Position numbers and translations under genes: made by a program | The notes under the pieces: generated by a model | Seen by the model: only the letters and a program-made list of their open reading frames with translations | Databases searched by the model: none | Told to the model about the DNA's origin: nothing | Assembly: GCF_007994225.1 (NCBI RefSeq) | Contig: NZ_VLLL01000006.1 | Coordinates: 682,001 to 746,000, forward strand | Length of the DNA: 64,000 nucleotides | Direction: 5' to 3' | Origin: Stackebrandtia albiflava | GTDB taxonomy: Bacteria; Actinomycetota; Actinomycetes; Mycobacteriales; Micromonosporaceae | Shown here: positions 1-64,000 of the stretch, piece by piece | How the letters are laid out: each line of letters opens with the position of its first letter | Position numbering within the stretch: the first letter of the stretch is position 1

Positions 1-2
1 GA

Positions 3-158
3 GCCCGCGCCATCCGGTTCAGCACCCTCACCGCGCTGTGTCGGGAACTCGAATGCCAACCCGGTGAACTGTTGACCGTGGACTTCGGCGAACCGGAGAC
101 CGGGCCGGACCCGGAGGCACCGCGACCCGGTGCCTCCGGTGACCTCCCACCGCCCTAG
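3..158 (+). CDS. Cro/C1-type HTH regulator, C-terminal fragment (YozG-like)
   Basis: The window opens inside a reading frame that ends at the TAG at 156-158. The visible residues include the segments RFSTLTALCRELECQPGEL and LTVDFGEPE, typical of the last helix and tail of the short YozG-like XRE regulators ('L..LC..L.CQPG.LL'), followed by a Pro/Gly-rich tail. It would bind DNA as a small one-domain repressor, but the recognition helix is outside the window and no target can be inferred. The next gene starts 105 nt downstream on the same strand. Confidence 0.7.
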   Translation, partial: ARAIRFSTLTALCRELECQPGELLTVDFGEPETGPDPEAPRPGASGDLPPP

Positions 159-262
159 GCCGGTGATGGGCACGCCCCTCGCCCGTGGACACCGGTGTGA
201 CCCAGGACCGGTGAGACGGGCGGGCCGGGCGTCGTCGCCAGGGCGCCGCATAGCGTCGAGCC

Positions 263-1186
263 GTGCTAGCCGTCGTCACCGCGTTCGCGCCGATCTGGCT
301 CATCGCCGGTTGCGGCTGGTGGAGCCGACGGCGCGGCATCCTTCCCGGCAACGCACCGGCCGTACTCACCGGGTTCGCGTTCCACATCGCGATGCCCGCC
401 GTCCTGTTCACCACCCTCAGTCGTGCCCGGCTCGACGAACTCCCGGTCAGACCGCTACTGGCGGTGGGGATCGGCAGCGTCGTCGTGGGAGCGGTCGGGT
501 ACCTGGCGGCGAGACACCTGTTCCGGCGCGGCCGGACCGGTGGACTCACCGCGGCCATGTGCGCCGGGTACCTGAACTCCGGGAACCTCGGCATCCCGGT
601 GGCGGTGCAGATCCTCGACGACACGCTGCTCATCGCCGCGATCCTGATCTTCCAGACCGTCCTGGTGACGCCGATGTTCCTGCTCGCCATGGACACCGGC
701 AGCGGAGCCGAGGGCGGCCGGTGGCGACTGCTCACCGCGCCGGTGCGGAATCCGATCGTGGTGGCGTCGACCGCGGGCCTGGTGTGCAACGCCACGGGCC
801 TCGTCCCACCCGACGGGGTACTGGCGCCGCTGGAGGTGTTGGGTGCCGCCGCCGTCCCCGCCGCCCTCTTCGCGCTCGGGATGTCGCTGCGCGGCACCGG
901 CGACGGCGAGCCGCCCGGCCACCGCCGGGAGGTGCTGCTGCTCGTCGCCCTCAAATGTGTCGGCCACCCACTGGCGGCCGGCGCCGCGGCGGTACTGCTG
1001 GGAGTCACCGGCGACGACCGGTTCGCGGTCGTACTGCTGGCGGCGCTGCCGACCGCGCAGGTCGTGTTCGTGTACGCCGACCGCTACCGGGAACGGGTGG
1101 CCACGGTCCGCGACACGATAATGGTGTCCAGTGTCCTGGCGATGGTGACGCTCGGCGGGATCGCCGCCCTGCACCTGTCGGCCTGA
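263..1186 (+). CDS. AEC family (auxin efflux carrier-like) transporter
   Basis: A 307-residue integral membrane protein with about ten hydrophobic segments and the overall pattern of bacterial AEC permeases: an N-terminal half with NSGNLGIPVAVQIL, where the conserved Asn-x-Gly-x-x-Gly-x-P stretch breaks a helix, and a second repeat with a similar broken helix near the C-terminus. The family moves small organic anions such as malate or other carboxylates out of or into the cell; the substrate here is not known. It starts at GTG and ends 2 nt before the convergent regulator gene at 1189. Family assignment is secure, substrate is not. Confidence 0.85.
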   Translation: MLAVVTAFAPIWLIAGCGWWSRRRGILPGNAPAVLTGFAFHIAMPAVLFTTLSRARLDELPVRPLLAVGIGSVVVGAVGYLAARHLFRRGRTGGLTAAMCAGYLNSGNLGIPVAVQILDDTLLIAAILIFQTVLVTPMFLLAMDTGSGAEGGRWRLLTAPVRNPIVVASTAGLVCNATGLVPPDGVLAPLEVLGAAAVPAALFALGMSLRGTGDGEPPGHRREVLLLVALKCVGHPLAAGAAAVLLGVTGDDRFAVVLLAALPTAQVVFVYADRYRERVATVRDTIMVSSVLAMVTLGGIAALHLSA

Positions 1187-1188
1187 CG

Positions 1189-2724
1189 TCACATCCGGGC
1201 GTGTTTCTCAAGGAACCGGTAGACCTCGGTCTCGTCGACTCCCGGGAACGAACCGCGCGGCGGCATGGCCGCCAACTGCGACGAGGTCGCCCGGCCGGCG
1301 GGCCAGACCTGTCCCGCCCACGACGCCGCCAGGGCGCGCGGCGGCCGCCGGCAGCAGTCCGGGTCGGGGCAGCGCGACACCGACCGGGCGGTGGTCTCCT
1401 TCCCCCGGAACCACTTCGACGCCTCGTACGGGACCCCGACACTCAGCGAGAACTCGCCGTCCGGTCCGCGCTCGGTGCGGGCGGTGCACCAGTACGTCCC
1501 GGTCGAGGTGTCGGTGTACTGGTTGAACGCGCTGAACTTGTCGGGCACGTCGAACACCTGACGGCTCGTCCAGTACCGGCAGATCGGCTGGCCCTCGATC
1601 GCGCCGGTGGCGTCCTTGGGGAACGCCACCCCGTCGTTCTCGTACGCCTTGACGATGATCCCGGACTTGTGCACCTTCTGGAAGTGCGTCCGGATCCCCA
1701 GGTGATGGGTGGCCAGGTTGGTGAAGCGGTGCGCGGCCGTCTCGTAGGACACCGCGAAGTTGTCCCGCAGGTCCTCCACGGCGATCTCCTTGTCGGCCAT
1801 GGCGCGCCGCAGGAACCGCACGGCGCTGCTCTCCGGCAACAGCAGCGCCGCCGCCAGGTAGTTCGTGGCGACCCGCTGCTCCAGGAACCGCAGGTACGTG
1901 GACGGCACCTCGTGGTCGAGGACGTGGCTGGCGAGGGCCTGCAGCAGGACGGTGCGGGGGTCGTGCGCGCTCGCCTTGTTCTGGGTGAGGTAGATGCGCC
2001 GATTGCGCAGGTCGGTGACCGAACGGGTGGAGTGGGGGAGGTCGTCCACGTGGTGCAACGTGAACCCCAGGTACGAGGCGAGGTCGGAGATGACGTGCTG
2101 CGACAGCGGGCCGCTGCTGTAGTGGACGTGGGCCAACAACTCCTGTGCCCGTTCCTCGTAGTCGCCGAAGTAGTTGTCGCGGTCGCGCATCCGGCGGCGT
2201 AGTTCGGTGTTCGCCCGGCGGGCCTCCTCGGGGGTGGCAGAATGCAAGTTGGCCTGCCGTTCGACCTCCCGATGCAGCCCGACCAGTGCCTCCAGCACAT
2301 CGGTCGGCATACGGGAGGAGGGTTTGACAGCGGGTAGGCCGAGTGCCTGGTACAGGGCGCCCCGTTGGGCGCGTTCCAGCTCTATCTCCAGCGCCACGCG
2401 CCGGTTGGGTGGGTCGGTGCCGAGTAGCTGGTCGGAGCTGACCTCCAGGACGCGGGCGAGCCCGCGCAGCAGTGACAGCTTGGGCTCCCGCTTGCCGTTT
2501 TCGATCATGGAGAGTTGGGAGGGGGCCGTGCCGACTTTCTCGCCCAGCGTGTCCAGGGTCAGGCCGTGTTGTTTACGCAGGTGCCGGATCCGTTTGCCGA
2601 GGCTGATCAGGTCCACGGCGGGGTCGCCGCCCGTCGTTCCGGACGGCTCGGTGGCGCCCCACGGTCCCGGTTCGGCGTGGCCGGGGGCCTCGTCACCGGT
2701 CTGCTTGGCGGAGTCGTTTCGCAT
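1189..2724 (-). CDS. ramB: RamB-type XRE/short-chain fatty acyl regulator of the glyoxylate bypass
   Basis: A 511-residue regulator. Residues about 40-100 form an XRE helix-turn-helix (IRHLRKQHGLTLDTLGEKV, then SQLSMIENGKREPKLSLL). A central ImmA/IrrE-like region follows (VLDHEVPSTYLRFLEQR), then the C-terminal domain with a Cys cluster (CPDPDCC) found in the short-chain fatty acyl regulator family. In corynebacteria and mycobacteria, RamB members repress aceA/aceB and other acetate genes. Here the gene is divergent from aceA with 124 nt between start codons, so control of the two downstream enzymes is the obvious inference. I could not identify a convincing RamB box by eye. The length and domain order are normal for the family. 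Confidence 0.85.
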   Translation of the reverse strand: MRNDSAKQTGDEAPGHAEPGPWGATEPSGTTGGDPAVDLISLGKRIRHLRKQHGLTLDTLGEKVGTAPSQLSMIENGKREPKLSLLRGLARVLEVSSDQLLGTDPPNRRVALEIELERAQRGALYQALGLPAVKPSSRMPTDVLEALVGLHREVERQANLHSATPEEARRANTELRRRMRDRDNYFGDYEERAQELLAHVHYSSGPLSQHVISDLASYLGFTLHHVDDLPHSTRSVTDLRNRRIYLTQNKASAHDPRTVLLQALASHVLDHEVPSTYLRFLEQRVATNYLAAALLLPESSAVRFLRRAMADKEIAVEDLRDNFAVSYETAAHRFTNLATHHLGIRTHFQKVHKSGIIVKAYENDGVAFPKDATGAIEGQPICRYWTSRQVFDVPDKFSAFNQYTDTSTGTYWCTARTERGPDGEFSLSVGVPYEASKWFRGKETTARSVSRCPDPDCCRRPPRALAASWAGQVWPAGRATSSQLAAMPPRGSFPGVDETEVYRFLEKHARM

Positions 2725-2848
2725 TTCTTCATCATGCGTGAAGATCTGCGTTTCTTTCCACTCGATACCGCTACCGAACGCCGCCGAAATGGAAAATTCT
2801 GGTTACCAGGAAGTAGTGCTCGACACAGCGTCACCGTAGGAGGCCAGT

Positions 2849-4138
2849 ATGTCCACGACCGAACCGCGTCCGACCGACCACGACCTCGACTGGGACACGC
2901 CGCGCTGGCGCGACGTCACCCGTGACTACGAGCCCGACGACGTGCGGAGGCTGCGCGGCAGGGTGCAGGAGGAGCACACGCTCGCGCGGCGGGGCGCCGA
3001 ACGGTTGTGGGAACAGCTCACCACCGAGGCCGCGACCGGCGGTTTCACCAACGCGCTCGGTGCCCTCACCGGCAACCAGGCCGTCGCGCAGGTCAGGGCC
3101 GGACTCCGCGCCATCTACCTGTCCGGATGGCAGGTCGCCGCCGACGCCAACCTCGCCGGCCAGACCTACCCCGACCAGTCGCTGTACCCCGCGAACTCGG
3201 TGCCGCAGGTCGTGCGCCGCATCAACAACGCCCTCCTGCGCGCCGACCAGATCGAACACGCCGAGGGCGTCCAGAGCGTCGAGGACTGGCTCGTGCCCAT
3301 CGTCGCCGACGCCGAGGCCGGATTCGGAGGACCGTTGAACGCCTTCGAGCTGATGAAGGCGATGATCGCCGCCGGCGCCGCCGGAGTCCACTGGGAGGAC
3401 CAGCTCGCGTCGGAGAAGAAGTGCGGGCACCTCGGCGGGAAGGTCCTCATCCCGACGTCGCAGCACATCCGCACCCTCAACGCCGCCCGGCTCGCCGCCG
3501 ACGTCGCCGGGACGCCGACGGTGATCGTCGCCCGCACCGACGCGGAGGCCGCCACGCTCCTCACCTCTGACATCGACGAACGCGACGCCCGGTTCCTCAC
3601 CGGGGAACGCAGCCCCGAGGGGTACTTCCACGTCCGCAACGGCCTTGAGGCGTGCATCGCCAGGGCCAGGTCGTACGCGCCCTACGCGGACCTGCTCTGG
3701 ATGGAGACGAGCACACCCGACCTCGACACCGCCCGGGAGTTCGCCGAAGCGGTCAAGGACGAGTACCCCGACCAGATGCTCGCCTACAACTGTTCGCCGT
3801 CGTTCAACTGGCGACGGCACCTCGACGACGACACGATCGCGAAGTTCCAGAACGAGCTCGGCGCGATGGGGTACACGTTCCAGTTCATCACCCTCGCCGG
3901 GTTCCACTCGCTCAACCACTCGATGTTCGACCTGGCCCACGGCTACGCCCGCAACGGCATGACGGCGTACGTGGACCTACAGGAACGCGAATTCGAGGCG
4001 GAGCAGCGCGGTTACACCGCCACCCGCCACCAACGGGACGTGGGGACCGGCTACTTCGACGAGATCGCCAACATCCTCAACCCGTCGGGCTCCACACTGG
4101 CACTGGCGGGCTCCACCGAGACCGGCCAGTTCCACTGA
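2849..4138 (+). CDS. aceA: Isocitrate lyase
   Basis: Cleaves isocitrate to glyoxylate and succinate, the first step of the glyoxylate bypass, in the cytoplasm. The 429-residue protein has the family signature [11 protein letters not shown] near residue 190, whose Cys is the catalytic residue, and the downstream Mg-binding and substrate segments ([28 protein letters not shown]). The length matches the short actinobacterial ICL1 class. A Shine-Dalgarno GGAGG lies a few bases before the ATG. Malate synthase follows after 23 nt on the same strand, so the two bypass enzymes form one operon, with the ramB-like gene divergent upstream. Confidence 0.97.
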
Positions 4139-4161
4139 CGAGGCACCACCAGGAGGCAGCC

Positions 4162-5784
4162 ATGACCACCATCGCCGCGACCCGTCCCACCTGGCAGGTG
4201 ACAGTCACCGGCCCGACCCTGCCCCGGCAGGACGAGCTCCTCACACCCGAGGCGCTGGCCTTCCTCGGCGAACTGCACCACGCGTTCGTCGGCCGACGGC
4301 AGGAACTGCTCCACCGGCGCAAACAGCGTCGCGGCCGGATCGCCGACGGCGCCGATCCGCGTTTCCTCCCCGAGACCGCCGACATCCGGGAGGACGACTC
4401 CTGGCGGGTCGCCCCGCTCGCGCCCGGACTCGAAGACCGGCGCGTCGAGATAACCGGGCCGTGCGACCGCAAGATGACGATCAACGCGCTCAACTCCGGC
4501 GCCAGGTGCTGGCTCGCCGACATGGAGGACTCGTCCACTCCGAGCTGGACCAACGTCGTCAACGGCCAGCTCAATCTCACCGACGCGCTCGACCGGCGGA
4601 TCGACTTCACCTCCGAACAGGGCAAGGAGTACCGGCTCCACGGTGAACACCTCACCGACCTGCCGACCATCATCGTCAGGCCCCGGGGCTGGCACCTCGC
4701 GGAACGGCACCTGCGCGTCGACGGCGTGCCGATCAGCGGCAGCCTGGTCGACTTCGGCCTCTACTTCTTCCACAACGCGCGCCGCCTCATCGACCAGGGC
4801 CGCGGGCCGTACTTCTACCTGCCGAAGCTGGAGTCGCACCTGGAGGCGCGACTGTGGAACGACGTGTTCCTGCTCGCGCAACGGCTCCTGGGCATCCCGC
4901 GCGGCACGATCCGGGCCACGGTCCTGATCGAGACCATCACCGCGGCGTTCGAGATGGAGGAGATCCTCTACGAACTGCGGGAACACAGCGCCGGACTCAA
5001 CGCGGGCCGCTGGGACTACATCTTCTCGGTGATCAAGAACTTCGGGGAACGCGGACCCCGGTTCGTGCTGCCCGACCGTGACAAGGTGACGATGGAGTCG
5101 CCGTTCATGCGCGCCTACACCGAACAGCTCGTCCGGGCGTGTCACCGCCGGGGGGCCTCGGCCATCGGCGGGATGGCGGCGTTCATCCCGAACCGACGCG
5201 ACGAGGCCGTCAACGCCGTCGCGGTCGAGAAGGTCCGCGCCGACAAGACCCGGGAGGCGAACGACGGGTTCGACGGGACGTGGGTCGCCCACCCCGACCT
5301 GGTCCCGATCGCGATGGAGGTGTTCGACGCGGTGCTGGGCGAGCGGCCGAACCAGATCGACCGCCGCCGCGACGACGTCCGGCCCGACGAGGCAGCGCTC
5401 CTGGACATCGCGGCCACCGAAGGCGACATCACCGAGGCGGGCGTCCGCGCCAACATCGAGGTCGGTGTCCGCTACATCGAGTCCTGGTTGCGCGGGATCG
5501 GTGCCGCCGCCATCAACAACCTCATGGAGGACGCCGCCACCGCCGAGATATCGCGTTCGCAGATCTGGCAGTGGATCCGCGCGAACGCGGTGACCGACAC
5601 CGGCCGGGTCGTGACCCGGCAGTGGGTGGCGGACCTGCTCGACGAGGAGTTCTCACGGCTGGAACGGTTCGAGGGTGACCGGTTCGACCAGGCCCGCGAG
5701 ATATTCACCGAGTGCGCCCTCGCGCAGGAGTACCCGACGTTCCTGACCTGCACCGCGTACAGCCGTTACCTGTGTGACGGCTGA
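4162..5784 (+). CDS. aceB: Malate synthase A
   Basis: Condenses glyoxylate with acetyl-CoA to malate, completing the glyoxylate bypass started by aceA. The protein is 540 residues, the usual length of the A-type enzyme rather than the longer GlcB type. It contains the conserved stretches [32 protein letters not shown] and [20 protein letters not shown], where the Arg and the acidic residues bind glyoxylate and Mg. The start is set by GGAGG at 4152-4156, a few bases before ATG. The gene ends in a strong convergent terminator hairpin at 5801-5834. Confidence 0.97.
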
Positions 5785-5800
5785 CCGGCGCCCCACACGC

Positions 5801-5834
5801 GCGAGCGCGCCGAGCCCTTCCGGGTTCGGCGCGC
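5801..5834. terminator. Convergent terminator between aceB and the cysteine peptide gene
   Basis: A 15-bp stem (one G-U pair) with a TTCC loop: left arm 5801-5815, right arm 5820-5834. It lies 16 nt after the aceB stop and 12 nt after the stop of the minus-strand peptide gene, so it can end both transcripts. There is no long T-tract, as is usual in high-GC actinomycetes. Confidence 0.8.
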
Positions 5835-5846
5835 TCGTCGGGTGGT

Positions 5847-6005
5847 TCAGCAGCAGGGCAGCTTCTCGCCGGGCTTGCGGACGCCCCGCGTGGGGATGTA
5901 GACGCCGTAGCCGCCGCAACCGCTGTAGCACTTGACTTCGATGGTCGCGGCCTTGCCGGTGGCCTTGGGCAGGATCGAGGCGGTGAGGCGCTTGGTGAGG
6001 TTCAT
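5847..6005 (-). CDS. Small cysteine-ended peptide A (putative modified/secreted peptide precursor)
   Basis: A 52-residue basic peptide starting MNLTKRLTASILPKATGKAA and ending EKLPCC. Cysteines are at 26, 30, 51 and 52, so the last residue is Cys and the count is even. The first 20-25 residues are not a Sec signal (no long hydrophobic core) but look like a leader with an Ala-Ala before the Cys-containing part. GGGAG precedes the ATG by 5 nt, a consensus-like promoter lies upstream, and a terminator follows 12 nt after the stop, so it is probably transcribed alone. It lies 127 bp downstream of the MauE-TlpA-S26 operon on the same strand. Two related peptides occur at 10601 and 52169. The reading frame, signals and relatives argue that it is real; its function is inference. 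Confidence 0.75.
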   Translation of the reverse strand: MNLTKRLTASILPKATGKAATIEVKCYSGCGGYGVYIPTRGVRKPGEKLPCC

Positions 6006-6056
6006 GTCTTCTCCCGGGTGAGATGTGTCGTAGCGGATGTTTCGGTCCTCCGCGAC

Positions 6057-6086
6057 AGTATGTCGAGCGGATACTTTCGGTGTCAA
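6057..6086 (-). promoter_or_regulatory. Promoter of cysteine peptide A
   Basis: Read on the minus strand, TTGACA (6081-6086) and CATACT (6057-6062) are separated by 18 nt. This is a good housekeeping-type match about 50 nt before the ATG at 6005. It lies inside the 127-bp gap after the S26 gene, so the peptide can be expressed more strongly than the enzymes. Confidence 0.6.
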
Positions 6087-6132
6087 GGCGAAGCCGCAAG
6101 TGAAACCACAATATGCATTCGTGCATGTCGAT

Positions 6133-6573
6133 TCATTGCAGGGCGATCGCGCGCAGGCGGCGAAGGTCCACGAAGCCCTCCTGCCGGGAGTCCACACTGT
6201 GCTCGGGCGAGTCGCCCAACAGGACGCAACGGCCGGCCGGGACGACCTCACCGGCGGGTAGCCGCCCGAGGCCGGCCGGCACCCGGTCACCGGGAAGCGC
6301 CGCGACCCGCTTGACGATCCACAGCCGCCCCTCTCGTTCGTCGGGCGGATTCTCGGGCGCCTCCGCCCACAGTGGAGCCACTGCCACCACGTCACCCACC
6401 CGCAACCTTCCGATGCGGGTACGGCGCATCAGCACCGAGGAACCGTCCACCAACGCCGGTTCCATGCTCCGGCCGTCGATCGTCACGTGGACGTAGCGCC
6501 CCCGCAGGCACATCACCGCCGACGCCACGCCGGCCGTCCCCGCCGTCACGACGGCCCACATCCACCAGGTCAC
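6133..6573 (-). CDS. S26 family signal peptidase-like protein
   Basis: A 146-residue membrane-anchored peptidase of the signal peptidase I clan. An N-terminal hydrophobic helix (about residues 3-23) is followed by the box B motif GRSMEP with the likely nucleophile Ser36. Box D is IVKRVAALPGD with the general base Lys88, and a box E-like segment LLGDSPEHSVDSR follows. The catalytic dyad is intact. It is shorter than housekeeping LepB (about 250 residues), which suggests a dedicated role. The GTG start overlaps the TlpA stop by 4 nt (GTGA), so the two are translationally coupled. Signal peptidases cut after small residues at -3 and -1; peptide genes B and C have such Ala-rich sites just before the first Cys. 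Use of those peptides as substrates is inference from position. Confidence 0.85.
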   Translation of the reverse strand: MTWWMWAVVTAGTAGVASAVMCLRGRYVHVTIDGRSMEPALVDGSSVLMRRTRIGRLRVGDVVAVAPLWAEAPENPPDEREGRLWIVKRVAALPGDRVPAGLGRLPAGEVVPAGRCVLLGDSPEHSVDSRQEGFVDLRRLRAIALQ

Positions 6574-7091
6574 CGGATCTCGGCCTCCCCGTAACCGTGA
6601 CCGACGATCGTCCTTCCCGCACCGATCGTGCAGAACGACGGAGTCGCCTGAACACCGAACGCCCGGGCCACCGGCCCCGACTTCGGCTCCACCACCACCC
6701 GCGCCCCCTTCGACAACGGCGAGACCAGCTCCCCGGCGGTGTCGTGCTCCCGCACCACCGCCAGCGCCTGCCGTTTCCCACCCGGCAGCCGCTCGGCGTT
6801 GGCGACCCAGTCGGGGATGTGGCCACGACAGGTCTCGCACTGCGGATCGAAGAAACCGACCACGGTCTCGGGCATCAGATCGGCGTCGGTCAGCGGTTCG
6901 CCCTCGACGGTGTCGGTGGAGAACGCGTCGATCACGACCCCGATCGGCAGCAGCGGTTGCGGCCGGACCGCGTTCAGGTCGGCCACCGACTGGTCCAGTT
7001 CACGCACCCGCCTGACCAGGACGACCGTCACGAACAGGTTGAACAAGACCAAGACCGTCAACAGGACGCTCAGGGAGGTCAGGAAGATCAT
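6570..7091 (-). CDS. TlpA/MauD-like membrane thioredoxin
   Basis: A 173-residue protein with one N-terminal membrane helix (about residues 3-26) and an extracytoplasmic thioredoxin-like domain. The active site is CETC at residues 85-88 in the context FFDPQCETCRG, and a cis-Pro region (QATPSFC) follows near residue 158. This fits the TlpA/MauD group, which handles thiol-disulfide exchange outside the membrane. In methylamine utilisation operons, MauD together with MauE is needed for the disulfide-rich small subunit of the dehydrogenase. Here the gene overlaps the MauE-like gene by ATGA and the S26 gene by GTGA, but no methylamine dehydrogenase genes are present. Oxidation of the neighbouring cysteine peptide is the inferred job. 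Confidence 0.85.
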   Translation of the reverse strand: MIFLTSLSVLLTVLVLFNLFVTVVLVRRVRELDQSVADLNAVRPQPLLPIGVVIDAFSTDTVEGEPLTDADLMPETVVGFFDPQCETCRGHIPDWVANAERLPGGKRQALAVVREHDTAGELVSPLSKGARVVVEPKSGPVARAFGVQATPSFCTIGAGRTIVGHGYGEAEIR

Positions 7092-7651
7092 CGGAGGGTC
7101 TCCTTCCGTCGGGGGGCCGAGGGGGACACCAACTCGGCGAGATCGTCGAACACCGTCACCAACCCGCCGACGACCAGACCGGCCACGACGGCGACCGCCG
7201 TCACGCCCGGCTCGGTCGTACCGGCACCCGTCATCGCCGCCACCGCGCCCGAGGCGGCCACCAGGATCAGCGCACCGTTGCGCCACACGTGCCGGACGCC
7301 CAACGGGACCGTCGAGTGCCCGAAGCAGCGGCACGGCGTCTGGTTACCGCGACGCACCGACAGCACGATCGCCACGGTGAACCCGAGCAGGAGTCCCGCG
7401 GCGAGCACGAATCCCGCGGAACCGGTCGCGGCGGACGGCACCACCAACAGCAACGGGATGGCCACCTCGGCCGACACCACGGCGAGTGCCACCGGGCGGG
7501 CCGCGACCCGCTCGGGCAGCACACCCATGTCACGGACCGAACGGACGAACCGGGCGAACGACTCGCTCCCGTACGACTTCGTGAACGCCGACACGGCGAA
7601 CACGACGATGAGCGCGCAACGGCACGCCACGTCCAGGTAGATCAACCGCAC
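7088..7651 (-). CDS. MauE/DoxX-like redox-associated membrane protein
   Basis: A 187-residue protein with four or five membrane helices and the family's cysteine signature PCRCFGH (Cys107, Cys109); a second CRC pair lies near the N-terminus (Cys10, Cys12). MauE proteins act with MauD-type thioredoxins in disulfide formation, in the manner of a DsbB/VKOR-like partner, although the mechanism is less well known. The GTG start is preceded by GGAAAGG. It is the first gene of a three-gene operon with 4-nt overlaps, with a consensus-like promoter about 110 nt upstream. Annotation as methylamine-specific would be wrong here because the mau structural genes are absent. Confidence 0.85.
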   Translation of the reverse strand: MRLIYLDVACRCALIVVFAVSAFTKSYGSESFARFVRSVRDMGVLPERVAARPVALAVVSAEVAIPLLLVVPSAATGSAGFVLAAGLLLGFTVAIVLSVRRGNQTPCRCFGHSTVPLGVRHVWRNGALILVAASGAVAAMTGAGTTEPGVTAVAVVAGLVVGGLVTVFDDLAELVSPSAPRRKETLR

Positions 7652-7765
7652 GCCTTTCCGGGTCGGGCATCGGACCCTGAGAGGCCGTCGTCGGTCCCGC
7701 TGTTCTGCCGCGTGACGAACGAGGACCGAAGACGGCCTCCGAGTTCGGGCACGTCACAAGTGGAT

Positions 7766-7794
7766 AGTATTGAAGAACGCCGATGTGCTGTCAA
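7766..7794 (-). promoter_or_regulatory. Promoter of the MauE-TlpA-S26 operon
   Basis: On the minus strand TTGACA (7789-7794) and AATACT (7766-7771) are separated by 17 nt, leaving a leader of about 110 nt before the GTG at 7651. The elements closely resemble those before peptide A. The rest of the 628-bp gap up to 8279 shows no convincing gene; it holds three DnaA-box-like sequences at 8043-8082 that I do not interpret as an origin. Confidence 0.55.
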
Positions 7795-8279
7795 GGCTCG
7801 GGAGGCGCCACGGCGCCACGGCGACACGCCGGCCCCCGGCGGAGCGCACCCACGACCGGTCACCGGGGGTTGGACCGCCGCCAGGGCCGGATCCTCACCG
7901 TCATGAAACATCCCGGCCGGCCCGGTGACGACGGCCGTGACGGTGCCCGCCTGTCGGACGGGTTCCGGCGCGCGGCCCCTCCGGCACCACCACCCGGCGT
8001 CGCGGCCGCCGAACGCACCGATCGGCGGCGGGGCGCCTTGTCGTGTCCACAATCGGCTTTCCACATTCGCCGGTTTTCCACAGGCCGCCGCCGACCGGCT
8101 CGACCACCGGCCCGTCCCACCGTAGGCTCGACGCCATGGGGAGGAGGAGTGGCGGCCCCCGGGCACGACGGGGTCACACACCGGCACCCACCCGGCCCGT
8201 CCCCGCCGCACCGGCGGCCCACTCCCGCGCCTGCCGTAACATCGGGGCGGCTCATCCACCGCCACAGACAGGGGATCAC

Positions 8280-8642
8280 GTGGACTTCTCGTCCGCCGCC
8301 GCCGCTCACCTCATCGCCGTCACCGGCCGCGACCTGCCGGGTCTCCTCAAGACGGTCGACCCCGACGTCACCGTGATCATGCCCGACGGCACGTTGCTGT
8401 CGGGGAAGGACGCGGTGGGGGAGTTCCACGAGGAGTGGTTCTCCGACCCCGACTGGTCGATGGAGGTGACGGAACTGTCCCGCCGGTCCGACGACCACAC
8501 CGGAGTCCTGATCTACGACGTCGAATACCACGATCTCGACCCCGACGGTGAACCGTACGAGTTGTCGTACCTGCTCACCATGGTGTTCCGCCGCACCGGC
8601 GACGAGTGGTTGTTGTTCCACGACCAGAACACGCTGCGCTGA
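8280..8642 (+). CDS. SnoaL-like/NTF2-fold protein
   Basis: A 120-residue single-domain protein of the cystatin-like NTF2 fold, as in SnoaL-like or DUF4440 proteins. It has an N-terminal helix, the segment VTVIMPDGTLLSGKDAVGEF typical of the fold (polar residue then GxxxGxxAV), and a C-terminal sheet ending RRTGDEWLLFHDQNTLR. Such proteins are small enzymes or binding domains with varied roles and the substrate cannot be read from sequence. I chose the GTG at 8280 because earlier codons in the frame are Pro/Ala-rich low-quality sequence. The gene is convergent with the sigma factor gene, 9 nt away. Confidence 0.75.
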   Translation: MDFSSAAAAHLIAVTGRDLPGLLKTVDPDVTVIMPDGTLLSGKDAVGEFHEEWFSDPDWSMEVTELSRRSDDHTGVLIYDVEYHDLDPDGEPYELSYLLTMVFRRTGDEWLLFHDQNTLR

Positions 8643-8651
8643 GCGAAGCGG

Positions 8652-9899
8652 TCAGGACACCTCCGGTGCCACCCGCAGCGCCGCCGCCTTGGCCATCAGG
8701 ACGTCACGCTGCCGGGCGTTCCCGACCAGCCCGGCGGCGGTGACCAGTTCCGAGACCGCCTCCTCGCGGCGACCCAGCCGGGCCAGCAGTTCCCCCCGGA
8801 CACTCGGCAGCAGGTGGGAACCCCGCAGCGCGTCCGACTCCACGAGCCGGTCGACGATGCGCAGCGCCGTCTCCGGTCCCGACGCCATCGACACCGCGAT
8901 GGCGCGGTTCAACTCGACCACGGGATTGGACGTGAGCCGGACCAGCGCCTCGTACAACACCACGATCTGATCCCAGTCGGTGTCCTCGACGGTCGGTGCG
9001 ACGGCGTGACACTGGGCGATCGCGGCCTGCAGCGCGTAGTTGGCGCGGCCCCTGCCCATCGCGTCGGCGCGGGCGAGGGTCGCGACCGCCCGGGTGATCT
9101 GGGTGCGGTCCCAGCGGGTCCGGTCCTGCTCCGACAACAGGACGGGGCTGCCGTCGGCGGAGGTGCGGGTCGCGAACCGGGACGCCTGGAACTCCATGAG
9201 CGCCACGAGTCCGTGCACCTCGGGCTCGCGCGGGGTGAGTCCGGCGATCATCCGGCCCAGTCGCAGCGCCTCGTGTGCCAGGTCGGCGCGTATCAACCGG
9301 TCGCCGCTGGTGGCGGCGTACCCCTCGGTGAAGATGAGGTACACGACGGCGAGCACCGCGTCGAGCCGCTTCCCCCACTCGTCGGGTTCGGGGACCTCGA
9401 AGGGCACCTTGGCGGCGGCGAGCGTCTTCTTCGCCCGCACGATGCGCTGTTGCACCGTCTTCACCGGTACCAGGAACATCCGGGAGATCTCCTCGGTGGT
9501 GAGACCCCCGACGACGCGAAGGGTCAGGGCCACCTGTGCCTCTCTGCCCAACACCGGGTGACAGGCGGTGAAGATCAACCGCAGCACGTCGTCCTCGAAG
9601 ACCTCCGCATCCTCTGTGGACTCGGTGGCCATGTCTCGGGCGATCACCCGGTAACGTTCGTCCAACCGGCCGCGTCGCCGCCACCCGTCGACGGCCCGGC
9701 GTTTCGCGACGGTCGTGAGCCAGGCGCCCGCGTTGCGCGGGACGCCCGACTCCGGCCATTGTGCGAGCGCGTCCGCCACCGCCTCCTGAGCGAGGTCCTC
9801 GGCCGACCCGAGGTCACCGACCATCCGGGCCAGCGTCGCGACGACGCGTGCCCCCTCGATACGCCAGACCGCCTCGACGGTGCGCCGGATGTCGCTCAT
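8652..9899 (-). CDS. ECF sigma factor with C-terminal extension (ECF42-like)
   Basis: A 415-residue RNA polymerase sigma factor. Sigma region 2 is near residues 10-75 (VGDLGSAEDLAQEAVADAL; NAGAWLTTVAKRRAVD), and region 4 is near 120-170 (ALTLRVVGGLTTEEISRMF; TVQQRIVRAKKTL). A long alpha-helical, TPR-like extension follows (AHEALRLGRMIAGL; NPVVELNRAIAVSM), which is characteristic of the ECF42 group. In that group the sigma gene is regularly paired with DGPF/YCII proteins, exactly as here: the DGPF gene lies 19 nt upstream on the same strand. There is no anti-sigma factor gene, and the extension is thought to take over control of activity. Confidence 0.9.
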   Translation of the reverse strand: MSDIRRTVEAVWRIEGARVVATLARMVGDLGSAEDLAQEAVADALAQWPESGVPRNAGAWLTTVAKRRAVDGWRRRGRLDERYRVIARDMATESTEDAEVFEDDVLRLIFTACHPVLGREAQVALTLRVVGGLTTEEISRMFLVPVKTVQQRIVRAKKTLAAAKVPFEVPEPDEWGKRLDAVLAVVYLIFTEGYAATSGDRLIRADLAHEALRLGRMIAGLTPREPEVHGLVALMEFQASRFATRTSADGSPVLLSEQDRTRWDRTQITRAVATLARADAMGRGRANYALQAAIAQCHAVAPTVEDTDWDQIVVLYEALVRLTSNPVVELNRAIAVSMASGPETALRIVDRLVESDALRGSHLLPSVRGELLARLGRREEAVSELVTAAGLVGNARQRDVLMAKAAALRVAPEVS

Positions 9900-9918
9900 G
9901 TGGTGTCCTTCTCTTCCG

Positions 9919-10347
9919 TCAGGAGTTCTTGCGGTCGAGTTCCTCGCGCCAGTCCTGCTCCTTCTTGACGTACTCGTTGTCGCCGAACTGCTCGAAGTCG
10001 GAGTCGTCGTGGACCCGCCGCACCTCCAGCTTGCTACCCGGTCCCAGCGGGCAGCGGCTCGCCCACTCGGCGGCCTCCTCCTTGGTGGAGGTCTGGATGA
10101 TCCAGAAACCGTTGAACAGTTCGTGGGTCTCGCCGTACGGGCCGTCGGTGACGATCGGCTTCTCACCGGAGAAGTCGACGACGAAACCGTCCTCGGCCTC
10201 GGCGAGGCCCTCACCGGCGAGCAGCACACCGGCCTTCATGAGCGACTCGTTGTACGCGCCCATGGCGTTCAGGATCTCCTCGAAGGGGACCTGCTTCGAC
10301 GCCTCCATGGACTCGTCGGTGTCCCGCATGATCAGCATGTACTTCAT
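9919..10347 (-). CDS. DGPF-domain (YCII-related) protein
   Basis: A 142-residue protein of the YCII/DGPF family, starting MKYMLIMRDTDESMEAS and containing the name motif as VTDGPYGETHELFNGFWII. Family members form small ferredoxin-like dimers with an unknown reaction. This gene is directly upstream of the ECF sigma gene (19-nt gap), the standard arrangement in ECF42 loci, where the DGPF gene is the usual target of its sigma factor. The 253-bp gap upstream, to the plus-strand peptide gene at 10601, holds both divergent promoters; I see no other gene in it. Confidence 0.88.
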   Translation of the reverse strand: MKYMLIMRDTDESMEASKQVPFEEILNAMGAYNESLMKAGVLLAGEGLAEAEDGFVVDFSGEKPIVTDGPYGETHELFNGFWIIQTSTKEEAAEWASRCPLGPGSKLEVRRVHDDSDFEQFGDNEYVKKEQDWREELDRKNS

Positions 10348-10600
10348 GGGTCTTGACCTTTCGGTTCGTGGCGCCCCTTCGGTGCCTTCACCCAACCGTC
10401 GAACGGGAGACCGCCGGGATCGACACCGCCGCCGGATTTTCACAGAATTTCTCCGGCCCGTTCGCACCCTAGGCGATATCGGCCGTCCACGCGGGCGAGG
10501 AGCCCCACTCCGGCGCTGCGGCGCGTCCGGGGCTGTGCACGGATTGTGGGCGGATGCGGCAGCGTGGCCGTGCCCGATTCACTCCCCCTGGAGGTTTCAG

Positions 10601-10783
10601 ATGTCACGTCTCACCGCCTGGACCGACGGAATCCTCGACGCGCTGCTGCGGCAGGGTCAGGCCGAGGCCGCCTGTGGCTCCTGGTACTGCGTCTCCTGCT
10701 GGTGCCCCGGCGGCAGTACCGGTTGCCGCGAATGCCGCGTCTGCGACGGCGTGCGCACTTGCAAGGCCGGCTGCAACTGCTGA
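10601..10783 (+). CDS. Cysteine-rich peptide B (ten Cys, C-terminal Cys)
   Basis: A 60-residue peptide. The leader is MSRLTAWTDGILDALLRQGQ followed by AEAA and the first Cys at residue 25. The remaining 35 residues contain ten cysteines (25, 30, 33, 35, 42, 45, 48, 54, 58, 60), and the last residue is Cys. The leader has an Asp and no hydrophobic core, so it is not a normal Sec signal. It aligns without gaps to the leader of the peptide at 52169, sharing Met1, Thr5, Asp9, Leu12, Leu15 and AA-C at 23-25. GGAGG lies 6 nt before the ATG and a strong terminator starts 27 nt after the stop, so this is a complete monocistronic gene. Function is unknown: a disulfide-rich bacteriocin-like peptide, a metal-binding peptide or a RiPP precursor are all possible. 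Confidence 0.75.
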   Translation: MSRLTAWTDGILDALLRQGQAEAACGSWYCVSCWCPGGSTGCRECRVCDGVRTCKAGCNC

Positions 10784-10809
10784 CGCGCCTGCGTCGGCAC
10801 GAGTTCCCG

Positions 10810-10839
10810 ACGCCCCTCCCGACATGTCGTGAGGGGCGT
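10810..10839 (+). terminator. Intrinsic terminator of cysteine peptide B
   Basis: Nine-bp outer stem (10810-10818 with 10831-10839) whose loop is itself a short palindrome around CGACATGTCG, followed by TTTCC. It lies 27 nt after the peptide stop codon. Confidence 0.8.
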
Positions 10840-10945
10840 TTCCGCGGCGGAAGATGAGCCGCGCGCGCCGATCGTGACCGGGCCGCCGTCGTCCGCCACC
10901 GCCCACGGTCGTCGTCGCGGTCGGCGGGACCGCCCGGTCGACGGA

Positions 10946-10977
10946 CGTATCGTCGGCGTATCGGAATTCCGATACGC
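10946..10977 (+). promoter_or_regulatory. Putative VanR operator upstream of vanH
   Basis: Two direct copies of TATCG (10948-10952 and 10959-10963) are spaced by 11 bp, one helical turn, as OmpR-type regulators prefer. The second copy is part of a perfect 22-bp palindrome at 10956-10977 centred on GGAATTCC. The core from TATCG to the second TATCG is repeated almost exactly in front of vanR (15782-15797). It lies 32 bp before the vanH start. Confidence 0.65.
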
Positions 10978-11009
10978 GCCGGCAACGTCGTGTTCTCTTC
11001 ACTGGAGCC

Positions 11010-12041
11010 ATGAGTTCCGATGGAGCAGCACCGACGGCCACCCTTCCCGCCCGACAACGGTCGGCGGCTCCCGCCGCGACCACCGGCTTCGTGATCTACG
11101 GATGCGAACCGGATGAGGACGCCCTGTTCCGAGAGTCGGCGGCTCGCTTCGGAGTGGCGCTCACCGTCACCGAAGCGGCCGTGTGTGAGGACAACGTCGC
11201 ACTGGCCGCCGGGCACCGGTGCGTCAGCATCGGCCATAAGACCCGGGTCACCGATGCCACGCTGCACGCGCTGAGCCGCGCCGGTGTCGAGTACGTGTCC
11301 ACCCGAAGCATCGGATACGACCACCTCGACGTGGCCTATGCCGAGAGCATCGGTCTGCGTGTCGGGAACGTCGCGTACTCGCCCGACAGCGTGGCCGACT
11401 ACACGCTGATGCTGATGATGATGGGGCTGCGTCACGGCAAGGCCACCGTGCGGCGCGGTGACGCCCACGACTATCGACTGCCGCCGACGCGGGGTAGGGA
11501 GTTGCGCGACCTGACAGTCGGAGTGGTCGGGACGGGCCGCATCGGTTCCGCCGTCATCGACCGGCTACGTGCGTTCGGTTGCCGTGTGCTGGCTTGCGAC
11601 ACCCGGGCACGACTGTCCCACGTCGGCTACACGTCGCTGGACCGCCTGCTCCGGCACAGCGACATCGTCACACTCCACACCCCGCTCACCGCCGAGACGC
11701 ACCATCTGCTCAGTGGTGAGCGCATCGCGCGGATGAAGCGGGGCGCCCTCGTCGTCAACACGGGGCGAGGTGCCCTCCTGGACACCGAGGCCCTGGTGGC
11801 CGCCTTGGAGGCCGGGCACCTGGGCGGCGCGGCCCTGGACGTCCTCGAAGGGGAGGAGGGCGTCTTCTACGCCGACTGGCGTGGCCGGCGCCTGCCACAT
11901 GAGGCGTTGGCGCGGCTCCAGGAGATGCCCAATGTGCTCATCAGCCCGCACACCGCCTACTACACCGACCACGCGCTGCGGGACACGGTCGAGAACAGCC
12001 TCGTCAACTGCATGGCCTTCGAGAAGGAGAAGTCGGCATGA
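11010..12041 (+). CDS. vanH: D-lactate dehydrogenase VanH
   Basis: Reduces pyruvate to D-lactate for the altered peptidoglycan precursor ending in D-Ala-D-Lac. The 343-residue protein has the D-2-hydroxyacid dehydrogenase layout: a substrate domain with TRSIGYDHLDVAYAESIG, the NAD-binding motif GVVGTGRIGS near residue 170, the segment VVNTGRGALLDTEALVAAL with the catalytic Arg region, and SPHTAYYTDHAL with the catalytic His. It is the first gene of vanHAX; its stop overlaps the ATG of vanA (ATGA). Gene order and the neighbouring enzymes separate it from housekeeping lactate dehydrogenases. Confidence 0.95.
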   Translation: MSSDGAAPTATLPARQRSAAPAATTGFVIYGCEPDEDALFRESAARFGVALTVTEAAVCEDNVALAAGHRCVSIGHKTRVTDATLHALSRAGVEYVSTRSIGYDHLDVAYAESIGLRVGNVAYSPDSVADYTLMLMMMGLRHGKATVRRGDAHDYRLPPTRGRELRDLTVGVVGTGRIGSAVIDRLRAFGCRVLACDTRARLSHVGYTSLDRLLRHSDIVTLHTPLTAETHHLLSGERIARMKRGALVVNTGRGALLDTEALVAALEAGHLGGAALDVLEGEEGVFYADWRGRRLPHEALARLQEMPNVLISPHTAYYTDHALRDTVENSLVNCMAFEKEKSA

Positions 12042-13078
12042 ACAGAATCGACATCGGTGTCGTCTTCGGCGGTGTCTCCGAAGAACATCACGTCTCGGTC
12101 AAGTCCGCCCGCGAGGTCGCGAGAAACCTCGACACCACGAAGTACCGGCCTTTCTGGATCGCCATCGAGGACGACGGGACCTGGCTGCTGTGCGACTCTC
12201 CCGGCGAGGGCCGAAAGAACGGTCGACGCAGGCCGGTCGTGTTGTCACCGGATCGAGGCGTACACGGACTGATCGTCTTGGAACAGGGACGATACGAGAC
12301 GATCCGTCTCGACGTGGTCCTCCCCGTCCTGCACGGGAAACTCGGCGAGGACGGAGCCATCCAGGGACTGCTGGAACTCTCGGGCATCCCCTATGTCGGC
12401 TGCGACATTCCCAGCTCCGCGATCTGCATGGACAAGGCCCTGGCCTACACCGTCGCCCGGAGTGCGGGGATCGCCACACCGGACTTCCGGATCGTCGAGG
12501 GTGACGAGAAGATCGACCCGGACCGGCTCTCCTATCCCGTCTTCGTGAAGCCGGCCCGATCCGGTTCCTCCTTCGGGGTCGGCAAGGTGGCCGGCGCCGA
12601 CGAGCTGCCGGACGCGTTGGAGACGGCCCGGAGGTACGACACGAAGGTGTTGATCGAGCAGGCGGTGGTCGGCAGGGAGGTCGGCTGCGCGATCCTCGGT
12701 GAACGATACGGCCTGGTCACCGGCGAGGTCGACCACGTCGCCCTCACACACGGCTTCTTCCGGATCCACCAGGAGGACTCACCCGAGACCGGCTCGGAGA
12801 ACTCGGCGTTCATCGTCCCCGCCGACATTCCCGACACGTCTCGCCGACTCGTCCGGGAGACCGCCAAGACCGTCTACCGCGCCTTGGGCTGCAAGGGACT
12901 CGCCCGCGTGGACCTGTTCCTCACCGACGACGGCGGAGTGGTGCTCAACGAGGTCAACACCCTGCCGGGCCTGACCTCCTACAGCCGCTACCCACGCATG
13001 ATGGCCGCGGCGGGAATCCCGATGTCCGACCTGATCGACCGGCTCGTGTCGATGACCCTGCACGGGAAGAAACGATGA
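12038..13078 (+). CDS. vanA: D-alanine--D-lactate ligase VanA
   Basis: ATP-grasp ligase joining D-Ala to D-Lac, so that cell wall precursors no longer bind vancomycin-type antibiotics. The 346-residue protein shows the Ddl-family N-terminus (VVFGGVSEEHHVSVKSA), the serine/lysine loop ARSGSSFGVGKV, and the D-lactate-specific omega-loop region EVDHVALTHGFFRIHQE, where D-Ala-D-Ala ligases carry a different Lys-Tyr motif. The Mg-binding end is VVLNEVNTLPGLTSYSRYP. It overlaps vanH and vanX by 4 nt at each end. The sequence style is the actinomycete VanA group (VanA/VanB/VanM-like); which named subtype cannot be decided by eye. Confidence 0.95.
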   Translation: MNRIDIGVVFGGVSEEHHVSVKSAREVARNLDTTKYRPFWIAIEDDGTWLLCDSPGEGRKNGRRRPVVLSPDRGVHGLIVLEQGRYETIRLDVVLPVLHGKLGEDGAIQGLLELSGIPYVGCDIPSSAICMDKALAYTVARSAGIATPDFRIVEGDEKIDPDRLSYPVFVKPARSGSSFGVGKVAGADELPDALETARRYDTKVLIEQAVVGREVGCAILGERYGLVTGEVDHVALTHGFFRIHQEDSPETGSENSAFIVPADIPDTSRRLVRETAKTVYRALGCKGLARVDLFLTDDGGVVLNEVNTLPGLTSYSRYPRMMAAAGIPMSDLIDRLVSMTLHGKKR

Positions 13079-13704
13079 GAACCGACTTCGTGTTCGTAGA
13101 CGACCTCGTCCCGGGCATCCGCTGGGACGCGAAGTACGCCACCTGGGACAACTTCACCGGCAAACCCGTCGACGGTTATCTCGCCAACCGCATCGTCGGC
13201 ACGAGGGCGCTGTGTGCCGCCCTGACGCGAGCGCGACGGCACGCGGAGTCCCTCGGCTTCGGCCTGCTGCTGTGGGACGGATACCGGCCGCAACGCGCGG
13301 TGGACCACTTCCTGAGGTGGTCGCGGGAGCCCGAGGACGGCCGGACCAAGCAGGACCACTACCCCAACATCGGCCGGGCCGAGATGTTCGAGAAGGGCTA
13401 TGTGGCCTCCAAATCTGGCCACAGTCGCGGTAGCACCGTCGACCTGACGCTCTACCACCTCGACACCGGGGAACTCGCCCGCATGGGCGGTGGCCATGAC
13501 CTCATGGACCCGTTCTCGCATCACGGCGCGGCGGGCATCGCCCCCGCCGAGACCCGGAACCGCCGGCATCTGCGCGTCGTCATGGAGAGGAGCGGGTTCA
13601 TCCGATACGACCAGGAGTGGTGGCACTACACACTGAGGAACGAGCCCTACCCGGACACCTACTTCGACTTCCCCATCACGGCGGCGTGGGAGCAGGCGGC
13701 GTGA
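13075..13704 (+). CDS. vanX: D-Ala-D-Ala dipeptidase VanX
   Basis: Zinc dipeptidase that destroys normal D-Ala-D-Ala, so that only D-Ala-D-Lac enters peptidoglycan. The 209-residue protein has all expected residues: the substrate Arg in WDGYRPQRAVD, the zinc ligands His and Asp in KSGHSRGSTVDLTLYHL, and the catalytic Glu plus third zinc ligand His in QEWWHYTL. It is the last gene of the vanHAX operon, ATGA-coupled to vanA. A 267-bp stretch without a gene separates it from the convergent vanS gene; I see no VanY, VanZ or FemX-type gene there. Confidence 0.95.
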   Translation: MRTDFVFVDDLVPGIRWDAKYATWDNFTGKPVDGYLANRIVGTRALCAALTRARRHAESLGFGLLLWDGYRPQRAVDHFLRWSREPEDGRTKQDHYPNIGRAEMFEKGYVASKSGHSRGSTVDLTLYHLDTGELARMGGGHDLMDPFSHHGAAGIAPAETRNRRHLRVVMERSGFIRYDQEWWHYTLRNEPYPDTYFDFPITAAWEQAA

Positions 13705-13971
13705 CGGGGACGCCGAACCGCGTCGGCCGGATACCTCCGCCCCGATCACCGGACTCGGAACCACGCGGGGCTCGGACATCCGCGCGTTCGAGCCCCGCGG
13801 TCACCTCCTCGACGTGGTGGGGGAGGCCGGCGGGCCGTTCCGGTCGGCGACGCCGGCCGTGACCCGACTGGACCGAGACGACGTCGCCCGACGCTCACCG
13901 ACGCGAGCGCATCGTGGCCCTGTCGCCCGCCGGCGGGCCGCGATGCGGACGGCGCCCCGCCCGCCGCGTCC

Positions 13972-15075
13972 TCACGCGGGTCGCCGGACGAGGGGCAGTC
14001 GCACCGTGACGTGCAGCCCCCCGGACGGGCGCGGCCTGAGCGAGAGCATTCCGTCGTGTGCCCGCGTGATGCTCTCGACGATCGCCAGGCCGAGGCCGAC
14101 CCCCGCGTGGTCGCCGCCCGTGCGTTCCGTGCCTCGCTGGAAGGGCTCGGTGAGGGTCGCCACCAACTGCGGGCCGAGTCTCTCACCGGTGTTCTCGATC
14201 ACGACCACGGCCGATCCCGATTCGACTCCGGTGCCGACCCGCACGGTGCCACCGTCCCGGACGTTGTGGACGATGGCGTTGTTCAGCAGGTTCGTCGCCA
14301 GTTGCAGGAGAAGGGCGGGTGAGCCGCTGGTGAACACCTCTCCACCGAAGACCTCGACGGAGACGCCGTGCTTCTCCGCGAGCGTTACGAGCGTCTCGGC
14401 GGCCTCCTCCACGACGAGTGACAGATCGACCGGTTCGGGTACGAAGGATCGCTGATCCGTCCGGCTCAGCAACAACAACGCCTCGGTCAGCTCGATCGCC
14501 CGTACGTTGACCGCACGAAGCCGCTCGTCGATCTCGCCACCGTCGCGGTTCGGATCACTGCGAGCGACGTCTAGAAGGCTCTGCATGATCGCCAACGGCG
14601 TCCGCAGTTCGTGGGAGGCGTTCGCGGCGAACCGTTGCCGTTCGGCGTCGTGCGCTTCGAGGCGCGCGAGCATGGTGTCGAAGCTGTCGGCGAGCTCACG
14701 GAACTCGTCATGGCGGCCCTCCAACTCGATGCGATGGGAGAGCGAGCCCCGGGCCGCCGTGCGGGTGGCGGCCGTGATGCGGTCCAGGGGCGCGAGCATG
14801 CGGCCGGCGAGGATCCAGCCACCCACGAGGCCGAACACCAGCAGGAACCCGAGCGCCATGATCGCGGCCGGAATGAACACCACCGGACCGAAGCTGCCCG
14901 GATCGAAGACGCGGGCGAAATCGGCGAGGGTGGGCCATTGAAGGATCACGGTCCCGTCTCCTCCGATGAGGAACAGCCATGCCGCCGTGAGGAGTAGGGC
15001 GACGGCGAGCAGGAGGAACCCGACGTAGCTGAGGGTGAGCTTGAGTCGAACGCTGAGACCCCTACCCCTCGTCAC
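13972..15075 (-). CDS. vanS: Sensor histidine kinase VanS
   Basis: A 367-residue sensor kinase. Two membrane helices (about 12-35 and 60-85) enclose a short extracytoplasmic loop. HAMP follows (GGWILAGRMLAPLDRITAA), then HisKA with the phospho-accepting His in NASHELRTPLAIMQSLL, and HATPase_c with NLLNNAIVHNV (N box), IENTG and HAGVGLGLAIVESI. The GTG start at 15075 overlaps the end of vanR by 14 nt. Together with vanR it is convergent to vanHAX. The very short sensor loop is like that of actinomycete VanS proteins thought to sense the glycopeptide directly or through lipid II; the true inducer is not visible here. Confidence 0.9.
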   Translation of the reverse strand: MTRGRGLSVRLKLTLSYVGFLLLAVALLLTAAWLFLIGGDGTVILQWPTLADFARVFDPGSFGPVVFIPAAIMALGFLLVFGLVGGWILAGRMLAPLDRITAATRTAARGSLSHRIELEGRHDEFRELADSFDTMLARLEAHDAERQRFAANASHELRTPLAIMQSLLDVARSDPNRDGGEIDERLRAVNVRAIELTEALLLLSRTDQRSFVPEPVDLSLVVEEAAETLVTLAEKHGVSVEVFGGEVFTSGSPALLLQLATNLLNNAIVHNVRDGGTVRVGTGVESGSAVVVIENTGERLGPQLVATLTEPFQRGTERTGGDHAGVGLGLAIVESITRAHDGMLSLRPRPSGGLHVTVRLPLVRRPA

Positions 15076-15757
15076 CGTCGCCGCCCTCGTCGTCCGGACC
15101 GACGTCGATGCGGTAACCCACGCCGGGAACCGTGGCGATGAGCCATGGTTCGCCGAGCCGCTTACGTAGGGCCGACACGGTGATGCGGACGGCGTTGGTG
15201 AACGGGTCGGCGTTCTCGTCCCACGCCCGCTCCAGGAGCTCCTCGGCGCTGATGACCCCGCCTTCGGCCGCGACGAGCACCTCCAGCACCGCGAACTGCT
15301 TCCGGGTGAGCGCGACATAGCGGCCGTCGCGGTAGACCTCGCGCCGGAACGGGTCCAGGCGCAGACCCGCGACCTCGCGCACCGGGGGCCGGTTGTGCCC
15401 GCGGCGACGGTCGAGTGCTCGGAGCCGAAGGACGAGCTCACGAAGCGCGAACGGCTTGGTGAGGTAGTCGTCGGCCCCGAGCTCGAAACCCGACGCCTTG
15501 TCGTCGAGCCGGTCGGCGGCGGTGAGCATCAGGATCGGGATGCCGCTGCCCGAGGCGACGATGCTTCCGGCGATCTCGTCGCCGGAGGGGCCCGGGATGT
15601 CACGGTCGAGGACGGCGATGTCGTAGTCGTTGACGCTCAGCATCTCCAAGGCGGTGTCGCCGTCGCCGGCGATGTCGGCGGCTATCGCCTCCAGGCGCAA
15701 CCCGTCCCGGATGGCCTCCGCCATGTACAACTCGTCCTCCACGACCAACACGCGCAT
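15062..15757 (-). CDS. vanR: Response regulator VanR
   Basis: A 231-residue OmpR/PhoB-type regulator. Its receiver domain begins MRVLVVEDELYMAEAIRDGL, with the phosphorylation site Asp in YDIAVLDRDIPGPSGDE, the conserved Thr in LMLTAADRLDDKASGFELGA and Lys in DDYLTKPFALREL. The winged helix covers about residues 130-225 (NAVRITVSALRKRLGEPW; VPGVGYRID). The wording around DYLTKPF and RALDRR is typical of VanR. It is the first gene of vanRS. A copy of the direct-repeat box found upstream of vanH lies 25 bp before its start, so autoregulation is likely. Confidence 0.92.
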   Translation of the reverse strand: MRVLVVEDELYMAEAIRDGLRLEAIAADIAGDGDTALEMLSVNDYDIAVLDRDIPGPSGDEIAGSIVASGSGIPILMLTAADRLDDKASGFELGADDYLTKPFALRELVLRLRALDRRRGHNRPPVREVAGLRLDPFRREVYRDGRYVALTRKQFAVLEVLVAAEGGVISAEELLERAWDENADPFTNAVRITVSALRKRLGEPWLIATVPGVGYRIDVGPDDEGGDGDEG

Positions 15758-15781
15758 CGTTCGAGTGTAGGAGCCCGCACA

Positions 15782-15797
15782 TATCGTCGGCCTATCG
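15782..15797 (-). promoter_or_regulatory. Putative VanR operator upstream of vanR
   Basis: TATCG at 15782-15786 and again at 15793-15797, an 11-bp direct repeat. The 16-bp block differs by one base from 10948-10963 in front of vanH. This is the only such block noticed upstream of other genes here, which supports a shared VanR site. Confidence 0.6.
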
Positions 15798-15878
15798 AAA
15801 ACCGCCTGCTCCCACCCGGGACGGATGATCGCGTGGGGGGAGGGCGTTTCCGGGTCACGGCTCGGAGAACGGGCCGCG

Positions 15879-16439
15879 CTACCGACCGGAGAGGTGCGAG
15901 ATCAGGAAGAAGAGCGCCGTCGCCAGGAGTAGGCCGCCGGTGAGCAGGCTGACCCGAGCCGGTCCCAAACGGTCCTCCGCCTTCTCCGGTACGGCGAGCA
16001 TCACGATCATCGCGCCCAGGGAGATCAAGACCGCCATGACGATGTACACGGGCGTCTGGTAGAGCCACGAGTACAGCACGAAGTGCATCGAGGTGATCCC
16101 GGCGAAGGCGAACGGCACGAGCGCGTAGCGCCGCCTGACGGTGAGGTAGATCAGGAACGGGAGGCCCAGGAGCTGGGAGGTCCCGATCAGCACCGACAAC
16201 TGGGTGATCTCGTCCGTGACCGGCCGGTCGCCGCCGAGCGCCCCGATCGCCGCGGAGAGGGCGAGTGCGGCCGGGAGTGCCACCATGCCCTGGAAGAGGG
16301 TGACGAACGCGGCCGTGCGGGACGACGCCCGCAGCCAGATGACGCCGCAGACGAGCCAGGTCACGCCGTAGGCCGCCAAGAAGGACAGGCCCGACATGTG
16401 CTGCTCTGCGAGGAGTCTGAGCGACTCGATCAGCTCCAT
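15879..16439 (-). CDS. DUF7010-like integral membrane protein
   Basis: A 186-residue protein made almost wholly of membrane helices (about six), beginning MELIESLRLLAEQHMSG and then FLAAYGVTWLVCGVIWLRA. This start resembles the DUF7010 family, whose function is unknown. An in-frame ATG at 16475 would add 12 residues and sits 9 nt after the upstream stop; neither start has a strong Shine-Dalgarno sequence, and I prefer the one matching the family. The gene is transcribed toward vanR but ends 121 bp before it, so membership in the resistance operon is unlikely. No signature of VanZ was found. Confidence 0.7.
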   Translation of the reverse strand: MELIESLRLLAEQHMSGLSFLAAYGVTWLVCGVIWLRASSRTAAFVTLFQGMVALPAALALSAAIGALGGDRPVTDEITQLSVLIGTSQLLGLPFLIYLTVRRRYALVPFAFAGITSMHFVLYSWLYQTPVYIVMAVLISLGAMIVMLAVPEKAEDRLGPARVSLLTGGLLLATALFFLISHLSGR

Positions 16440-16484
16440 GTCGTCAACTGTCGCACGATGGCCTTTCACGAGCATTGTTGGGGC

Positions 16485-16730
16485 TCAACGGATCGGGTGT
16501 CGCGCCACCTGTTCGACCGCCTGCCTGATCTCCACGATCTCCGAATCGAGCTCGTCGTCGATCTGATAGTGGAATCGGATGGGAGCGTCCCGGTTCAAGC
16601 CCTCCAAGTCCAGGTAATCCCGCACCATGGCCTCGGCGTCCTTGATCGCCTCACATTGGGTGACACCGACACCGTCGATGTGCAATTCCCAGCCGTGTTC
16701 CCATCGCTTCGCGACGACTTCGTAGGTCAT
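16485..16730 (-). CDS. Small HicB-like protein
   Basis: An 81-residue protein beginning MTYEVVAKRWEHGWELHIDG with the beta-hairpin pattern (VxxxRWxxGWELHIDGxGVTQ, then a helix with EAMVRDYL) of partial RNase H-fold HicB-like proteins, which are common as solitary genes in actinomycetes. There is no HicA toxin beside it, so a toxin-antitoxin role cannot be claimed. A purine-rich AAAGGGTGG lies just upstream of the ATG. It may be cotranscribed with the membrane protein gene that begins 9-45 nt downstream. Confidence 0.65.
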   Translation of the reverse strand: MTYEVVAKRWEHGWELHIDGVGVTQCEAIKDAEAMVRDYLDLEGLNRDAPIRFHYQIDDELDSEIVEIRQAVEQVARHPIR

Positions 16731-16893
16731 TGCAGCCACCCTTTCTCCAAGCAACCCAGCCGGTTGATCATGTCATCGATCACGCCGGGAGAGATGAGTC
16801 CATGACGGGGCAGGCTGGCGCGGTGCGTCCCGCAGGGACAGCGCCACTTGTCATTGAAGGGGGGCTAGATCAATGGTCTGTGGGCATGAGAAA

Positions 16894-16922
16894 GGCGGCC
16901 TCCCGGGTGCCGGGAGACCGCC
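16894..16922 (-). terminator. Terminator downstream of tRNA-Ala
   Basis: A hairpin of 5 + 7 base pairs with one mismatch: GGCGG and CTCCCGG pair with CCGGGAG and CCGCC, loop GTG. It lies 17 nt beyond the 3' end of the minus-strand tRNA-Ala gene. Confidence 0.7.
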
Positions 16923-16938
16923 TCTCAGGTCCGTCAAG

Positions 16939-17011
16939 TGGAGACAAGGGGAATCGAACCCCTAACCTCTGCCTTGCAAAAGCAGCGCTCTGCCAATTGA
17001 GCTATGTCCCC
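16939..17011 (-). tRNA. tRNA-Ala (TGC)
   Basis: A 73-nt cloverleaf on the minus strand. The acceptor stem GGGGACA pairs with TGTCTCC (one G-U). The anticodon stem CTGCT/AGCAG holds the loop TTTGCAA, giving anticodon TGC. The T-arm contains GGTTCGATTCC. CCA is not encoded. A terminator hairpin follows at 16894-16922. Confidence 0.96.
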
Positions 17012-17099
17012 GAGCCGGTGTGTTACCACCGGGATGCCGACGGGCTCGCACCCGGCGACATCGGCTTGCGAATTGTAGCGTGGCGTTCGACGCCGGAGC

Positions 17100-17231
17100 C
17101 TAGCGCACGTCCTCGGCCGAGGTGGTCGCCTCATGCCACAGCGCCCGCTCCTCGTTCATCGCCTTGACCTTCTTGGCCACCACGGCGGCGACGCCAACGA
17201 CGCCCGCCAGGATGATCAGCTTCTTCCACAT
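17100..17231 (-). CDS. DLW-39 family small membrane protein
   Basis: A 43-residue protein with one N-terminal membrane helix (MWKKLIILAGVVGVAAVV) and a short charged tail containing the family element EERALWHEAT. DLW-39 proteins are tiny actinobacterial proteins of unknown function that are typically annotated beside tRNA-Ala, as here, where the tRNA lies 88 bp downstream on the same strand. The usual neighbours gyrA, DUF3566 and tRNA-Ile are not in this window. The start is fixed by the helix and by sequence conservation in the family. Confidence 0.8.
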   Translation of the reverse strand: MWKKLIILAGVVGVAAVVAKKVKAMNEERALWHEATTSAEDVR

Positions 17232-17398
17232 CGGCACAGTCCCCCTAAGTAGACGAATAGATAGCCGGTGAAACCGCCCAAGCATACCCAAGTGAACCCG
17301 GGTGATGCGTGGGGGTTATCGATCGGTATGACACCCCTTACCCGCTTCACCTGCCCATCAACCCACGATCCGGGCCGAATGTGACCCCGGGCGCGCCG

Positions 17399-18244
17399 TC
17401 AGCACCGGACCGCCTGCATCGCCTCCATCGCCGCCTGATCGGTCTCGCTCACCGTCACCTCCCCGGGGACCTCCCAGGCGCCGACGGTCAGCCGGAACGG
17501 GAACAGCCACGGCTTCTTCGCCTCGGCGAGCGCGTGCGCGTCGCACCGGTTCGCGTCCACCTCCACGGGCACCGACAGTTCCGCCGTCCCGGGCGGCAGT
17601 TCCCCCAACGGCGGCCCGGCGGTGACCGGCGTGACGGCGTAGTGCGGGTTGCCGGTCACGGAGTCGAGTGTGATGGGCAGGTCGCCGCCGACGCGGATCA
17701 CTCGCAGCTCACCCAGCAACACACCGGAGGGCGCGGACCGCCAGTCACCGAACTCGACGCGGGCGGTGCGGGCGAGCAGCGCGGTGGCGCAGTCGCGGCC
17801 GACCAAGCGGTCGAGGGTGCCGTTGGGATGCGCGAGCGGCAAGGCGACCGCGTGTTCCACGCCCCGTGACGACACCCGGAGTTCGGCGGTCGCGGGTGCC
17901 GTGGCGGGGGCGATGTCGTCGCCGCACATCGCGGTGGGCACCGGGATGAAGACGTCCCGGGTGGCGTCGGCGGGCACGGTGACCGAGACCTCGGTACCGG
18001 CGGATTCGGCCAGTGACGCCGACACCAGCCGGACGTGCCGGACCGTCACCTCGGTGTCGCCGGCATTGGTGACGGCGAGCGCCACCGTGTCCGGTTGTGG
18101 ATTGAGCCGACGGATCTCCAGCGACGCGGACAGCCGGGGCGGCTCCGACGGCTCGGGGGACGGCCGCAGCCCCGCCCCGAACAGGCTCGCGGCCGCCGCC
18201 AGCAGCACGAAACCGCCGACGGCGACCACTCTGAGGTAACGCAT
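17399..18244 (-). CDS. Secreted or membrane-anchored protein of unknown function
   Basis: A 281-residue protein with an N-terminal hydrophobic segment (VVAVGGFVLLAAAASLFGA) that is a signal peptide or anchor, followed by a Pro/Ser-rich linker. The rest looks like beta-sandwich repeats: VALAVTNAGDTEVTVRHVRL in the first half and a second module around ELRVIRVGGDLPITLDSV. There are two cysteine pairs (DCAT, NRCD and a C-terminal Cys). I do not recognise a named family. It is the only gene between the DLW-39 gene and the SDR gene, both on the same strand. Confidence 0.7.
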   Translation of the reverse strand: MRYLRVVAVGGFVLLAAAASLFGAGLRPSPEPSEPPRLSASLEIRRLNPQPDTVALAVTNAGDTEVTVRHVRLVSASLAESAGTEVSVTVPADATRDVFIPVPTAMCGDDIAPATAPATAELRVSSRGVEHAVALPLAHPNGTLDRLVGRDCATALLARTARVEFGDWRSAPSGVLLGELRVIRVGGDLPITLDSVTGNPHYAVTPVTAGPPLGELPPGTAELSVPVEVDANRCDAHALAEAKKPWLFPFRLTVGAWEVPGEVTVSETDQAAMEAMQAVRC

Positions 18245-18293
18245 GCCACCATCTTGGCGATCGAGGAATGTAGATCCGGCAGTGGGATCGGTC

Positions 18294-18995
18294 TCAGACC
18301 GGTTGGCCCACGGGCCGGATCGTGATGGTGTTGACGTCCACGCCCTCGGGCGCGCACACCGCCCACCGGATCGATTCGGCGGCCTGTTCGGCGGTCAGGT
18401 TGTGTCCCTCGGGTGGCCCGCCCATGCCGCTCCAGAAGTCGCTGTCGACCCGGCCGGGAGCGATCAGCGTGACACCGATCCCGTCGCCGGTCACCGCCCG
18501 GCGCGTGTTCTCCGCCAGACCGGTGACCGCCCACTTCGTCGCCCCGTAGATGTTCCCGGGAATGTGGACCATGCCCGTGACACTGCCGACCAGGACGATC
18601 CTTCCCCGGCTGCGGCGCAGATGTGGAACCGCGGTGTTGATCAACAGGGCCGGCCCGAGCACGTTGGTGAGGACCATGTCCCGCCAACCCCGCGGGTCAC
18701 CGTCCACGACCGAGTCGTGGGTGGCGTAACCGGCGTTGGCCACCACCGCGTCCAGCCGTCCGAACCGCGCGACGGTCCGGTCCACCGCCTCGGCCACGGC
18801 GTCGGGGTCGGCGGCGTCGCCTGACAGGGTGAGCACGTCCTCGGGGCGTTCGACGGATTCCGCGAACCGCCGGAGGCGTTCGTCGCCGCGCGCGGTGACG
18901 GCGACCCGGTGGCCCGCCCGCAGCAGCGCCCGCGCCGCCGCGGCACCGATCCCGCTGGAGCCGCCGGTGATGAGTGTGACTGGTGATTCGGTCAT
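18294..18995 (-). CDS. Short-chain dehydrogenase/reductase
   Basis: A 233-residue NAD(P)-dependent oxidoreductase of the classical SDR type. It has the cofactor motif TLITGGSSGIGAAAARALL at the N-terminus, the NAG motif (VVANAGYATHD), catalytic Ser in VLVGSVTGMVHI and the Tyr-x-x-x-Lys dyad in YGATKWAVTGLAENTR. It is slightly shorter than the usual 250 residues, with a brief C-terminus. An Arg after the glycine motif (TARGDERLRR) suggests NADP. The substrate is unknown, and neighbours give no pathway clue. The gene lies 49 bp upstream of the 17399-18244 gene. Confidence 0.9.
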   Translation of the reverse strand: MTESPVTLITGGSSGIGAAAARALLRAGHRVAVTARGDERLRRFAESVERPEDVLTLSGDAADPDAVAEAVDRTVARFGRLDAVVANAGYATHDSVVDGDPRGWRDMVLTNVLGPALLINTAVPHLRRSRGRIVLVGSVTGMVHIPGNIYGATKWAVTGLAENTRRAVTGDGIGVTLIAPGRVDSDFWSGMGGPPEGHNLTAEQAAESIRWAVCAPEGVDVNTITIRPVGQPV

Positions 18996-19108
18996 GCCTC
19001 GACGCTAGGACTTCGAGTGCTCTCGAAGGCAAGCGCGCGAGACCGGATGGTGGCGGAGGTCACCGTGTGAGCGGGCCGCCCCTCACGGTGGCCTCCACCG
19101 TCACCGGG

Positions 19109-19453
19109 TCAGCCCCAGCTCAGGCCGGGCGGCTGCACCACCGGGTGGTTGCCGTGCGGTGGCACCAGGACCGGCGTCGATTCGCAGTACTCGTCTTCGA
19201 ACACCAGGACCGGGCGGCTCAGGTTGTTGGCCACCGAGGCGATGCCCTCGGACAGACCGGTCGCCTGGCAGGGCGACGACGGGCCGGGCGCGATCTCCAC
19301 CTCGCCCTGGAAGTACGGTTCGGTGTAGAAGCACACGGCTCCGAGCGGGCAGCTGCCGAGCTGCTCGGGTTCCGTCGGAGTCGCCGCGGCCGAACCGGCC
19401 ATCGCCGCCGCCGCGAGCAGACCCACCGCCACACCTGTACCGATGATTCGCAT
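19109..19453 (-). CDS. Secreted peptidase inhibitor I36-like protein
   Basis: A 114-residue secreted protein. A Sec signal peptide (about residues 1-24, VAVGLLAAAAMAGSAAA then TPTEP) is followed by a beta/gamma-crystallin-like module with the conserved start CPLGAVCFYTEPYFQG and four cysteines expected to pair. This resembles the family I36 inhibitors (SMI-type) of streptomycetes, which inhibit metalloproteases; many relatives are simply small secreted crystallin-fold proteins, so inhibition is not proven. It is a single gene; the 545 bp upstream, to tRNA-Ser, hold no recognisable gene. Confidence 0.75.
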   Translation of the reverse strand: MRIIGTGVAVGLLAAAAMAGSAAATPTEPEQLGSCPLGAVCFYTEPYFQGEVEIAPGPSSPCQATGLSEGIASVANNLSRPVLVFEDEYCESTPVLVPPHGNHPVVQPPGLSWG

Positions 19454-19883
19454 GTCTCCCCCTCCTCCCGGACGGTGACGCCCGGGTTCCGTCGTGATTG
19501 GACCGCCGGCTCGGCGGCCACGATGACGATACGCTCCGTAATCGCATCCGGGGTGAGTATCGGAACCACGGGAGGAATTCCGTTTCGCGGTGCGCCAACG
19601 GTTGCGTGAGCCCGCGAGATCACGCCGGTTCCCGGCCGGGAATCGATAAGATCACGCTGCGTGTCGGAGGTCCGAGCCGGCGCGGTGCGCCGGATGGGCT
19701 GCGGTTCGGGTTCCGCGGTCGTGGTTCCGCAGCGGCGGGAGGGATCAGGACCGGGCGGGAGGCTGCGTTCCGACAGCGGGCCTCTCTGCGCGATGCCGAC
19801 GCGCCCTCACGGCCGTGCCCCTTCTGTGCCACTAACAGCGGTCAGGACCGGTCATGGAGGGCCGACGAGGCTTGACATGACAA

Positions 19884-19919
19884 CGGCCCCGGTTCCAGCG
19901 TTGGAGCTGGTCGGGGCCG
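19884..19919 (-). terminator. Terminator of the tRNA-Ser transcript
   Basis: An 8-bp GC stem (19884-19891 with 19912-19919) enclosing a second 5-bp stem CCAGC/GCTGG. It lies 80 nt beyond the tRNA-Ser 3' end, so the precursor would include the tandem repeats at 19940-20011. Confidence 0.6.
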
Positions 19920-19939
19920 GATTGGCGGAGGCCGTATTT

Positions 19940-20011
19940 CAGATCCTCCTCCACTGCGTTGCGGAGGCGGTGCAGCAGATCCTCCTGCACTTCGTTGCGG
20001 AGGATGAGGGA
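19940..20011. repeat. Two 36-bp imperfect tandem repeats at the 3' side of tRNA-Ser
   Basis: Unit 1 is 19940-19975 and unit 2 is 19976-20011; both start CAGATCCTCC and contain CGTTGCGGAGG. Unit 2 runs into the 3' end of the tRNA-Ser gene. Each unit has CCTCC and GGAGG arms able to pair. Confidence 0.7.
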
Positions 20012-20088
20012 TTTGAACCCTCGATGCGGGATTAACCGCAAACCCGCTTAGCAGGCGGGCGCCATAGACCGGACTAGGCGAATCCTCC
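19999..20088 (-). tRNA. tRNA-Ser (GCT)
   Basis: A 90-nt class II tRNA on the minus strand. The acceptor stem GGAGGAT pairs with ATCCTCC, with discriminator G. The anticodon stem CCCGC/GCGGG holds the loop CTGCTAA, anticodon GCT. It has the long variable arm typical of serine tRNAs and the T-loop GGTTCAAATCC. CCA is not encoded. Confidence 0.96.
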
Positions 20089-20203
20089 ATTGACCGCGCA
20101 CGGTCAATGCGGAACAGCATAGCGGGTGCCGGGGGCGGGCTGCACGCCGGATATCACCCCTGGACGGGTCGGTTCGCGGGGGGCCGTGACGCCGTGGAAA
20201 CGA

Positions 20204-20240
20204 GGCCGCCCCCGCGATCACGGAGATCGCGGGGGCGGCC
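20204..20240 (-). terminator. Terminator of the subtilase gene
   Basis: A perfect 16-bp GC-rich stem (20204-20219 with 20225-20240) and a 5-nt loop, starting 16 nt after the stop of the minus-strand subtilase gene. Confidence 0.8.
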
Positions 20241-20255
20241 GGGAAGTGCGGTGTG

Positions 20256-23200
20256 TCAGGCGTTGACGTTCACCGTGGTGGTGTTCAGGACGTTGCCCTG
20301 GTCGTCGATGTAGAGCACGACGCCGAGGTAACGCACCCCCGCCGTCAGGCCCGACCACGACACGCCGGCGCTGAACTTCTTACCGGTGGACACCTTCTGG
20401 TTCGCCGGGTCGGTCACGAGGTTGCCCTCGTCACCACCGACGATCCAGTGGTGGAACTTGATGTCCTCGGTCTGCGCGCCGCCGCCGAAGTAGTCCACGT
20501 AGACGACGTACGTGGCGCCACCCGGCAGGGTCCCGGACTCGTCGGAGCCGCCTGCGGCCGAGGAGCCCAGGTAGTACATGTCCTCGCCGACCTTCTGGTA
20601 GAAGAACAGGTCGAGGTCCATGTTGGCGCCGTAGTCCGACTGGAAGGTCGAGAACCGCGACAGTGTGGCGTCCTCGGGAACCGTGACCTCGATCGCCTTG
20701 ACGTGATCGTTCTCGGCCGGGTTCTCGGTGTCGAAGGACTCACCGGTCGGGTTCGACAGGGTGAACTCGTCGACCTCTCCGGCGGCCAGTCCCGCGACCG
20801 AGGTGTTCAGGTTTCCGGTGTAGCCGGCGACGCCGTCCAGCGACAGGTCGCCGTCGGTGCCCTCACCGGTGACCTCCGAGTCGACCGCCAGCGCGACCGG
20901 CTGCACGGCGATCGGGCTGCGCACCTCGTGACCGTAGAAGTCCTTCCAGGTCAGCGAACCGAACACGTACTCGTTGAACGAGGCGTCGGTGCGGGTGATG
21001 GTCAGGGTGAACGTGGCGCTCTTGCCCGGACGCAGAGTCAGCGACTTCTTGTTCACGGTCACCTTGACGCCCTCGGGCGCCTCGATGATCGGGAAGTAGG
21101 TGCTGGTCTTGTCGGACACGTTGGTCACGGTCCTGGTCACCTTCTGGGTGCCCGCGAGGTCACCGATCGCCACCGACGGGTAGTTCAGGTCGGAGGGGTC
21201 GATGGCCGGGTAGGCGTCGCAGAGGTCCGAGTACCCGATGAGCTGGAACTGGCCGATGGCGCAGCCGTACTGCAGCCACTCGTCCGGTCCCGAGTCGTAC
21301 ACCAGGCCCGGGTCGAACATGTCGCCCGGAACCACGTGGCCGGCACCGTAGCTGAACGGCGTGGCCTCGGCACCGGTGTGACGGGTGATCGGGTCGCCCT
21401 CGTTGTCGGTCTGGCTGGCGGTGGTCATCATCGCCGAGCGGATCGCCGAGGGCGACCACTCGGGGTTGGTGGCCTTCAGCAGCGCGCCCAGGCCCGCGAT
21501 GTGCGGGCTGGACATCGACGTGCCCTGGTAGGACGCGAAGTCCTGACCGCCGTTGCCCGGAGGCGCGACGGCCGCGATCACGTCGACACCCGGAGCCGTG
21601 ATGTCCGGCTTCAGGAGGTCGCCGCCGCCGGCCAGCGCCGGACCGGTGGAGGAGAAGTCCGACATGACCGGGGCCTTGGCCACGATCTGCTCGGCCGCCG
21701 CGAAGGACGCGGTGCCGTCGCCGGCGGACAGGTACGAGGTCACGGCTTCACCGGCCTCGATGCCGACGTGGATGGTCGGGACCGAGTGGTCGATGGCCAG
21801 GGTGGTCTCGGCACCGCCCGCGACGTTGTACAGGATCATGCCGACGCCGCCGGCCTCGGCGACCGCGGCACTCTTGTCGACCAACGCGACGCTTCCGCGC
21901 GCACACGCGACGATCTTGCCCTCGGCGAGGGCCGGGTCGAGCGAGCCGATGTGGCACTGCGAGACGGCGGTCGGGTTGGCGCCCTCCGCTCCGACGTCGT
22001 CCGACAGGACGGCGGCGGTGGAGGCCAACGGCTCCAGGCTACGGCCGGAACCGGTGAAGGTCGAGCCGTCGCCCAGGGTCAGGTCGGCGGTGAAGTCGCG
22101 GTCGTGGGTGCTGGCCGCGACGGTGGTGATCCAGGGGGTGTTGTGCGCGACCGTGCTGGCGCCGGGTCCGCTGTTGCCGGCGGAGTTGGCGACGAACACG
22201 CCGGCGGCCGCGGCGTTGAAGAACGCCAGGTGCACCGGGTCCACGATGTGCGTGGTGCTGCCCGAGATCGAGAAGTTGAGCACGTCGACGCCGTCGTTCA
22301 CGGCGTCCTCGATCGCGGCCACGGAGCTGGCGGTGGCGCAGCCGCCGCCGGTCTCCCAGCAGACCTTGTAGATGGCGAGGCGGGCGGCCGGGGCCATGCC
22401 CGAGATCTCGCCGTACTTGCCGGTGTCGACTCCGTAGTTGCCGGCCGCCGTGGAGGCGGTGTGGCTGCCGTGGCCACCGAAGTCGCGCGGCGAGTTGAAT
22501 TCACCCTCGTCGGTCGGGGCGTCGCCGTAGTTGTAGTAGCGGGCGCCGATGACCTTGTTGTTGCAGGTGATGTTGCCGTCCGGGCCGGCGTTGCCCTCGT
22601 CACAGACGCCGTTCCACTTGACGTCGATGATCTCCTGGTCGGGCCGGGGCTCGGGCAGCGGCGCGAACGAGGGGTTCTCGGGCCAGAAGCCGGTGTCGAT
22701 GACGCCGACGATGACGCCCTCACCGGCCGTCTCGGAGCCGCCGAACTGGTTCTGCCACACGCCGCCTTCACCGGTCAGACCGAGGAAGTCGGGCGTGTTG
22801 CTGGTGTCGAGGCGCAGTGTCTCGTTGTGCCACATGCGGAGTACACCGTCGGCCGTGGACATCTGCTTGGCCTCGGCGGCCGTCAGCTCGACGGCGAAGC
22901 CGTTGAGGACGGTGTCGTATTCGAAGAGGGTGTCCGCGCCGGGCACCTGGTCGAGCACGTCGGCGCGCAGCTCGGCCAGGTAGTCGCGGTAGCGCTCGGC
23001 GTCGGCGGAGTCGGCGTCGAGCCGTTCGCCCTCCGGGGACGCGGTGGCGTCGAAGCCGGAGACGCCACCGTCGTAGCTGGCCACGGGCTCACCGGCCACC
23101 TGCACGATGTACTTTCCGGCGGTGAACTCGTCGACGCCGAGATCGGCGTCCTCAGCCCACACCAGGTTCCCGGTGGTGGCCAACGCGGCGACCGTCGCCG

Positions 23201-23258
23201 TCGCCGTGGCCACCGCCAGTACCGTCGAGCGTCGCCGCCCGAGGTGTCTCAGATTCAC
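20256..23258 (-). CDS. Secreted S8 family serine peptidase (plant-subtilase-like)
   Basis: A 1000-residue exported protease. The signal peptide (NLRHLGRRRSTVLAVA then an Ala/Thr-rich core) is followed by an I9 propeptide (KYIVQVAGEP to about residue 140). The S8 domain has catalytic Asp in VIDTGFWPENPSF (about 186), His in GHGSHTASTAAGN (about 263) and Ser in GTSMSSPHIAGLGALL (about 581), with a protease-associated insertion. After it come an Fn3-like domain (VTRTVTNVSDKTSTYFP) and a C-terminal beta domain. The order matches plant cucumisin-like subtilases found in many actinomycetes. I prefer the GTG at 23258, because GGAGG sits 8 nt upstream; ATGs at 23273 and 23288 are in frame but poorly spaced. 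It likely degrades external protein. Confidence 0.88.
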   Translation of the reverse strand: MNLRHLGRRRSTVLAVATATATVAALATTGNLVWAEDADLGVDEFTAGKYIVQVAGEPVASYDGGVSGFDATASPEGERLDADSADAERYRDYLAELRADVLDQVPGADTLFEYDTVLNGFAVELTAAEAKQMSTADGVLRMWHNETLRLDTSNTPDFLGLTGEGGVWQNQFGGSETAGEGVIVGVIDTGFWPENPSFAPLPEPRPDQEIIDVKWNGVCDEGNAGPDGNITCNNKVIGARYYNYGDAPTDEGEFNSPRDFGGHGSHTASTAAGNYGVDTGKYGEISGMAPAARLAIYKVCWETGGGCATASSVAAIEDAVNDGVDVLNFSISGSTTHIVDPVHLAFFNAAAAGVFVANSAGNSGPGASTVAHNTPWITTVAASTHDRDFTADLTLGDGSTFTGSGRSLEPLASTAAVLSDDVGAEGANPTAVSQCHIGSLDPALAEGKIVACARGSVALVDKSAAVAEAGGVGMILYNVAGGAETTLAIDHSVPTIHVGIEAGEAVTSYLSAGDGTASFAAAEQIVAKAPVMSDFSSTGPALAGGGDLLKPDITAPGVDVIAAVAPPGNGGQDFASYQGTSMSSPHIAGLGALLKATNPEWSPSAIRSAMMTTASQTDNEGDPITRHTGAEATPFSYGAGHVVPGDMFDPGLVYDSGPDEWLQYGCAIGQFQLIGYSDLCDAYPAIDPSDLNYPSVAIGDLAGTQKVTRTVTNVSDKTSTYFPIIEAPEGVKVTVNKKSLTLRPGKSATFTLTITRTDASFNEYVFGSLTWKDFYGHEVRSPIAVQPVALAVDSEVTGEGTDGDLSLDGVAGYTGNLNTSVAGLAAGEVDEFTLSNPTGESFDTENPAENDHVKAIEVTVPEDATLSRFSTFQSDYGANMDLDLFFYQKVGEDMYYLGSSAAGGSDESGTLPGGATYVVYVDYFGGGAQTEDIKFHHWIVGGDEGNLVTDPANQKVSTGKKFSAGVSWSGLTAGVRYLGVVLYIDDQGNVLNTTTVNVNA

Positions 23259-23563
23259 TTTGGGGACCTCCATGCCTCCCATGGACACATGCGCACGGGT
23301 CAGCGCATGTGGCGGGAATCGTAGAGGAAAAAATCACTTTAGGTGAGAGTGCCGGGGCATCGGGACGCGAATCGATAGACATTCGGGGTGGAGTTGATAC
23401 CTCCCCGTGATCTCCATTGTGTTCACCCGTCACGCATTGTCACCTGATTCGATGATCATGACCTTGCGTATCCGTGTTGTACTGCGCCGATATGCCGCGA
23501 ATCGGGCGCGCGGCCCGACTTTCGGTCCATAGGAGAGCGATTGTGGAGTCCGTCCGGAAAACG

Positions 23564-23598
23564 GCGGCGCCGCCACGGGTGAACCGTGGCGGCGCCGC
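23564..23598 (-). terminator. Terminator of ino1
   Basis: A 15-bp perfect stem (23564-23578 with 23584-23598) with loop GTGAA, about 80 nt after the ino1 stop. The remaining 300 bp to the subtilase start holds its promoter; I see no gene there. Confidence 0.75.
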
Positions 23599-23678
23599 GA
23601 CCGAATGCGGATCCGCACCCGCCGTCACGCGGACGGATCAGTCACGCCCTTTATTCAGTGAACCGCGTCGGAACGCTT

Positions 23679-24752
23679 CTAGTTCTTTCCGGCGATGAAG
23701 TCCTCGACGGCCTGGTGGGCGTCGTGGTCGCTGTACTGCTCCGGCGGAGACTTCATGAAGTAGCTCGACGCCGACAGCACCGGCCCGGCCAGCTTGCGGT
23801 CGAGCGCGACCTTGGCGGCGCGGAGCGCGTCGATGATGACGCCGGCGGAGTTCGGGGAGTCCCACACCTCCAGCTTGAGCTCCGCGTTGAGCGGCGTGTC
23901 GCCGAACGAGCGGCCCTCCAGGCGGATATAGGCCCACTTGCGGTCGGTCAGCCACGGCACGTGGTCGGACGGTCCGATGTGCACGTCGCTGCCCTGCATC
24001 TCGTGCGGGATCTGCGAGGTCACCGACTGGGTCTTGGAGATCTTCTTCGACACCAGCCGGGATCGCTCCAGCATGTTCATGAAGTCCATGTTGCCGCCGA
24101 AGTTGAGCTGGTACGTGCGCAGCAGCTCCACACCACGGTCCTCGAACAGCTTCGCGAGGCCACGGTGGACGATCGTCGCGCCGACCTGCGACTTGATGTC
24201 GTCGCCGACGATGGGAAGCCCGGCCTCGGTGAACTTGGCGGCCCATTCCGGGTCGGAGGCGATGAACACGGGCAGGGCGTTCACGAAGGCGCAACCGGCG
24301 TCGATCGCGGCCTGGGCGTAGAACTTCGCGGCCTGTTCGGAACCGACCGGCAGGTAGCAGATCACGACGTCCACCTCGGCGTCGCGCAGCGTCTGCGCCA
24401 CGTCCACCGGCTGCTCGTCGGCCTCCTCGACCATCTCGGTGTAGTACTGGCCGAGACCGTCCAGCGTCGGGCCCCGCTGCACCGACACACCGGTGGGCGG
24501 CACCTCGCAGAACTGGATGGTGTTGTTCTCGCTGGCGGTCAGCGCCTCGGACAGGTCCCGTCCGACCTTCTTGGCGTCCACGTCGAAGGCGGCGACGAAC
24601 TCGATGTCCTTGACGTGATAGTCGCCGAACTGCACATGCATCAGCCCGGGTACCCGATCGGACGCCTCGGCGTCGCGGTAGTACTCGACGCCCTGCACGA
24701 GCGACGAGGCGCAGTTTCCGACACCGACGATGGCGACGCGGATGTTACCCAT
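23679..24752 (-). CDS. ino1: Inositol-3-phosphate synthase
   Basis: Converts glucose-6-phosphate to 1L-myo-inositol-1-phosphate using NAD, the first step toward mycothiol and phosphatidylinositol. The 357-residue protein is the short actinobacterial/archaeal form. It begins with the NAD motif [20 protein letters not shown] and contains [17 protein letters not shown], the mixed active-site/cofactor stretch [13 protein letters not shown] and catalytic lysines in [10 protein letters not shown]. Presence of this enzyme is a good marker for an actinomycete. It follows the PadR regulator gene after 27 nt, a pairing often seen in these organisms, so the two are probably one transcript. Confidence 0.95.
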
Positions 24753-24779
24753 CGCGCATGCCTCCTATATATGTAGTGA

Positions 24780-25421
24780 TCACTGACTGTCCTGCCCGTG
24801 CCGCGGTGGCGGCGCGGTGTCGTCACCGGGGTTCTCCGTCCCGGTGGTTTCCTCGGTGTCGCCGTACGACACCGAGGGCGGCCGTCCCGCCTGTTCGGAG
24901 GCGATGAGCTCGTTGAGCCAGCGCACCTCCCGCTCGGCGGCCTCCAGGCCGTGGCGTTGCAACTCCTGTGAGTACGCGTCCAGGCGCTCTGTGGCCCGGT
25001 GGACGGTCTCGCGGAGGCGTTCTCTGCGCTCCTCGATGCGGCGGCGGCGGCCCTCCAGGATCCGCAGGCGGACCGCGGGTTCACAGCGGGAGAAGAAGGC
25101 GAAGTGCACGCCGAAACCGGTGTCCTCGTATGTCTCGGGTCCGGTCGTGGTGAGCAGTTCGGTGAATCGCTCCTTGCCCTCCGGTGTGAGCCGGTAGGAG
25201 ATCTTGCCGCGTTTGCCGGTCATCGGCGGAGCCGTCTCGGTGTCGTCCGGTGCGTCCTGGGTGATCCACCCGGCGTCCCGGAGCCGGCGCAGTGTCGGAT
25301 ACAGCGATCCGTAACTGAACGCGGCACGGAACGCACCGAGTAGGGTGGTCAGGCGTTTTCGCAGTTCATAGCCGTGCATCGGTGACTCGTGCAACAAGCC
25401 GAGCACCGCCAGTTCCAGCAC
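24780..25421 (-). CDS. PadR family transcriptional regulator
   Basis: A 213-residue regulator. The PadR winged helix is at the N-terminus (LELAVLGLLHESPMHGYELR; SYGSLYPTLRRLRDAGWI; ISYRLTPEGKERF). A coiled-coil, Arg/Glu-rich C-terminal domain for dimerisation follows (about 110-180), with a disordered acidic tail. It starts at GTG 25421. A perfect inverted repeat with 11-bp arms lies 20 bp upstream and is a likely autoregulatory operator. It is cotranscribed with ino1, which it may control; the ligand is unknown. Confidence 0.9.
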   Translation of the reverse strand: MLELAVLGLLHESPMHGYELRKRLTTLLGAFRAAFSYGSLYPTLRRLRDAGWITQDAPDDTETAPPMTGKRGKISYRLTPEGKERFTELLTTTGPETYEDTGFGVHFAFFSRCEPAVRLRILEGRRRRIEERRERLRETVHRATERLDAYSQELQRHGLEAAEREVRWLNELIASEQAGRPPSVSYGDTEETTGTENPGDDTAPPPRHGQDSQ

Positions 25422-25441
25422 TCACCCTTCCTTTCGCGTGG

Positions 25442-25466
25442 TCGATGTATCGAACCGATACATCGA
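25442..25466. promoter_or_regulatory. Perfect inverted repeat, probable PadR operator
   Basis: Arms TCGATGTATCG (25442-25452) and CGATACATCGA (25456-25466) with spacer AAC. It lies in the gap between the PadR gene and the divergent DUF5318 gene, 20 bp before the PadR start. The ATGTAT core is like the PadR consensus. Confidence 0.65.
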
Positions 25467-25609
25467 ACCTTAGCGCATGGCGGCACGGGGTGTCATTCGT
25501 CCCGGGGAAAATCAACCGATGAGACGGGATTGGCCGCGGGCACGTGGATATAACGGACAAGCCGGGCGCGGAGAAGCCGCTTCCTAGCGGTGCCAAGTAC
25601 CCTGGCGGA

Positions 25610-26059
25610 GTGCAATCGATATCGGCGGACGTGGATTACTCGCTACAGCGGCGCATGCTGCTGCGCGACGTCTACTCCGGCAGGGTCGGTACGCACGAGG
25701 TGTGTGACGCCTCGCCGTATCTGATCAGCGCCAGTCGATATCACGGTGAGGCCACGACGAGACGCTGCCCGATCTGCCGACGGGAGCATCTGTGGCTGGT
25801 GCACTATATTTTCGGTGAGGAACTGCGCGCCTCCGCGGGGCAGGCGCGCAGTCGAGCCGAACTGGCGAAGCTCGCCAAGGGCTATCGCCACATAGACGTA
25901 TACGTCGTCGAAGTGTGTCGTGGATGTAGCTGGAACCACCTGGTAAGGCGGTTCGGCCTCGGCCGGGACTACCCCACTCCACCGGTCACGGCGGGCACCA
26001 CCCCGCTCGCCTCACACGGCACGCCTCGACCCGGACGGACGGGTACCAAACAACCATGA
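25610..26059 (+). CDS. DUF5318 family protein
   Basis: A 149-residue protein with conserved cysteine pairs CPICRREHLWLVHYIFGEEL and VVEVCRGCSWNHLVR, which look like a four-cysteine metal site. It shows the family wording DVDYSLQRRMLLRDVYSG and VCDASPYLISASRYHGE. DUF5318 has no known function; its gene is regularly found just before the bifunctional penicillin-binding protein gene in actinomycetes, as here (ATGA overlap). I chose GTG 25610, where homologous proteins begin; a GTG at 25544 is in frame and would add 22 residues with no better ribosome site. A link to cell wall synthesis is suggested only by context. Confidence 0.85.
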   Translation: MQSISADVDYSLQRRMLLRDVYSGRVGTHEVCDASPYLISASRYHGEATTRRCPICRREHLWLVHYIFGEELRASAGQARSRAELAKLAKGYRHIDVYVVEVCRGCSWNHLVRRFGLGRDYPTPPVTAGTTPLASHGTPRPGRTGTKQP

Positions 26060-29000
26060 GTGACTACGGATCTCGGGGCTACGGACGTGACCCCGACGAC
26101 TACGGGTGGCCGGGAAACGACGGCGGCCGTAGCGATTCGCACGGCCGCGGTCCCCAGGGCGGAGACCACGGCCACCGGTCGTCCGGATACGGATCTTCCG
26201 GTTACGGTTCCGGTGACGCCTACGGCCGTGACTCCTACGGCTCGGGCTCCGGTGACGACTACGGACGCGACTCCTACGGGTCGGGCCACTCCGGTGGATA
26301 CGGCTCCGGCCACGACGACTACGGCACCGGCCGCGCGGACTCCTACGGTTCGGCGCGCTCCGGCGGCTACGACGACTCACCCCGCACCGGCGGATACGGC
26401 GACGAGCCGGTACGCGGCAGCGCGAGCGTCCCCACATCCGGCGGCGGTTACTCGCCGCACGACGACGAACCCAAGACCACCGGCCGCGCCAGGGTCCCCG
26501 GCGGCGACTCCACCGGCCCCGGCCGGGCGCGCGGCACCGCCAGGGTCGGCGGCAAACGCGGCGGCGCCCTCTCCGAGGAGGAGCAGGCGGCGCTGGCCAA
26601 GACCAAGAAGAAGAAGCGCCGCCGCCGGCGGCTGATCGCGTTCGGCTGCGTCTCGGTGGTGCTGCTGGGCATGGTCACCGTGGTCGGTTCGCTGTTCTTC
26701 CAGAGTGTCGAGTTGCCCAAGGACGTCATCGAGGAACACCTCGACCAGAACACCACGATCCTGTTCGCCGACGGTTCCGAGATGGGCAGTTACGGCACCG
26801 AGGCGGGCAACCGCACCGAGGTCAAGTACGAGGACGTGCCCGACGAGGTCATCTGGGCGCTGGTCGCGGGCGAGGACCAGAAGTTCTTCGACCACTCCGG
26901 AGTGGACTTCTGGGGCGTGATGCGGGCGTTGTGGAACAACGTCACCGGCGGCGACCGGCAGGGCGCCTCCACGCTCACCCAGCAGTACGTCGGGCAGGTC
27001 ATGAAGATCACCGGCGACGTCGGCTACTTCGACAAGGCCAACGAAGCGGTCATGGCCATGAAGATGGACGACGAGTATAAAAAAGAAGAGATCATCGAGT
27101 TCTACCTGAACCTGGTGTACATGGGCCGCGGCGCCTACGGGCTCGGCGCGGCCATCGAGGCCTGGTACGGGCCGGACAAGAAGCTGGAGGACCTGACCGC
27201 CTCCGAGGCCTCGCTGATCTTCGCCCAGGTGAAGTCCCCCGACGGCTCGCTCGACCCCCGCAACCCCTGTGACGTGTGTGGGCTGACCGACGAAGAGGCC
27301 TACGACAACGCCGAGGGTCGCTGGGAGTACTTCCTCAACTCGATGCTCAAGATGAAGAAGCTCACTCCGGAGCAGCACAAGCAGTACATCGATGACGGTC
27401 TTCCCGAGACCGCCGAGACCACCTCGGTGTCGGCCAGTGAGGGCGCCGACGAGGACACCGGTTTCGTGTCCCACGGCTACGTGCTGGCCGAGGCCCAGGA
27501 GAAGGCCGGCCTCACCGAGCAGGACCTGTTGACCAAGGGATACACGATCACCACGACGATCGACCCCGCGGCGCAGCAGGCGGCGGTGGACGTCGCCAGC
27601 CAGAAGGACGGCAGCTACATGTCGGAGCAGAAGGAGAATCTGCGGGCGGCGCTGGTGTCCATCGATCCGGCCACCGGCCGGGTGGTGGCCTACTTCGGCG
27701 GCACCACCGACGGCACGGGCGTCGACAAGGCCGGGTACGACAGCATGCACCCGCCCGGCTCGTCCTTCAAAGAGTTCACCTTGATCACGGCGCTCTCCAA
27801 GGGGATCTCGATGGATTCGATGTGGGACGGCACCTCACCGCAGGAGTTCCCCGGCCTTCGCGAGGGCGACAAGGCCGTGGTCAACTCCGGAAACCAGAGC
27901 GAACCCCGCATCTCCCTGAAAGACACCATGCGGCAGTCGCTCAACACGCCGATCTACGCCATCACCAACCAGGTGGGTGCCGGAAACGTCATGTTGACCG
28001 CCCGCAACATGGGCATCAACAAGGTCGTGACGCCGGACGCCGATGGCAACCCTCAACTCGTGGACCTGTGGGACCCCGAGGTCGAGGAGTTGTTGATGGA
28101 CCCGGCGAACCAGCGCGCCGTGGTCGACAACGAGATCGGCTTCGGCCAGTTCCCGGTGTCGGTCTTCGACATGGCGGTGGCCAACGCCACGTTGGCGGCC
28201 GGCGGGGTCTACCACGAGCCGCACTTCATCAAGGAGATCAAGAACAAGGACGGCGACGTCGTCTACTCCGACGAGGAGGAGGGCGCCATCGAGGTGCGCG
28301 AGGCGGTCACCAACGACGTCGCCCGGGACGCGATCCACGTGAGCTCCACCATCTGGCCCGGCGCCATGTCGGGCTCCGACGGTCGGATCAACGGCCAGCC
28401 CATCGCCGGCAAGACCGGCACCTGGGAACGTTACTGCCCCGACAACCCGGCCTGTGACCAGAACTCGGCGATCTGGTACGCCGGGTTCACCAAGGAGCTG
28501 TCGGCGGCGGTCTGGGTCGGCGATAAGGCGGACGAGAACGGCGTCGTGGCGGAGACGTGGGACGCCCCCGCCTACGGCTCCACCATCTCCGGATCCGTGT
28601 GGCACAAGTACATGACCGCCGCCACCCAGATCGAGGGCTACAACGAGGTCAAGGAGTTCGATCCTCCGGCCAACGTCGGTGACAAGAACGCCGGCAACGC
28701 CAAGGAGGAGGAGAAGAAGGACGACAAGTGCGACCGTCCCGGCAACCGCGAGGACTGCGAGGACGGCGGCGAGGACGGCGGTGACGGCGGCAACGACGAC
28801 GGCAACCCACCCGCGAGCGGTCAATGCCAGCCGGGCAGTCCCGAGTACCCGGACTGCAACCAGGACCAGGTCTGCGACCCCGAGTTCCCGGAGTGCCAGC
28901 CCGACCAGTCGTGCAACCCGTTCTTCCCGATGGACCCGGACTGCACGGAGAACGGTGAGGGCAGCCCCGGTGACAACCGGAACGAGAGCCGCGTCGGTTC

Positions 29001-29073
29001 GGACCGGTTGGCGGCGACGGCCACCACGGCGCGTCCCTACGCCCTGCCGGCCGGAAGGTCTCGATTGATCTGA
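26056..29073 (+). CDS. Bifunctional penicillin-binding protein (GT51 transglycosylase-transpeptidase)
   Basis: A 1005-residue class A PBP that polymerises and cross-links peptidoglycan. Residues about 1-130 are a Gly/Tyr/Ser/Asp-rich cytoplasmic tail with many YG(S/R) repeats. A basic KKKKRRRRR stretch and one membrane helix (about 192-215) follow. GT51 has the catalytic Glu in AGEDQKFFDHSGVDFWG and QGASTLTQQYVGQ. The transpeptidase motifs are SSFK (about 566), SLN (about 625) and KTGT (about 785). The C-terminus is acidic and carries four short Cys-x7-9-Cys or Cys-x6-Cys units (for example CQPGSPEYPDC, CDPEFPEC), which would be outside the cell and could form disulfides. The gene is coupled to DUF5318 and ends before a perfect terminator. 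Confidence 0.93.
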   Translation: MSDYGSRGYGRDPDDYGWPGNDGGRSDSHGRGPQGGDHGHRSSGYGSSGYGSGDAYGRDSYGSGSGDDYGRDSYGSGHSGGYGSGHDDYGTGRADSYGSARSGGYDDSPRTGGYGDEPVRGSASVPTSGGGYSPHDDEPKTTGRARVPGGDSTGPGRARGTARVGGKRGGALSEEEQAALAKTKKKKRRRRRLIAFGCVSVVLLGMVTVVGSLFFQSVELPKDVIEEHLDQNTTILFADGSEMGSYGTEAGNRTEVKYEDVPDEVIWALVAGEDQKFFDHSGVDFWGVMRALWNNVTGGDRQGASTLTQQYVGQVMKITGDVGYFDKANEAVMAMKMDDEYKKEEIIEFYLNLVYMGRGAYGLGAAIEAWYGPDKKLEDLTASEASLIFAQVKSPDGSLDPRNPCDVCGLTDEEAYDNAEGRWEYFLNSMLKMKKLTPEQHKQYIDDGLPETAETTSVSASEGADEDTGFVSHGYVLAEAQEKAGLTEQDLLTKGYTITTTIDPAAQQAAVDVASQKDGSYMSEQKENLRAALVSIDPATGRVVAYFGGTTDGTGVDKAGYDSMHPPGSSFKEFTLITALSKGISMDSMWDGTSPQEFPGLREGDKAVVNSGNQSEPRISLKDTMRQSLNTPIYAITNQVGAGNVMLTARNMGINKVVTPDADGNPQLVDLWDPEVEELLMDPANQRAVVDNEIGFGQFPVSVFDMAVANATLAAGGVYHEPHFIKEIKNKDGDVVYSDEEEGAIEVREAVTNDVARDAIHVSSTIWPGAMSGSDGRINGQPIAGKTGTWERYCPDNPACDQNSAIWYAGFTKELSAAVWVGDKADENGVVAETWDAPAYGSTISGSVWHKYMTAATQIEGYNEVKEFDPPANVGDKNAGNAKEEEKKDDKCDRPGNREDCEDGGEDGGDGGNDDGNPPASGQCQPGSPEYPDCNQDQVCDPEFPECQPDQSCNPFFPMDPDCTENGEGSPGDNRNESRVGSDRLAATATTARPYALPAGRSRLI

Positions 29074-29124
29074 CGGTTCCGTGGCCCGGCCATCCGCCGG
29101 GCCACGGACACGAACCCGAGTCAC

Positions 29125-29169
29125 ACACGTTGAAGGGCTCCACCGATCCGGTGGAGCCCTTCAACGTGT
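29125..29169. terminator. Perfect bidirectional terminator
   Basis: A 21-bp perfect stem (29125-29145 with 29149-29169) with a 3-nt loop, between the convergent PBP and acyl-CoA dehydrogenase genes, 17-52 bp from their stops. Confidence 0.88.
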
Positions 29170-29185
29170 CAGGTCACGGACCGGA

Positions 29186-31039
29186 TCAGAACGCCTCCTC
29201 CGGGACGTCCATGGCGGTCAGGTCGGCCGACTCGACGATCTTGCGGTCGGAGTGCAGTCTCGGCAGCACCTCGGAGGCGAAGAACTTCGCGGCGGCCACC
29301 TTGCCGGTGTAGAACGCCCGGTCGGCGTCGCTCACGCCGGATTCGCCGAGCTTGCCGAGCGCCACCTCGGCCTGGCGGCCGAGCAGCCAGCCGATGACCA
29401 CGTCGCCCATCGCCAGCAGCAGCCGGCGGGAGTGCAGCCCGACCTTGTACAGCTCGCGGGGCTCGCCCTGCTGGGAGGCGCCCATCGCGGTGCCCAGCGA
29501 ACCGAGCATGGCCTGGGTGTTCTCCAGTGCCTCGCCCAGTGACGCGCGGACGTTCTTGAGCTCCTCGGGGCCGTCGGCGGCGAGGAAGCCGCCGATCTCG
29601 CCGGCCACGGTGCCGAGCGCGACGCCGCCGTCCCGGACGATCTTGCGGAACACCAGGTCGAGGCTCTGGATGGCGGTGGTGCCCTCGTACAGCGAGTCGA
29701 TCTTCGAGTCGCGGACGTACTGCTCGATCGGGTAGTCCTGCAGGAAGCCGGAGCCGCCGAAGGTCTGCAACGACTCGGAGCTGAGCAGGTCGTACGCCCG
29801 TTCGGAGCCGCAGCCCTTGATGACGGGCAGCAGGAGGTCGTTGACCCGGTGGGCGAGCTTCGCGGCGTCGGCGTCCCCGCCGGCCTCGGCGATGCGCGCC
29901 CGGTCCTGCCAGGCGGCGGTGTAGCAGACCAGCGCGCGCAGGCCCTCCGCGTAGGACTTCTGCAGCAGCAGCGAGCGGCGGACATCGGGGTGGTGCGTGA
30001 TGGTGACCCGCGGCGCCGTCTTGTCGGTGGACTGGAGCAGGTCGGCGCCCTGCACGCGGGTCTTGGCGTATTCCAGGGCGTTGAGGTAGCCGGTGGAGAG
30101 GGTCGCGATGGCCTTGGTGCCGACCATCATGCGGGCGTACTCGATGATGAGGAACATCTGGCGGATGCCCTCGTGCTTCTCGCCCATGAGCCAGCCCTTG
30201 GCGGGCTGCTTCTCGCCGAAGGTCATCTCGCAGGTGGTGGAGACCTTGAGGCCCATCTTGTGTTCCACGCCGGTGGCGTAGACGCCGTTGCGTTCGCCGA
30301 GTTCGCCGGTCTCGGCGTCGAAGTGGTACTTCGGCACGATGAACAGGCTCAGGCCCTTGGTGCCGGGGCCGCCCACGCCGTCGACACCGACGGGACGGGC
30401 GAGCACGTAGTGGATGATGTTGTCGGAGAGGTCGTGTTCACCGGAGGTGATGAACCGTTTGACCCCTTCGAGGTGCCAGGAGCCGTCCTCCTGGAGGTAC
30501 GCCTTGGTGCGGCCGGCGCCCACGTCGGAACCGGCGTCGGGCTCGGTGAGGACCATGGTGGCGCCCCACTGCTTCTCGACGAACAGCCTGGCCCACTCCT
30601 GCTGCTCCGGGGTGCCCTCGGCCTGGAGGGTGTTGGCGAAGCTCGGGCCCGCCGCGTACATCCACAACGCCGGGTTCGCGCCCAGTACCAGGTCGGCGAA
30701 CGCCCACCACAGGGTGCGGGGGGCGTAGCTGCCGCCCAGCTCGGGGGAGATGTCGAGGCGCCAGTACTCCGCGTCCATCATGGTGCGGTACGCCTTCTTG
30801 AACGACTCGGGCAGCGTCACGCTGTTGGTCGCGGGGTCGAACACCGGCGGGTTGCGGTCGGCGTCGGCGAACGGCGCTGCGAGGTCCTGCTCGGCGATGC
30901 GGGCGACCTCTCGGAGGATGTCGCGCGCGGTGTCGGCGTCGATGTCCTCGTACAGCCCGGTCCCCATGGTCCGGCCGGTGTCGAACACCTCGAAGAGGTT
31001 GAATTCGAGGTCTCGCAGGTTGCTCTTGTAGTGGGTCAT
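29186..31039 (-). CDS. Acyl-CoA dehydrogenase
   Basis: A 617-residue FAD enzyme of the long acyl-CoA dehydrogenase group with an extra C-terminal helical region, oxidising acyl-CoA to enoyl-CoA in beta-oxidation. It shows [19 protein letters not shown] (FAD and substrate loop), FITSGEHD, and the helical part [20 protein letters not shown] with [18 protein letters not shown], which contains the conserved Glu-Gly-Thr near the FAD and the usual base region. It begins [19 protein letters not shown], typical of this subfamily, with AGGAGGCGGG before the ATG. The 396 bp upstream holds divergent promoters and a 20-bp near-palindrome at 31142-31161. Confidence 0.93.
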
Positions 31040-31141
31040 GTCCCGCCTCCTACTGCTCAGTAACCCTAGGGTATTACCAGCGGGTAACTTCGGCAAGCCG
31101 GGCCGCCGAATCGGCACTCCCACGCACCCCGCCCGCGAAAG

Positions 31142-31161
31142 AGTGTCAGCTAGCCGACACT
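31142..31161. promoter_or_regulatory. Near-palindromic operator-like site
   Basis: AGTGTC-x-GCTAGC-x-GACACT, a 20-bp palindrome with a single mismatched pair, about 100 bp upstream of the acyl-CoA dehydrogenase start. It could be a TetR-type operator for a fatty-acid regulator; no such regulator gene is adjacent. Confidence 0.4.
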
Positions 31162-31435
31162 TACCGGCCGTCACCATGTATCGACCTGTTTCGTTGTTCA
31201 CTGCGACGGGGAAGGGGTCGGCGGAGGCGACCGTGCTGCGTGGTGACGCGGCCGAATCCGCCGCCCCCGCCACACGAGCCACCGTCCGGCTCGACTCCGC
31301 ATCACCGGACACACCGCCCGCCCGTCCCCGTCGGGCGTGGCCGTCCCCGAGCCCCCCGGCGCGGGTGACCACCACGCGACGACCATCGAATACTGAGTAA
31401 AGCGCAATTGTGGCGTCGGCCGGGAGGACTGAGCC

Positions 31436-31582
31436 ATGTTGATGAAGCTTTTCGCGAACTGGCCGTGGACCCGCAGGAACTACATCGGGAGGCACCGCGC
31501 GGTCCCCCGCTACTTCGGCGACGTCGAAGGCATCGACACCGTGGCCCAGCTACTCGGCGCCGTCGGCCGCGACAAACGCTGA
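31436..31582 (+). CDS. Small basic peptide of unknown function
   Basis: A 48-residue reading frame beginning [18 protein letters not shown] and ending [12 protein letters not shown]. It is Trp/Arg-rich in the first half and has a short amphipathic helix ([11 protein letters not shown]) at the end, with no cysteines and no signal peptide. GGGAGGA lies 8 nt before the ATG, and the codons are GC-rich in third position like neighbouring genes. I do not recognise a family. It stands alone between the acyl-CoA dehydrogenase and the phosphatase gene; the 200 bp after it hold nothing clear. Confidence 0.5.
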
Positions 31583-31784
31583 ACCCGGCGACCACGCCGA
31601 AGACGACCCGCCGAGGGGGCGGGGTACGACAGGGGCGGCCCCGACCACCGGCGCCCACCCGGCACCGCGGACACCCGGCGGCCGCCCCTACGGGTCCCAT
31701 CGATACCGCGACCCGCCGCACGGGCCGACCCGCCACGATCCAGAGACAGGCCGGGGCACCCGCCCACCCGCCCCACCGGGGGGC

Positions 31785-32909
31785 TCAGTCCCGCCAGCCG
31801 TTCGAATCCTCGTCGGCGTGCCAACTCGTGGCCTTGTCGTCGTCCGGCCCGATGTACTCCAACAACATCAACGCGATGTCGTCACCCAGCGGGCCACCCA
31901 CCCACGACCGCAACGCACTCTCCAACGACGCCAACGCGTCGGCGATGGAACCGTGCCCCAACAACCCCCACGCCCGCTCCGACAACGGGAAGAACACCCC
32001 GTCCCGACGCGCCTCCGCCAGACCGTCCGTGTACAACAACAACCGGTCACCGGGCTCCAGACGCATCGTCAACGGCTTCGCCACCGGCATGAATCCCAGC
32101 GGCGGCGCCGCCGCCACCGGATCCAACAACTCCAACTGGCCACGCCGCAACAACAACGGCGGAGGATGACCACAGTTCAGAATGGTCAACGTGCCGCCCC
32201 GCTCCTCCAGGAACGCCGCCGTCACGAAATCCTCGTACCCGGCACTACGCGACACCGCGCGGTCCAGATCGGACACCACCGTCCGCACATCCGACCGCTC
32301 GTACGCCACATGCCGGAACGACCCCAGCACCGTCGAGGCGAGCCGCACCGCCGGCAGGCCCTTCCCGCGCACGTCACCGATGATCAACCGCGTGCCGTAC
32401 GGCGTGTCGACGGCCTCGTACAGGTCCCCGCCGATGTCCGCGTGATCGCTCGCCGACACGTACCGGCCCGCCACCTTCAACTGCCCCACCACCGGGTCGA
32501 TCGGCCGCAACACCGCCTGCTGCGCCACCGACGCCAACCGGGACAGCGCCGTCAACCGGGAATGCTGCCGCTGCCGCGCCATCGACACCACCACGGCACT
32601 GATCGACGCCAACAACACCGCCGCCAGATCCACCGACAACGACATCGGCGTCGCCGCCACACCCGGATACGTGAAACACACCAGGCCGATCGCCGTCACC
32701 AGGCACAACACGCCCAACGCCGCCACGCCACGCCACCGCGCGAAGGTCGCCGCGATGAACGGCGGAATCACCAGCAACGACACGAACTGCGGCTCGTCAC
32801 CCGCTGCCGACTCCACCACCACGATCAGGACCAGGAGCACGACGGCCAGGCCGACGCTGGTCCGCGCGTCGGCGCGTACCCGTTGAGGGGTACGGGTCTT
32901 AGCCGTCAT
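31785..32909 (-). CDS. Membrane PP2C/SpoIIE-type protein phosphatase
   Basis: A 374-residue protein with about four membrane helices in the first 130 residues (SVGLAVVLLVLIVVVESAAG; LLVIPPFIAATFARWRGVAA) and a cytoplasmic SpoIIE-type PP2C domain. That domain includes DHADIGGDLYEAVDTPYG and LIIGDVRGKGLPAVRLAS with the metal-binding Asp residues, LTILNCGHPPPLLLR, DRLLLYTDGLAEARR and LGDDIALMLL. Such phosphatases remove phosphate from anti-anti-sigma factors; no partner gene is adjacent. The start MTAKTRTPQRVRADAR gives a basic tail before the first helix. A second SpoIIE-type phosphatase, with a GAF domain, is at 53636. Confidence 0.9.
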   Translation of the reverse strand: MTAKTRTPQRVRADARTSVGLAVVLLVLIVVVESAAGDEPQFVSLLVIPPFIAATFARWRGVAALGVLCLVTAIGLVCFTYPGVAATPMSLSVDLAAVLLASISAVVVSMARQRQHSRLTALSRLASVAQQAVLRPIDPVVGQLKVAGRYVSASDHADIGGDLYEAVDTPYGTRLIIGDVRGKGLPAVRLASTVLGSFRHVAYERSDVRTVVSDLDRAVSRSAGYEDFVTAAFLEERGGTLTILNCGHPPPLLLRRGQLELLDPVAAAPPLGFMPVAKPLTMRLEPGDRLLLYTDGLAEARRDGVFFPLSERAWGLLGHGSIADALASLESALRSWVGGPLGDDIALMLLEYIGPDDDKATSWHADEDSNGWRD

Positions 32910-33124
32910 CGGGTCTGCCTGAGGGTCGCTGCGAGCATGGAATCTCCACTCAGCATGCCTGCCGCGAGGTCGATAAGCATCAGATTGCGGCCCGGCGATT
33001 CGGGGGAATTTGTCTGGCCGAACGGCCAGGTCACGCCACCCGGCGACACCGGTACCGCGACCCCCGTCACCACCGGCCCACCTCGCGCGACAACCGTGAC
33101 CGGTACCGGTGGCATGCTGAATCC

Positions 33125-33604
33125 ATGACCCCGCAATTTCGCCTGGAATCCTTCGACAGTGAGGTGGTGCGCCGACTCGACGCACAAGTCCAGCAAGAAT
33201 ACGTACGCCGCTACGGCGGCAAGGACGCGACCGACCTCCGTGCCGCCGACTTCACCCCACCACACGGCGCGTTCTACGTCGGCTACCTCGACGACTCCCC
33301 GGTCGTCACCGGGGCGTGGCGCACCCACGGCGACACCGACGCCGAGATGAAACGCCTCTACGTCGTCGAGACCGCCCGCGGCCTCGGCCTCGCCCGTGCC
33401 ATGGTCACCCACCTCGAAACCGACGCCCACCGCAACGGCCGCGCCCGCATGATCCTGGAGACCGGCACCGGACAACCCGAGGCCCTCGCCCTGTACGCCT
33501 CACTCGGCTACCGGCCGGTCACCCCCTTCGGCGTCTACGCCGACGAACCCGGCGCACGCCACCTCGGCAAGACACTGAACGTCCCCGCCCACGACACCGC
33601 CTGA
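33125..33604 (+). CDS. GNAT N-acetyltransferase
   Basis: A 159-residue acetyl-CoA-dependent transferase. The fold is complete: strand FYVGYLDDSPVVTGAWRTHG, then MKRLYVVETARGLGLARAMV with the acetyl-CoA pyrophosphate loop (R-G-x-G-L-A), and the C-terminal motif EALALYASLGYRPVTPFGVY. The substrate cannot be told from sequence. Its end overlaps the antisense extension of the membrane protein frame at 33535. Confidence 0.88.
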   Translation: MTPQFRLESFDSEVVRRLDAQVQQEYVRRYGGKDATDLRAADFTPPHGAFYVGYLDDSPVVTGAWRTHGDTDAEMKRLYVVETARGLGLARAMVTHLETDAHRNGRARMILETGTGQPEALALYASLGYRPVTPFGVYADEPGARHLGKTLNVPAHDTA

Positions 33605-34977
33605 ACCACCGCGGTTTGCCGCCGACCGCCGCAACCTCTAAGCTCGGAACCGTGACCATGCCCTCGCCGCCACCGTCCCAGCCGCGTCCCCCCGAACGCA
33701 GGATCGCGATCGACACGCCCTCGGACATGGAGACCGGCGTATACGCCAACTTCGTGGCGATCTGGCACGACGCCGAGACCTTCACCCTCGACTTCGCCAC
33801 CATCACCCGTCCTCCCAAACCCGCCGAGGACTCCAAGACCGGCGAGGTCTACCTGCACACCCCCGCGCGCGTCGTGTCCCGCGTCAAGATCCCGCCGTCC
33901 CAGGTCTTCGAGATCATGAAGGCCCTGGAACAGCAGCTCTCCTCGTGGGAACGCGAGACCGGCCGCCGCCCCAAGGCCGACTGAGGCTAAGACCGAGCGC
34001 CGCCGCGCACACCGCGCCGCCCACCACCACAGCGACACCACCGCCACCAGGAACACCACGTTGTGGGCCAGCTGCGCGGCCGCCGACACGTCACCCAACG
34101 GCTCCGCCAGGAAACCCACCACCGACCGCGCCACCAGGGCCGCGCCCGCCACCGCCGTCGTGTGCCTCAACGTCCAACCAGGCGAACGCGAGAACCACAC
34201 CGCCGCCGCGGCGAACACCACGAGCAGCACCGACGCCACCGCGACCCCCCACCAGTCGGTCGGCACCAGCTGGAAACCCGACGCCGCCGCGAACCCCGCC
34301 ACGCCGCACACCGCCGGCGAGGGCACCACCGAGTCCCGCACCGCCGACGGCCGCCGCCCGGTCCACCACGCCACCGCGAACAAGACCGCCACCACCGTCG
34401 ACAACCCCACGGTCTCCCCGGTCGAGGCCAGATCCGACTCCGAGTCGAAGGTGGCGCCACGGATCAAGATCGCCGCACCGGCGTACAACACCACCATCAG
34501 CACCAACCCCGGCACACCCAGCCACCGCCCCCGCGGCCCGATCGCCTCCACCACCGCGATGGGCGCCGCGAAACTCCACACCGCGTGCCCGACCACGAAC
34601 GCCAGCAGCGGAGCCACCCCCAGGCCCAGCGGCGCCACATACGTCGGCCCCACCAGCGCGTCCCAGTACCCGATGTCGCGATACGAGTCGTTGAACAGCG
34701 ACTGATCGATCACCCCCGCCTGCAACAGCCCGAAACCGGTCGCCGCCGTCAACAGTTGCGGCCACCGCCAACCCCACCGGCGCCCCAGCTCCCGGATCAG
34801 GACCGCCGGCGCCCCGTACAACGGCACGAACAGCGCCAACGCGCCGAGCAACGCGACCGGCGCACCCGTCGAGTCGTCATAGGCCGACAGATACTCCGCA
34901 CCCACCGGCGCCGCCACCAACAGACCGAGCGTCGCCGCCCAACCGGCCCACCGCGACCGCCGTTCCCCCGCCGTCAC
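33535..34977 (-). CDS. Polytopic membrane protein of unknown function, C-terminus unreliable
   Basis: The first 330 residues form about nine membrane helices (VALLGALALFVPLYGAPAVL; GVAPLLAFVVGHAVWSFAAP; VSLWWWAARCARRR), a real integral membrane protein of unrecognised family. After ARCARRRS at about 33995 the frame stays open for 150 more residues but becomes Gly/Val/Arg-rich with no helices, and it is antisense to the DUF3467 gene and part of the GNAT gene. In the neighbouring frame a TAG occurs immediately after the last helix. Either a one-base frameshift has removed the normal stop, or the protein carries a nonsense-like tail. The GTG start at 34977 overlaps the upstream gene's stop (GTGA), so the two are coupled. 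Confidence 0.55.
   Translation of the reverse strand: MTAGERRSRWAGWAATLGLLVAAPVGAEYLSAYDDSTGAPVALLGALALFVPLYGAPAVLIRELGRRWGWRWPQLLTAATGFGLLQAGVIDQSLFNDSYRDIGYWDALVGPTYVAPLGLGVAPLLAFVVGHAVWSFAAPIAVVEAIGPRGRWLGVPGLVLMVVLYAGAAILIRGATFDSESDLASTGETVGLSTVVAVLFAVAWWTGRRPSAVRDSVVPSPAVCGVAGFAAASGFQLVPTDWWGVAVASVLLVVFAAAAVWFSRSPGWTLRHTTAVAGAALVARSVVGFLAEPLGDVSAAAQLAHNVVFLVAVVSLWWWAARCARRRSVLASVGLGAAAGLAFPRGELLFQGLHDLEDLGRRDLDAGHDARGGVQVDLAGLGVLGGFGRTGDGGEVEGEGLGVVPDRHEVGVYAGLHVRGRVDRDPAFGGTRLGRWRRGHGHGSELRGCGGRRQTAVVQAVSWAGTFSVLPRWRAPGSSA
33658..33984 (+). CDS. DUF3467 domain protein
   Basis: A 108-residue protein. After a Pro-rich start it has the DUF3467 pattern: YANFVAIWHDAETFTLDFAT, then a linker with the conserved PP-K-P, and ARVVSRVKIPPSQVFEIMKAL with a final helix. 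The family is small, widespread and of unknown function. The ATG at 33658 has CGGA about 9 nt upstream; GTG 33652 is an in-frame alternative. The gene lies wholly antisense to the last third of the open frame at 33535-34977; its conserved family sequence shows that this strand is the coding one here. Confidence 0.85.
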   Translation: MPSPPPSQPRPPERRIAIDTPSDMETGVYANFVAIWHDAETFTLDFATITRPPKPAEDSKTGEVYLHTPARVVSRVKIPPSQVFEIMKALEQQLSSWERETGRRPKAD

Positions 34978-35198
34978 GTCCCCGACCTCCGCGCCGCCGC
35001 CACCACGACCCCACCCAGGGCCGCGACCGCCAGATTGGCCGCCAACTCCCAACCGGCGAAGAACTCCACCCGCTCGAACACGAACCGGTTCAACACGTTC
35101 AACACACCCATCACCGGCTGCACCCACAGGTGATCGACGGCCCCACTGAGCCCCACCAAGGTCGTCACCACCCCGACGAACCGCAGAATCTGTCGCAT
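34974..35198 (-). CDS. Small membrane protein upstream of the polytopic protein
   Basis: A 74-residue protein with a hydrophobic N-terminus (ILRFVGVVTTLVGLSGAV) and a second helix near the C-terminus (ELAANLAVAALGGVVVAAA). It begins MRQILRFVGVV and ends in a short basic tail. I do not recognise it. It is translationally coupled (GTGA) to the polytopic membrane protein gene, so the two probably work together, for example as a small accessory subunit; that is inference from overlap only. Confidence 0.6.
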   Translation of the reverse strand: MRQILRFVGVVTTLVGLSGAVDHLWVQPVMGVLNVLNRFVFERVEFFAGWELAANLAVAALGGVVVAAARRSGT

Positions 35199-35285
35199 AC
35201 CCCCACGCTATGAGCGCCACGGCCCCGACCGCCTCGGCCGAGAGACGATTCCCGCCCGCCGAGCGTCGCCTTCGCCCGCACCCCA

Positions 35286-35324
35286 CCGATACCGAGGTAT
35301 CGAATCCACCGACTTCGGTATCGG
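35286..35324. promoter_or_regulatory. Triple GATACC/GGTATC operator-like site
   Basis: CCGATACC (35286-35293), GGTATCG (35296-35302) and CGGTATCGG (35316-35324) make one tight palindrome with a 2-nt spacer and one wider palindrome. It lies between the divergent small membrane gene and the histidine kinase gene, about 50 bp before the kinase start. Confidence 0.5.
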
Positions 35325-35375
35325 ACACGCCGCCGCACCCGGCATCCACCCGCCCCGATCGGTAGGTTCATCCGA

Positions 35376-36515
35376 ATGCCGTCCATGAACCGGTCCCGGG
35401 TCGCCGCCGCCGTGGCGAACCTGGCGTTGTTCACCTGGGCGCTGGGATTCTCGCTGTTCACCGGCATGACCCGCCTCGAATCCACCGGCCCGCCCTCACC
35501 CGACTGGCTCGTCCTCGCCGACCTGCTCGGCGGCGTCGCCGGCCTCGTCATGATCTGGTGGCGACGCCGCGCACCCACCGGGATCGCGGTCGCCCTGGTC
35601 CTCATGTCGGCCGTCTCGGAACTCGCCGCCGGGCCCATGCTCGTCGCACTGTTCACCGTCGCCGTACACCGCCGCCGACGAACCGCGTGGACGGTGTTCG
35701 GGCTGAGCATCGTGACGGCCGCCGTCATGTCACTGCTGCGACCCACCGGCGGCGACCCCTGGCTACTGGTCCTCGTGTTCGGGGTCGCGGTCCAGGCCGC
35801 CGCGGTGGGATGGGGCCTGTACATCCAGTACCGGCGACGACTGCTGTGGTCGCTGCAGGACCGGGCCGCCAGAGCCGAGACGGAGACACGACTACGCATG
35901 GAACACGCCCAACGTCTCGTCCGCGACGCCATCGCCCGCGAGATCCACGACGTACTCGGGCACCGGCTGTCCATCCTGAGCCTGCACGCGGGCGCACTGG
36001 AATACCGGCAGGACGCGAGCCCCGATGAGGTCCGCCGGGCCGTGCGGGTCATCCGAGAGAGCTCACACCAGGCCCTACAGGACCTCCGCGAGGTGATCGG
36101 AGTCCTGCGCGCCCCGATCACCGAACTCGGCGGCCCCACCCTGGCCGACCTCCCGGAGCTCGTAGAGGAGGCCGCCGACGCCGGTTCCGTCGTACGCCTC
36201 GACCGCCACCACGCCGAACCGGTTCCCGACGCGCTTGGTCGCGCCGGCTACCGGATCGTCCAGGAGGGACTCACCAACGCCCGCCGGCACGCACCCGGCG
36301 CCGAGGTCGACATCGACGTCGCCGGCGAACCCGGCGGCGAACTGACCGTGTCGGTCCGCAACACCGCGCCGCCCACCGCCGTCGACCCGGGCACGCCCGG
36401 CCGCGGCCTGGTCGGCCTCACCGAACGCGTCGCCCTTCTGGAGGGACGACTCGAATACGGGCCGACCGACGACGGCGGTTGGCACCTCGACGCCCGGATA
36501 CCCTGGCCGTCATGA
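35376..36515 (+). CDS. NarL-type sensor histidine kinase
   Basis: A 379-residue sensor kinase with five or six membrane helices in the first 150 residues and no clear external sensor domain. A HisKA_3 domain follows with the phospho-accepting His in IAREIHDVLGHRLSILSLHA, and an HATPase domain with IVQEGLTNARRHAPGAEVDI and GRGLVGLTERVALLEGRLEY. The stop overlaps the ATG of the response regulator gene (ATGA), so they form one two-component system. Targets are unknown; systems of this type often control a neighbouring ABC exporter or membrane genes, and here the divergent membrane gene pair is a candidate. Confidence 0.93.
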   Translation: MPSMNRSRVAAAVANLALFTWALGFSLFTGMTRLESTGPPSPDWLVLADLLGGVAGLVMIWWRRRAPTGIAVALVLMSAVSELAAGPMLVALFTVAVHRRRRTAWTVFGLSIVTAAVMSLLRPTGGDPWLLVLVFGVAVQAAAVGWGLYIQYRRRLLWSLQDRAARAETETRLRMEHAQRLVRDAIAREIHDVLGHRLSILSLHAGALEYRQDASPDEVRRAVRVIRESSHQALQDLREVIGVLRAPITELGGPTLADLPELVEEAADAGSVVRLDRHHAEPVPDALGRAGYRIVQEGLTNARRHAPGAEVDIDVAGEPGGELTVSVRNTAPPTAVDPGTPGRGLVGLTERVALLEGRLEYGPTDDGGWHLDARIPWPS

Positions 36516-37192
36516 CCGGCGACCCGATCACCGTCCTCATCGCCGACGACGACCCGCTCGCCCGGGCGGGACTCGGCATGATCCTGGGCGGACACCCCGG
36601 CGTGACGGTGGTCGCCGAGGCCGCCGACGGCGAGGCCGCCGTCACGACGGCCCGCCGGTGCCGCCCCGACGTGGTGCTCATGGACATCAGGATGCCCCGC
36701 ATGGACGGACTCGCCGCCACCGAGACCCTGCGCGCCGACCCCTCGCCCCCGGAGATCCTGGTCCTGACGACCTTCGACGCCGACGCCCACGTGCTGCGGG
36801 CACTGCGGGCGGGCGCCGCCGGATTCCTCCTCAAGGACACCCCGCCGGTCGAGCTCGTCGAGGCGGTGCGCCGGGTCGCCGACGGCAGGCCGGTACTGTC
36901 GCCCACGGTCATGACCCGGCTCATCGCCAGGGTCACCGACACCGAGTCCGAGACCGCCCGGCGCCGCCGCGCGGCGGCGGCGAGGCTCGAACGGTTGAAC
37001 GACCGGGAACGCGAGGTGGCGATCCAGCTCGGCCACGGCAGGTCGAACGCCGAGATCGCCGCCGCCCTGCACCTGAGCGTGCCCACCATCAAGACGCACG
37101 TGTCGGCGGTGCTGGCGGCGTTGGGCCTGAACAACCGGGTGCAGGTGGCGTTGCTGGTTCACGACGCAGGTCTCTCCGACCACGACTGGTGA
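36512..37192 (+). CDS. NarL/FixJ-type response regulator
   Basis: A 226-residue regulator. The receiver domain has ITVLIADDDPLARAGLGMIL, the phosphorylation Asp in CRPDVVLMDIRMPRMDG, and Thr and Lys in LVLTTFDADAH and GFLLKDTPP. The LuxR-type helix-turn-helix is at the C-terminus (LNDREREVAIQLGHGRSNAE; LHLSVPTIKTHVSAVLAALG). The acidic pocket and all key residues are present. It is the partner of the histidine kinase with which it overlaps by 4 nt. The GATACC/GGTATC site at 35286-35324 could be its own operator. Confidence 0.94.
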   Translation: MTGDPITVLIADDDPLARAGLGMILGGHPGVTVVAEAADGEAAVTTARRCRPDVVLMDIRMPRMDGLAATETLRADPSPPEILVLTTFDADAHVLRALRAGAAGFLLKDTPPVELVEAVRRVADGRPVLSPTVMTRLIARVTDTESETARRRRAAAARLERLNDREREVAIQLGHGRSNAEIAAALHLSVPTIKTHVSAVLAALGLNNRVQVALLVHDAGLSDHDW

Positions 37193-37290
37193 ACCGCCGG
37201 CGGAGTCGCCCGGCGGTGGATCGAAGGGGGTGGGAGAAGCGCGACGCCGAGGTCGGGAATGTGGCCCTGACCTCGGCGTTCGTCGTCTGG

Positions 37291-37361
37291 AGCGGGCGAC
37301 GGGAATCGAACCCGCGTCCTCAGCTTGGGAAGCTGATGTTCTACCATTGAACCACGCCCGC
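37291..37361 (-). tRNA. tRNA-Gly (CCC)
   Basis: A 71-nt cloverleaf on the minus strand. The acceptor stem GCGGGCG pairs with CGCCCGC, discriminator T. The anticodon stem TCAGC/GCTGA holds the loop TTCCCAA, giving CCC. The T-arm contains GGTTCGATTCC. CCA is not encoded. Confidence 0.95.
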
Positions 37362-37459
37362 GTGGTCCGCTCCACTGTATCGGACGCCGGTCGGCGGGCG
37401 TGACCGGGCCGGGTGCCCCTCGATCGGCGGAGACGTCGGCGGAACGTAGGCTCTGCGGC

Positions 37460-38038
37460 ATGTTGTTGTCGGATCGTGACATAATCGCGCAGCTCAAGGC
37501 CGGTCGCCTGGGGATCGAACCGTTCGCGCCCAACCTGATCCAACCCTCCAGTGTGGATGTCCGTCTGGACCGCTGGTTCCGGGTCTTCAACAACCAGAAG
37601 TACACCCACATCGACCCCTCGACGCAGCAGGACGAGCTCACCTCGCTCACCGAGGTCGCCTCCGGTGAACCCTTCGTCCTCCACCCGGGCGAGTTCGTGC
37701 TCGGGTCGACGCTGGAGGTCTTCACCCTCCCCGACGACCTGGCCGGGCGCTTGGAGGGCAAGAGTAGTTTGGGGAGGTTGGGGTTGCTGACGCACTCGAC
37801 GGCGGGGTTCATCGACCCGGGGTTCAGCGGACACGTCACCCTCGAGTTGTCCAATGTGGCGAACCTGCCGATCACGCTGTGGCCGGGGATGAAGATCGGA
37901 CAGTTGTGCCTCTTCCAGCTCTCCTCGCCCGCCGAACACCCGTACGGCTCCTCCGTGTACGGCTCCCGCTATCAGGGGCAACGCGGTCCCACGCCGTCGC
38001 GTTCCTGGCAGAACTGGCAGGTCAGCGACACCGGCTGA
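37460..38038 (+). CDS. dcd: dCTP deaminase
   Basis: Deaminates dCTP to dUTP for thymidylate synthesis. The 192-residue protein has the Dcd signature at normal length: [35 protein letters not shown], the active-site stretch [20 protein letters not shown] with catalytic Arg and Ser, and [17 protein letters not shown] with the region of the catalytic Glu. The C-terminal lid is [13 protein letters not shown]. The motif [10 protein letters not shown], with Ala rather than the bifunctional-type residues, fits either plain or bifunctional forms; I cannot decide by eye whether it also hydrolyses dUTP. It is a single gene after tRNA-Gly. Confidence 0.95.
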
Positions 38039-38156
38039 CGGTCGCCGTCCGGTCTCGCCGGGCACCTTGTCCGGTTTCGTCGCATTCCGGGGTCGGTCCG
38101 TGACCGAATGTTGCCGAAACGGCGGTAAAAGCCGGTAAACGCTCTAGCGTCGATGC

Positions 38157-39137
38157 ATGGATATAACCGGTAGTCTCCAGAACGCGCTGGACGCGGTGGT
38201 GACATTCGTGCCCCGGGCGCTGGCCTTCCTGGCCATCCTGCTCGTCGGGTGGATCGTCGCCAAGGTGCTCCGGCGAGTCGTCACCAAGCTGCTGGCCCGC
38301 GTCGGACTCGACCGGGTCGCCGAACGCGGAGGAATGCGCCGCTTCACGGGCAAGTACAGCATGAGCCAGCTCTCGGGCATGCTCGTGTACTTCGCCGTCC
38401 TGCTGTTCACACTGGTCCTGGCGTTCAACGCCTTCGGGCCGAACCCCGTCAGCGACGTGCTGAACTCGTTGGTGGCATGGCTGCCGCAACTGTTCATCGC
38501 CGGTGTGATCATGGTCGTGGCCTTCGCCATCGCCAACACCGTCTACGACCTGGTGTCGGGTGCGATGTCGGAGATGTCCTACGGCAAGTACATCGCCCGC
38601 GCCGCCCAGGTCGCGATCATCGCGGTGGCCGCCATCGCCGCGCTCAACCAGATCGGCATCGCCACCACCGTCACCACGCCCATCCTGGTCGCCGGACTCG
38701 CGATGATCGTCGGCGTCGTCGTCGTGGGTGTCGGCGGCGGCATGATCCAGCCGATGCGTGACCGCTGGGAACGGATGCTCGGTGCCGCCGAACAGGAGGC
38801 GGGCAACATGTCGTCGAAGAACCGTAAGCAGGAGGGTGACGAGTTCGGGCAGCCCGGTTACCGGTCCGCCGCGTACGACGACACCAAGCCGGCCGCGCGG
38901 CCGTCGCACCGGGAGAGCGCGACCTCGTCGGCGGGCAGGACCCCCACCGCCACGGGTACGAGCGCCGTCCCCGGGTCGTCGGGTACGCCCTCCGCCGGTA
39001 CCGGCGCGGGTGGGACGTCCTCGGGTTCGCAGTCGCCGGACTGGGACGCCGGATCCCGTGGCCGGATGCCCGGGACCGGGGACTCGGAGGGTCCCGACTG
39101 GGACACCGGCCGTCACCGGCCGGGCGAGGACCGCTGA
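38157..39137 (+). CDS. CmpX/MscS-like membrane protein with TM-helix repeats
   Basis: A 326-residue protein. Two copies of the conserved 'TM helix' unit occur in the first 200 residues (AFLAILLVGWIVAKVLRRVV; WLPQLFIAGVIMVVAFAIAN), with two further membrane segments, as in CmpX-like proteins. The cytoplasmic tail from about residue 210 is long, polar and probably disordered (Ser/Thr/Gly/Pro-rich). The MscS beta-domain is missing, so this is not a complete mechanosensitive channel; a stress-related membrane role is the family expectation. It ends at a terminator shared with the convergent oxidoreductase gene. Confidence 0.82.
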   Translation: MDITGSLQNALDAVVTFVPRALAFLAILLVGWIVAKVLRRVVTKLLARVGLDRVAERGGMRRFTGKYSMSQLSGMLVYFAVLLFTLVLAFNAFGPNPVSDVLNSLVAWLPQLFIAGVIMVVAFAIANTVYDLVSGAMSEMSYGKYIARAAQVAIIAVAAIAALNQIGIATTVTTPILVAGLAMIVGVVVVGVGGGMIQPMRDRWERMLGAAEQEAGNMSSKNRKQEGDEFGQPGYRSAAYDDTKPAARPSHRESATSSAGRTPTATGTSAVPGSSGTPSAGTGAGGTSSGSQSPDWDAGSRGRMPGTGDSEGPDWDTGRHRPGEDR

Positions 39138-39147
39138 TCTGAACGCC

Positions 39148-39179
39148 GTGCGCCGGCCGGGTCCGCCCGGTCGGCGCAC
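39148..39179. terminator. Convergent terminator
   Basis: A 14-bp stem (39148-39161 with 39166-39179, one G-U) with loop TCCG, between the stops of the CmpX-like gene and the FdhF/YdeP-type gene. Confidence 0.8.
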
Positions 39180-39187
39180 CCGTGTGT

Positions 39188-41428
39188 TCAGGGGCGTGGT
39201 TCCAGCCGGACGACGATCGCCTTGGACACCGGGGTGTGTGACCGTTTGGCGACCGCGCCCAGCGGGACGAGCGGGTTGGCCTCGGGGAAGTAGGTGGCGG
39301 CGCATCCGGCGGCGATCGGGTAGGAGACCGCTTGGAAGTCCTCCGCCCGGCGGTCGTGTCCGTCGGTCCACTCGCTGATCAGGTCCACGCGGGAGCCGGG
39401 TGCGATTCCCAGGGCGGCCAGGTCGGCGGGGTTGCAGAACACCACCCGCCTGCCGCCCTTGACGCCGCGGTAGCGGTCGTCGAGGCCGTAGACGGTGGTG
39501 TTGTACTGGTCGTGGCTGCGTAGTGACTGCAGCAGTAGGCGTCCCTCCGGGACGACGGGCGGGTTGACCGGGTTGACGCTGAACCGGGCCCTGCCGTCGG
39601 GGGTGTCGAAGCGCCGGGCGTCGCGTGGCGGGTGCGGCAGTGTGAAGCCCTCTCCGCCGCCGTTGCGGAGTCGTCGTTCGTAGTCGGCGAATCCCGGTAC
39701 GACGGCGGCGATCCGTTCCCGGACGGCGCGGTAGTCGGCCTCGAAGTCGCGCCAGGGGATGGTGTCGCCCAGTAGTGCCCGGCCGAGCCGGGAGATGATC
39801 GCGACCTCGCTGAGCAGGAACGGTGAGACGGGTGCGAGTCGGCCGCGTGAGGTGTGTACGCGGCTCATCGAGTCCTCGACGGAGACGAACTGGGGGCCCG
39901 CGGCCTGCCGGTCGATCTCGGTGCGCCCGAGTGTGGGCAGGATGATCGAGACTCGGCCGGGCACGACGTGTGACCGGTTCAGTGTGGTCGAGACGTGCAC
40001 GGTGAGGTCCTGTCGCCGTAGGGCGGCCTCGGTGACGGCGGTGTCGGGGCTGGCGGCGGCGAAGTTGCCGCCCAGTCCCATGAAGACGCGTGCCGCGCCG
40101 GTGCGCATGGCGTCGATGGCGGCGACGGCGTGGTGGCCGGGGTCGCGGGGGACCCGGATGCCGAACTCGGTTTCCAGGGCGGTGATCCAGGGTGGCGGTA
40201 CCTCCCAGATTCCCATGGTGCGGTCGCCTTGGACGTTGCTGTGGCCTCGGACGGGGCACAGGCCGGCGCCGGGTCGCCCGATCATGCCGCGCAGCAGTTG
40301 GACGTTGACGATCTCCTGGATGGTGGCGACCGCCTCGGTGTGTTGGGTGAGGCCCATGGCCCAGCACACGACGGTGGCGTCGCTGTCGGCGAACATGCGT
40401 GCGGCGGCGTGGATCTCGTCGCGGTCGAGACCGGTGGCCTTGAGGACGACGTCCCAGTCGACGGTGGTGTCGGCGTATCGGTCGTAGCCGGTGGTGTGGG
40501 TGTCGACGAACTCGTGGTCGACGGCGTCCCATTCGCGGAGCAGGGCGCCGATGGCGGTGAAGAGGGCGTGGTCGCCGCCGAGGCGGATGCGTAGGAACCG
40601 GTCGGCCAGGTCGGTGCCGCCGCCGACGAGGCCCCTGGGGGTCTGTGGGTTGCGGAAGTTGAGCAGACCCGGTTCGGGCATCGGGTTGACGGCGAGGATG
40701 CGGGCGCCCCCGCGTTTGGCCTTCTCCAGTGCGGAGAGCATGCGGGGGTGGTTGGTGCCGGGGTTCTGGCCGACGATGACCAGTAGCGACGCGTCGTGGA
40801 TGTCGTCGAGGGTGACCGAGCCCTTTCCGATGCCGATGGTCTCGGACAGGGCGACGCCGGAGGACTCGTGGCAGTAGTTGGAGCAGTCGGGCAGGTTGTT
40901 GGTGCCGAAGGCGCGGGCGAGGAGTTGGTAGCAGAACGCGGCCTCGTTGGAGGTGCGTCCGCTGGTGTAGAAGACGGCCTGGTCGGGGTGGTCGAGGCCG
41001 TTGAGCGTGTCGGCGATGAAAGTGATCGCGTCGGGCCAGGAGATCGCCTCGTAGTGGTCGGTGCCGGCGCGGCGGATCATGGGGCGGCTGACCCTGCCGG
41101 CCTGTCCCAGCCGGTGGTCGCTCCAGGTGGCGAGTTCGGAGATCGGGTGGGTGGCGAAGAACCGGGCGTCGGCCTGGTGGCGGGTGGCCTCCTCCGCGAT
41201 CGCCTTTGCGCCGTTCTCGCAGAATTCGGCGCTGGAGCGGTGGGCGGGTTCGGGCCAGGCGCATCCGGGGCAGTCGAAGCCGTCCACCTGGTTGAGGCGC
41301 AGTAGGGCCCGGGTGCCGCGGGTGACACCGGGTTTGCCGAGGGCGTGGCGTAGGCCGTGGAGGATGCCGGGGATTCCGGCGGCGGACTCCTTGGGCGGGC
41401 CGATCACCGGTTCGTCGGGTTGCGGCAT
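39188..41428 (-). CDS. FdhF/YdeP family molybdopterin oxidoreductase
   Basis: A 746-residue molybdopterin-guanine dinucleotide enzyme resembling the alpha subunit of formate dehydrogenase in the YdeP branch. An N-terminal VDGFDCPGCAWPEP contains the Cys pair; next come the cofactor-binding parts AVFYTSGRTSNEAAFCYQL, LVIVGQNPGTNHPRMLSALE and LRGMIGRPGAGLCPVRGHSN. The C-terminal cofactor domain is SLRSHDQYNTTVYGLDDRYRG. YdeP-type proteins are linked to acid resistance in Escherichia coli, but the reaction is unclear; formate oxidation should not be assumed. No electron-transfer subunit or molybdenum cofactor gene is adjacent. Confidence 0.9.
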   Translation of the reverse strand: MPQPDEPVIGPPKESAAGIPGILHGLRHALGKPGVTRGTRALLRLNQVDGFDCPGCAWPEPAHRSSAEFCENGAKAIAEEATRHQADARFFATHPISELATWSDHRLGQAGRVSRPMIRRAGTDHYEAISWPDAITFIADTLNGLDHPDQAVFYTSGRTSNEAAFCYQLLARAFGTNNLPDCSNYCHESSGVALSETIGIGKGSVTLDDIHDASLLVIVGQNPGTNHPRMLSALEKAKRGGARILAVNPMPEPGLLNFRNPQTPRGLVGGGTDLADRFLRIRLGGDHALFTAIGALLREWDAVDHEFVDTHTTGYDRYADTTVDWDVVLKATGLDRDEIHAAARMFADSDATVVCWAMGLTQHTEAVATIQEIVNVQLLRGMIGRPGAGLCPVRGHSNVQGDRTMGIWEVPPPWITALETEFGIRVPRDPGHHAVAAIDAMRTGAARVFMGLGGNFAAASPDTAVTEAALRRQDLTVHVSTTLNRSHVVPGRVSIILPTLGRTEIDRQAAGPQFVSVEDSMSRVHTSRGRLAPVSPFLLSEVAIISRLGRALLGDTIPWRDFEADYRAVRERIAAVVPGFADYERRLRNGGGEGFTLPHPPRDARRFDTPDGRARFSVNPVNPPVVPEGRLLLQSLRSHDQYNTTVYGLDDRYRGVKGGRRVVFCNPADLAALGIAPGSRVDLISEWTDGHDRRAEDFQAVSYPIAAGCAATYFPEANPLVPLGAVAKRSHTPVSKAIVVRLEPRP

Positions 41429-41655
41429 GAGACGGCACCTTTCGCTGCGTGTCGGCCTTGGTATCACCGTACCGGCCGGTGGGGTGTGGGTGTTCCACGT
41501 CGTGGTGGTGTCGGGTGTGGGCTCACGGGGTGGCAGCCGGGGTGTCTCGGAGCACGTCGCGTTCGGAAGGGTTCCAGGACTCCTGCGTGGTCCGTTCGGA
41601 CGTGCCGTCGCTCGTCTCGGACGGCGGGTGGAGACGCGGCTTACACTTGAGGCCC

Positions 41656-42687
41656 ATGGTGTTCGGCATAGGTCCGGTGGGCGTCATGGTGATCGCCGCG
41701 GTCGGCGGTGTCGTCGTGGTGAGTCTGGTGCGTTTCGCGTTGCGGCCGTTGGCGCGGCGGGTGCGTTGGCTGGATACGGTGCTGGGTCTGGTGCATCGGC
41801 CGGCGCAGTTGACGGCGGGGTTGGTGGCGGCGCGGATCAGTCTTCAGGTCACGGGGCCGAGGGAGTGGCACGACGGTGTCGGTCACTGGCTGGTGTTGGC
41901 GATCCTGGCGGCGTCGGCGTGGCTGGTGACGCGACTGCTGCGGGTGATCCGGTCGGATGCCGAGGAGGGTGTGGCCGGGGTGGCGGCGCACGACCTGGAC
42001 CGGCGGCGGCGCCGGACGCAGGCGGTGATCGTGTACCGGGTGGCGAGTGCGGCGATCTGGGTGATCGCGGTGGGGGCGGGTCTGTTGACGTTCCCGGCGT
42101 TCCGGACGTTCGGTGCGGGTGTGTTGGCGTCGGCGGGTCTGGCGGGTGTGGTGGCGGGTCTGGCGGCGCAGTCGCTTCTCAAGGACGTCTTCGCGGGGCT
42201 TCAACTGGCGTTCGGTGATTCGCTGCGGTTGGGGGACATCGTGGTGGCGGAGAAGGAGTGGGGGAGGGTCGAGGAGCTGGCGCTGACCTATGTGGTCGTG
42301 CGGATCTGGGACAGGCGGCGGCTGATCCTGCCGACGTCCCATTTCACGACGACGCCTTACGCGAACTGGACGGGGCGGTCGCAGGACCTGGTGTCGGTGG
42401 TGGAGTTCGATGTGGACTGGCGTCTGCCGGTGATCGAGGCGCGGCGTGAGTTGACGCGGATCGTGGCGGCGTCGCCGCATTGGGACGGTGCCGAGCAGGG
42501 TCTGGTGGTGACCGACGCCACGGGCCCGTATCTGCGGATCCGGGCGACCGCCACCGCCGCGAACGCCGACGCGTGGTGGGAGTTGCGTTGTGAGATAAGG
42601 GAACGCATGGTGGGGTGGATCGCGGAGAACCATCCCGACTGTGTTCCACGGTTGCGTGTGGAGCCGGGTGCGGCGCCGGAGGTGTGA
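41656..42687 (+). CDS. MscS-type mechanosensitive channel
   Basis: A 343-residue small-conductance-type channel with four N-terminal membrane helices and a typical pore helix and vestibule: GVLASAGLAGVVAGLAAQSL, then DVFAGLQLAFGDSLRLGDIV, and RLILPTSHFTTTPYANWT in the beta domain. The C-terminal alpha/beta domain (VEFDVDWRLPVIEARRELTR) is complete. It would release solutes under osmotic down-shock or act as a regulated porter. I placed the start at ATG 41656 immediately before the first helix. The 227-bp gap upstream, divergent from the oxidoreductase gene, holds both promoters and no evident gene. Confidence 0.9.
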   Translation: MVFGIGPVGVMVIAAVGGVVVVSLVRFALRPLARRVRWLDTVLGLVHRPAQLTAGLVAARISLQVTGPREWHDGVGHWLVLAILAASAWLVTRLLRVIRSDAEEGVAGVAAHDLDRRRRRTQAVIVYRVASAAIWVIAVGAGLLTFPAFRTFGAGVLASAGLAGVVAGLAAQSLLKDVFAGLQLAFGDSLRLGDIVVAEKEWGRVEELALTYVVVRIWDRRRLILPTSHFTTTPYANWTGRSQDLVSVVEFDVDWRLPVIEARRELTRIVAASPHWDGAEQGLVVTDATGPYLRIRATATAANADAWWELRCEIRERMVGWIAENHPDCVPRLRVEPGAAPEV

Positions 42688-42763
42688 GGCGGGGCGTGAC
42701 GTCGGGGCGGGCGGCCGGACCGCCTGTGCACACCGCGACGGTCCGGTGAGTAATGTCGCCGGT

Positions 42764-43762
42764 GTGGATGACAACGCACCCGATCTGACCGCCAAGGTCG
42801 CCGCCGCGTGGCGCGACTTCACCAACGCGCTGGCGTCGGCGCTGCCGCGTATGCCGGTGGGGTCGGATCTGGCGCTCATCCTGGATCCGACGGCGTCGGG
42901 TACCGGGAACGCCGTGTACGACGTGTCCCTGACGGTTCCGGCGGAGGGGCAGGTGCGGGCGGACGCGACGTCGAACGCGACGCTGCCCAGTGCCGCGCGG
43001 CTGGGCCGGGCGGCGGTGGGGCAGCTCGTGGCGCTGGGTTGGCAGCCGCCGGGGGTGTTGGAGGGTGCGGGGCAGCGGTTCGGGTTGCACAGCGACCCGG
43101 TGGATCCGCAGGAGTTGGCGACGGTGGTGGCCCGGACGATGCGGGACGTGTTCGGGGCGCCGCATCCGGCGTTCCTGACGTACGACTACCAACCGTCCGG
43201 GGAGGGCGGATCGGCGGATCTGGTGTTGACGCCCGCGCGGCCGGTGGCGCCCGCCGACGAGTCGGAGGAGTTGTCGGAGGACCTGACGCCGCCGAAGTCG
43301 GGGGCGTTGGGTGAGGTGGTGCGGACGGTCGTGGCGGCGATGGAACACACCACGGTCGAGCACCTGGCGGTGGACGACACCGGGGAGATCAGTCTGCGTG
43401 CGGGTTCGGCGATGGTGTTCATCAAACCGACCGAGCGTCCGGCCATCGTGGACGTGTACTCGCCGTTGCTGACCGATGTGGGCACGAACGAGCGGTTGTA
43501 TCACGAGTTGTCGGAGTTGACCCGCCGGTTGCCGATCGGGCGTCTGTACTATTCGGAGTCCACGATCTGGGCCTCGGTGCCGGTGTACGGCAGGGACTTC
43601 CAGCCGTCGCACCTGATGTTGGCGGTGCAGTCGATGACGAGGTTGGCGGACGACCTGGACGACAGGTTGCAGAAGAAGTTCGGGGGCCGCCGGTTCTTCG
43701 ACGCGCAGACCGTCCAGCGTGTCACCGAGGAGGACACCCCTCCGATGGGCATGTATCTCTGA
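42764..43762 (+). CDS. YbjN domain protein
   Basis: A 332-residue protein with two modules of the YbjN/T3SS-chaperone-like fold. The N-terminal part binds residues 1-150; the C-terminal YbjN domain is about 185-330, with VVAAMEHTTVEHLAVDDTGE, MVFIKPTERPAIVDVYSPLL and LTRRLPIGRLYYSESTIWAS. A Glu/Ser linker (ADESEELSEDLTPPK) separates them. YbjN proteins are cytoplasmic folding or regulatory factors of unclear role. GTG 42764 was chosen as start; GTG 42746 in the same frame would add six residues. It is 77 bp after the channel gene on the same strand. Confidence 0.82.
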   Translation: MDDNAPDLTAKVAAAWRDFTNALASALPRMPVGSDLALILDPTASGTGNAVYDVSLTVPAEGQVRADATSNATLPSAARLGRAAVGQLVALGWQPPGVLEGAGQRFGLHSDPVDPQELATVVARTMRDVFGAPHPAFLTYDYQPSGEGGSADLVLTPARPVAPADESEELSEDLTPPKSGALGEVVRTVVAAMEHTTVEHLAVDDTGEISLRAGSAMVFIKPTERPAIVDVYSPLLTDVGTNERLYHELSELTRRLPIGRLYYSESTIWASVPVYGRDFQPSHLMLAVQSMTRLADDLDDRLQKKFGGRRFFDAQTVQRVTEEDTPPMGMYL

Positions 43763-43780
43763 GTCGCCGCCCAGCTTCTG

Positions 43781-43907
43781 CCGCCTTGGGTGGTCTGGGG
43801 CCCATCGACATGCCTCGAATGATGCTGTATGTCCGAATTTCACCGGGCCTGTGCCCACCCAAGGCGGGCCTGTGCCCACCCAAGGCGGGCCTGTGCCCAC
43901 CCAAGGC
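43781..43907. repeat. Inverted arm plus three perfect 21-bp tandem repeats
   Basis: Three identical 21-bp units (43845-43865, 43866-43886, 43887-43907) beginning GGGCCTGTGCCCACCCAAGG. The arm CCGCCTTGGGTGG at 43781-43793 is the exact complement of the repeat core CCACCCAAGGCGG, so it can pair with unit 1 or 2, giving alternative hairpins. The array is between two convergent gene ends and probably works as a terminator region. Confidence 0.85.
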
Positions 43908-43922
43908 GCAGAAGGGTGGGGG

Positions 43923-44666
43923 TCAGCGGTCGCGGCGTTCGAGGAACGCGGTCATGCGGTCCCGTTTGTCCCGGGAGTCGAACAGCAACGCCTGGGCGGC
44001 GAGTTCGACGTGCGGGTGCGCCCCCGCCGGTGCGTCGACGGCGAGCTTCGTGAGCCGCAGCGCGGTCGGCGACGCCTTGACGATGTCGTCGATCAGCCCG
44101 TGCGCGTGGGACAGCAGTTCGCCGGGTTCCACGACGGCGCTCACCAGGCCGGCCCGTAGCGCCTCCTCGGCGGGCAGCCGCCGACCGGTGAACAGCAGTT
44201 CCTTCGCCAGGCTCTCGCCCACCAGCGCGGGCAGCCGCCAGGTGGCGCCCGCCCCGGCCAGGATGCCGAGTCGTGCCTCGGGCTGGCCGAAGAAGCTGCG
44301 GGAGCTGCACACCCGGATGTCACATCCGTAGGCCAGCTCCGCGCCACCGCCCAGCGCGGGACCGTCGACGGCGGCGACCGTGGGCAGCGGCAGCGCCCGG
44401 ATGCGCGCGAACAGTCCGGAGTTGATGCCGCGCAGCGCGTCGGCGGAGGTGCGTTCCCGGAGTTGCGCGATGTCGGCACCGGCGGCGAAGACGCCGTCGT
44501 CGCCGCCGGTCAACAGCATCGGGGCGGGATCGCGTTCCAGGGTCTCGCACACGGCGTGCAGTTCGTCCACCATGGCCTGGTCGATGGCGTTGCGTTTCTC
44601 CGGGCGGTCGAGTCGCACGACGGTGCGGTCGGGACGCCGTTCCACCCGCAGGGTCCGGAACTCCAT
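43923..44666 (-). CDS. Enoyl-CoA hydratase/isomerase
   Basis: A 247-residue crotonase-fold enzyme hydrating enoyl-CoA in fatty acid oxidation. It has GVFAAGADIAQL (oxyanion-hole residues), AAVDGPALGGGAELAYGCDI with the second oxyanion Gly region, and FGQPEARLGILAGAGATWRLP with a Glu at the catalytic position. The ATG shares one base with the stop of the upstream 3-hydroxyacyl-CoA dehydrogenase gene (TGATG), so the two beta-oxidation steps are co-translated. The exact chain-length preference is unknown. Confidence 0.92.
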   Translation of the reverse strand: MEFRTLRVERRPDRTVVRLDRPEKRNAIDQAMVDELHAVCETLERDPAPMLLTGGDDGVFAAGADIAQLRERTSADALRGINSGLFARIRALPLPTVAAVDGPALGGGAELAYGCDIRVCSSRSFFGQPEARLGILAGAGATWRLPALVGESLAKELLFTGRRLPAEEALRAGLVSAVVEPGELLSHAHGLIDDIVKASPTALRLTKLAVDAPAGAHPHVELAAQALLFDSRDKRDRMTAFLERRDR

Positions 44667-45535
44667 CACGCCACCTTCCGGCCGTCGCGCCAGAGGTAGA
44701 AGCCCTCGCCGGACTTCTTGCCGAGCCGGCCCGACTCGACCATCTCGACCAGCAGTCGCGGCGGCGCGAACCGGTCCCCGTAGGCCGCCTGGAGGGTCCG
44801 GGCGATGTCGAGCCGCACGTCGAGGCCCACCACGTCGGTCAACTCCAACGGCCCCATCGGATGCCGGTATCCCAGTGCCATCGCCTTGTCGATGTCGGCC
44901 GCCGACGCCACCCCCGACTCCACCATCCGGACCGCCTCCAGGCTCAACGCGTTGCCCAACCGGGACGTGGCGAACCCGGGGGAGTCCCGCACCACGATCG
45001 GTTCCTTGCCCAGCCTCGCGGCTATCGCCAGGGCGTGGTCGCGGGTGGCGTCGGTCGTGGCGTCGGTGACGACGATCTCCAACAGCGACATCGCGTACAC
45101 CGGGTTGAAGAAGTGCAGCCCGCAGAACCGGTCCGGGTGGTGCAACGGCTCCGCCAGTGAGGTGATGGCGATGCTGGAGGTGTTGCTGGCCAGCAGGCGG
45201 GGGCCGCGTGCCTCCGCCGCCGCAAGGACGGCGCGCTTGAGGTCGGCCCGTTCCGGCACCGCCTCCACGATCACCTCGGCGCCCTCCGGGGAGTCGGCGA
45301 CGTCGGCGACGGTGTGGAGCCGGTCGCGCACCGCCGACGCGGTACCGGGTTCGGCGCGGCCGCGGTCCTCCGCCTGGTCCGCCCACCGGGCGATCCGGTC
45401 GAGCGCGGCGGTGGCCCGGTCGGCGTCGACCTCGACGATCGTGACGCGGTACCCGGCGGAGGCGGCGACGTAACCGATGCCGGCTCCCATCGTGCCCGCG
45501 CCGATCACGGTGAAGTCCTGCGGCGAATCCGGCAT
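44666..45535 (-). CDS. 3-hydroxyacyl-CoA dehydrogenase
   Basis: A 289-residue NAD-dependent dehydrogenase of the FadB-C/PaaH type. The NAD motif is FTVIGAGTMGAGIGYVAASA at the N-terminus. The catalytic His is in CGLHFFNPVYAMSLLEIV, and the C-terminal domain has DSPGFATSRLGNALSLEAVR and the dimer segment YRHPMGPLELTDVVGLDVRL. It works on the step after hydration, and the following overlapping gene is the hydratase. The arrangement is a compact two-gene beta-oxidation unit; the thiolase is not in this window. Confidence 0.94.
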   Translation of the reverse strand: MPDSPQDFTVIGAGTMGAGIGYVAASAGYRVTIVEVDADRATAALDRIARWADQAEDRGRAEPGTASAVRDRLHTVADVADSPEGAEVIVEAVPERADLKRAVLAAAEARGPRLLASNTSSIAITSLAEPLHHPDRFCGLHFFNPVYAMSLLEIVVTDATTDATRDHALAIAARLGKEPIVVRDSPGFATSRLGNALSLEAVRMVESGVASAADIDKAMALGYRHPMGPLELTDVVGLDVRLDIARTLQAAYGDRFAPPRLLVEMVESGRLGKKSGEGFYLWRDGRKVA

Positions 45536-45649
45536 GTGCGCGTACCCTTCTCGTCGTTGAGCGGCGGTGCCCTGCCGTGGCTCACCGTACCGGTGTGGGG
45601 TGGGCCGGCAGGTTGCCGCCGGGTGAACGACAGCCTAGTGTGGCCCGTC

Positions 45650-46513
45650 GTGGACCCCCTCGCCCTCCTGTTCGTGGCGGCCGCCGCCGTGTGCCACGCC
45701 GTCTGGAACCTGTACGCCAAACGCGCGGCCGACGGCGGTCCCGTCTTCGTGTGGCTGAACAGTGTGGCGTCGGCGGTGATCTACCTGCCGGTCATGCTGA
45801 TCGCGGTCGTCCTGAGTCCTCCACAGTGGTCGTGGATGCTGCCGGCGGCGATGCTGGTGACGGCGGTGCTGCACCTGGCCTACTCGGTGGTCCTGCAACG
45901 CGGTTACCAGCGTGGTGACATGTCGGTGGTCTATCCGTTGGCGCGCGGAACCGGCCCGGCGCTGTCGGTGACCTTCGCCATAGTCGTGTTCGGGGAGAGG
46001 CCCGGCCTGATCGGGATTCTCGGCGCGGCCGGGGTCGTCCTGGGCATCCTCATCATCGGCCTGGGCCGCTCCAGCGGGACCCGGTTGACGGCGGGCGTCG
46101 GATACGGGCTGGTCACCGGTGTGCTGATCGCCTCGTACACCGTCTGGGACGCCTGGGCGGTCGGGCCGTTGGCCATCTCGCCGATCCTGTTCGACTGGGG
46201 TAACAACCTCGGGCGCGGTCTCATGCTCGCCCCCTACGCGCTGCGTCGTCGCGACGAGATCCGCCGGGTGTGGCGCCGGCACCGGACGGCGGTCCTCGTG
46301 GTGGCGACCATCGCGCCCGCCGCCTACATCCTGGTCCTGTTCGCTTACCGGTACGCGCCGGTGAGTCTCGTCGCGCCGGCCCGGGAACTCAGCATCGTCA
46401 TCGGCAGTGTGTTCGCGTGGCTGTTGTTGCGGGAACCGCAGGCGGGACGACGCATCACCGGCGCGGCGGTGGTGCTGCTGGGCGTGGTCGCCCTGGCCGC
46501 GGCCAGGGGTTGA
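45650..46513 (+). CDS. EamA/DMT family transporter
   Basis: A 287-residue membrane protein with ten helices in two EamA repeats: the first half begins LALLFVAAAAVCHAVWNLYA, with GDMSVVYPLARGTGPALSV before the fifth helix; the second half has GVLIASYTVWDAWAV and VAPARELSIVIGSVFAWLLL. Drug/metabolite family members export amino acids or other metabolites; the substrate is unknown. The start is taken at GTG 45650 directly before helix 1; upstream in-frame GTGs would add a few residues. It is divergent from the 3-hydroxyacyl-CoA dehydrogenase gene. Confidence 0.87.
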   Translation: MDPLALLFVAAAAVCHAVWNLYAKRAADGGPVFVWLNSVASAVIYLPVMLIAVVLSPPQWSWMLPAAMLVTAVLHLAYSVVLQRGYQRGDMSVVYPLARGTGPALSVTFAIVVFGERPGLIGILGAAGVVLGILIIGLGRSSGTRLTAGVGYGLVTGVLIASYTVWDAWAVGPLAISPILFDWGNNLGRGLMLAPYALRRRDEIRRVWRRHRTAVLVVATIAPAAYILVLFAYRYAPVSLVAPARELSIVIGSVFAWLLLREPQAGRRITGAAVVLLGVVALAAARG

Positions 46514-46683
46514 GCCGCCGGGGCGCCCGTCTCCCGGCGCGGTGTCCGCGGTGGCCGACCCCCCGTCTCGGCGTATCGAAACGCGTCACGTATGCTTTCC
46601 AAGCCTCCGACGGCGCGCAGACGGTGGCAGGCGAGGTTAACTGCCGAGCGACCCACCCGGGCCGTATGGCATGATGGCCAAGC

Positions 46684-46756
46684 GCCCCCATCGTCTAGTG
46701 GCCTAGGACGCCGCCCTTTCAAGGCGGTAGCACGGGTTCGAATCCCGTTGGGGGTA
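46684..46756 (+). tRNA. tRNA-Glu (TTC)
   Basis: A 73-nt cloverleaf. The acceptor stem GCCCCCA pairs with TGGGGGT (G-U first pair), discriminator A, and CCA follows directly in the genome (46757-46759). The anticodon stem CCGCC/GGCGG holds the loop CTTTCAA, anticodon TTC. tRNA-Asp follows 54 nt downstream, so they are probably one transcript. Confidence 0.96.
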
Positions 46757-46810
46757 CCAGGTAAGATCGGGTAAGCTCTTGCGAGCGAGTCCGAGACAAC
46801 CGAATAGCAA

Positions 46811-46884
46811 GGTCCTGTGGAGCAGTTGGAGTGCTCGCCGCCCTGTCAAGGCGGAGGCCGCGGGTTCAAGTCCCGTCAGGACCG
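46811..46884 (+). tRNA. tRNA-Asp (GTC)
   Basis: A 74-nt cloverleaf. The acceptor stem GGTCCTG pairs with CAGGACC, discriminator G. The anticodon stem CCGCC/GGCGG holds the loop CTGTCAA, anticodon GTC. The T-arm contains GGTTCAAGTCC. Its 3' end from 46869 is repeated, with the following terminator, at 49853-49928. Confidence 0.96.
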
Positions 46885-46944
46885 CCGAAACACCAGTTCA
46901 GAACCGGCCTCGCGTAGATCCGCGAAGCCGGTTCTTCGTTTCCC
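46869..46944. repeat. Left direct repeat (tRNA-Asp 3' end plus terminator), attL-like
   Basis: A 76-bp block starting in the T-arm of tRNA-Asp. It matches 49853-49928 with no gaps: the first 19 bp and the last 44 bp are identical and the 13-14 bp between are diverged. Inside is a terminator hairpin (46902-46933, arms AACCGGC/GCCGGTT and TCGCG/CGCGA). The intact tRNA is at this end. Confidence 0.85.
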
Positions 46945-47030
46945 GCATCTGTGATCGCCGACCGTGCCGGCGAAAGCCCGAACGCCGTATCCGTGGTCGT
47001 GTGCGGGTCGAGAGTCGGAGCCGGCCGGTG

Positions 47031-48068
47031 TCAGCCTCGGGCGTCGTGCGGTTTCCGGGAACGGTGAGCCCCGGAGCCGGTGTGCCGCGCCGCCCCCGGA
47101 GCGTTGCCGAGGAGGACGGCGAAACCGTCGAGGTGACGAGCCAGTGCGTACTCGAACTGCTGGTCCAGGTCGCTGAAGGCGCTCTCCCGTGCCGCCGCGC
47201 GTAGGTGGGGGAAACGGTCGCCGTCGAGGAGTTCGGCCATTCGCTCCCGTTCCGCCCTTCGCCACCGCTCGAGACTCACACCACTCTCCTGTTCGGCCTC
47301 GACCTCGTCCGCGACCGACAGGGCGGCCGAGTTGACGAGGGTGTGAAGTGCCATCGCCTCCTGGACGCAGGTCCGCCGAGGCAGCCCCAGGTCGTCGAGC
47401 ACCCGCAAAGTCCACTCGGTGTAGGCGGCGAGGCCGGGCACCAGCAGCGGCCGGGTGAAGGAGATCGCGCGCGCCGCCCACAGGTGCCGTCGGTACAGCT
47501 CCCATTGGCGGCGTGCCACCAGTTCGAGCTTGGCGCGCCATCCGTCGGGCCCGGGTTCGGGGAGATCGTCGGGGGCGACGATCTCCCCGACCATCTGGAG
47601 CACCAGTTCCTCCTTGGTCGCCACGTGCCGGTAGAGCGACATGGGGCTGACACCGAGCTCGGCCGCGAGTCGGCGCATGGTGACGGAGTCCAGTCCCTCC
47701 CGGTCGGCGATGGTGACCGCGGTGCGCCGGATCCGCACTGCGGTGAGCGGTGGAGGCGGTAGACCGCGCCGCCGTGCCGGTCGTGCTTCGCGCCGGAACG
47801 CGTCGACGTCCACCACGCGCGGTGCCGCTCTGCGCTCCACGTGTTCGGCGACGACCGTTCCCGCGCCGACCCGGGTGACGACCAGCCCTTCGTCGCGAAG
47901 TGACGCCATCACCCGGTTCGCCGTGGCGACGGCGACGTTCCAGCGCCGGGCGATCTGCCGCACCGACGGCACCCGGTCGCCCGGACGCAGATCGCCGGCG
48001 GTGATGCCCGCGCGGATCTCGGCGGCGATCTGCCGATACGGCGGTTCCCGCTGGGTCGGCGACGCCAT
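47031..48068 (-). CDS. GntR-TetR fusion transcriptional regulator
   Basis: A 345-residue protein with two DNA-binding domains. The N-terminal GntR winged helix (IRAGITAGDLRPGDRVPSVR; VAVATANRVMASLRDEGLVV) covers residues 10-75. A TetR helix-turn-helix follows at about 110-160 (IADREGLDSVTMRRLAAELG; VSPMSLYRHVATKEELVLQM), then a TetR-type ligand-binding C-terminus. This two-headed architecture is a known actinomycete type. It is divergent from the GNAT-hydrolase operon; two direct repeats lie between them, suggesting it represses its neighbours. It belongs to the tRNA-Asp islet. Confidence 0.9.
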   Translation of the reverse strand: MASPTQREPPYRQIAAEIRAGITAGDLRPGDRVPSVRQIARRWNVAVATANRVMASLRDEGLVVTRVGAGTVVAEHVERRAAPRVVDVDAFRREARPARRRGLPPPPLTAVRIRRTAVTIADREGLDSVTMRRLAAELGVSPMSLYRHVATKEELVLQMVGEIVAPDDLPEPGPDGWRAKLELVARRQWELYRRHLWAARAISFTRPLLVPGLAAYTEWTLRVLDDLGLPRRTCVQEAMALHTLVNSAALSVADEVEAEQESGVSLERWRRAERERMAELLDGDRFPHLRAAARESAFSDLDQQFEYALARHLDGFAVLLGNAPGAARHTGSGAHRSRKPHDARG

Positions 48069-48118
48069 GTGGACCTCCGAACGTGACGTGGACCTTCGAG
48101 GGTGTGTGTCACTTCGAT

Positions 48119-48151
48119 CGTACTAGGTCACTCAACGCCGTACTAGGTCAC
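48119..48151. promoter_or_regulatory. Direct-repeat operator between regulator and GNAT gene
   Basis: CGTACTAGGTCAC at 48119-48131 and again, identical, at 48139-48151; the 20-bp period is about two helical turns. The repeats lie in the 136-bp gap between divergent genes. A second pair, ATACGATGTACGC (about 48193) and ATACGCCGTACGC (about 48216), overlaps the GNAT start. Likely target of the GntR-TetR regulator. Confidence 0.5.
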
Positions 48152-48204
48152 GTGTCGTGTTTCAGCCCTGTACGACGGCCATGTGAAGTAAATACGATGT
48201 ACGC

Positions 48205-48852
48205 ATGGAATTGAATACGCCGTACGCGCGCGTCCGTGACGTGGACCGGTCGGGACATGAAACGGTCCTCCACGTCCTCGCCTCCGCGTTCGACACCGAC
48301 CCGCTGGCCGAATGGCTCTTCCCCGAGACCGCCGACCGAGCCGCGCTCCGAACCGGGTTCCACCGGTCACTGCTCGACCGCTCCGGTGCCGAGTGTCACG
48401 TGGCGGGTGACCGTGAGGGCGCCGCTATCTGGCTGCCCCTTCAAGCCGGAGAGCGCCTCCACGACGGCCAGGCCGGTGCGGCGGTCCGGGATGAGCGCCT
48501 CGCCCGGTTGCGTGCGGTCGGTGAGGCCCTCGCCGCCCGGCATCCCGTCGGCGAACCGCACCTCTACCTGGCCGTCATGGGCGTCGTCTCCGATCGGCGG
48601 GGCCACGGCATCGGAACAGCGTTGCTGCGCCACCGGCTGCAGCGCGCCGATCGCGACGGCATCGGCACCTATCTCGAAGCCGGCTCCCCGCGCAGCCGCG
48701 CCCTCTACCTCAGACACGGCTTCGCCGACCTGGGCCACCCGGTGCGGATCGCGGACGCCCCACCGCTCCAACCGATGTGGCGCCCCGCGGCCGTCGACGC
48801 CGGCCCTCGCCCCACCGATCAGACCCCGACCGTTCAAGGAGCTTCCCGATGA
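48205..48852 (+). CDS. GNAT N-acetyltransferase (islet)
   Basis: A 215-residue acetyltransferase. The core includes HLYLAVMGVVSDRRGHGIGT with the acetyl-CoA loop R-R-G-H-G-I-G, followed by ALLRHRLQRADRDGIGTYLE and the C-terminal LYLRHGFADLGHPVRIADA. The N-terminus is a helix with an aromatic-poor substrate region. This subtype occurs next to regulators in antibiotic or small-molecule modification loci, but the substrate is unknown. Its stop overlaps the next ATG (ATGA), so it is coupled to the hydrolase. Confidence 0.88.
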   Translation: MELNTPYARVRDVDRSGHETVLHVLASAFDTDPLAEWLFPETADRAALRTGFHRSLLDRSGAECHVAGDREGAAIWLPLQAGERLHDGQAGAAVRDERLARLRAVGEALAARHPVGEPHLYLAVMGVVSDRRGHGIGTALLRHRLQRADRDGIGTYLEAGSPRSRALYLRHGFADLGHPVRIADAPPLQPMWRPAAVDAGPRPTDQTPTVQGASR

Positions 48853-49733
48853 CCACCAACGCCGCACCCACCCTCGTGTTCGTCCACGGCACCCACGTCT
48901 CGTCGTTCAGCTGGGTCGGACTCACCCAGGAACTGACGTTGCGCGGGTTTCGCACCGTCGCCGTCGACCTGCCCGGCCACGGGATCGACGGGTTCTTCCC
49001 CCGCTCCTACCAAGCGCCACAAGACCTCGCGGCACTGGCCAAGGAGCCCTCCCCACTCGCCGCCCACACCCTGGACGACTACGCCGAAAGTGTGGAGGAC
49101 GTCGTACGTCGCGCCCACCGCAACGGGCCGGTGATCCTCATCGGCGCCAGCCAGGGCGGCGTCACCCTCAGCCGAGTGGGAAATGCCGTACCCGAGCTGC
49201 TCGACCACATCGTCTACGTGGCCGCGTACTGCTGCGTCGACCTGCCGAGCATGGCGGCCTACATCGACACCCCCGAGAACGCCGGCAGCCTGGTCGACAA
49301 GGTCACCGCGGCGATCGCCGGTGACCCGGCCGAGCTCGGCGTGGCTCGAATCAACTGGCGCACGGGCGACCCCGGACTGCTGGACGGCATTCGGGAATGC
49401 CTGGCGGACGGCTTCACCGACGAGGAGCTGACCCGAATCCTCAACCTGTTCCAGCCCGACGAACCGGTCACCATCCCCATGGCCGAGACCCGAGTCGAAG
49501 CGCAACGGTGGGGTCGGGTACCCCGCACCTATGTGCGCTTCACCGATGACCGGTTGATCCCCCCGGCGTTGCAGGACAGGTTCATCTCCGAGGCCGACCG
49601 CCTCACACCCGACAACCCGACCGAGGTCCACTCGGTAGCCGCACCCCATGTCGGCCCCTTCCACCGGCCCGAGGTGGTCGAGATCCTGAGCGACCTCGCA
49701 CGACGTGTCATGACGGCGCCGCCCCGGCGATGA
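48849..49733 (+). CDS. Alpha/beta hydrolase (islet)
   Basis: A 294-residue esterase-like enzyme: the oxyanion segment TLVFVHGTHVSSFSW, the nucleophile elbow IGASQGGVTLSR with Ser, and a His near the end in SVAAPHVGPFHRPEV. The acid is probably the Asp in VRFTDDRLIPPA. It looks like the plant-type methylesterase/salicylic acid-binding group seen widely in actinomycetes. With the GNAT enzyme it may modify or hydrolyse a shared compound, under the divergent GntR-TetR regulator; the compound is unknown. Confidence 0.85.
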   Translation: MTTNAAPTLVFVHGTHVSSFSWVGLTQELTLRGFRTVAVDLPGHGIDGFFPRSYQAPQDLAALAKEPSPLAAHTLDDYAESVEDVVRRAHRNGPVILIGASQGGVTLSRVGNAVPELLDHIVYVAAYCCVDLPSMAAYIDTPENAGSLVDKVTAAIAGDPAELGVARINWRTGDPGLLDGIRECLADGFTDEELTRILNLFQPDEPVTIPMAETRVEAQRWGRVPRTYVRFTDDRLIPPALQDRFISEADRLTPDNPTEVHSVAAPHVGPFHRPEVVEILSDLARRVMTAPPRR

Positions 49734-49852
49734 CCGGTTCCATGATCCGGCCGTAGTCGTATCGGGGCGCATGATCTCAAGCCGGAGCGGGTGAGTTCGT
49801 CAGCGTGAGGCGACCGCCCTCATTCCGGGCGATGTGGCACGAGCGAAGGCCG

Positions 49853-49928
49853 AGTCCCGTCAGGACCGCCGGAGTATCGGTTCGGAACCGGCCTCGCGTA
49901 GATCCGCGAAGCCGGTTCTTCGTTTCCC
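49853..49928. repeat. Right direct repeat (partial tRNA-Asp and terminator), attR-like
   Basis: The second copy of the 76-bp block, exactly 2,984 bp from the left one. It carries only the last 16 nt of tRNA-Asp, from the T-arm to the discriminator base, and the same terminator hairpin, with no complete tRNA around it. That is the expected shape of the far end of an element inserted at a tRNA 3' end. Confidence 0.85.
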
Positions 49929-50072
49929 CTCCACCACCGCGCGGTTCCGGTCGTGGTGATGTACGTCATTGCGCCCCGGCGTCGAACGGTGTGCGAGGAC
50001 AAATCGGTTTCCATGGGCGTCGAGACGGTGGAACATGACTCGAAGCAGTCAGGCGGCGTCGAGGAGCCCACC

Positions 50073-50900
50073 ATGGAGATGTCCGACATCCCGCGCGCGA
50101 TCGCGGCCGCGACGTCGACGGCGGCGGCGCTCGGTCTCCGAGCCGACGACGCGACCGTCCTCCACGACTCGAACCGCTTGGCGTTGCGACTGACGCCGTG
50201 TGACGTCCTCGCCCGGGTCGCCCTCGCGGGGTACGGGGTCGCGCGGCGCGAAGTCGATCTCGCCCGGCGGCTCACCGAGGCCGGATGCCCGGTGGGCGCC
50301 CCGGCGCCTCGAGTGGATCCGCGGGTGTACGCGCGTGACGGCTTCGCCGTGACGTTGTGGACCTATTACGCGCCGACGGCGATGAAGGTCTCGCCGGCCG
50401 ACTACGCCGGGGCGCTGGAACGGCTGCACGCCGGAATGCGCGAGGTCTACGCGCCGACCCCGGGTTTCATGGACCGGGTCACCGAGGCGGAGGAGGTCGT
50501 CGCCGACCCGGATCGTTCACCGGAGCTCGCCGACGCCGACCGGTCGTTCCTCGCCGGCAGGCTGGCCGACCTACGGCGGGCCGTCGAGGGGCGAGGTGCC
50601 GTGGAGCAGTTGCTGCACGGTGAGCCGCATCCGGGAAACGTGCTGAGCACGGCGGACGGCCCGTTGTTCATCGACCTCGAGACGTGCTGCCGTGGACCGG
50701 TCGAGTTCGACCTCGCCCACGCTCCCGAGGAGGTCTGCCGCCACTACCCGAACATCGACCACGCGCTGTTGGACGACTGTCGACAGCTCGTCCTCGCGAT
50801 GATCGCCGCGTGGCGCTGGGAGCGCGGCGACCGGTTCCCGAACGGGAGACGGGTCGGACGGGAGTACCTCCGGCTGCTGAGGGCGGGCCACCCCGGCTGA
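50073..50900 (+). CDS. Aminoglycoside phosphotransferase family kinase
   Basis: A 275-residue protein-kinase-like small-molecule kinase of the APH/choline kinase group. The catalytic loop is LLHGEPHPGNVLSTADGP, with the Asp of the usual HGD replaced by Glu; the metal-binding motif is LFIDLETCCRGPVEFDLAHA. The ATP lysine region is weak, as is common in this branch. The start is fixed by GAGGAG 6 nt before ATG 50073. The replaced catalytic Asp (HGE instead of HGD) is unusual and could reduce activity. The natural substrate is unknown and resistance should not be assumed. Confidence 0.8.
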   Translation: MEMSDIPRAIAAATSTAAALGLRADDATVLHDSNRLALRLTPCDVLARVALAGYGVARREVDLARRLTEAGCPVGAPAPRVDPRVYARDGFAVTLWTYYAPTAMKVSPADYAGALERLHAGMREVYAPTPGFMDRVTEAEEVVADPDRSPELADADRSFLAGRLADLRRAVEGRGAVEQLLHGEPHPGNVLSTADGPLFIDLETCCRGPVEFDLAHAPEEVCRHYPNIDHALLDDCRQLVLAMIAAWRWERGDRFPNGRRVGREYLRLLRAGHPG

Positions 50901-51048
50901 TCTCCGATGCGGTGGCCGGGCCGCCTCGGCGCTGGAGGCGGTGGGCGACGGACGGTGACGTGACCAGCGGCGGCGGCCGCTGTGAGTGGTGCACTAATCT
51001 ACGAACTCGGTTAGTAGATTCACGCATGTGCAGAGCTTGGGAGTCCCG

Positions 51049-52032
51049 GTGTCGCGACGGACGAGGTCCACAGCAAGGCGGCTGTCTCGATGGGTGAGCG
51101 CGGTGACCGCGACGGTCATGGCGGTGGCGTTGGGTGCCTCACCGGTGCGCGCCGACCCGGTCGACGAGACCGAAGCCGAGATCGAGGCCCAGTTCCACGA
51201 GCTCGAAGGCATCATCGAGGACTACAACAAGGTGCGCGAGGACCTCGAGGACACGAACGCGCAGATCGCCGAACTGGAGGCCGAACTCGAACCGTACGAG
51301 GAGGAGTTGGCGGCGCTCGGTGAACGTGTGGGTTCCTACGCCGCCAACGTCTACATGAACGGCAAGATGTCGAACTCCGCGGCGCTGCTGACATCGGGGA
51401 CGCCGGATCAGCTCGTCGACCGGCTGACCATGATGAACACCGTCGTGGTCTCCGAGAACGCGGCAATTCAGGAGCTGAAGGACGCCGCGGCGGACCTGTT
51501 CGAGCAGAAGGCGGTGTTGGACGCGCTGTACACCGACCAGTCCGCGCAGGAGGAGGAGCTCGTCGCGAAGAAGACCACCATCGAGGACGAACTCGACCGG
51601 TTGCAGGACGTACGTGAGGAGGCGTACCGCGACCATCGCGGCAGCGCCGACGGCTGGGTGCCGCCCTACGTCCCCGGCGATCGGGGGAAGGTCGTCAGGT
51701 TCGCGCTCGAGCAGGTCGGCGAGACGTACGTGTGGGCCGCCTCGGGACCCGACGGCTGGGACTGCTCCGGCCTGACGATGGGGGCGTGGGCACAGGTGGG
51801 CGTCTCGCTGCCGCACAACGCGGCGGCGCAATGGAACCAACTGCAACCCATCGCCCGTGACCAGCTCCAACCGGGGGACCTGGTGTTCTTCAACGACCTC
51901 ACCCACGTCGCACTGTACATAGGGGATGGACGCGTGGTGCAGGCCGCCGTCAACTACTACAACGTCGCGATCGAGACGATCGAGAGCGCCGCCGGTTCCT
52001 ACTACGGAGCGGCCCGGATCCCCGGCTGGTGA
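51049..52032 (+). CDS. NlpC/P60 peptidoglycan endopeptidase with coiled coil
   Basis: An approximately 327-residue secreted hydrolase of the RipA/CwlO type. A signal peptide (RWVSAVTATVMAVALGASPV) is followed by a long coiled coil (about 35-200, IEAQFHELEGIIEDYNKVRE and so on). The C-terminal NlpC/P60 domain has catalytic Cys in GWDCSGLTMGAWAQVGVSLP and His in LTHVALYIGDGRVVQA. It cuts peptide stems during cell separation or growth. I prefer GTG 51049 with GGAG 5 nt upstream; GTG 51028 is in frame and would add seven residues. An inverted repeat AATCTAC/GTAGATT at 50996-51020 lies just upstream. Confidence 0.9.
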   Translation: MSRRTRSTARRLSRWVSAVTATVMAVALGASPVRADPVDETEAEIEAQFHELEGIIEDYNKVREDLEDTNAQIAELEAELEPYEEELAALGERVGSYAANVYMNGKMSNSAALLTSGTPDQLVDRLTMMNTVVVSENAAIQELKDAAADLFEQKAVLDALYTDQSAQEEELVAKKTTIEDELDRLQDVREEAYRDHRGSADGWVPPYVPGDRGKVVRFALEQVGETYVWAASGPDGWDCSGLTMGAWAQVGVSLPHNAAAQWNQLQPIARDQLQPGDLVFFNDLTHVALYIGDGRVVQAAVNYYNVAIETIESAAGSYYGAARIPGW

Positions 52033-52168
52033 CGGATCCCCGGCGGTCCGGGGGCGTCCGGCGAACCGGCGTCCGGAGGTGGTCGTGGTGGACTCATGGG
52101 GGATCCGTGTGGCGGGCCGGTAGGAATCCAGGCGAAAGGTTGACCGCCACACCACAGGGAGAACGACA

Positions 52169-52354
52169 ATGCGCATGATCACCAGCCTCGCCGACCGTGT
52201 CCTCCAGCGGCTCGTCGCCGCCGAGTCCGCCGCCGCGGCCTGCACTCCCAGCTCGACCAGGCAGTACAAGAACGAGGGCGGCCAGTGCTTCTACCGCATC
52301 CGGTACGTCCGCTCCGACTGCAGTGTCGACTACAGCGGTTGGTACGAGTGCTGA
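52169..52354 (+). CDS. Cysteine-ended peptide C
   Basis: A 61-residue peptide with leader MRMITSLADRVLQRLVAAES, AAAA, then Cys25; further cysteines are at 40, 51 and 61, the last residue. The leader aligns ungapped with that of the 10601 peptide (Met1, Thr5, Asp9, Leu12, Leu15, Ala21, AA-C at 23-25, with conservative changes between). The mature part is Tyr/Arg-rich (CFYRIRYVRSDC; YSGWYEC). GGGAGAACGAC precedes the ATG, similar to peptide A, and a terminator hairpin begins 14 nt after the stop. It follows the NlpC/P60 gene after 136 bp but has its own signals. Function unknown; a second dispersed member of the family. Confidence 0.75.
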   Translation: MRMITSLADRVLQRLVAAESAAAACTPSSTRQYKNEGGQCFYRIRYVRSDCSVDYSGWYEC

Positions 52355-52368
52355 TCACCGGATGACGT

Positions 52369-52401
52369 GTGCCGGTCGCCGTTCGCAACGGCGGCCGGCA
52401 C
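52369..52401 (+). terminator. Terminator of cysteine peptide C
   Basis: A 15-bp stem (52369-52383 with 52387-52401, one U-G) and loop CGC, 14 nt after the peptide stop. Confidence 0.8.
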
Positions 52402-52602
52402 CGTCGTGACCGGCCGAAGAAGGGGGACGGCGGGCGGCCTCTCCCGGAAGGCCCACCGTGCCGCCACCCCGCGCGATCGCTCTCCGCCGTCACAGCCTTG
52501 CGGCGAGTCGTGGGGCTCCCCGATACTCGCGGATCATGACGGTGCATCACCGGCGCCAGAAAATCTATCGCCACGGCAGTAGACATTCTCTTCTTCGGGT
52601 GT

Positions 52603-53018
52603 TAGGCTATCTCCCGTCGAAGAGAGAAGAAGTCTATGAGGGGTGTCAGAGACTAGTCACCCGAGGGAAACACGGCAGACCGGGCGCGCCGGGACCGGAA
52701 GACACGGGGTTCCGACGGACGGTGCTGCCGACGGCCCACAGGGGCCGGACCCGATAGACCGCACGACGGTACCGACGGTGCCGGATGTTCGACCCGTTAT
52801 TGGAAGGAGTTACGACGCCATCGCTGATCGCCCGTGACGCGCGAGGATTCGCCGCACGGATACTGCAGTTCCACGGATTGGAAGGTGGTCCACGGTCCCG
52901 CAACACGCGATCGCGCGCAATCGCCGGTTCTCGGCTCGGCGCGCCAGACGACAACGGCCGTAAGGCCGACAGATGGTGTTTAACGACAGCGGGCCCCGGC
53001 GAGATCTCGTCGGGGCCC
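52603..53018 (+). ncRNA. Candidate structured leader or non-coding RNA before the MerR-like gene
   Basis: The 680 bp between peptide C and the MerR-like gene contain no credible coding frame. A TAGGCT-like -10 lies at 52603-52608; predicted RNA would begin near 52615 with GAAGAGAGAAGAAG, whose GAAGAAG can pair with CTTCTTC after the terminator at 52991-53018. The interior has several possible stems. The terminator ends 18 nt before the MerR-like ATG, so the RNA could be an attenuated 5' leader as well as a free RNA. It does not match tmRNA, RNase P or common riboswitch motifs I know. Confidence 0.4.
52991..53018 (+). terminator. Terminator/attenuator immediately before the MerR-like gene
   Basis: A 14-bp near-perfect stem (52991-53004 with 53005-53018, one G-U; the central bases form the loop) followed by TTCTTC. 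The ATG of the next gene is at 53037, with GGAAGG between, so readthrough would be required to express the gene from upstream promoters. Confidence 0.75.
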
Positions 53019-53036
53019 TTCTTCGTGGAAGGCTGA

Positions 53037-53357
53037 ATGGAACGACAAGCCCAGGGTCCGGCCGAGCCGGATGACAAGTTCGACGACGACGACTACCCGG
53101 CGTACTCCATGGGGCGCGCCGCCGAGATGCTGGGCGTCACCCAGGCGTTCCTACGCAGCCTGGACGCCGCCGGCCTGATCGCCCCACAACGTTCCGGGGG
53201 CGGGCATCGCCGCTACTCCAGGGTCCAGCTGCGGCTGGCCACCCGTGCCCGCGAACTCATCGACCAGGGCACACCGCTGGAGTCGGCCTGCCGGATCATC
53301 ACCCTTGAAGACCAACTCGCCGAGGCGCGACGCGTCAACGACGAGCACACCGGTTGA
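53037..53357 (+). CDS. Short MerR-type HTH protein
   Basis: A 106-residue protein: an acidic N-terminus (DDKFDDDDYPAYSMGRAAEM), the MerR winged helix LGVTQAFLRSLDAAGLIAPQ with the wing GGGHRRYSRVQLRLA, and a short helical end that is too small for the usual effector domain. Short MerR-like proteins of this type occur in many actinomycetes, sometimes as stress or heat-shock regulators. Its ATG is 18 nt after a strong terminator hairpin, so control by attenuation is possible. No target is evident. Confidence 0.85.
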   Translation: MERQAQGPAEPDDKFDDDDYPAYSMGRAAEMLGVTQAFLRSLDAAGLIAPQRSGGGHRRYSRVQLRLATRARELIDQGTPLESACRIITLEDQLAEARRVNDEHTG

Positions 53358-53635
53358 CCACCCCGCCGACCGTGTGATCCCCGTACGTAGCCGCCGGTGG
53401 TGGCGCCCGCCTTCGGCACGATGACGCGGGAGCGGACCCGCGGTGCCGTGGTCGCCGCCCCGACGGTCCCGGCACACACCGGACCGTCGGGTCCCGCCGT
53501 CGCTGCGGTCGTGACGCCCGAGACGGCCGAACCGGACGTGGAGCCCACGACGCCGCGTGTCCCGTACCCCTCGTCGCGCCATGACCGCTCGGTGCCACCG
53601 GTTTCCGTACCCCGCGCGGTATACATGACGCGGGG

Positions 53636-54874
53636 GTGGGGACCTTGACCAGCGTTAACGACGACCTGTCCGGACTGTTGGCGGCCGCCGAGTCGGCCGC
53701 TCCCGCGCAGGCGGTGGCAGTGATCGCGAGGCGGTTGCGGGAACGGTTCGAGGCCGTCGACGTGTCCTTCCTTCTCGTGGACCTGACCGGCCGGGTGGCG
53801 GCCAGGCTGTCGGCGCAGACGCCGAACGGCGGGTACCGCGAGGTGGAACGGATCCGGATGGCCGACACCGGGTTCGAGCAGGTGATCCGGACCCAGCAGC
53901 CGTTGCACGAGTCCACCGGCGACCGGAACCGGGTGATCGCCCCGGTCACCAACCGTGGGGACGTCATCGGGGTACTGGAGGTGGAACTGCCGCCCGGACG
54001 CGGGGATGAGGTGATGGCGACGATCGCCGAGGCCGCCCACGTCCTGGCCTACGTCGTGATCGCGAACCGGCGCTTCACCGACCTGTACACCTGGGGCCGG
54101 TATCCCGGCCCGCCCTCGCTGTCGGCGCTGATCCAGTACCAGTTGCTGCCGTCGGCGCTGTCGTGTGAGGCCGCGCAGTTCGCGCTGTGCGGGAATCTGG
54201 AACCCTCGGAGGAGATCAGCGGGGACTCCTTCGACTACACGGTGGACCGTGACGCCCTCTACATGTCGATCACCGACCCGATGGGCCACGACCTGCAGGC
54301 GGCGCTAAGCGCCACGGTGTTGGTCGCGGCGCTGCGCGGTGCCCGCCAGATGGGGGCCGGCGTCGGCGAACAGGCCAGGCAGGCCGACATGGCGTTGCGT
54401 AACCACCTCGAAAGCCACGCCACCGGACTGCTGGCGCGGATCGATCTGGAATCCGGCCGGGGTGAGTTGGTGGTGGCCGGGCACCCCCTTCCGTTGTTGA
54501 TGCGGGACGCGACGATCCGGGAGCTGAGTTTCGAGGTGGATCCGCCGTTCGGTCTGCCGATGGCGGCGAGAAGGCCGTTCCGGGTGCAGGAGTTCACGTT
54601 GCGGCCCGGTGACCGGCTGGTCATGGTCACCGACGGGATGTTGGAGCGCGACGCGGCCACCGTGGACCTGGTTGCGCTGTTGAGGGACACCCGGCACCTC
54701 CATCCCCGGGAGACGGCGCTCGCTTTGACCACGGCGGTGTTGGAGGCGTCCGGTGGGAGACTCCAGGACGACGTGACCGCGATGTGCCTGGACTGGCACG
54801 GTGGCCACCGCACCGAGCGACGCGACGCCGAGACCGGCGCCGACACCGGCCGCGCCTCCGAAGGCCGCCGCTGA
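53636..54874 (+). CDS. GAF-SpoIIE type protein phosphatase
   Basis: A 412-residue cytoplasmic protein. The GAF-like sensory domain is about residues 25-150 (VSFLLVDLTGRVAARLSAQ; VIAPVTNRGDVIGVLEVELP). The SpoIIE-type PP2C domain is about 180-395 (LEPSEEISGDSFDYTVDRDA with a metal-binding Asp, SITDPMGHDLQAALSATVLV, DRLVMVTDGMLERDAATVDL, RLQDDVTAMCLDW). It would dephosphorylate an anti-anti-sigma factor in response to a signal sensed by GAF. The start could be GTG 53636 or TTG 53645. The 278 bp upstream shows no gene. A membrane relative is at 31785. Confidence 0.88.
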   Translation: MGTLTSVNDDLSGLLAAAESAAPAQAVAVIARRLRERFEAVDVSFLLVDLTGRVAARLSAQTPNGGYREVERIRMADTGFEQVIRTQQPLHESTGDRNRVIAPVTNRGDVIGVLEVELPPGRGDEVMATIAEAAHVLAYVVIANRRFTDLYTWGRYPGPPSLSALIQYQLLPSALSCEAAQFALCGNLEPSEEISGDSFDYTVDRDALYMSITDPMGHDLQAALSATVLVAALRGARQMGAGVGEQARQADMALRNHLESHATGLLARIDLESGRGELVVAGHPLPLLMRDATIRELSFEVDPPFGLPMAARRPFRVQEFTLRPGDRLVMVTDGMLERDAATVDLVALLRDTRHLHPRETALALTTAVLEASGGRLQDDVTAMCLDWHGGHRTERRDAETGADTGRASEGRR

Positions 54875-55049
54875 CGGCCGTCTAGTAGGCGGCGCGTGGT
54901 CGATCACCTCGGTACAACGCCGCTTCCCGTGACGACAGGCCCCCGCCGGGATGGCGCGGCGTTCCTACAATCTCGGGCACCGGTGATGGCCGGTGTCCCC
55001 GCCGTTCCGCCCCCCGGCGGATCCGGCACGTGAGATTCGAGGTCCTTCC

Positions 55050-55655
55050 ATGTCGAGTAGGCGATTCACACGCCTGGCCGTCGGCCTCGGAGTCGCCGTG
55101 CCGGTGGTCGTCCTGCTGTTCGTGGGGCTGACCGCCCTGGGGTTCCCGGGTTCGGGGTTCCTCGGTGCGGCCGGTTCTCCGGAGACGGTCGACATCACGG
55201 TCCGGGACGATGACGTGGCCTTCGTGTTGGAGGTTCCGGAGGGTGTCGGGATCGACTCGATCGCGGCCGGACCGGACTGGGACGGCTGTGAACGGATCGG
55301 ATACGGCTTCGACGGCGCGGGTCTGGTCGTGGAGGCGGTGTCCCGGCATTGTGACCCCGATCCGTCGCAGCAGATCATCAACGGCGACCACGGAACGTAT
55401 CGCACCGTTAGAGACGTGCCGGAACCGTTGGGGCTCACACGGGTCGACACGTACGCCGGACCCGCCGACGTGTTCACGCAGATCTACACCGAGTACACCA
55501 ATACGACGACCGAGTACGAGGAACCGGTCGCCATCGTCACCTTCGACCTGCCGGTGAACCCGGACTATCCGACGCTGGTCATCCGCAGCAGCCAGGGTGG
55601 GATGGACATCGAGGAGTTCACCACCCTGGTCGAGAACCTCAGTATGCCGAGCTAG
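55050..55655 (+). CDS. Membrane-anchored protein of unknown function
   Basis: A 201-residue protein with a signal-anchor helix (VGLGVAVPVVVLLFVGLTAL) and an extracellular domain with two cysteines (DWDGCERIGYGF; SRHCDPDPSQQ) that may form a disulfide. The rest alternates hydrophobic and polar residues like a beta domain. No family recognised. A TTCC-type weak ribosome site precedes the ATG. It is a single gene between the phosphatase and a convergent GNAT gene. Confidence 0.65.
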   Translation: MSSRRFTRLAVGLGVAVPVVVLLFVGLTALGFPGSGFLGAAGSPETVDITVRDDDVAFVLEVPEGVGIDSIAAGPDWDGCERIGYGFDGAGLVVEAVSRHCDPDPSQQIINGDHGTYRTVRDVPEPLGLTRVDTYAGPADVFTQIYTEYTNTTTEYEEPVAIVTFDLPVNPDYPTLVIRSSQGGMDIEEFTTLVENLSMPS

Positions 55656-55692
55656 CCCCGTATCGGTCCGGCTTCCCGCACCGGGAGGCGGT

Positions 55693-56232
55693 TCAGTTCG
55701 CCGGTTCCGCGATGTAGATCCAGTCGTGGCCGTCGTATCCGTCGCAGTCGAGGTGCTCCGCCCGAGTCAGGCCGGCGCGGACCGCCACGCGTTGGGAGGC
55801 GATGTTGGCCGGCCGGACGCGGGCGATCAGCGGCAGGTCGGGAACATGGCGGGATGCCCAGGCGACCACCGCGGTGGCCGCTTCGCCGGCGTAGCCTTGG
55901 CCCCAGGCCGAGGTGGCGAAGCGGTAGAAGAGGTTGAGGACCTTCATGCCCTGAAGTTCCATGGGCTTCATCCCGCAGAAGCCCAACTGTCGATCGGAGT
56001 CGAGGCGCCGGGCGACCCAGTACCCGTATCCGTGTCGCTGCCACTGCTCGTTCCAGCGTCGATACAGCTCCCGGGCCTCGTCGGGCCGGGCGAGCGCGTC
56101 GGAGGGGTTGTGCAGGCAGGTCTCGGGATCATGATGGATCTCGAAGATGGCGTTGATGTCGGCTTCGGCCGGACGCCGTAGCGACAGCCGGGCCGTCCGC
56201 AGCGCCTCGGCCGCCGGGTTCCGGTCACTCAT
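55693..56232 (-). CDS. GNAT acetyltransferase (RimJ/RimL type)
   Basis: A 179-residue enzyme of the ribosomal-protein/small-molecule acetyltransferase branch: RTARLSLRRPAEADINAIFE at the start, the acetyl-CoA loop in TSAWGQGYAGEAATAVVAWA, and LIARVRPANIASQRVAVRAG near the end, typical of RimJ/RimL proteins. The substrate is unknown. It is 45 bp downstream of the 56278 gene on the same strand. Confidence 0.88.
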   Translation of the reverse strand: MSDRNPAAEALRTARLSLRRPAEADINAIFEIHHDPETCLHNPSDALARPDEARELYRRWNEQWQRHGYGYWVARRLDSDRQLGFCGMKPMELQGMKVLNLFYRFATSAWGQGYAGEAATAVVAWASRHVPDLPLIARVRPANIASQRVAVRAGLTRAEHLDCDGYDGHDWIYIAEPAN

Positions 56233-56277
56233 GTGAGGATCGTAGATCCGGCTCAGGCCGCCCCGGCGGGGCGGGAC

Positions 56278-56778
56278 TCATTCGGGTCGACCGGATTCCA
56301 GCGCCGCGGTGAGGCCGTCGAGGACACCGATCAGTGCGGCGGCGGCGATCTCCACGACGAACACCGCGCCGTCGTGCTCGGGGTGGGCGCGCAGATGGTG
56401 TGCGCGCCAGAACCCGAAGGTCAGCGTCACGTGATCGCCGTCCCGGAACAGTAGCGCGGTCACATTGTCGGTCGTCGGTCCCCAGTGCATGGTGGCGAAT
56501 CGTTGGTACAGCGCGGATCCGTCGTCGTGAGCCGCCATGCGGACCAGCCGTCGGTGGTTCCCCGCCGGGTCCTGCCCGGGGAACGGACGCGGAAGCCCGC
56601 TCCCGGAACGCAGCCGGTCGGCGGTGTCGGCCACGGAACGTCGGAACTGTGGGACGTAGACGGTGTTGTCGTCGCAGGTGAGCCGGATTCCGGCCGCCCA
56701 CAGGTCTACTCGGCGCAGCTGATCGCCTTCACCGATCTCCGCACTGAAACCACGTCGGTCGCCGAACAGGGTGTCCAT
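56278..56778 (-). CDS. Protein of unknown function
   Basis: A 166-residue soluble protein with a globular composition, beginning MDTLFGDRRGFSAEIGEG. It contains RLTCDDNTVYVPQFRRSVAD and, near the end, VEIAAAALIGVLDGLTAALE as a likely helix. No signal peptide or membrane segment. I do not recognise it; actinomycetes have many such immunity-like or hypothetical proteins, but no toxin gene is beside it. It lies 77 bp downstream of the DUF397 pair on the same strand. Confidence 0.6.
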   Translation of the reverse strand: MDTLFGDRRGFSAEIGEGDQLRRVDLWAAGIRLTCDDNTVYVPQFRRSVADTADRLRSGSGLPRPFPGQDPAGNHRRLVRMAAHDDGSALYQRFATMHWGPTTDNVTALLFRDGDHVTLTFGFWRAHHLRAHPEHDGAVFVVEIAAAALIGVLDGLTAALESGRPE

Positions 56779-56855
56779 ACCGCAACGGTGCCGTTCTCAC
56801 CGGGGCGAGGCCATTGAATTTCCGCCGCCACACCGTTCCCAACGTGGACCGGCTG

Positions 56856-57056
56856 TCAGGCCAGGCCGGTGCAGACCGTCGTAAGTAGAGCGTGGTAGTC
56901 GGTGGGGTCGAGGTCGAGGATTGGGCGGGTGCCGGCGTGGCGGCTGTCGGACAGTTGCGGGTGCGTGCCGTGGAGGCGCGCTTCCACACACCCGTTGGAT
57001 GCGTTCCCACCACTGCGACTCGACTTGCGCCACGGCGGATTCGGTATCCGTGTCAC
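56856..57056 (-). CDS. DUF397 protein, second copy
   Basis: A 66-residue DUF397 protein starting RIPNPPWRKSSRSGGNASNG, then CVEARL and the shared segment LSDSRHAGTRPILDLDPTDY with HALL. These proteins are partners of XRE/DUF5753 regulators in actinomycete development loci (the whiJ-type arrangement). Its GTG start overlaps the stop of the first DUF397 gene (GTGA). At DNA level a 92-bp block (56884-56975) is identical to 57087-57178 in the first copy, a recent tandem duplication. Confidence 0.85.
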   Translation of the reverse strand: MTRIPNPPWRKSSRSGGNASNGCVEARLHGTHPQLSDSRHAGTRPILDLDPTDYHALLTTVCTGLA

Positions 57057-57256
57057 GTCCCGTCCCCCGTCCTCTGGACCGTCGTGAGTAGAGCGTGGTA
57101 GTCGGTGGGGTCGAGGTCGAGGATTGGGCGGGTGCCGGCGTGGCGGCTGTCGGACAGTTGCGGGTGCGTGCCGTGGAGACGGGCTTCCACACAGCCGTTG
57201 CTCTGGTTTCCGCCACTGCGACTCGACTTGCGCCACGGGCCGATTGCTTTCGTCAT
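57053..57256 (-). CDS. DUF397 protein, first copy
   Basis: A 67-residue DUF397 protein starting MTKAIGPWRKSSRSGGNQSN, with GCVEARLHGTHPQL and the common end DPTDYHALLTTV. It is coupled by ATGA to the XRE regulator gene upstream, and by GTGA to the second copy. The usual whiJ-type locus has one such partner, so two identical-segment copies are an addition here. Confidence 0.88.
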   Translation of the reverse strand: MTKAIGPWRKSSRSGGNQSNGCVEARLHGTHPQLSDSRHAGTRPILDLDPTDYHALLTTVQRTGDGT

Positions 57257-58101
57257 GACAGGAATTCTTCCACTGGAATGGACATGTCCCAAGCATCGCT
57301 GAACGCCTGCATGAAGAAGGTCGCGCGATGACTCCTCACCGGTAGGAAGCCGCTGCCCCGCGCGGATTTGATCTGGATCAACGGTTCGTCCCCATTGGTG
57401 AATTCCAATAGATTCAGTTCCCACCCCATGAGGTCGTATCGGCCCGCGTGAAACGGTACGACGCGAATGTCGGTGAACGGAAGCGCGGCCGATTGCAGCA
57501 TCCGGTTGCGTAGGTCCTTGGAAGCGGCTTCGCCGAGGTCCACGGCGAATGCCATCTCTCCGATGAGGCACGTCATCGGACGTTGCGATCGCAGCCAGCG
57601 TTCCTGGCGGTCGATGCGGAATCGGGATGCGTGATGCCAATCGATCGCGGGTTGGTCGAAGTTGACCCGGGTCGTTCGCCGGATCATCTCTATGTAGGAC
57701 TCCGGCTGGATCAGTGACGGGATGAAGTTGGAGTCGTGGAACTTCAGGCGGGCGGCCCGGTCTTCGCGTTGCTGGTACAGCCAACCGTCTCTGTCGACGG
57801 CTCCGGAGTACGCGTCGGTCCAGTCGTCCATATAGGTCGCGTCGGCGAGCGTGACGAGGTTCTCGATCAGGACCGCGTCGGTCTGGTAGAAGGCGCAGAT
57901 GTCCCGTACGAGTCCGCGTCTGACCGTGCGTTTGCGGCCCTGTTCGATGTCGAGCAGGGTGCGGCCGCTGATGATGTTCCTCGGTATCTCGGCCTTGGAG
58001 TAGCCTCGCGGCAGGCCGGGGCGGGATCGTTCCCGTTCCGTCTTGAGCTGTAGGCCCAGCTCCACGGCCGGGGTGCTCGGTGATCGTGAGTTACCGGTCA
58101 T
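57253..58101 (-). CDS. XRE/DUF5753 regulator (whiJ-like)
   Basis: A 282-residue regulator. The N-terminal helix-turn-helix (VELGLQLKTERERSRPGLPR; NIISGRTLLDIEQGRKRTVR) is followed by the DUF5753 domain (about 100-280, including FHDSNFIPSLIQPESYIEMI and RFRIDRQERWLRSQRPMTCL). Such proteins act with DUF397 partners in controlling development or secondary metabolism; the ligand is unknown. ATGA coupling with the DUF397 genes confirms one operon. The start at 58101 is the first ATG with a plausible domain start. Confidence 0.9.
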   Translation of the reverse strand: MTGNSRSPSTPAVELGLQLKTERERSRPGLPRGYSKAEIPRNIISGRTLLDIEQGRKRTVRRGLVRDICAFYQTDAVLIENLVTLADATYMDDWTDAYSGAVDRDGWLYQQREDRAARLKFHDSNFIPSLIQPESYIEMIRRTTRVNFDQPAIDWHHASRFRIDRQERWLRSQRPMTCLIGEMAFAVDLGEAASKDLRNRMLQSAALPFTDIRVVPFHAGRYDLMGWELNLLEFTNGDEPLIQIKSARGSGFLPVRSHRATFFMQAFSDAWDMSIPVEEFLS

Positions 58102-58213
58102 GCACCGGAATCTTAACGGCGGTGGACGTCGGCCGGTCGTGCTCGGGTCGCTTGTGGAGGCGGAAGTCTCCGCCGGTCTGGATTTCCGGTCCCGGTTTCC
58201 GATCGTGGGTGCC

Positions 58214-58246
58214 GCGGCCCCGGCACGGTGTTCGTGCCGGGGCCGC
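58214..58246 (-). terminator. Terminator of the MFS gene
   Basis: A perfect 14-bp stem (58214-58227 with 58233-58246) with loop GTGTT, 11 nt after the stop of the minus-strand MFS gene. Confidence 0.8.
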
Positions 58247-58256
58247 CCCCGTACGG

Positions 58257-59744
58257 TCACCGGGAGGCGGTCTCCAGGACGCGCGCGGGTTCCGGTGTCG
58301 CCTCGGCCGGTGTGGCCCGGCGGCGTCGCAGGCCGCTCGCGGCGATCGCGACACCGGCGGCGCCGACGATCACCAACAGGATGAGTCCCGGACGGAACTG
58401 CCCGATTCCGCCGCCTTCCAACGCGTCCGCCGTGTGCCGGCCGGAGGTGACGAGCGCGGTGACGACGGCGAGGACCACCGCGCCGCCGATCTGGCCGGAG
58501 GTCTGGACGAGCCCGCTGGCGAGTCCCTGTTCGTCGTCGGAGACGCCGCTGGTCGCCTGCGACATGATCGAGGAGAAGCCCAGCATGAAGCCCACGCCCA
58601 GCAGGAGCACGCTGGGCAGCATCTCGGTGAGGTAGTCGGGTTCGGGTGAACCGCCCACCGCCAGGAAAAGCAGGTACCCGGAGGTGAGCGAGACGAGCGC
58701 CCCGACGATCAGCGGAGTACTGCCGACCCGGTCGATGAGTTTCCCGACGAACGGGGAACCGACGGCCACGATGATGCCCGCCGGGGCGAGCGCCAGCGCC
58801 ATGACGAGCGGCGGCCAGTGCAGGACCGACTGGAGATAGATGGTCATGAGGAACTGGAAGCTCAGGTAGGTGCCGAACAGTGCCATGATGGCGAGGTTGG
58901 CGCGCACGATGGTGCCGATCCGCAGGAGGCCCAACCGGACCAGCGGGTGGGCCACGCGGCGTTCGGCGGCGACGAAGGCCGCCAGCAACGCGGCGGCGAC
59001 CAGGAACGATCCCACGGTGAGCGGGTGTGTCCAGCCGTTCTCGGGTGCCGTGACGACGGTGTAGACGGCCAGCAGCATGCCGCCGGTGAGTGTCGCCGCG
59101 CCGACGAGGTCGTATCCGCCGGTGGCGGCGGGCCGGTCCTTCGGTACCAGGCGCCAGCCGACGATCAGCGCGATGATCGCGAGCGGTACCGGCATGAGGA
59201 AGGTCCAACGCCAGCCGAGGCCGGTGAGCAGTCCTCCGAAGATGAGGCCGGACGAGTATCCGGAGGCCCCGAACACCGCGAAGATCGACAGCGCCTTGTT
59301 GCGGGCGTGGCCTTCGGGGAAGGTCGTGGTGATGATGGACATCGCGGTGGGCGCGGTGAAGGCGGCGGCGACACCCTTGACGAGCCGGGTGGCGATCATC
59401 AGCGGCCCGTCGTCGACGAGTCCGCCGAGGAGTGACGCGACGGCGAAGACGGCGAGCGCGGCGAGGAACACCTTGCGGCGGCCGAGTAGGTCGGCGGTGC
59501 GGCCGCCGAGTAGGAGGAGTCCGCCGAAGCCGAGGACGTAGCCGTTGACGACCCATTGCAGTGCGGTGGTGGAGAGGTTCAGATCGGTGCCGATGGAGGG
59601 CAGGGCGACGCCGACCATGGAGACGTCCAGGCCGTCGAGGAAGACGACGAGGCACAGCACCGCCAGGACGCCCCAGAGTCGCAGGGGCCAGGGTCCGTCG
59701 GTGGGTGTGTGCGCGGATGTGGTCGAGGTGGATGGTGGGATCAC
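58257..59744 (-). CDS. MFS drug efflux transporter (DHA2 type)
   Basis: A 495-residue proton-coupled exporter with 14 membrane helices. It shows the family motif A segment GGRTADLLGRRKVFLAALAV between helices 2 and 3, motif C-like GASGYSSGLIFGGLLTGLGW, and the start LCLVVFLDGLDVSMVGVALP typical of DHA2. Substrates are probably drugs or organic ions. The divergent MarR gene across an AT-rich gap with palindromes is the likely repressor, as in many resistance pairs. Confidence 0.93.
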   Translation of the reverse strand: MIPPSTSTTSAHTPTDGPWPLRLWGVLAVLCLVVFLDGLDVSMVGVALPSIGTDLNLSTTALQWVVNGYVLGFGGLLLLGGRTADLLGRRKVFLAALAVFAVASLLGGLVDDGPLMIATRLVKGVAAAFTAPTAMSIITTTFPEGHARNKALSIFAVFGASGYSSGLIFGGLLTGLGWRWTFLMPVPLAIIALIVGWRLVPKDRPAATGGYDLVGAATLTGGMLLAVYTVVTAPENGWTHPLTVGSFLVAAALLAAFVAAERRVAHPLVRLGLLRIGTIVRANLAIMALFGTYLSFQFLMTIYLQSVLHWPPLVMALALAPAGIIVAVGSPFVGKLIDRVGSTPLIVGALVSLTSGYLLFLAVGGSPEPDYLTEMLPSVLLLGVGFMLGFSSIMSQATSGVSDDEQGLASGLVQTSGQIGGAVVLAVVTALVTSGRHTADALEGGGIGQFRPGLILLVIVGAAGVAIAASGLRRRRATPAEATPEPARVLETASR

Positions 59745-59829
59745 TCGGGCGAGATTACATGCGCGTGCATCAGTTGTCTATGCATATTATTGTGACGCAT
59801 TTAATTCGTGTGCATGTTATGCTCGGTCC
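59745..59829. promoter_or_regulatory. AT-rich divergent promoter/operator of the MFS-MarR pair
   Basis: An 85-bp region much richer in A+T than its surroundings. It holds a near-palindrome ATGCGCGTGCAT (59759-59770), the palindrome TATGCATA (59779-59786) and further TGCAT copies (for example GTGTGCATG near 59810), typical of a MarR-type operator arrangement. Confidence 0.6.
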
Positions 59830-60237
59830 ATGACGTCACCCACCCACGGTGAACTCGTGGCCCGTTGGCGTGGTGTCCTCGAATGCCACAGCGACGTGTC
59901 CTGCGCCCTCGACCGGGCACTTCAGGAGTCGCACGGCATGGGCCTCAGCGAGTTCGAGGTCTTGGACAGGCTCGCCGACGTCGACACCGGGAAATGCCGC
60001 ATGCAGGATCTCGGCGGCACGATGTACCTGAGTCAGAGCGCCCTGTCCCGTACCGTCGCGCGCCTGGAATCGGACGGCCTGCTCGAACGGGCCATGTGCC
60101 CCGACGACCGCCGGGCGCTCTTCGTGCGGCTGACCGACGCCGGTCGCGCCCGCCACGCCGACGCCCGCACCACCCACCGGCGGGTCCTCGCCGAACGCCT
60201 CCCCACCCACCTGGCGGACACCGCGACGGCCGGGTGA
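59830..60237 (+). CDS. MarR family transcriptional regulator
   Basis: A 135-residue winged-helix repressor with the MarR pattern: LSEFEVLDRLADVDTGKCRM, recognition helix SQSALSRTVARLESDGLLER and wing CPDDRRALFVRLTDAGRARH. It is divergent from the DHA2-type MFS exporter and probably represses it until a substrate binds. The DDRR of the wing is the usual DxRx motif. Confidence 0.92.
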   Translation: MTSPTHGELVARWRGVLECHSDVSCALDRALQESHGMGLSEFEVLDRLADVDTGKCRMQDLGGTMYLSQSALSRTVARLESDGLLERAMCPDDRRALFVRLTDAGRARHADARTTHRRVLAERLPTHLADTATAG

Positions 60238-60265
60238 CGGGACGCCACCCGGCCATCCCTGGAGA

Positions 60266-60820
60266 TCACACGTCGCGCCCCGACAGCTTGTCCCGCAACC
60301 GGTCGATGAGCCCCGCTCCGGGCGCCAACAACATGTTCGCCGGAGGTGTGTCCGGCGCGCTCGGGTGCGGCCGGGTCGGCGCGATCTTCTTAGCCCGGAT
60401 CACCTTCTCGCCCAACTCCTCCAACTGTTCACGGCTGCACGCCGCCGCCAGTTTCGGCAGCAGGTCGGACTCCTCCTCCTCGACGTGGTGCCGGATCGCC
60501 CCCGTCAGTTCGTTGAGCGTCGTCTCGAAGCCCGGGTCGGTCGCCGGAATGTCCTCCAGCCGCTTCATGATCCGCTCCGCCTCGGCGTGCTCCTCGATCT
60601 CGTGGTCGGCGATCTCACCGCCGCCCGGCACGTGTTCCCGCACGGCCGGATACATGTACATCTCCTCCGCCACCGAGTGCCGGACCAACTCCGCGATCAC
60701 GTGATCGGCGAGGTCACGCCGGTGTTCGGGCGTGCCCAGCCGGCCCTCCAGCTCGGTGAACACCGCCTCGACCTCGCGGTGGTCCTTGGTGATGACGTCG
60801 ATCAGGTTGTGGCCCGTCAT
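60266..60820 (-). CDS. Hemerythrin HHE-domain protein
   Basis: A 184-residue four-helix bundle protein with the metal ligands of the hemerythrin/HHE family: LIDVITKDHREVEAVFTELE, VRHSVAEEMYMYPAVREHVP, IADHEIEEHAEAERIM, and IRHHVEEEESDLLPKLAAAC. It binds a di-iron centre and may sense or bind oxygen or NO. A Pro-rich C-terminal tail is probably disordered. The convergent MarR gene ends 28 bp away. No partner suggests a defined role. Confidence 0.92.
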   Translation of the reverse strand: MTGHNLIDVITKDHREVEAVFTELEGRLGTPEHRRDLADHVIAELVRHSVAEEMYMYPAVREHVPGGGEIADHEIEEHAEAERIMKRLEDIPATDPGFETTLNELTGAIRHHVEEEESDLLPKLAAACSREQLEELGEKVIRAKKIAPTRPHPSAPDTPPANMLLAPGAGLIDRLRDKLSGRDV

Positions 60821-60901
60821 GTCTCCTCCTGTTCGTGGATCCCCATCACGCCTACCCACTCAGGAGCATCCCGACACCGCCGTGCCCGCTACGCTGCCCG
60901 G

Positions 60902-61369
60902 ATGCCGATCCGCCGTTACCGTGACACCGACGCCGCCGCCACCCTCGCCGTGTTCCGCCGGGCGGTGACGGTGACCGCCGCAGCCGACTACGCGCCCGAC
61001 CAGATCCGGGCGTGGGCCGCCGCCGACGAGACCGAGTGGGGCCGCCGCCGCGCCGCCACCCACACCCTCGTCGCCGAGGTCGACGGCCGGGTCGCCGGAT
61101 TCACCGACGTCGACGACCACGGCCTGGTGGACATGATGTTCGTCGATCCCGGCCACGCCCGCAGCGGCGTCGCGACCGCGCTGCTGGCCGCGGTCGTCGC
61201 CCACGCCACGGCGACCGGGCTGCCCGAGTTGACCACCCACGCCAGCCGCACCGCCCGGCCGTTCTTCGAGCGGCACGGTTTCACCGTCACGGAGCGGCGC
61301 CACCCGGTGGTACGCGGGGTGCGGCTGGAGAACTTCGCGATGCGCCGCGCGATCGATCCCGCCGGATAG
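60902..61369 (+). CDS. GNAT N-acetyltransferase
   Basis: A 155-residue acetyltransferase: starts MPIRRYRDTDAAATLAVFRR, with LVDMMFVDPGHARSGVATAL (acetyl-CoA loop R-S-G-V-A) and FFERHGFTVTERRHPVVRGV at the end. The pattern V-R-G-V-x-L-x-N-F-A-M resembles the YafP-type group. The substrate is unknown. It is divergent from the hemerythrin gene. Confidence 0.9.
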   Translation: MPIRRYRDTDAAATLAVFRRAVTVTAAADYAPDQIRAWAAADETEWGRRRAATHTLVAEVDGRVAGFTDVDDHGLVDMMFVDPGHARSGVATALLAAVVAHATATGLPELTTHASRTARPFFERHGFTVTERRHPVVRGVRLENFAMRRAIDPAG

Positions 61370-61457
61370 CGGAAGACTTCCGTCGCCGCTCGCGCATACT
61401 CGGCGGCCCCGCCGGGTATGCGACGGGGGAGAGGACCCGAGGCGAGGCGGTGGAGTG

Positions 61458-61790
61458 ATGACGCGGCACGGGAACCGCGTCGCGGAAGGCGGCGGGCCGC
61501 TCCACACGGCCTGGCCTCGTGAACCCCGTAACGGCCCGCGACGGTCCTCGCCCCGCGACCGGGCCGGCCTGCCCGGCTTCACCGTCGCCACCGTGGCCGT
61601 GATCCTGGTGGCGGTGCCGGTCGCCGCGCTGCTGGGTCCGGTCCTCGCCGGACTGTTCGCGGGATTGTTCTCCGGCGACGAGCCGGTCCTCATGCTGGGG
61701 ACGGTGTTGGCGACGACTCTCCGACTGCTCGGCGCCTCCGCCGTGTTCGGGCTGGTGTGGTGGCTGGTTCGCGGCGTGTCCGCCGGTTGA
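61458..61790 (+). CDS. Small membrane protein of unknown function
   Basis: A 110-residue frame with a Pro/Arg-rich cytoplasmic start (TAWPREPRNGPRRSSPRDRA) and two membrane helices (TVATVAVILVAVPVAALLGP; ASAVFGLVWWLVRGVSAG). Purine-rich GGTGGAG precedes the ATG at 61458. No family recognised. It is 178 bp before asnB on the same strand and could be independent of it. Composition and helices favour a real gene, but not strongly. Confidence 0.5.
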   Translation: MTRHGNRVAEGGGPLHTAWPREPRNGPRRSSPRDRAGLPGFTVATVAVILVAVPVAALLGPVLAGLFAGLFSGDEPVLMLGTVLATTLRLLGASAVFGLVWWLVRGVSAG

Positions 61791-61967
61791 ACGGCCGCCT
61801 CCTGGAGCGGTTCGACGCCCGGCACGGCGACGGATCCCGCCAATCGGCTGCGTCGCGGCCCGGAATGGTGTCGGCTGGACTTCAGCATCACCGCGGTCCC
61901 GTCGTGGACCGCCACGGACATCGAGGACTGACCGGGATAGGGGCCAGAACCAGGGGGGACGTAAGGA

Positions 61968-64000
61968 ATGTGCGGAATCGGGGGATATGTCGGCTTCATC
62001 GACGAGGACGCGATGCCGATGCTGCGGCGCATGGCCGACGCCATGGTGCATCGCGGCCCGGACGGTGAGGGATACGCCGTCGGAAGGGACTTCGGACTGG
62101 CCCACCGGCGACTGGCGGTCATCGACCGGGAGACCGGCGACCAGCCGATGTGGAGTCCGGACGGCCGGTACGCCATCGTCTACAACGGCGAGGTGTACAA
62201 CTTCCGGGAGCTGCGGTACGAACTGACCACACTCGGATACGAGTTCACCACCAACAGCGACACCGAGGTGGTGCTCATCGCGTGGCGGCACTGGAACGAC
62301 CTCGCCTTCGACAAGTTCAACGGCATGTTCGCGCTGGCCATCGCCGACACCGAGTCGGGGAAGGTCGTACTGGCGCGCGACCAGTTCGGCATCAAACCGC
62401 TGTACATCGCGCAACCCCGCACCGGCACCGTCGTGTTCGGCAGCGAGTTCCGGCCGATATTCGCCTCCCACCTGGTGCCACGTGAACCCGACGACGTCAC
62501 CGTGTACCGGTACCTGCGGTTCCGGGTCCACGACGACACCGAGCGCACCTTCTTCCGGGGCGTCACCCGGCTGCTGCCCGGAGAACGCGCCGTCATCACA
62601 CCCGACGGCGTCGTCCAGCGCGACACCTACACGCGGCTCTACTCCGACCTGGCGGCGCTCGCCTCGAAACGGGAACCGTACGAGGCGCGCACCGTCAGCC
62701 GGTTCGACGCCGAACTGCGCACCGCGATCCGCCGCCGCCTGGTCGCCGACGTGCCCGTCGGCACCGCCCTGTCCGGCGGCCTCGACTCCTCCACGGTCGT
62801 CGCCGTCACCAACCAGTTGTTGACCGACGCCGACCGGGACGCCGCCGCGGTCGGCAGCCGGCAACAGACATTCTCGGCGGTGTTCCCCGGCCAGCTCAAC
62901 GACGAGGAACGGTACGTGGACGCGCTGGCGGCGCGCTGCCGCCACAACCTGCGGGTCCACAAGGTCAACCCGCACGCCGACCGGTTCCTCGCCGACATGA
63001 GCGACTTCATCCTCACGCAGGAGGAACCGGTCATCTCCACCGGCCCGTACGCGCAGTACTGCGTCATGCGGGAGGCGTCCCGGCACGTCACCGTCATGAT
63101 CGACGGACAGGGCGCCGACGAGATGATGGCCGGATACGTCCCCTACCACCTGGTGTACCTGCGGCAGTTGTGGCGCCGCGGGCAACGCGGCCGGGCGCTG
63201 CGCGAACTCGCCGGGTCGCTCGACGTGCTGTGGCGGCTCGGCAGGTTCTCCGTAGCCGACCGGCTGCACCGCCGCTCCAGGGTGCCGGTGACCGGCCTGT
63301 TGAACCGGGCGTTCGCGCGGCGACACCACGACGAACGGTTCGACGTCATCGACGACGACCTCAAGGCACGCCTGCAGGACGACATCTTCCGGCACAGCCT
63401 GCAGTCGCTACTGCGCTACGAGGACCGCAACACCATGCGGTTCTCGGTCGAGGGCCGTGTGCCGTTCCTGGATGCCAACCTGCTGCGCCACCTGTGGCGG
63501 CACGACGACTCGATGATCATCAGGCGCGGCTGGAACAAGCGCGCGCTGCGCGACGCGACCCGTGCCCTGCTGCCACCGGTCATCAACCGCCGCCGCAACA
63601 AGATCGGCTTCACCACACCCGAGGAGGCGTGGTTCCTGCGGATGAAGAACTCGCTGCACGAGATCTTCACGTCGGAGTCGTTCGGCAGGCGCCGTTACTT
63701 CGACCAGGCGGCCGTGGTGCGGGCGTTCCGCGCGTACCTGGCGGGCCGGGCCAGCGCCGAGACCATGACGTTCTGGCGGCTGCTCAACGTGGAACTGTGG
63801 ATGCGCACCTTCATCGACCAGGACCCGAACGCGATCCGCCACGACATCGAGAACATCATCACCGACGAGGGCTCCCAACCGGGCATGCACCCTCAGGCGC
63901 CGCCCAAGAGCGACTTCACCCCCAACGAGGGGAAGGACCTGGTCACCGCCGACGGAAGGTGGGTGCGTTACCCGCTGCGCTGCGACCTGGTCGGAAAGGG
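61968..64000 (+). CDS. asnB: Asparagine synthase (glutamine-hydrolysing), 3' end outside window
   Basis: Makes asparagine from aspartate, glutamine and ATP. The catalytic Cys is residue 2 (MCGIGGYVGF). The glutaminase domain has DAMVHRGPDGEG, and VYNGEVYNFRELRYEL. The synthetase domain has the pyrophosphate loop VPVGTALSGGLDSSTVVAVT and SVEGRVPFLDANLLRHLWRH. After about residue 640, where actinobacterial AsnB normally ends, the frame continues: SDFTPNEGKDLVTADGRWVR and onward past the window end. That extension may be a second domain; its nature cannot be judged from the visible part. Confidence 0.94.
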   Translation, partial: MCGIGGYVGFIDEDAMPMLRRMADAMVHRGPDGEGYAVGRDFGLAHRRLAVIDRETGDQPMWSPDGRYAIVYNGEVYNFRELRYELTTLGYEFTTNSDTEVVLIAWRHWNDLAFDKFNGMFALAIADTESGKVVLARDQFGIKPLYIAQPRTGTVVFGSEFRPIFASHLVPREPDDVTVYRYLRFRVHDDTERTFFRGVTRLLPGERAVITPDGVVQRDTYTRLYSDLAALASKREPYEARTVSRFDAELRTAIRRRLVADVPVGTALSGGLDSSTVVAVTNQLLTDADRDAAAVGSRQQTFSAVFPGQLNDEERYVDALAARCRHNLRVHKVNPHADRFLADMSDFILTQEEPVISTGPYAQYCVMREASRHVTVMIDGQGADEMMAGYVPYHLVYLRQLWRRGQRGRALRELAGSLDVLWRLGRFSVADRLHRRSRVPVTGLLNRAFARRHHDERFDVIDDDLKARLQDDIFRHSLQSLLRYEDRNTMRFSVEGRVPFLDANLLRHLWRHDDSMIIRRGWNKRALRDATRALLPPVINRRRNKIGFTTPEEAWFLRMKNSLHEIFTSESFGRRRYFDQAAVVRAFRAYLAGRASAETMTFWRLLNVELWMRTFIDQDPNAIRHDIENIITDEGSQPGMHPQAPPKSDFTPNEGKDLVTADGRWVRYPLRCDLVGK

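Follow-up and report, generated by a model that had tools for sequence, protein, structure and literature searches.

A predicted actinomycete system for maturing leader-bearing, cysteine-rich peptides into small secreted products

Analysis of a 64,000-nucleotide stretch of Stackebrandtia albiflava DNA (the window) points to a widespread actinomycete system in which leader-core precursors would be converted into small secreted disulfide-rich peptides, with the cassette in the window as a dedicated branch. We put the probability of this reading at roughly three in four. It draws on an association between cassette and precursors, a common leader family, even cysteine numbers, conserved catalytic residues, precursors unlinked to any cassette and a co-occurring exporter.

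The cassette in the window and its enzymes

The cassette occupies the minus strand and begins with a gene for a MauE/DoxX-like membrane protein (7088..7651; GTG start, 187 aa) that bears the motif PCRCFG (C107-x-C109-F-G). The genes that follow encode a TlpA-like thioredoxin-fold protein (6570..7091; ATG start, 173 aa) with an N-terminal helix, a CETC motif and Pro 151, and an S26 signal-peptidase-like protease (6133..6573; GTG start, 146 aa) with Ser36/Lys88. The 4-nt overlaps reported in the initial annotation are exact at both junctions, ATGA at 7091-7088 (MauE/TlpA) and GTGA at 6573-6570 (TlpA/S26). The same-strand peptide gene reported with them (5847..6005; ATG start) does encode, from a start 127 nt beyond the S26 stop codon, a 52-residue precursor with four cysteines and an LPCC end, of the type we designate GCG...CC; in addition, it has a putative promoter of its own (6057..6086, minus strand; TTGACA-18-CATACT). 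Another putative sigma-70-like promoter precedes the MauE-TlpA-S26 operon (7766..7794, minus strand; TTGACA-17-AATACT). Both sites are consensus matches only, two being observed against 0.1 expected in shuffled sequence, and the peptide gene showed no T-tailed terminator. A GC-rich inverted repeat is visible by eye at about 5805-5838, near the peptide gene.

The sister genome G001 has the four genes in identical order with a homologous peptide, and the GCG...CC peptide type was found beside MauE and TlpA in six genomes, which indicates that the association of cassette and peptide is more than chance. A second precursor of the same family, a stand-alone gene for a 61-aa peptide with 4 Cys, lies on the plus strand (52169..52354), about 45 kb from the window cassette.

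The MauE-like protein belongs to Pfam family MauE (PF07291; E=1.1e-24, 87.6 bits against a gathering score of 27), and C107, C109 and G111 are kept in 44/44 cassette MauEs (length-filtered set, window included). Its AlphaFold2 model (pLDDT 92) is helical and has no PDB match at E<=1e-3; among the PDB matches listed, the top probability belongs to NACHO/TMEM35A (0.98, E=0.44). We regard this protein as a candidate thiol oxidase for the TlpA-like protein. The latter gave nothing above cut-off in Pfam or NCBIfam, and its homologue at locus L156 matches the Pfam redoxin/AhpC-TSA families. Its model (pLDDT 94.7) combines a long N-terminal helix with a thioredoxin fold and matches thiol-disulfide oxidoreductases in the PDB, including ResA, StoA and SdbA. 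With C85/C88 in 60/60 and P151 in 59/60 members of the length-filtered set (window included), the window protein has the anchor helix, thioredoxin fold, CxxC and conserved proline of the TlpA/ResA type. TlpA/ResA relatives are able to reduce as well as oxidise.

The third enzyme is an S26 member by Pfam Peptidase_S26 (E=5.2e-16), TIGR02227 (E=2.3e-15) and its Ser/Lys dyad, and has a hydrophobic segment at the N-terminus by eye. The initial annotation had called Ser36 and Lys88 intact, and both residues are in fact present in 39/39 S26 proteins (length-filtered set, window included). Its statement that methylamine genes are absent also agrees with our results: inspection by eye of the ORFs in window positions 1-14000 revealed no mau enzymes, and the NCBIfam MauD equivalog did not match the TlpA-like protein at E<=1.

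Association of the cassette with a leader family

Related loci were fetched by TlpA alignment, and the best 80 of 123 relatives were examined with up to 8 kb of flank; a search with the MauE protein as sole query returned nothing. With precursor profiles built for each half of the loci from the opposite half, we found a precursor within 4 kb of TlpA in 73/80 of these best loci. Within the 8 kb there were 80 matches up to 4 kb away, 5 between 4 and 6 kb and 0 beyond, and 73 of the 80 near matches lie on the cassette strand. The precursor-cassette association is not chance. In the same best 80 of 123 loci, TlpA is accompanied by an ABC exporter (75/80), S26 (75/80) and MauE (63/80, with none found in the other 17), with all four together in 59/80. 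The three enzymes first proposed as a set thus do recur, but the set was incomplete, the ABC exporter being the usual further partner. Small cysteine-rich peptides were likewise borne out by the 73 loci, but a terminal cysteine is not a rule: 79/133 precursors end in Cys, and 17/133 in CC.

Co-occurrence extends to whole genomes. Among 151 relatives, 45 carry TlpA and precursor, 0 precursor only, 9 TlpA only and 97 neither (p=8e-30). Rows of the precursor profile A2 come from at least 8 of these relatives (G000, G001, G006, G020, G024, G040, G081 and G121), and p=5e-26 without the 8 contributing genomes. The same-genus genome G004 lacks TlpA, precursor matches and an exporter orthologue. TlpA-positive genomes without a precursor match number 9/54; in G077 and G096, MauE and TlpA are fused and the 11 kb examined contain no precursor, and in G062 TlpA has none of MauE, S26, ABC and precursor within the 10.5 kb examined. 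G100 contains 17 TlpA copies. Across the phylum, the precursor profile matched at least 2 of 296 genomes (G000, and weakly at one further place), with a sensitivity limited enough to miss G173, which carries a precursor. A TlpA profile at 1e-8 was discarded as a phylum-wide marker for being unspecific (53/296; only G000 and G173 below 1e-20).

Window-type TlpAs form one clade (support 100/100), each adjoining a GCG...CC peptide, and this tree and gene context mark the window cassette as a branch dedicated to such peptides. A GCG...CC profile matched 38 of 354 genomes at E<=0.01, only 5 of them below 1e-10; weaker matches in G559 and G023 are both precursors of another type. With the peptide as sole query at E<=10, 40 of 61 genomes had a match; the one in G001 is real and the one in G002 corresponds to no small gene.

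The precursors have a common leader, M...[LIF][AG]DR.L.RLVP...A.A, and a variable, Cys-rich core. The leader of the window peptide ends at about residue 19-20 (LPKATGKAA), with G-K-A where other leaders have A-x-A, and its core holds the 4 Cys. In a five-genome alignment of GCG...CC peptides, M1, P13, A15, A19, C26, G29, C30, G34, C51 and C52 are invariant. The window peptide matches profile A2 at E=1.1e-5, a partly circular value as A2's 52 rows include the peptide itself; the second window precursor, which is not among the rows, matches at E=6.4e-5. The locus set comprises 71 precursors in 64 loci once an artefact (L068 -3363) is excluded; from another precursor set, L247, a contig edge with 7 Cys in an unrelated frame, was removed. 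Against NCBIfam and Pfam, 52 precursors gave one cinnamycin match (E=0.0096) and seven stray Pfam families with one precursor each (E>=0.02), including a duramycin family; none of the 52 matched the PDB. Some cores resemble TSP1 by eye, but Pfam did not bear this out in the six peptides tested.

Cysteine number is even in 128/133 precursors, in 88/92 after dereplication and in 30/30 from the window's genome, as expected from full disulfide pairing. Among control ORF tails holding 4 or more Cys, 311 had even and 134 odd counts (Fisher p=1e-8), a comparison in which the control is the last 42 residues without dereplication and precursors are counted over their whole length. Even counts also fit metal-binding pairs, and CxxC occurs in 75/133 and His in 59/133 cores, so that the peptides might bind a metal such as copper or zinc without disulfide bonds, guarded by the redox pair. 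We consider this highly improbable: Cys spacing varies widely from core to core, His makes up just 1.3% of core residues, and a thiol-oxidase pair outside the cytoplasm, combined with an exporter, would suit disulfides better.

Different chemistry at the cysteines, namely lanthionine rings or MNIO modification of the bufferin type with MauE/TlpA keeping thiols reduced, also seems improbable. LanC-like genes occur in 5/6 genomes tested, and DoxX genes are among those described with MNIO bufferin clusters (PMC12452194). However, MNIO was found in 0/6 genomes tested, G001 has cassette and peptide yet no LanC-like match in its genome, the LanC-like genes of the other five lie elsewhere, and lanthionines offer no reason for even Cys. 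Disulfide pairing remains our preferred reading of the cores.

Dispersed precursors and the exporter

The window's genome encodes about 30 precursors, 28 of them far from either of its cassettes, and one relative has 59 precursor profile matches. In G003 (one contig) and G002, MauE-TlpA-ABC-S26 occurs without an adjoining precursor at the sole TlpA found. The initial annotation had counted a cassette lacking a nearby Cys peptide against its proposal, and such cassettes thus exist, but G003 and G002 have 18 and 10 precursor matches elsewhere, which suggests that the machinery probably acts in trans on unlinked precursors. Where precursor and cassette adjoin, as at most of the best 80 of 123 loci and at one TlpA of G010, local service is just as likely as service in trans.

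The frequent joint occurrence of precursor and cassette in those loci, and the clade of window-type cassettes with its own peptide type, would also fit a cassette that serves its neighbouring peptide only, the unlinked precursors being relics or substrates of general Sec/Dsb-type enzymes. This alternative appears unlikely, given that precursor matches occur in 0/97 genomes without TlpA, that the 30 precursors read in the window's genome retain their start codon, an even Cys number and codon bias, that the one TlpA found in G003 and in G002 has no adjoining precursor to serve, and that precursors show no Sec-like signal by eye. No promoter motif common to the 30 precursors was seen upstream. 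Within 1.5 kb no neighbour family is common to the precursors, except for a few groups of two or three members, and consequently no immunity gene was found.

An exporter gene is missing from the window cassette and present elsewhere in the same genome, in a second locus on contig C5 (peptide-MauE-TlpA-ABC-S26), whose exporter would handle the window peptide. G001 similarly has ABC-S26 on a different contig from MauE-TlpA-S26-peptide. A C39 domain is absent from the three exporters tested. PADLOC matches of the exporter appear to be generic ATPase matches.

Proposed mechanism and relation to known systems

From these features we infer the reaction directions, export route, product and biological role. 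The leader would be a handle common to all precursors, attached to a core that varies and has an even Cys number. A leader-recognising ABC exporter without its own protease domain would carry the precursor across the membrane, at whose outer face the TlpA-like protein would oxidise the core cysteines, to be re-oxidised in turn by the MauE-like protein; the S26 protease would cut off the leader after A.A (G-K-A in the window peptide). The oxidise-and-trim activities that the initial annotation assigned to the three enzymes, with small Cys peptides as substrate, find support in gene adjacency, co-occurrence across genomes, even Cys numbers, the A.A site that closes the leader and the conserved catalytic residues. 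One machine also seems to serve precursors encoded elsewhere, giving a library of tens of peptides, and the window copy would be specialised for GCG...CC peptides, relying on the C5 exporter. Outside the cell, the peptides would most likely serve in competition or signalling.

A conserved leader, a variable core and enzymes encoded alongside or in trans, the sequence hallmarks of RiPPs, are all present here. We favour, with somewhat less assurance than the overall reading, a new secreted-peptide class: a dispersed variable library with one leader and a trans-acting machine for export, oxidation and cleavage, analogous to a venom library. Prochlorosins are a precedent, one machine (ProcM) serving numerous precursors encoded away from it, whose leader is conserved and whose core is hypervariable; prochlorosins have thioethers made by a lanthipeptide synthetase and a C39 exporter-protease, whereas the present peptides would probably have disulfides, S26 cleavage and a C39-less ABC exporter. 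Sublancin-type bacteriocins resemble our system in the dedicated extracytoplasmic oxidases (Bdb) for a disulfide peptide, and differ in a glycosyltransferase, a C39 exporter and an unrelated leader.

The mau cluster, in which MauE and MauD are described as maturing methylamine dehydrogenase (PMC7794033), likewise pairs a MauE-family membrane protein with a thioredoxin-like protein for disulfides in a small secreted protein. Here, in contrast, no mau enzymes were seen alongside, the substrates are leader peptides, and an ABC exporter and S26 are added. Bufferins (MNIO, DUF2063 and DoxX) share a DoxX-family partner and Cys-containing precursors, some unlinked, but are described as using signal peptides and MNIO (PMC12452194).

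A close precedent is decRiPPter (2020; PMC7794033), which predicted MauE-containing candidate RiPP families with Cys-rich precursors in Streptomyces. There, MauE homologues (in one family also MauD) lie beside a predicted precursor with at least 8 Cys, and a role in RiPP modification was suggested; the passages on these families mention no leader family, S26 protease or unlinked precursors, and neither an even-Cys rule nor a 4-Cys type. No system of exactly this content was known to the initial annotation. MauE Cys-rich RiPP clusters had been predicted, but we found no description of the leader, the S26/ABC set or the dispersed library in the open-licence PMC literature, and the actinomycete system is apparently undescribed so far.

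As described, the strict decRiPPter filter needs transporter, peptidase and regulator genes within the precursor's cluster (PMC7794033). Cluster-based genome mining would overlook many of the present precursors because they are short and often unlinked; the leader rule renders them searchable. If correct, the model describes how bacteria make disulfide-rich miniproteins by a trans-acting route addressed through the leader, and it assigns a role to the MauE/TlpA/S26/ABC genes, so far annotated by domain alone. Well over a hundred natural cores are already known and available for making and testing, and Streptomyces clavuligerus pSCL4 (NZ_CP016560.1), with precursors BB341_RS28005 and BB341_RS33815, is a named, non-pathogenic carrier in which the model is directly testable.

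Layout of the window cassette and its branch

Four genes lie on the minus strand of the window, encoding by our reading of the frames a MauE-like protein (7651-7088), a TlpA-like protein (7091-6570), an S26 protein (6573-6133) and a small cysteine-rich peptide (6005-5847), MNLTKRLTASILPKATGKAATIEVKCYSGCGGYGVYIPTRGVRKPGEKLPCC. These re-read coordinates bear out the initial annotation, which had placed all four on one strand with two 4-nt overlaps. Consensus matching identified sigma-70-like promoters on the same strand before the MauE gene (7794-7766) and before the peptide gene (6086-6057; 2 found vs. 0.1 expected), and the peptide gene is therefore probably its own transcription unit. Rfam reported no RNA families at the gathering threshold within 5500-8300. 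Isocitrate lyase and malate synthase genes flank the cassette on one side and are outside the system.

The window MauE-like protein matches Pfam MauE (1.1e-24), and AF2 models it as a bundle of helices in which a loop joining two of them holds the cysteine pair. The TlpA-like model has a thioredoxin fold with a long N-terminal helix, with PDB matches that include ResA, StoA and SdbA. Putative functional residues are kept throughout the length-filtered, window-including and non-independent rows that we drew from phmmer matches: Cys107/Cys109/Gly111 in 44/44 MauEs (from 64 matches), Cys85/Cys88 in 60/60 TlpA-like proteins (from 81) and Ser36/Lys88 in 39/39 S26 proteins (from 75). Two genomes, G077 and G096 (loci L262 and L263), encode MauE and TlpA fused in one frame of ~560-600 aa with an ABC gene alongside; neither an S26 nor a precursor gene was found in the 11 kb read there.

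The same-genus genome G001 repeats the order MauE-TlpA-S26-peptide, with the peptide MKAFDKLVQKVLPKAQGKATRVSGHCAPGCGSGVWVSNAQSSDGSVKALCC. TlpAs of the window, G001 and three other genomes (G040, G081, G088) form one clade (100/100, 68-row tree), each adjoining a GCG...CC-type peptide (GCP in G040). A profile of these five peptides matched 38 of 354 family genomes at E≤0.01 and five at <1e-10, four already known and one new (G515), where the peptide adjoins MauE, TlpA and ABC genes. The ABC gene is at the locus in G081, G088 and G515 and not in the window, G001 or G040. A complete locus, peptide (8 Cys)-MauE-TlpA-ABC-S26, is found on contig C5 of the window's genome, and its exporter or a relative is present elsewhere in the genome for the window (100% identical), G001 (74%) and G040 (51%). 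We assign the window cassette to a different branch from the C5 locus.

A precursor family with a conserved leader

Using A1, a set of 20 TlpA-like proteins, we fetched actinomycete loci from Streptomyces, Nonomuraea, Micromonospora, Catellatospora, Amycolatopsis, Lentzea, Actinoplanes and others. In the best 80 of 123, profiles built from part of the same 80 loci placed an ABC exporter gene (75/80), S26 (75/80), MauE (63/80; not found in 17) and all four genes (59/80) within 6 kb of TlpA. A regular expression recovered 71 precursors at 64/80 loci, and a half-split cross-validated profile found precursors in 73/80. Its matches cluster near TlpA, 80 at ≤4 kb and 5 at 4-6 kb, with none beyond 6 kb in the up to 8 kb covered around each locus. 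No Pfam, NCBIfam or PDB relative of the family scored above chance level.

Leader statistics cover the 117 of 133 precursors that fit P...[AVG].A, counted from the anchor P. Conservation is seen at positions -8 (D, 69%), -7 (R, 68%), -5 (L, 79%), -1 (V, 72%) and +4 (A, 97%), the anchor itself imposing P, A at +6 and partly A at +4. Cysteine counts are even in 128/133 precursors (88/92 dereplicated on core) vs. 311 even and 134 odd in control ORF tails (p=1e-8). With a minimum of 4 Cys imposed, the chance expectation for even counts is not 50%.

Type I signal peptidases follow an A-x-A rule. The leader would direct export through the ABC protein, which has no C39 domain in the three exporters tested, TlpA would oxidise the peptide with MauE as its oxidant, and S26 would remove the leader after the A.A site. 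The system as a whole rests on comparative sequence evidence. A secreted weapon or signal is the likeliest role for the peptide; neighbour families within 1.5 kb of precursors included no immunity gene.

Precursor libraries distant from the cassettes

A2, a profile of 52 precursor peptides, matched 36 places in the window's genome at E≤1. We read the best 30 (E≤0.016), and all have a plausible start, a leader and an even-Cys core, with codon GC3 of 0.78-0.98 vs. GC2 of 0.46-0.70. They are spread over 8 contigs, a few adjoining another precursor, and 28/30 are >14 kb from either cassette. In these 30, which were found without the anchor, strict A.A ends the leader in 28; of the other two, one is the window peptide, which has G-K-A. 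Median paralogue identity is 0.38 over the first 24 residues and 0.29 over the rest. A second family member in the window (52169-52354, plus strand) stands alone; the gene preceding it is NlpC/P60-like by eye. One core sub-family, aromatic and basic, appears by eye to have expanded within this genome (L204, L205, L213, L221, L222, L225; GCPTE.[WY]..RC..G...R.CT...NCT.SCG.W); L204, the member tested, has no Pfam match.

At E≤0.02, A2 matched 59 places in G010, 35 in G029, 18 in G003, 10 in G002 and none in the same-genus G004. Of these 122, 30 were read and 29 were valid, with even Cys in 28/29. The 59 in G010, a 7.2-Mb genome with just two TlpA matches, are the most seen (8 read). Over the 10.5 kb read, G003 and G002 show MauE-TlpA-ABC-S26 and no precursor; for G001, G010 and G029 the 12 kb read contained the exporter and an adjoining S26, and neither TlpA nor MauE. 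One G010 TlpA adjoins a precursor. Exporter orthologues are 74-80% identical in G001-G003 and 65-68% in G010 and G029, and G004 has just a 35% identical relative.

Among 151 relatives, 54 have TlpA and 45 have precursor matches (both E≤1e-3, best 41 precursor candidates per genome at most). All 45 fall within the 54, against 0/97 TlpA-negative genomes (Fisher p=8e-30; 5e-26 without 8 genomes known to supply A2 rows), in counts where related sequences are not independent; within those best 41 candidates, nine TlpA-positive genomes gave no precursor match. Across the phylum (296 genomes, best 20 candidates each), A2 found only the window's genome and one weak place in G294, in a search that missed G173, which does have a precursor. 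The simplest reading is that one addressable machine would serve many substrates, while other lineages would have local pairs. G100, a 14-Mb genome with contamination of 10%, has 17 TlpA-like and at least 21 precursor matches, perhaps reflecting many local cassettes instead of one.

Described systems, plasmid carriers and a neighbouring gene set

The decRiPPter article (PMC7794033) describes, as candidate RiPPs of Streptomyces, three families that include mauE, one of which has mauD as well; their precursors contain at least 8 Cys, and the mauE/mauD proteins are proposed there to modify RiPP precursors. Priority for MauE-containing candidate RiPP families belongs to decRiPPter. Searches of open-licence PMC papers yielded no account of the leader or the S26/ABC set, nor of an even-Cys rule or unlinked libraries.

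Elsewhere in the window (11010-13704, plus strand), vanH-like, D-Ala-D-Lac ligase and VanX genes lie in tandem; the ligase and VanX exceed their NCBIfam cut-offs, and vanH_gen scores 1e-144 yet falls under its own. We class this trio as glycopeptide-resistance-type and unrelated to the peptide cassette.

A Streptomyces TlpA of the cassette kind matches 28 plasmid records in PLSDB. Two were inspected, Streptomyces clavuligerus pSCL4 and a plasmid from Streptomyces sp. NBC_00376; both have the gene set, and their precursors bear the annotation hypothetical protein.
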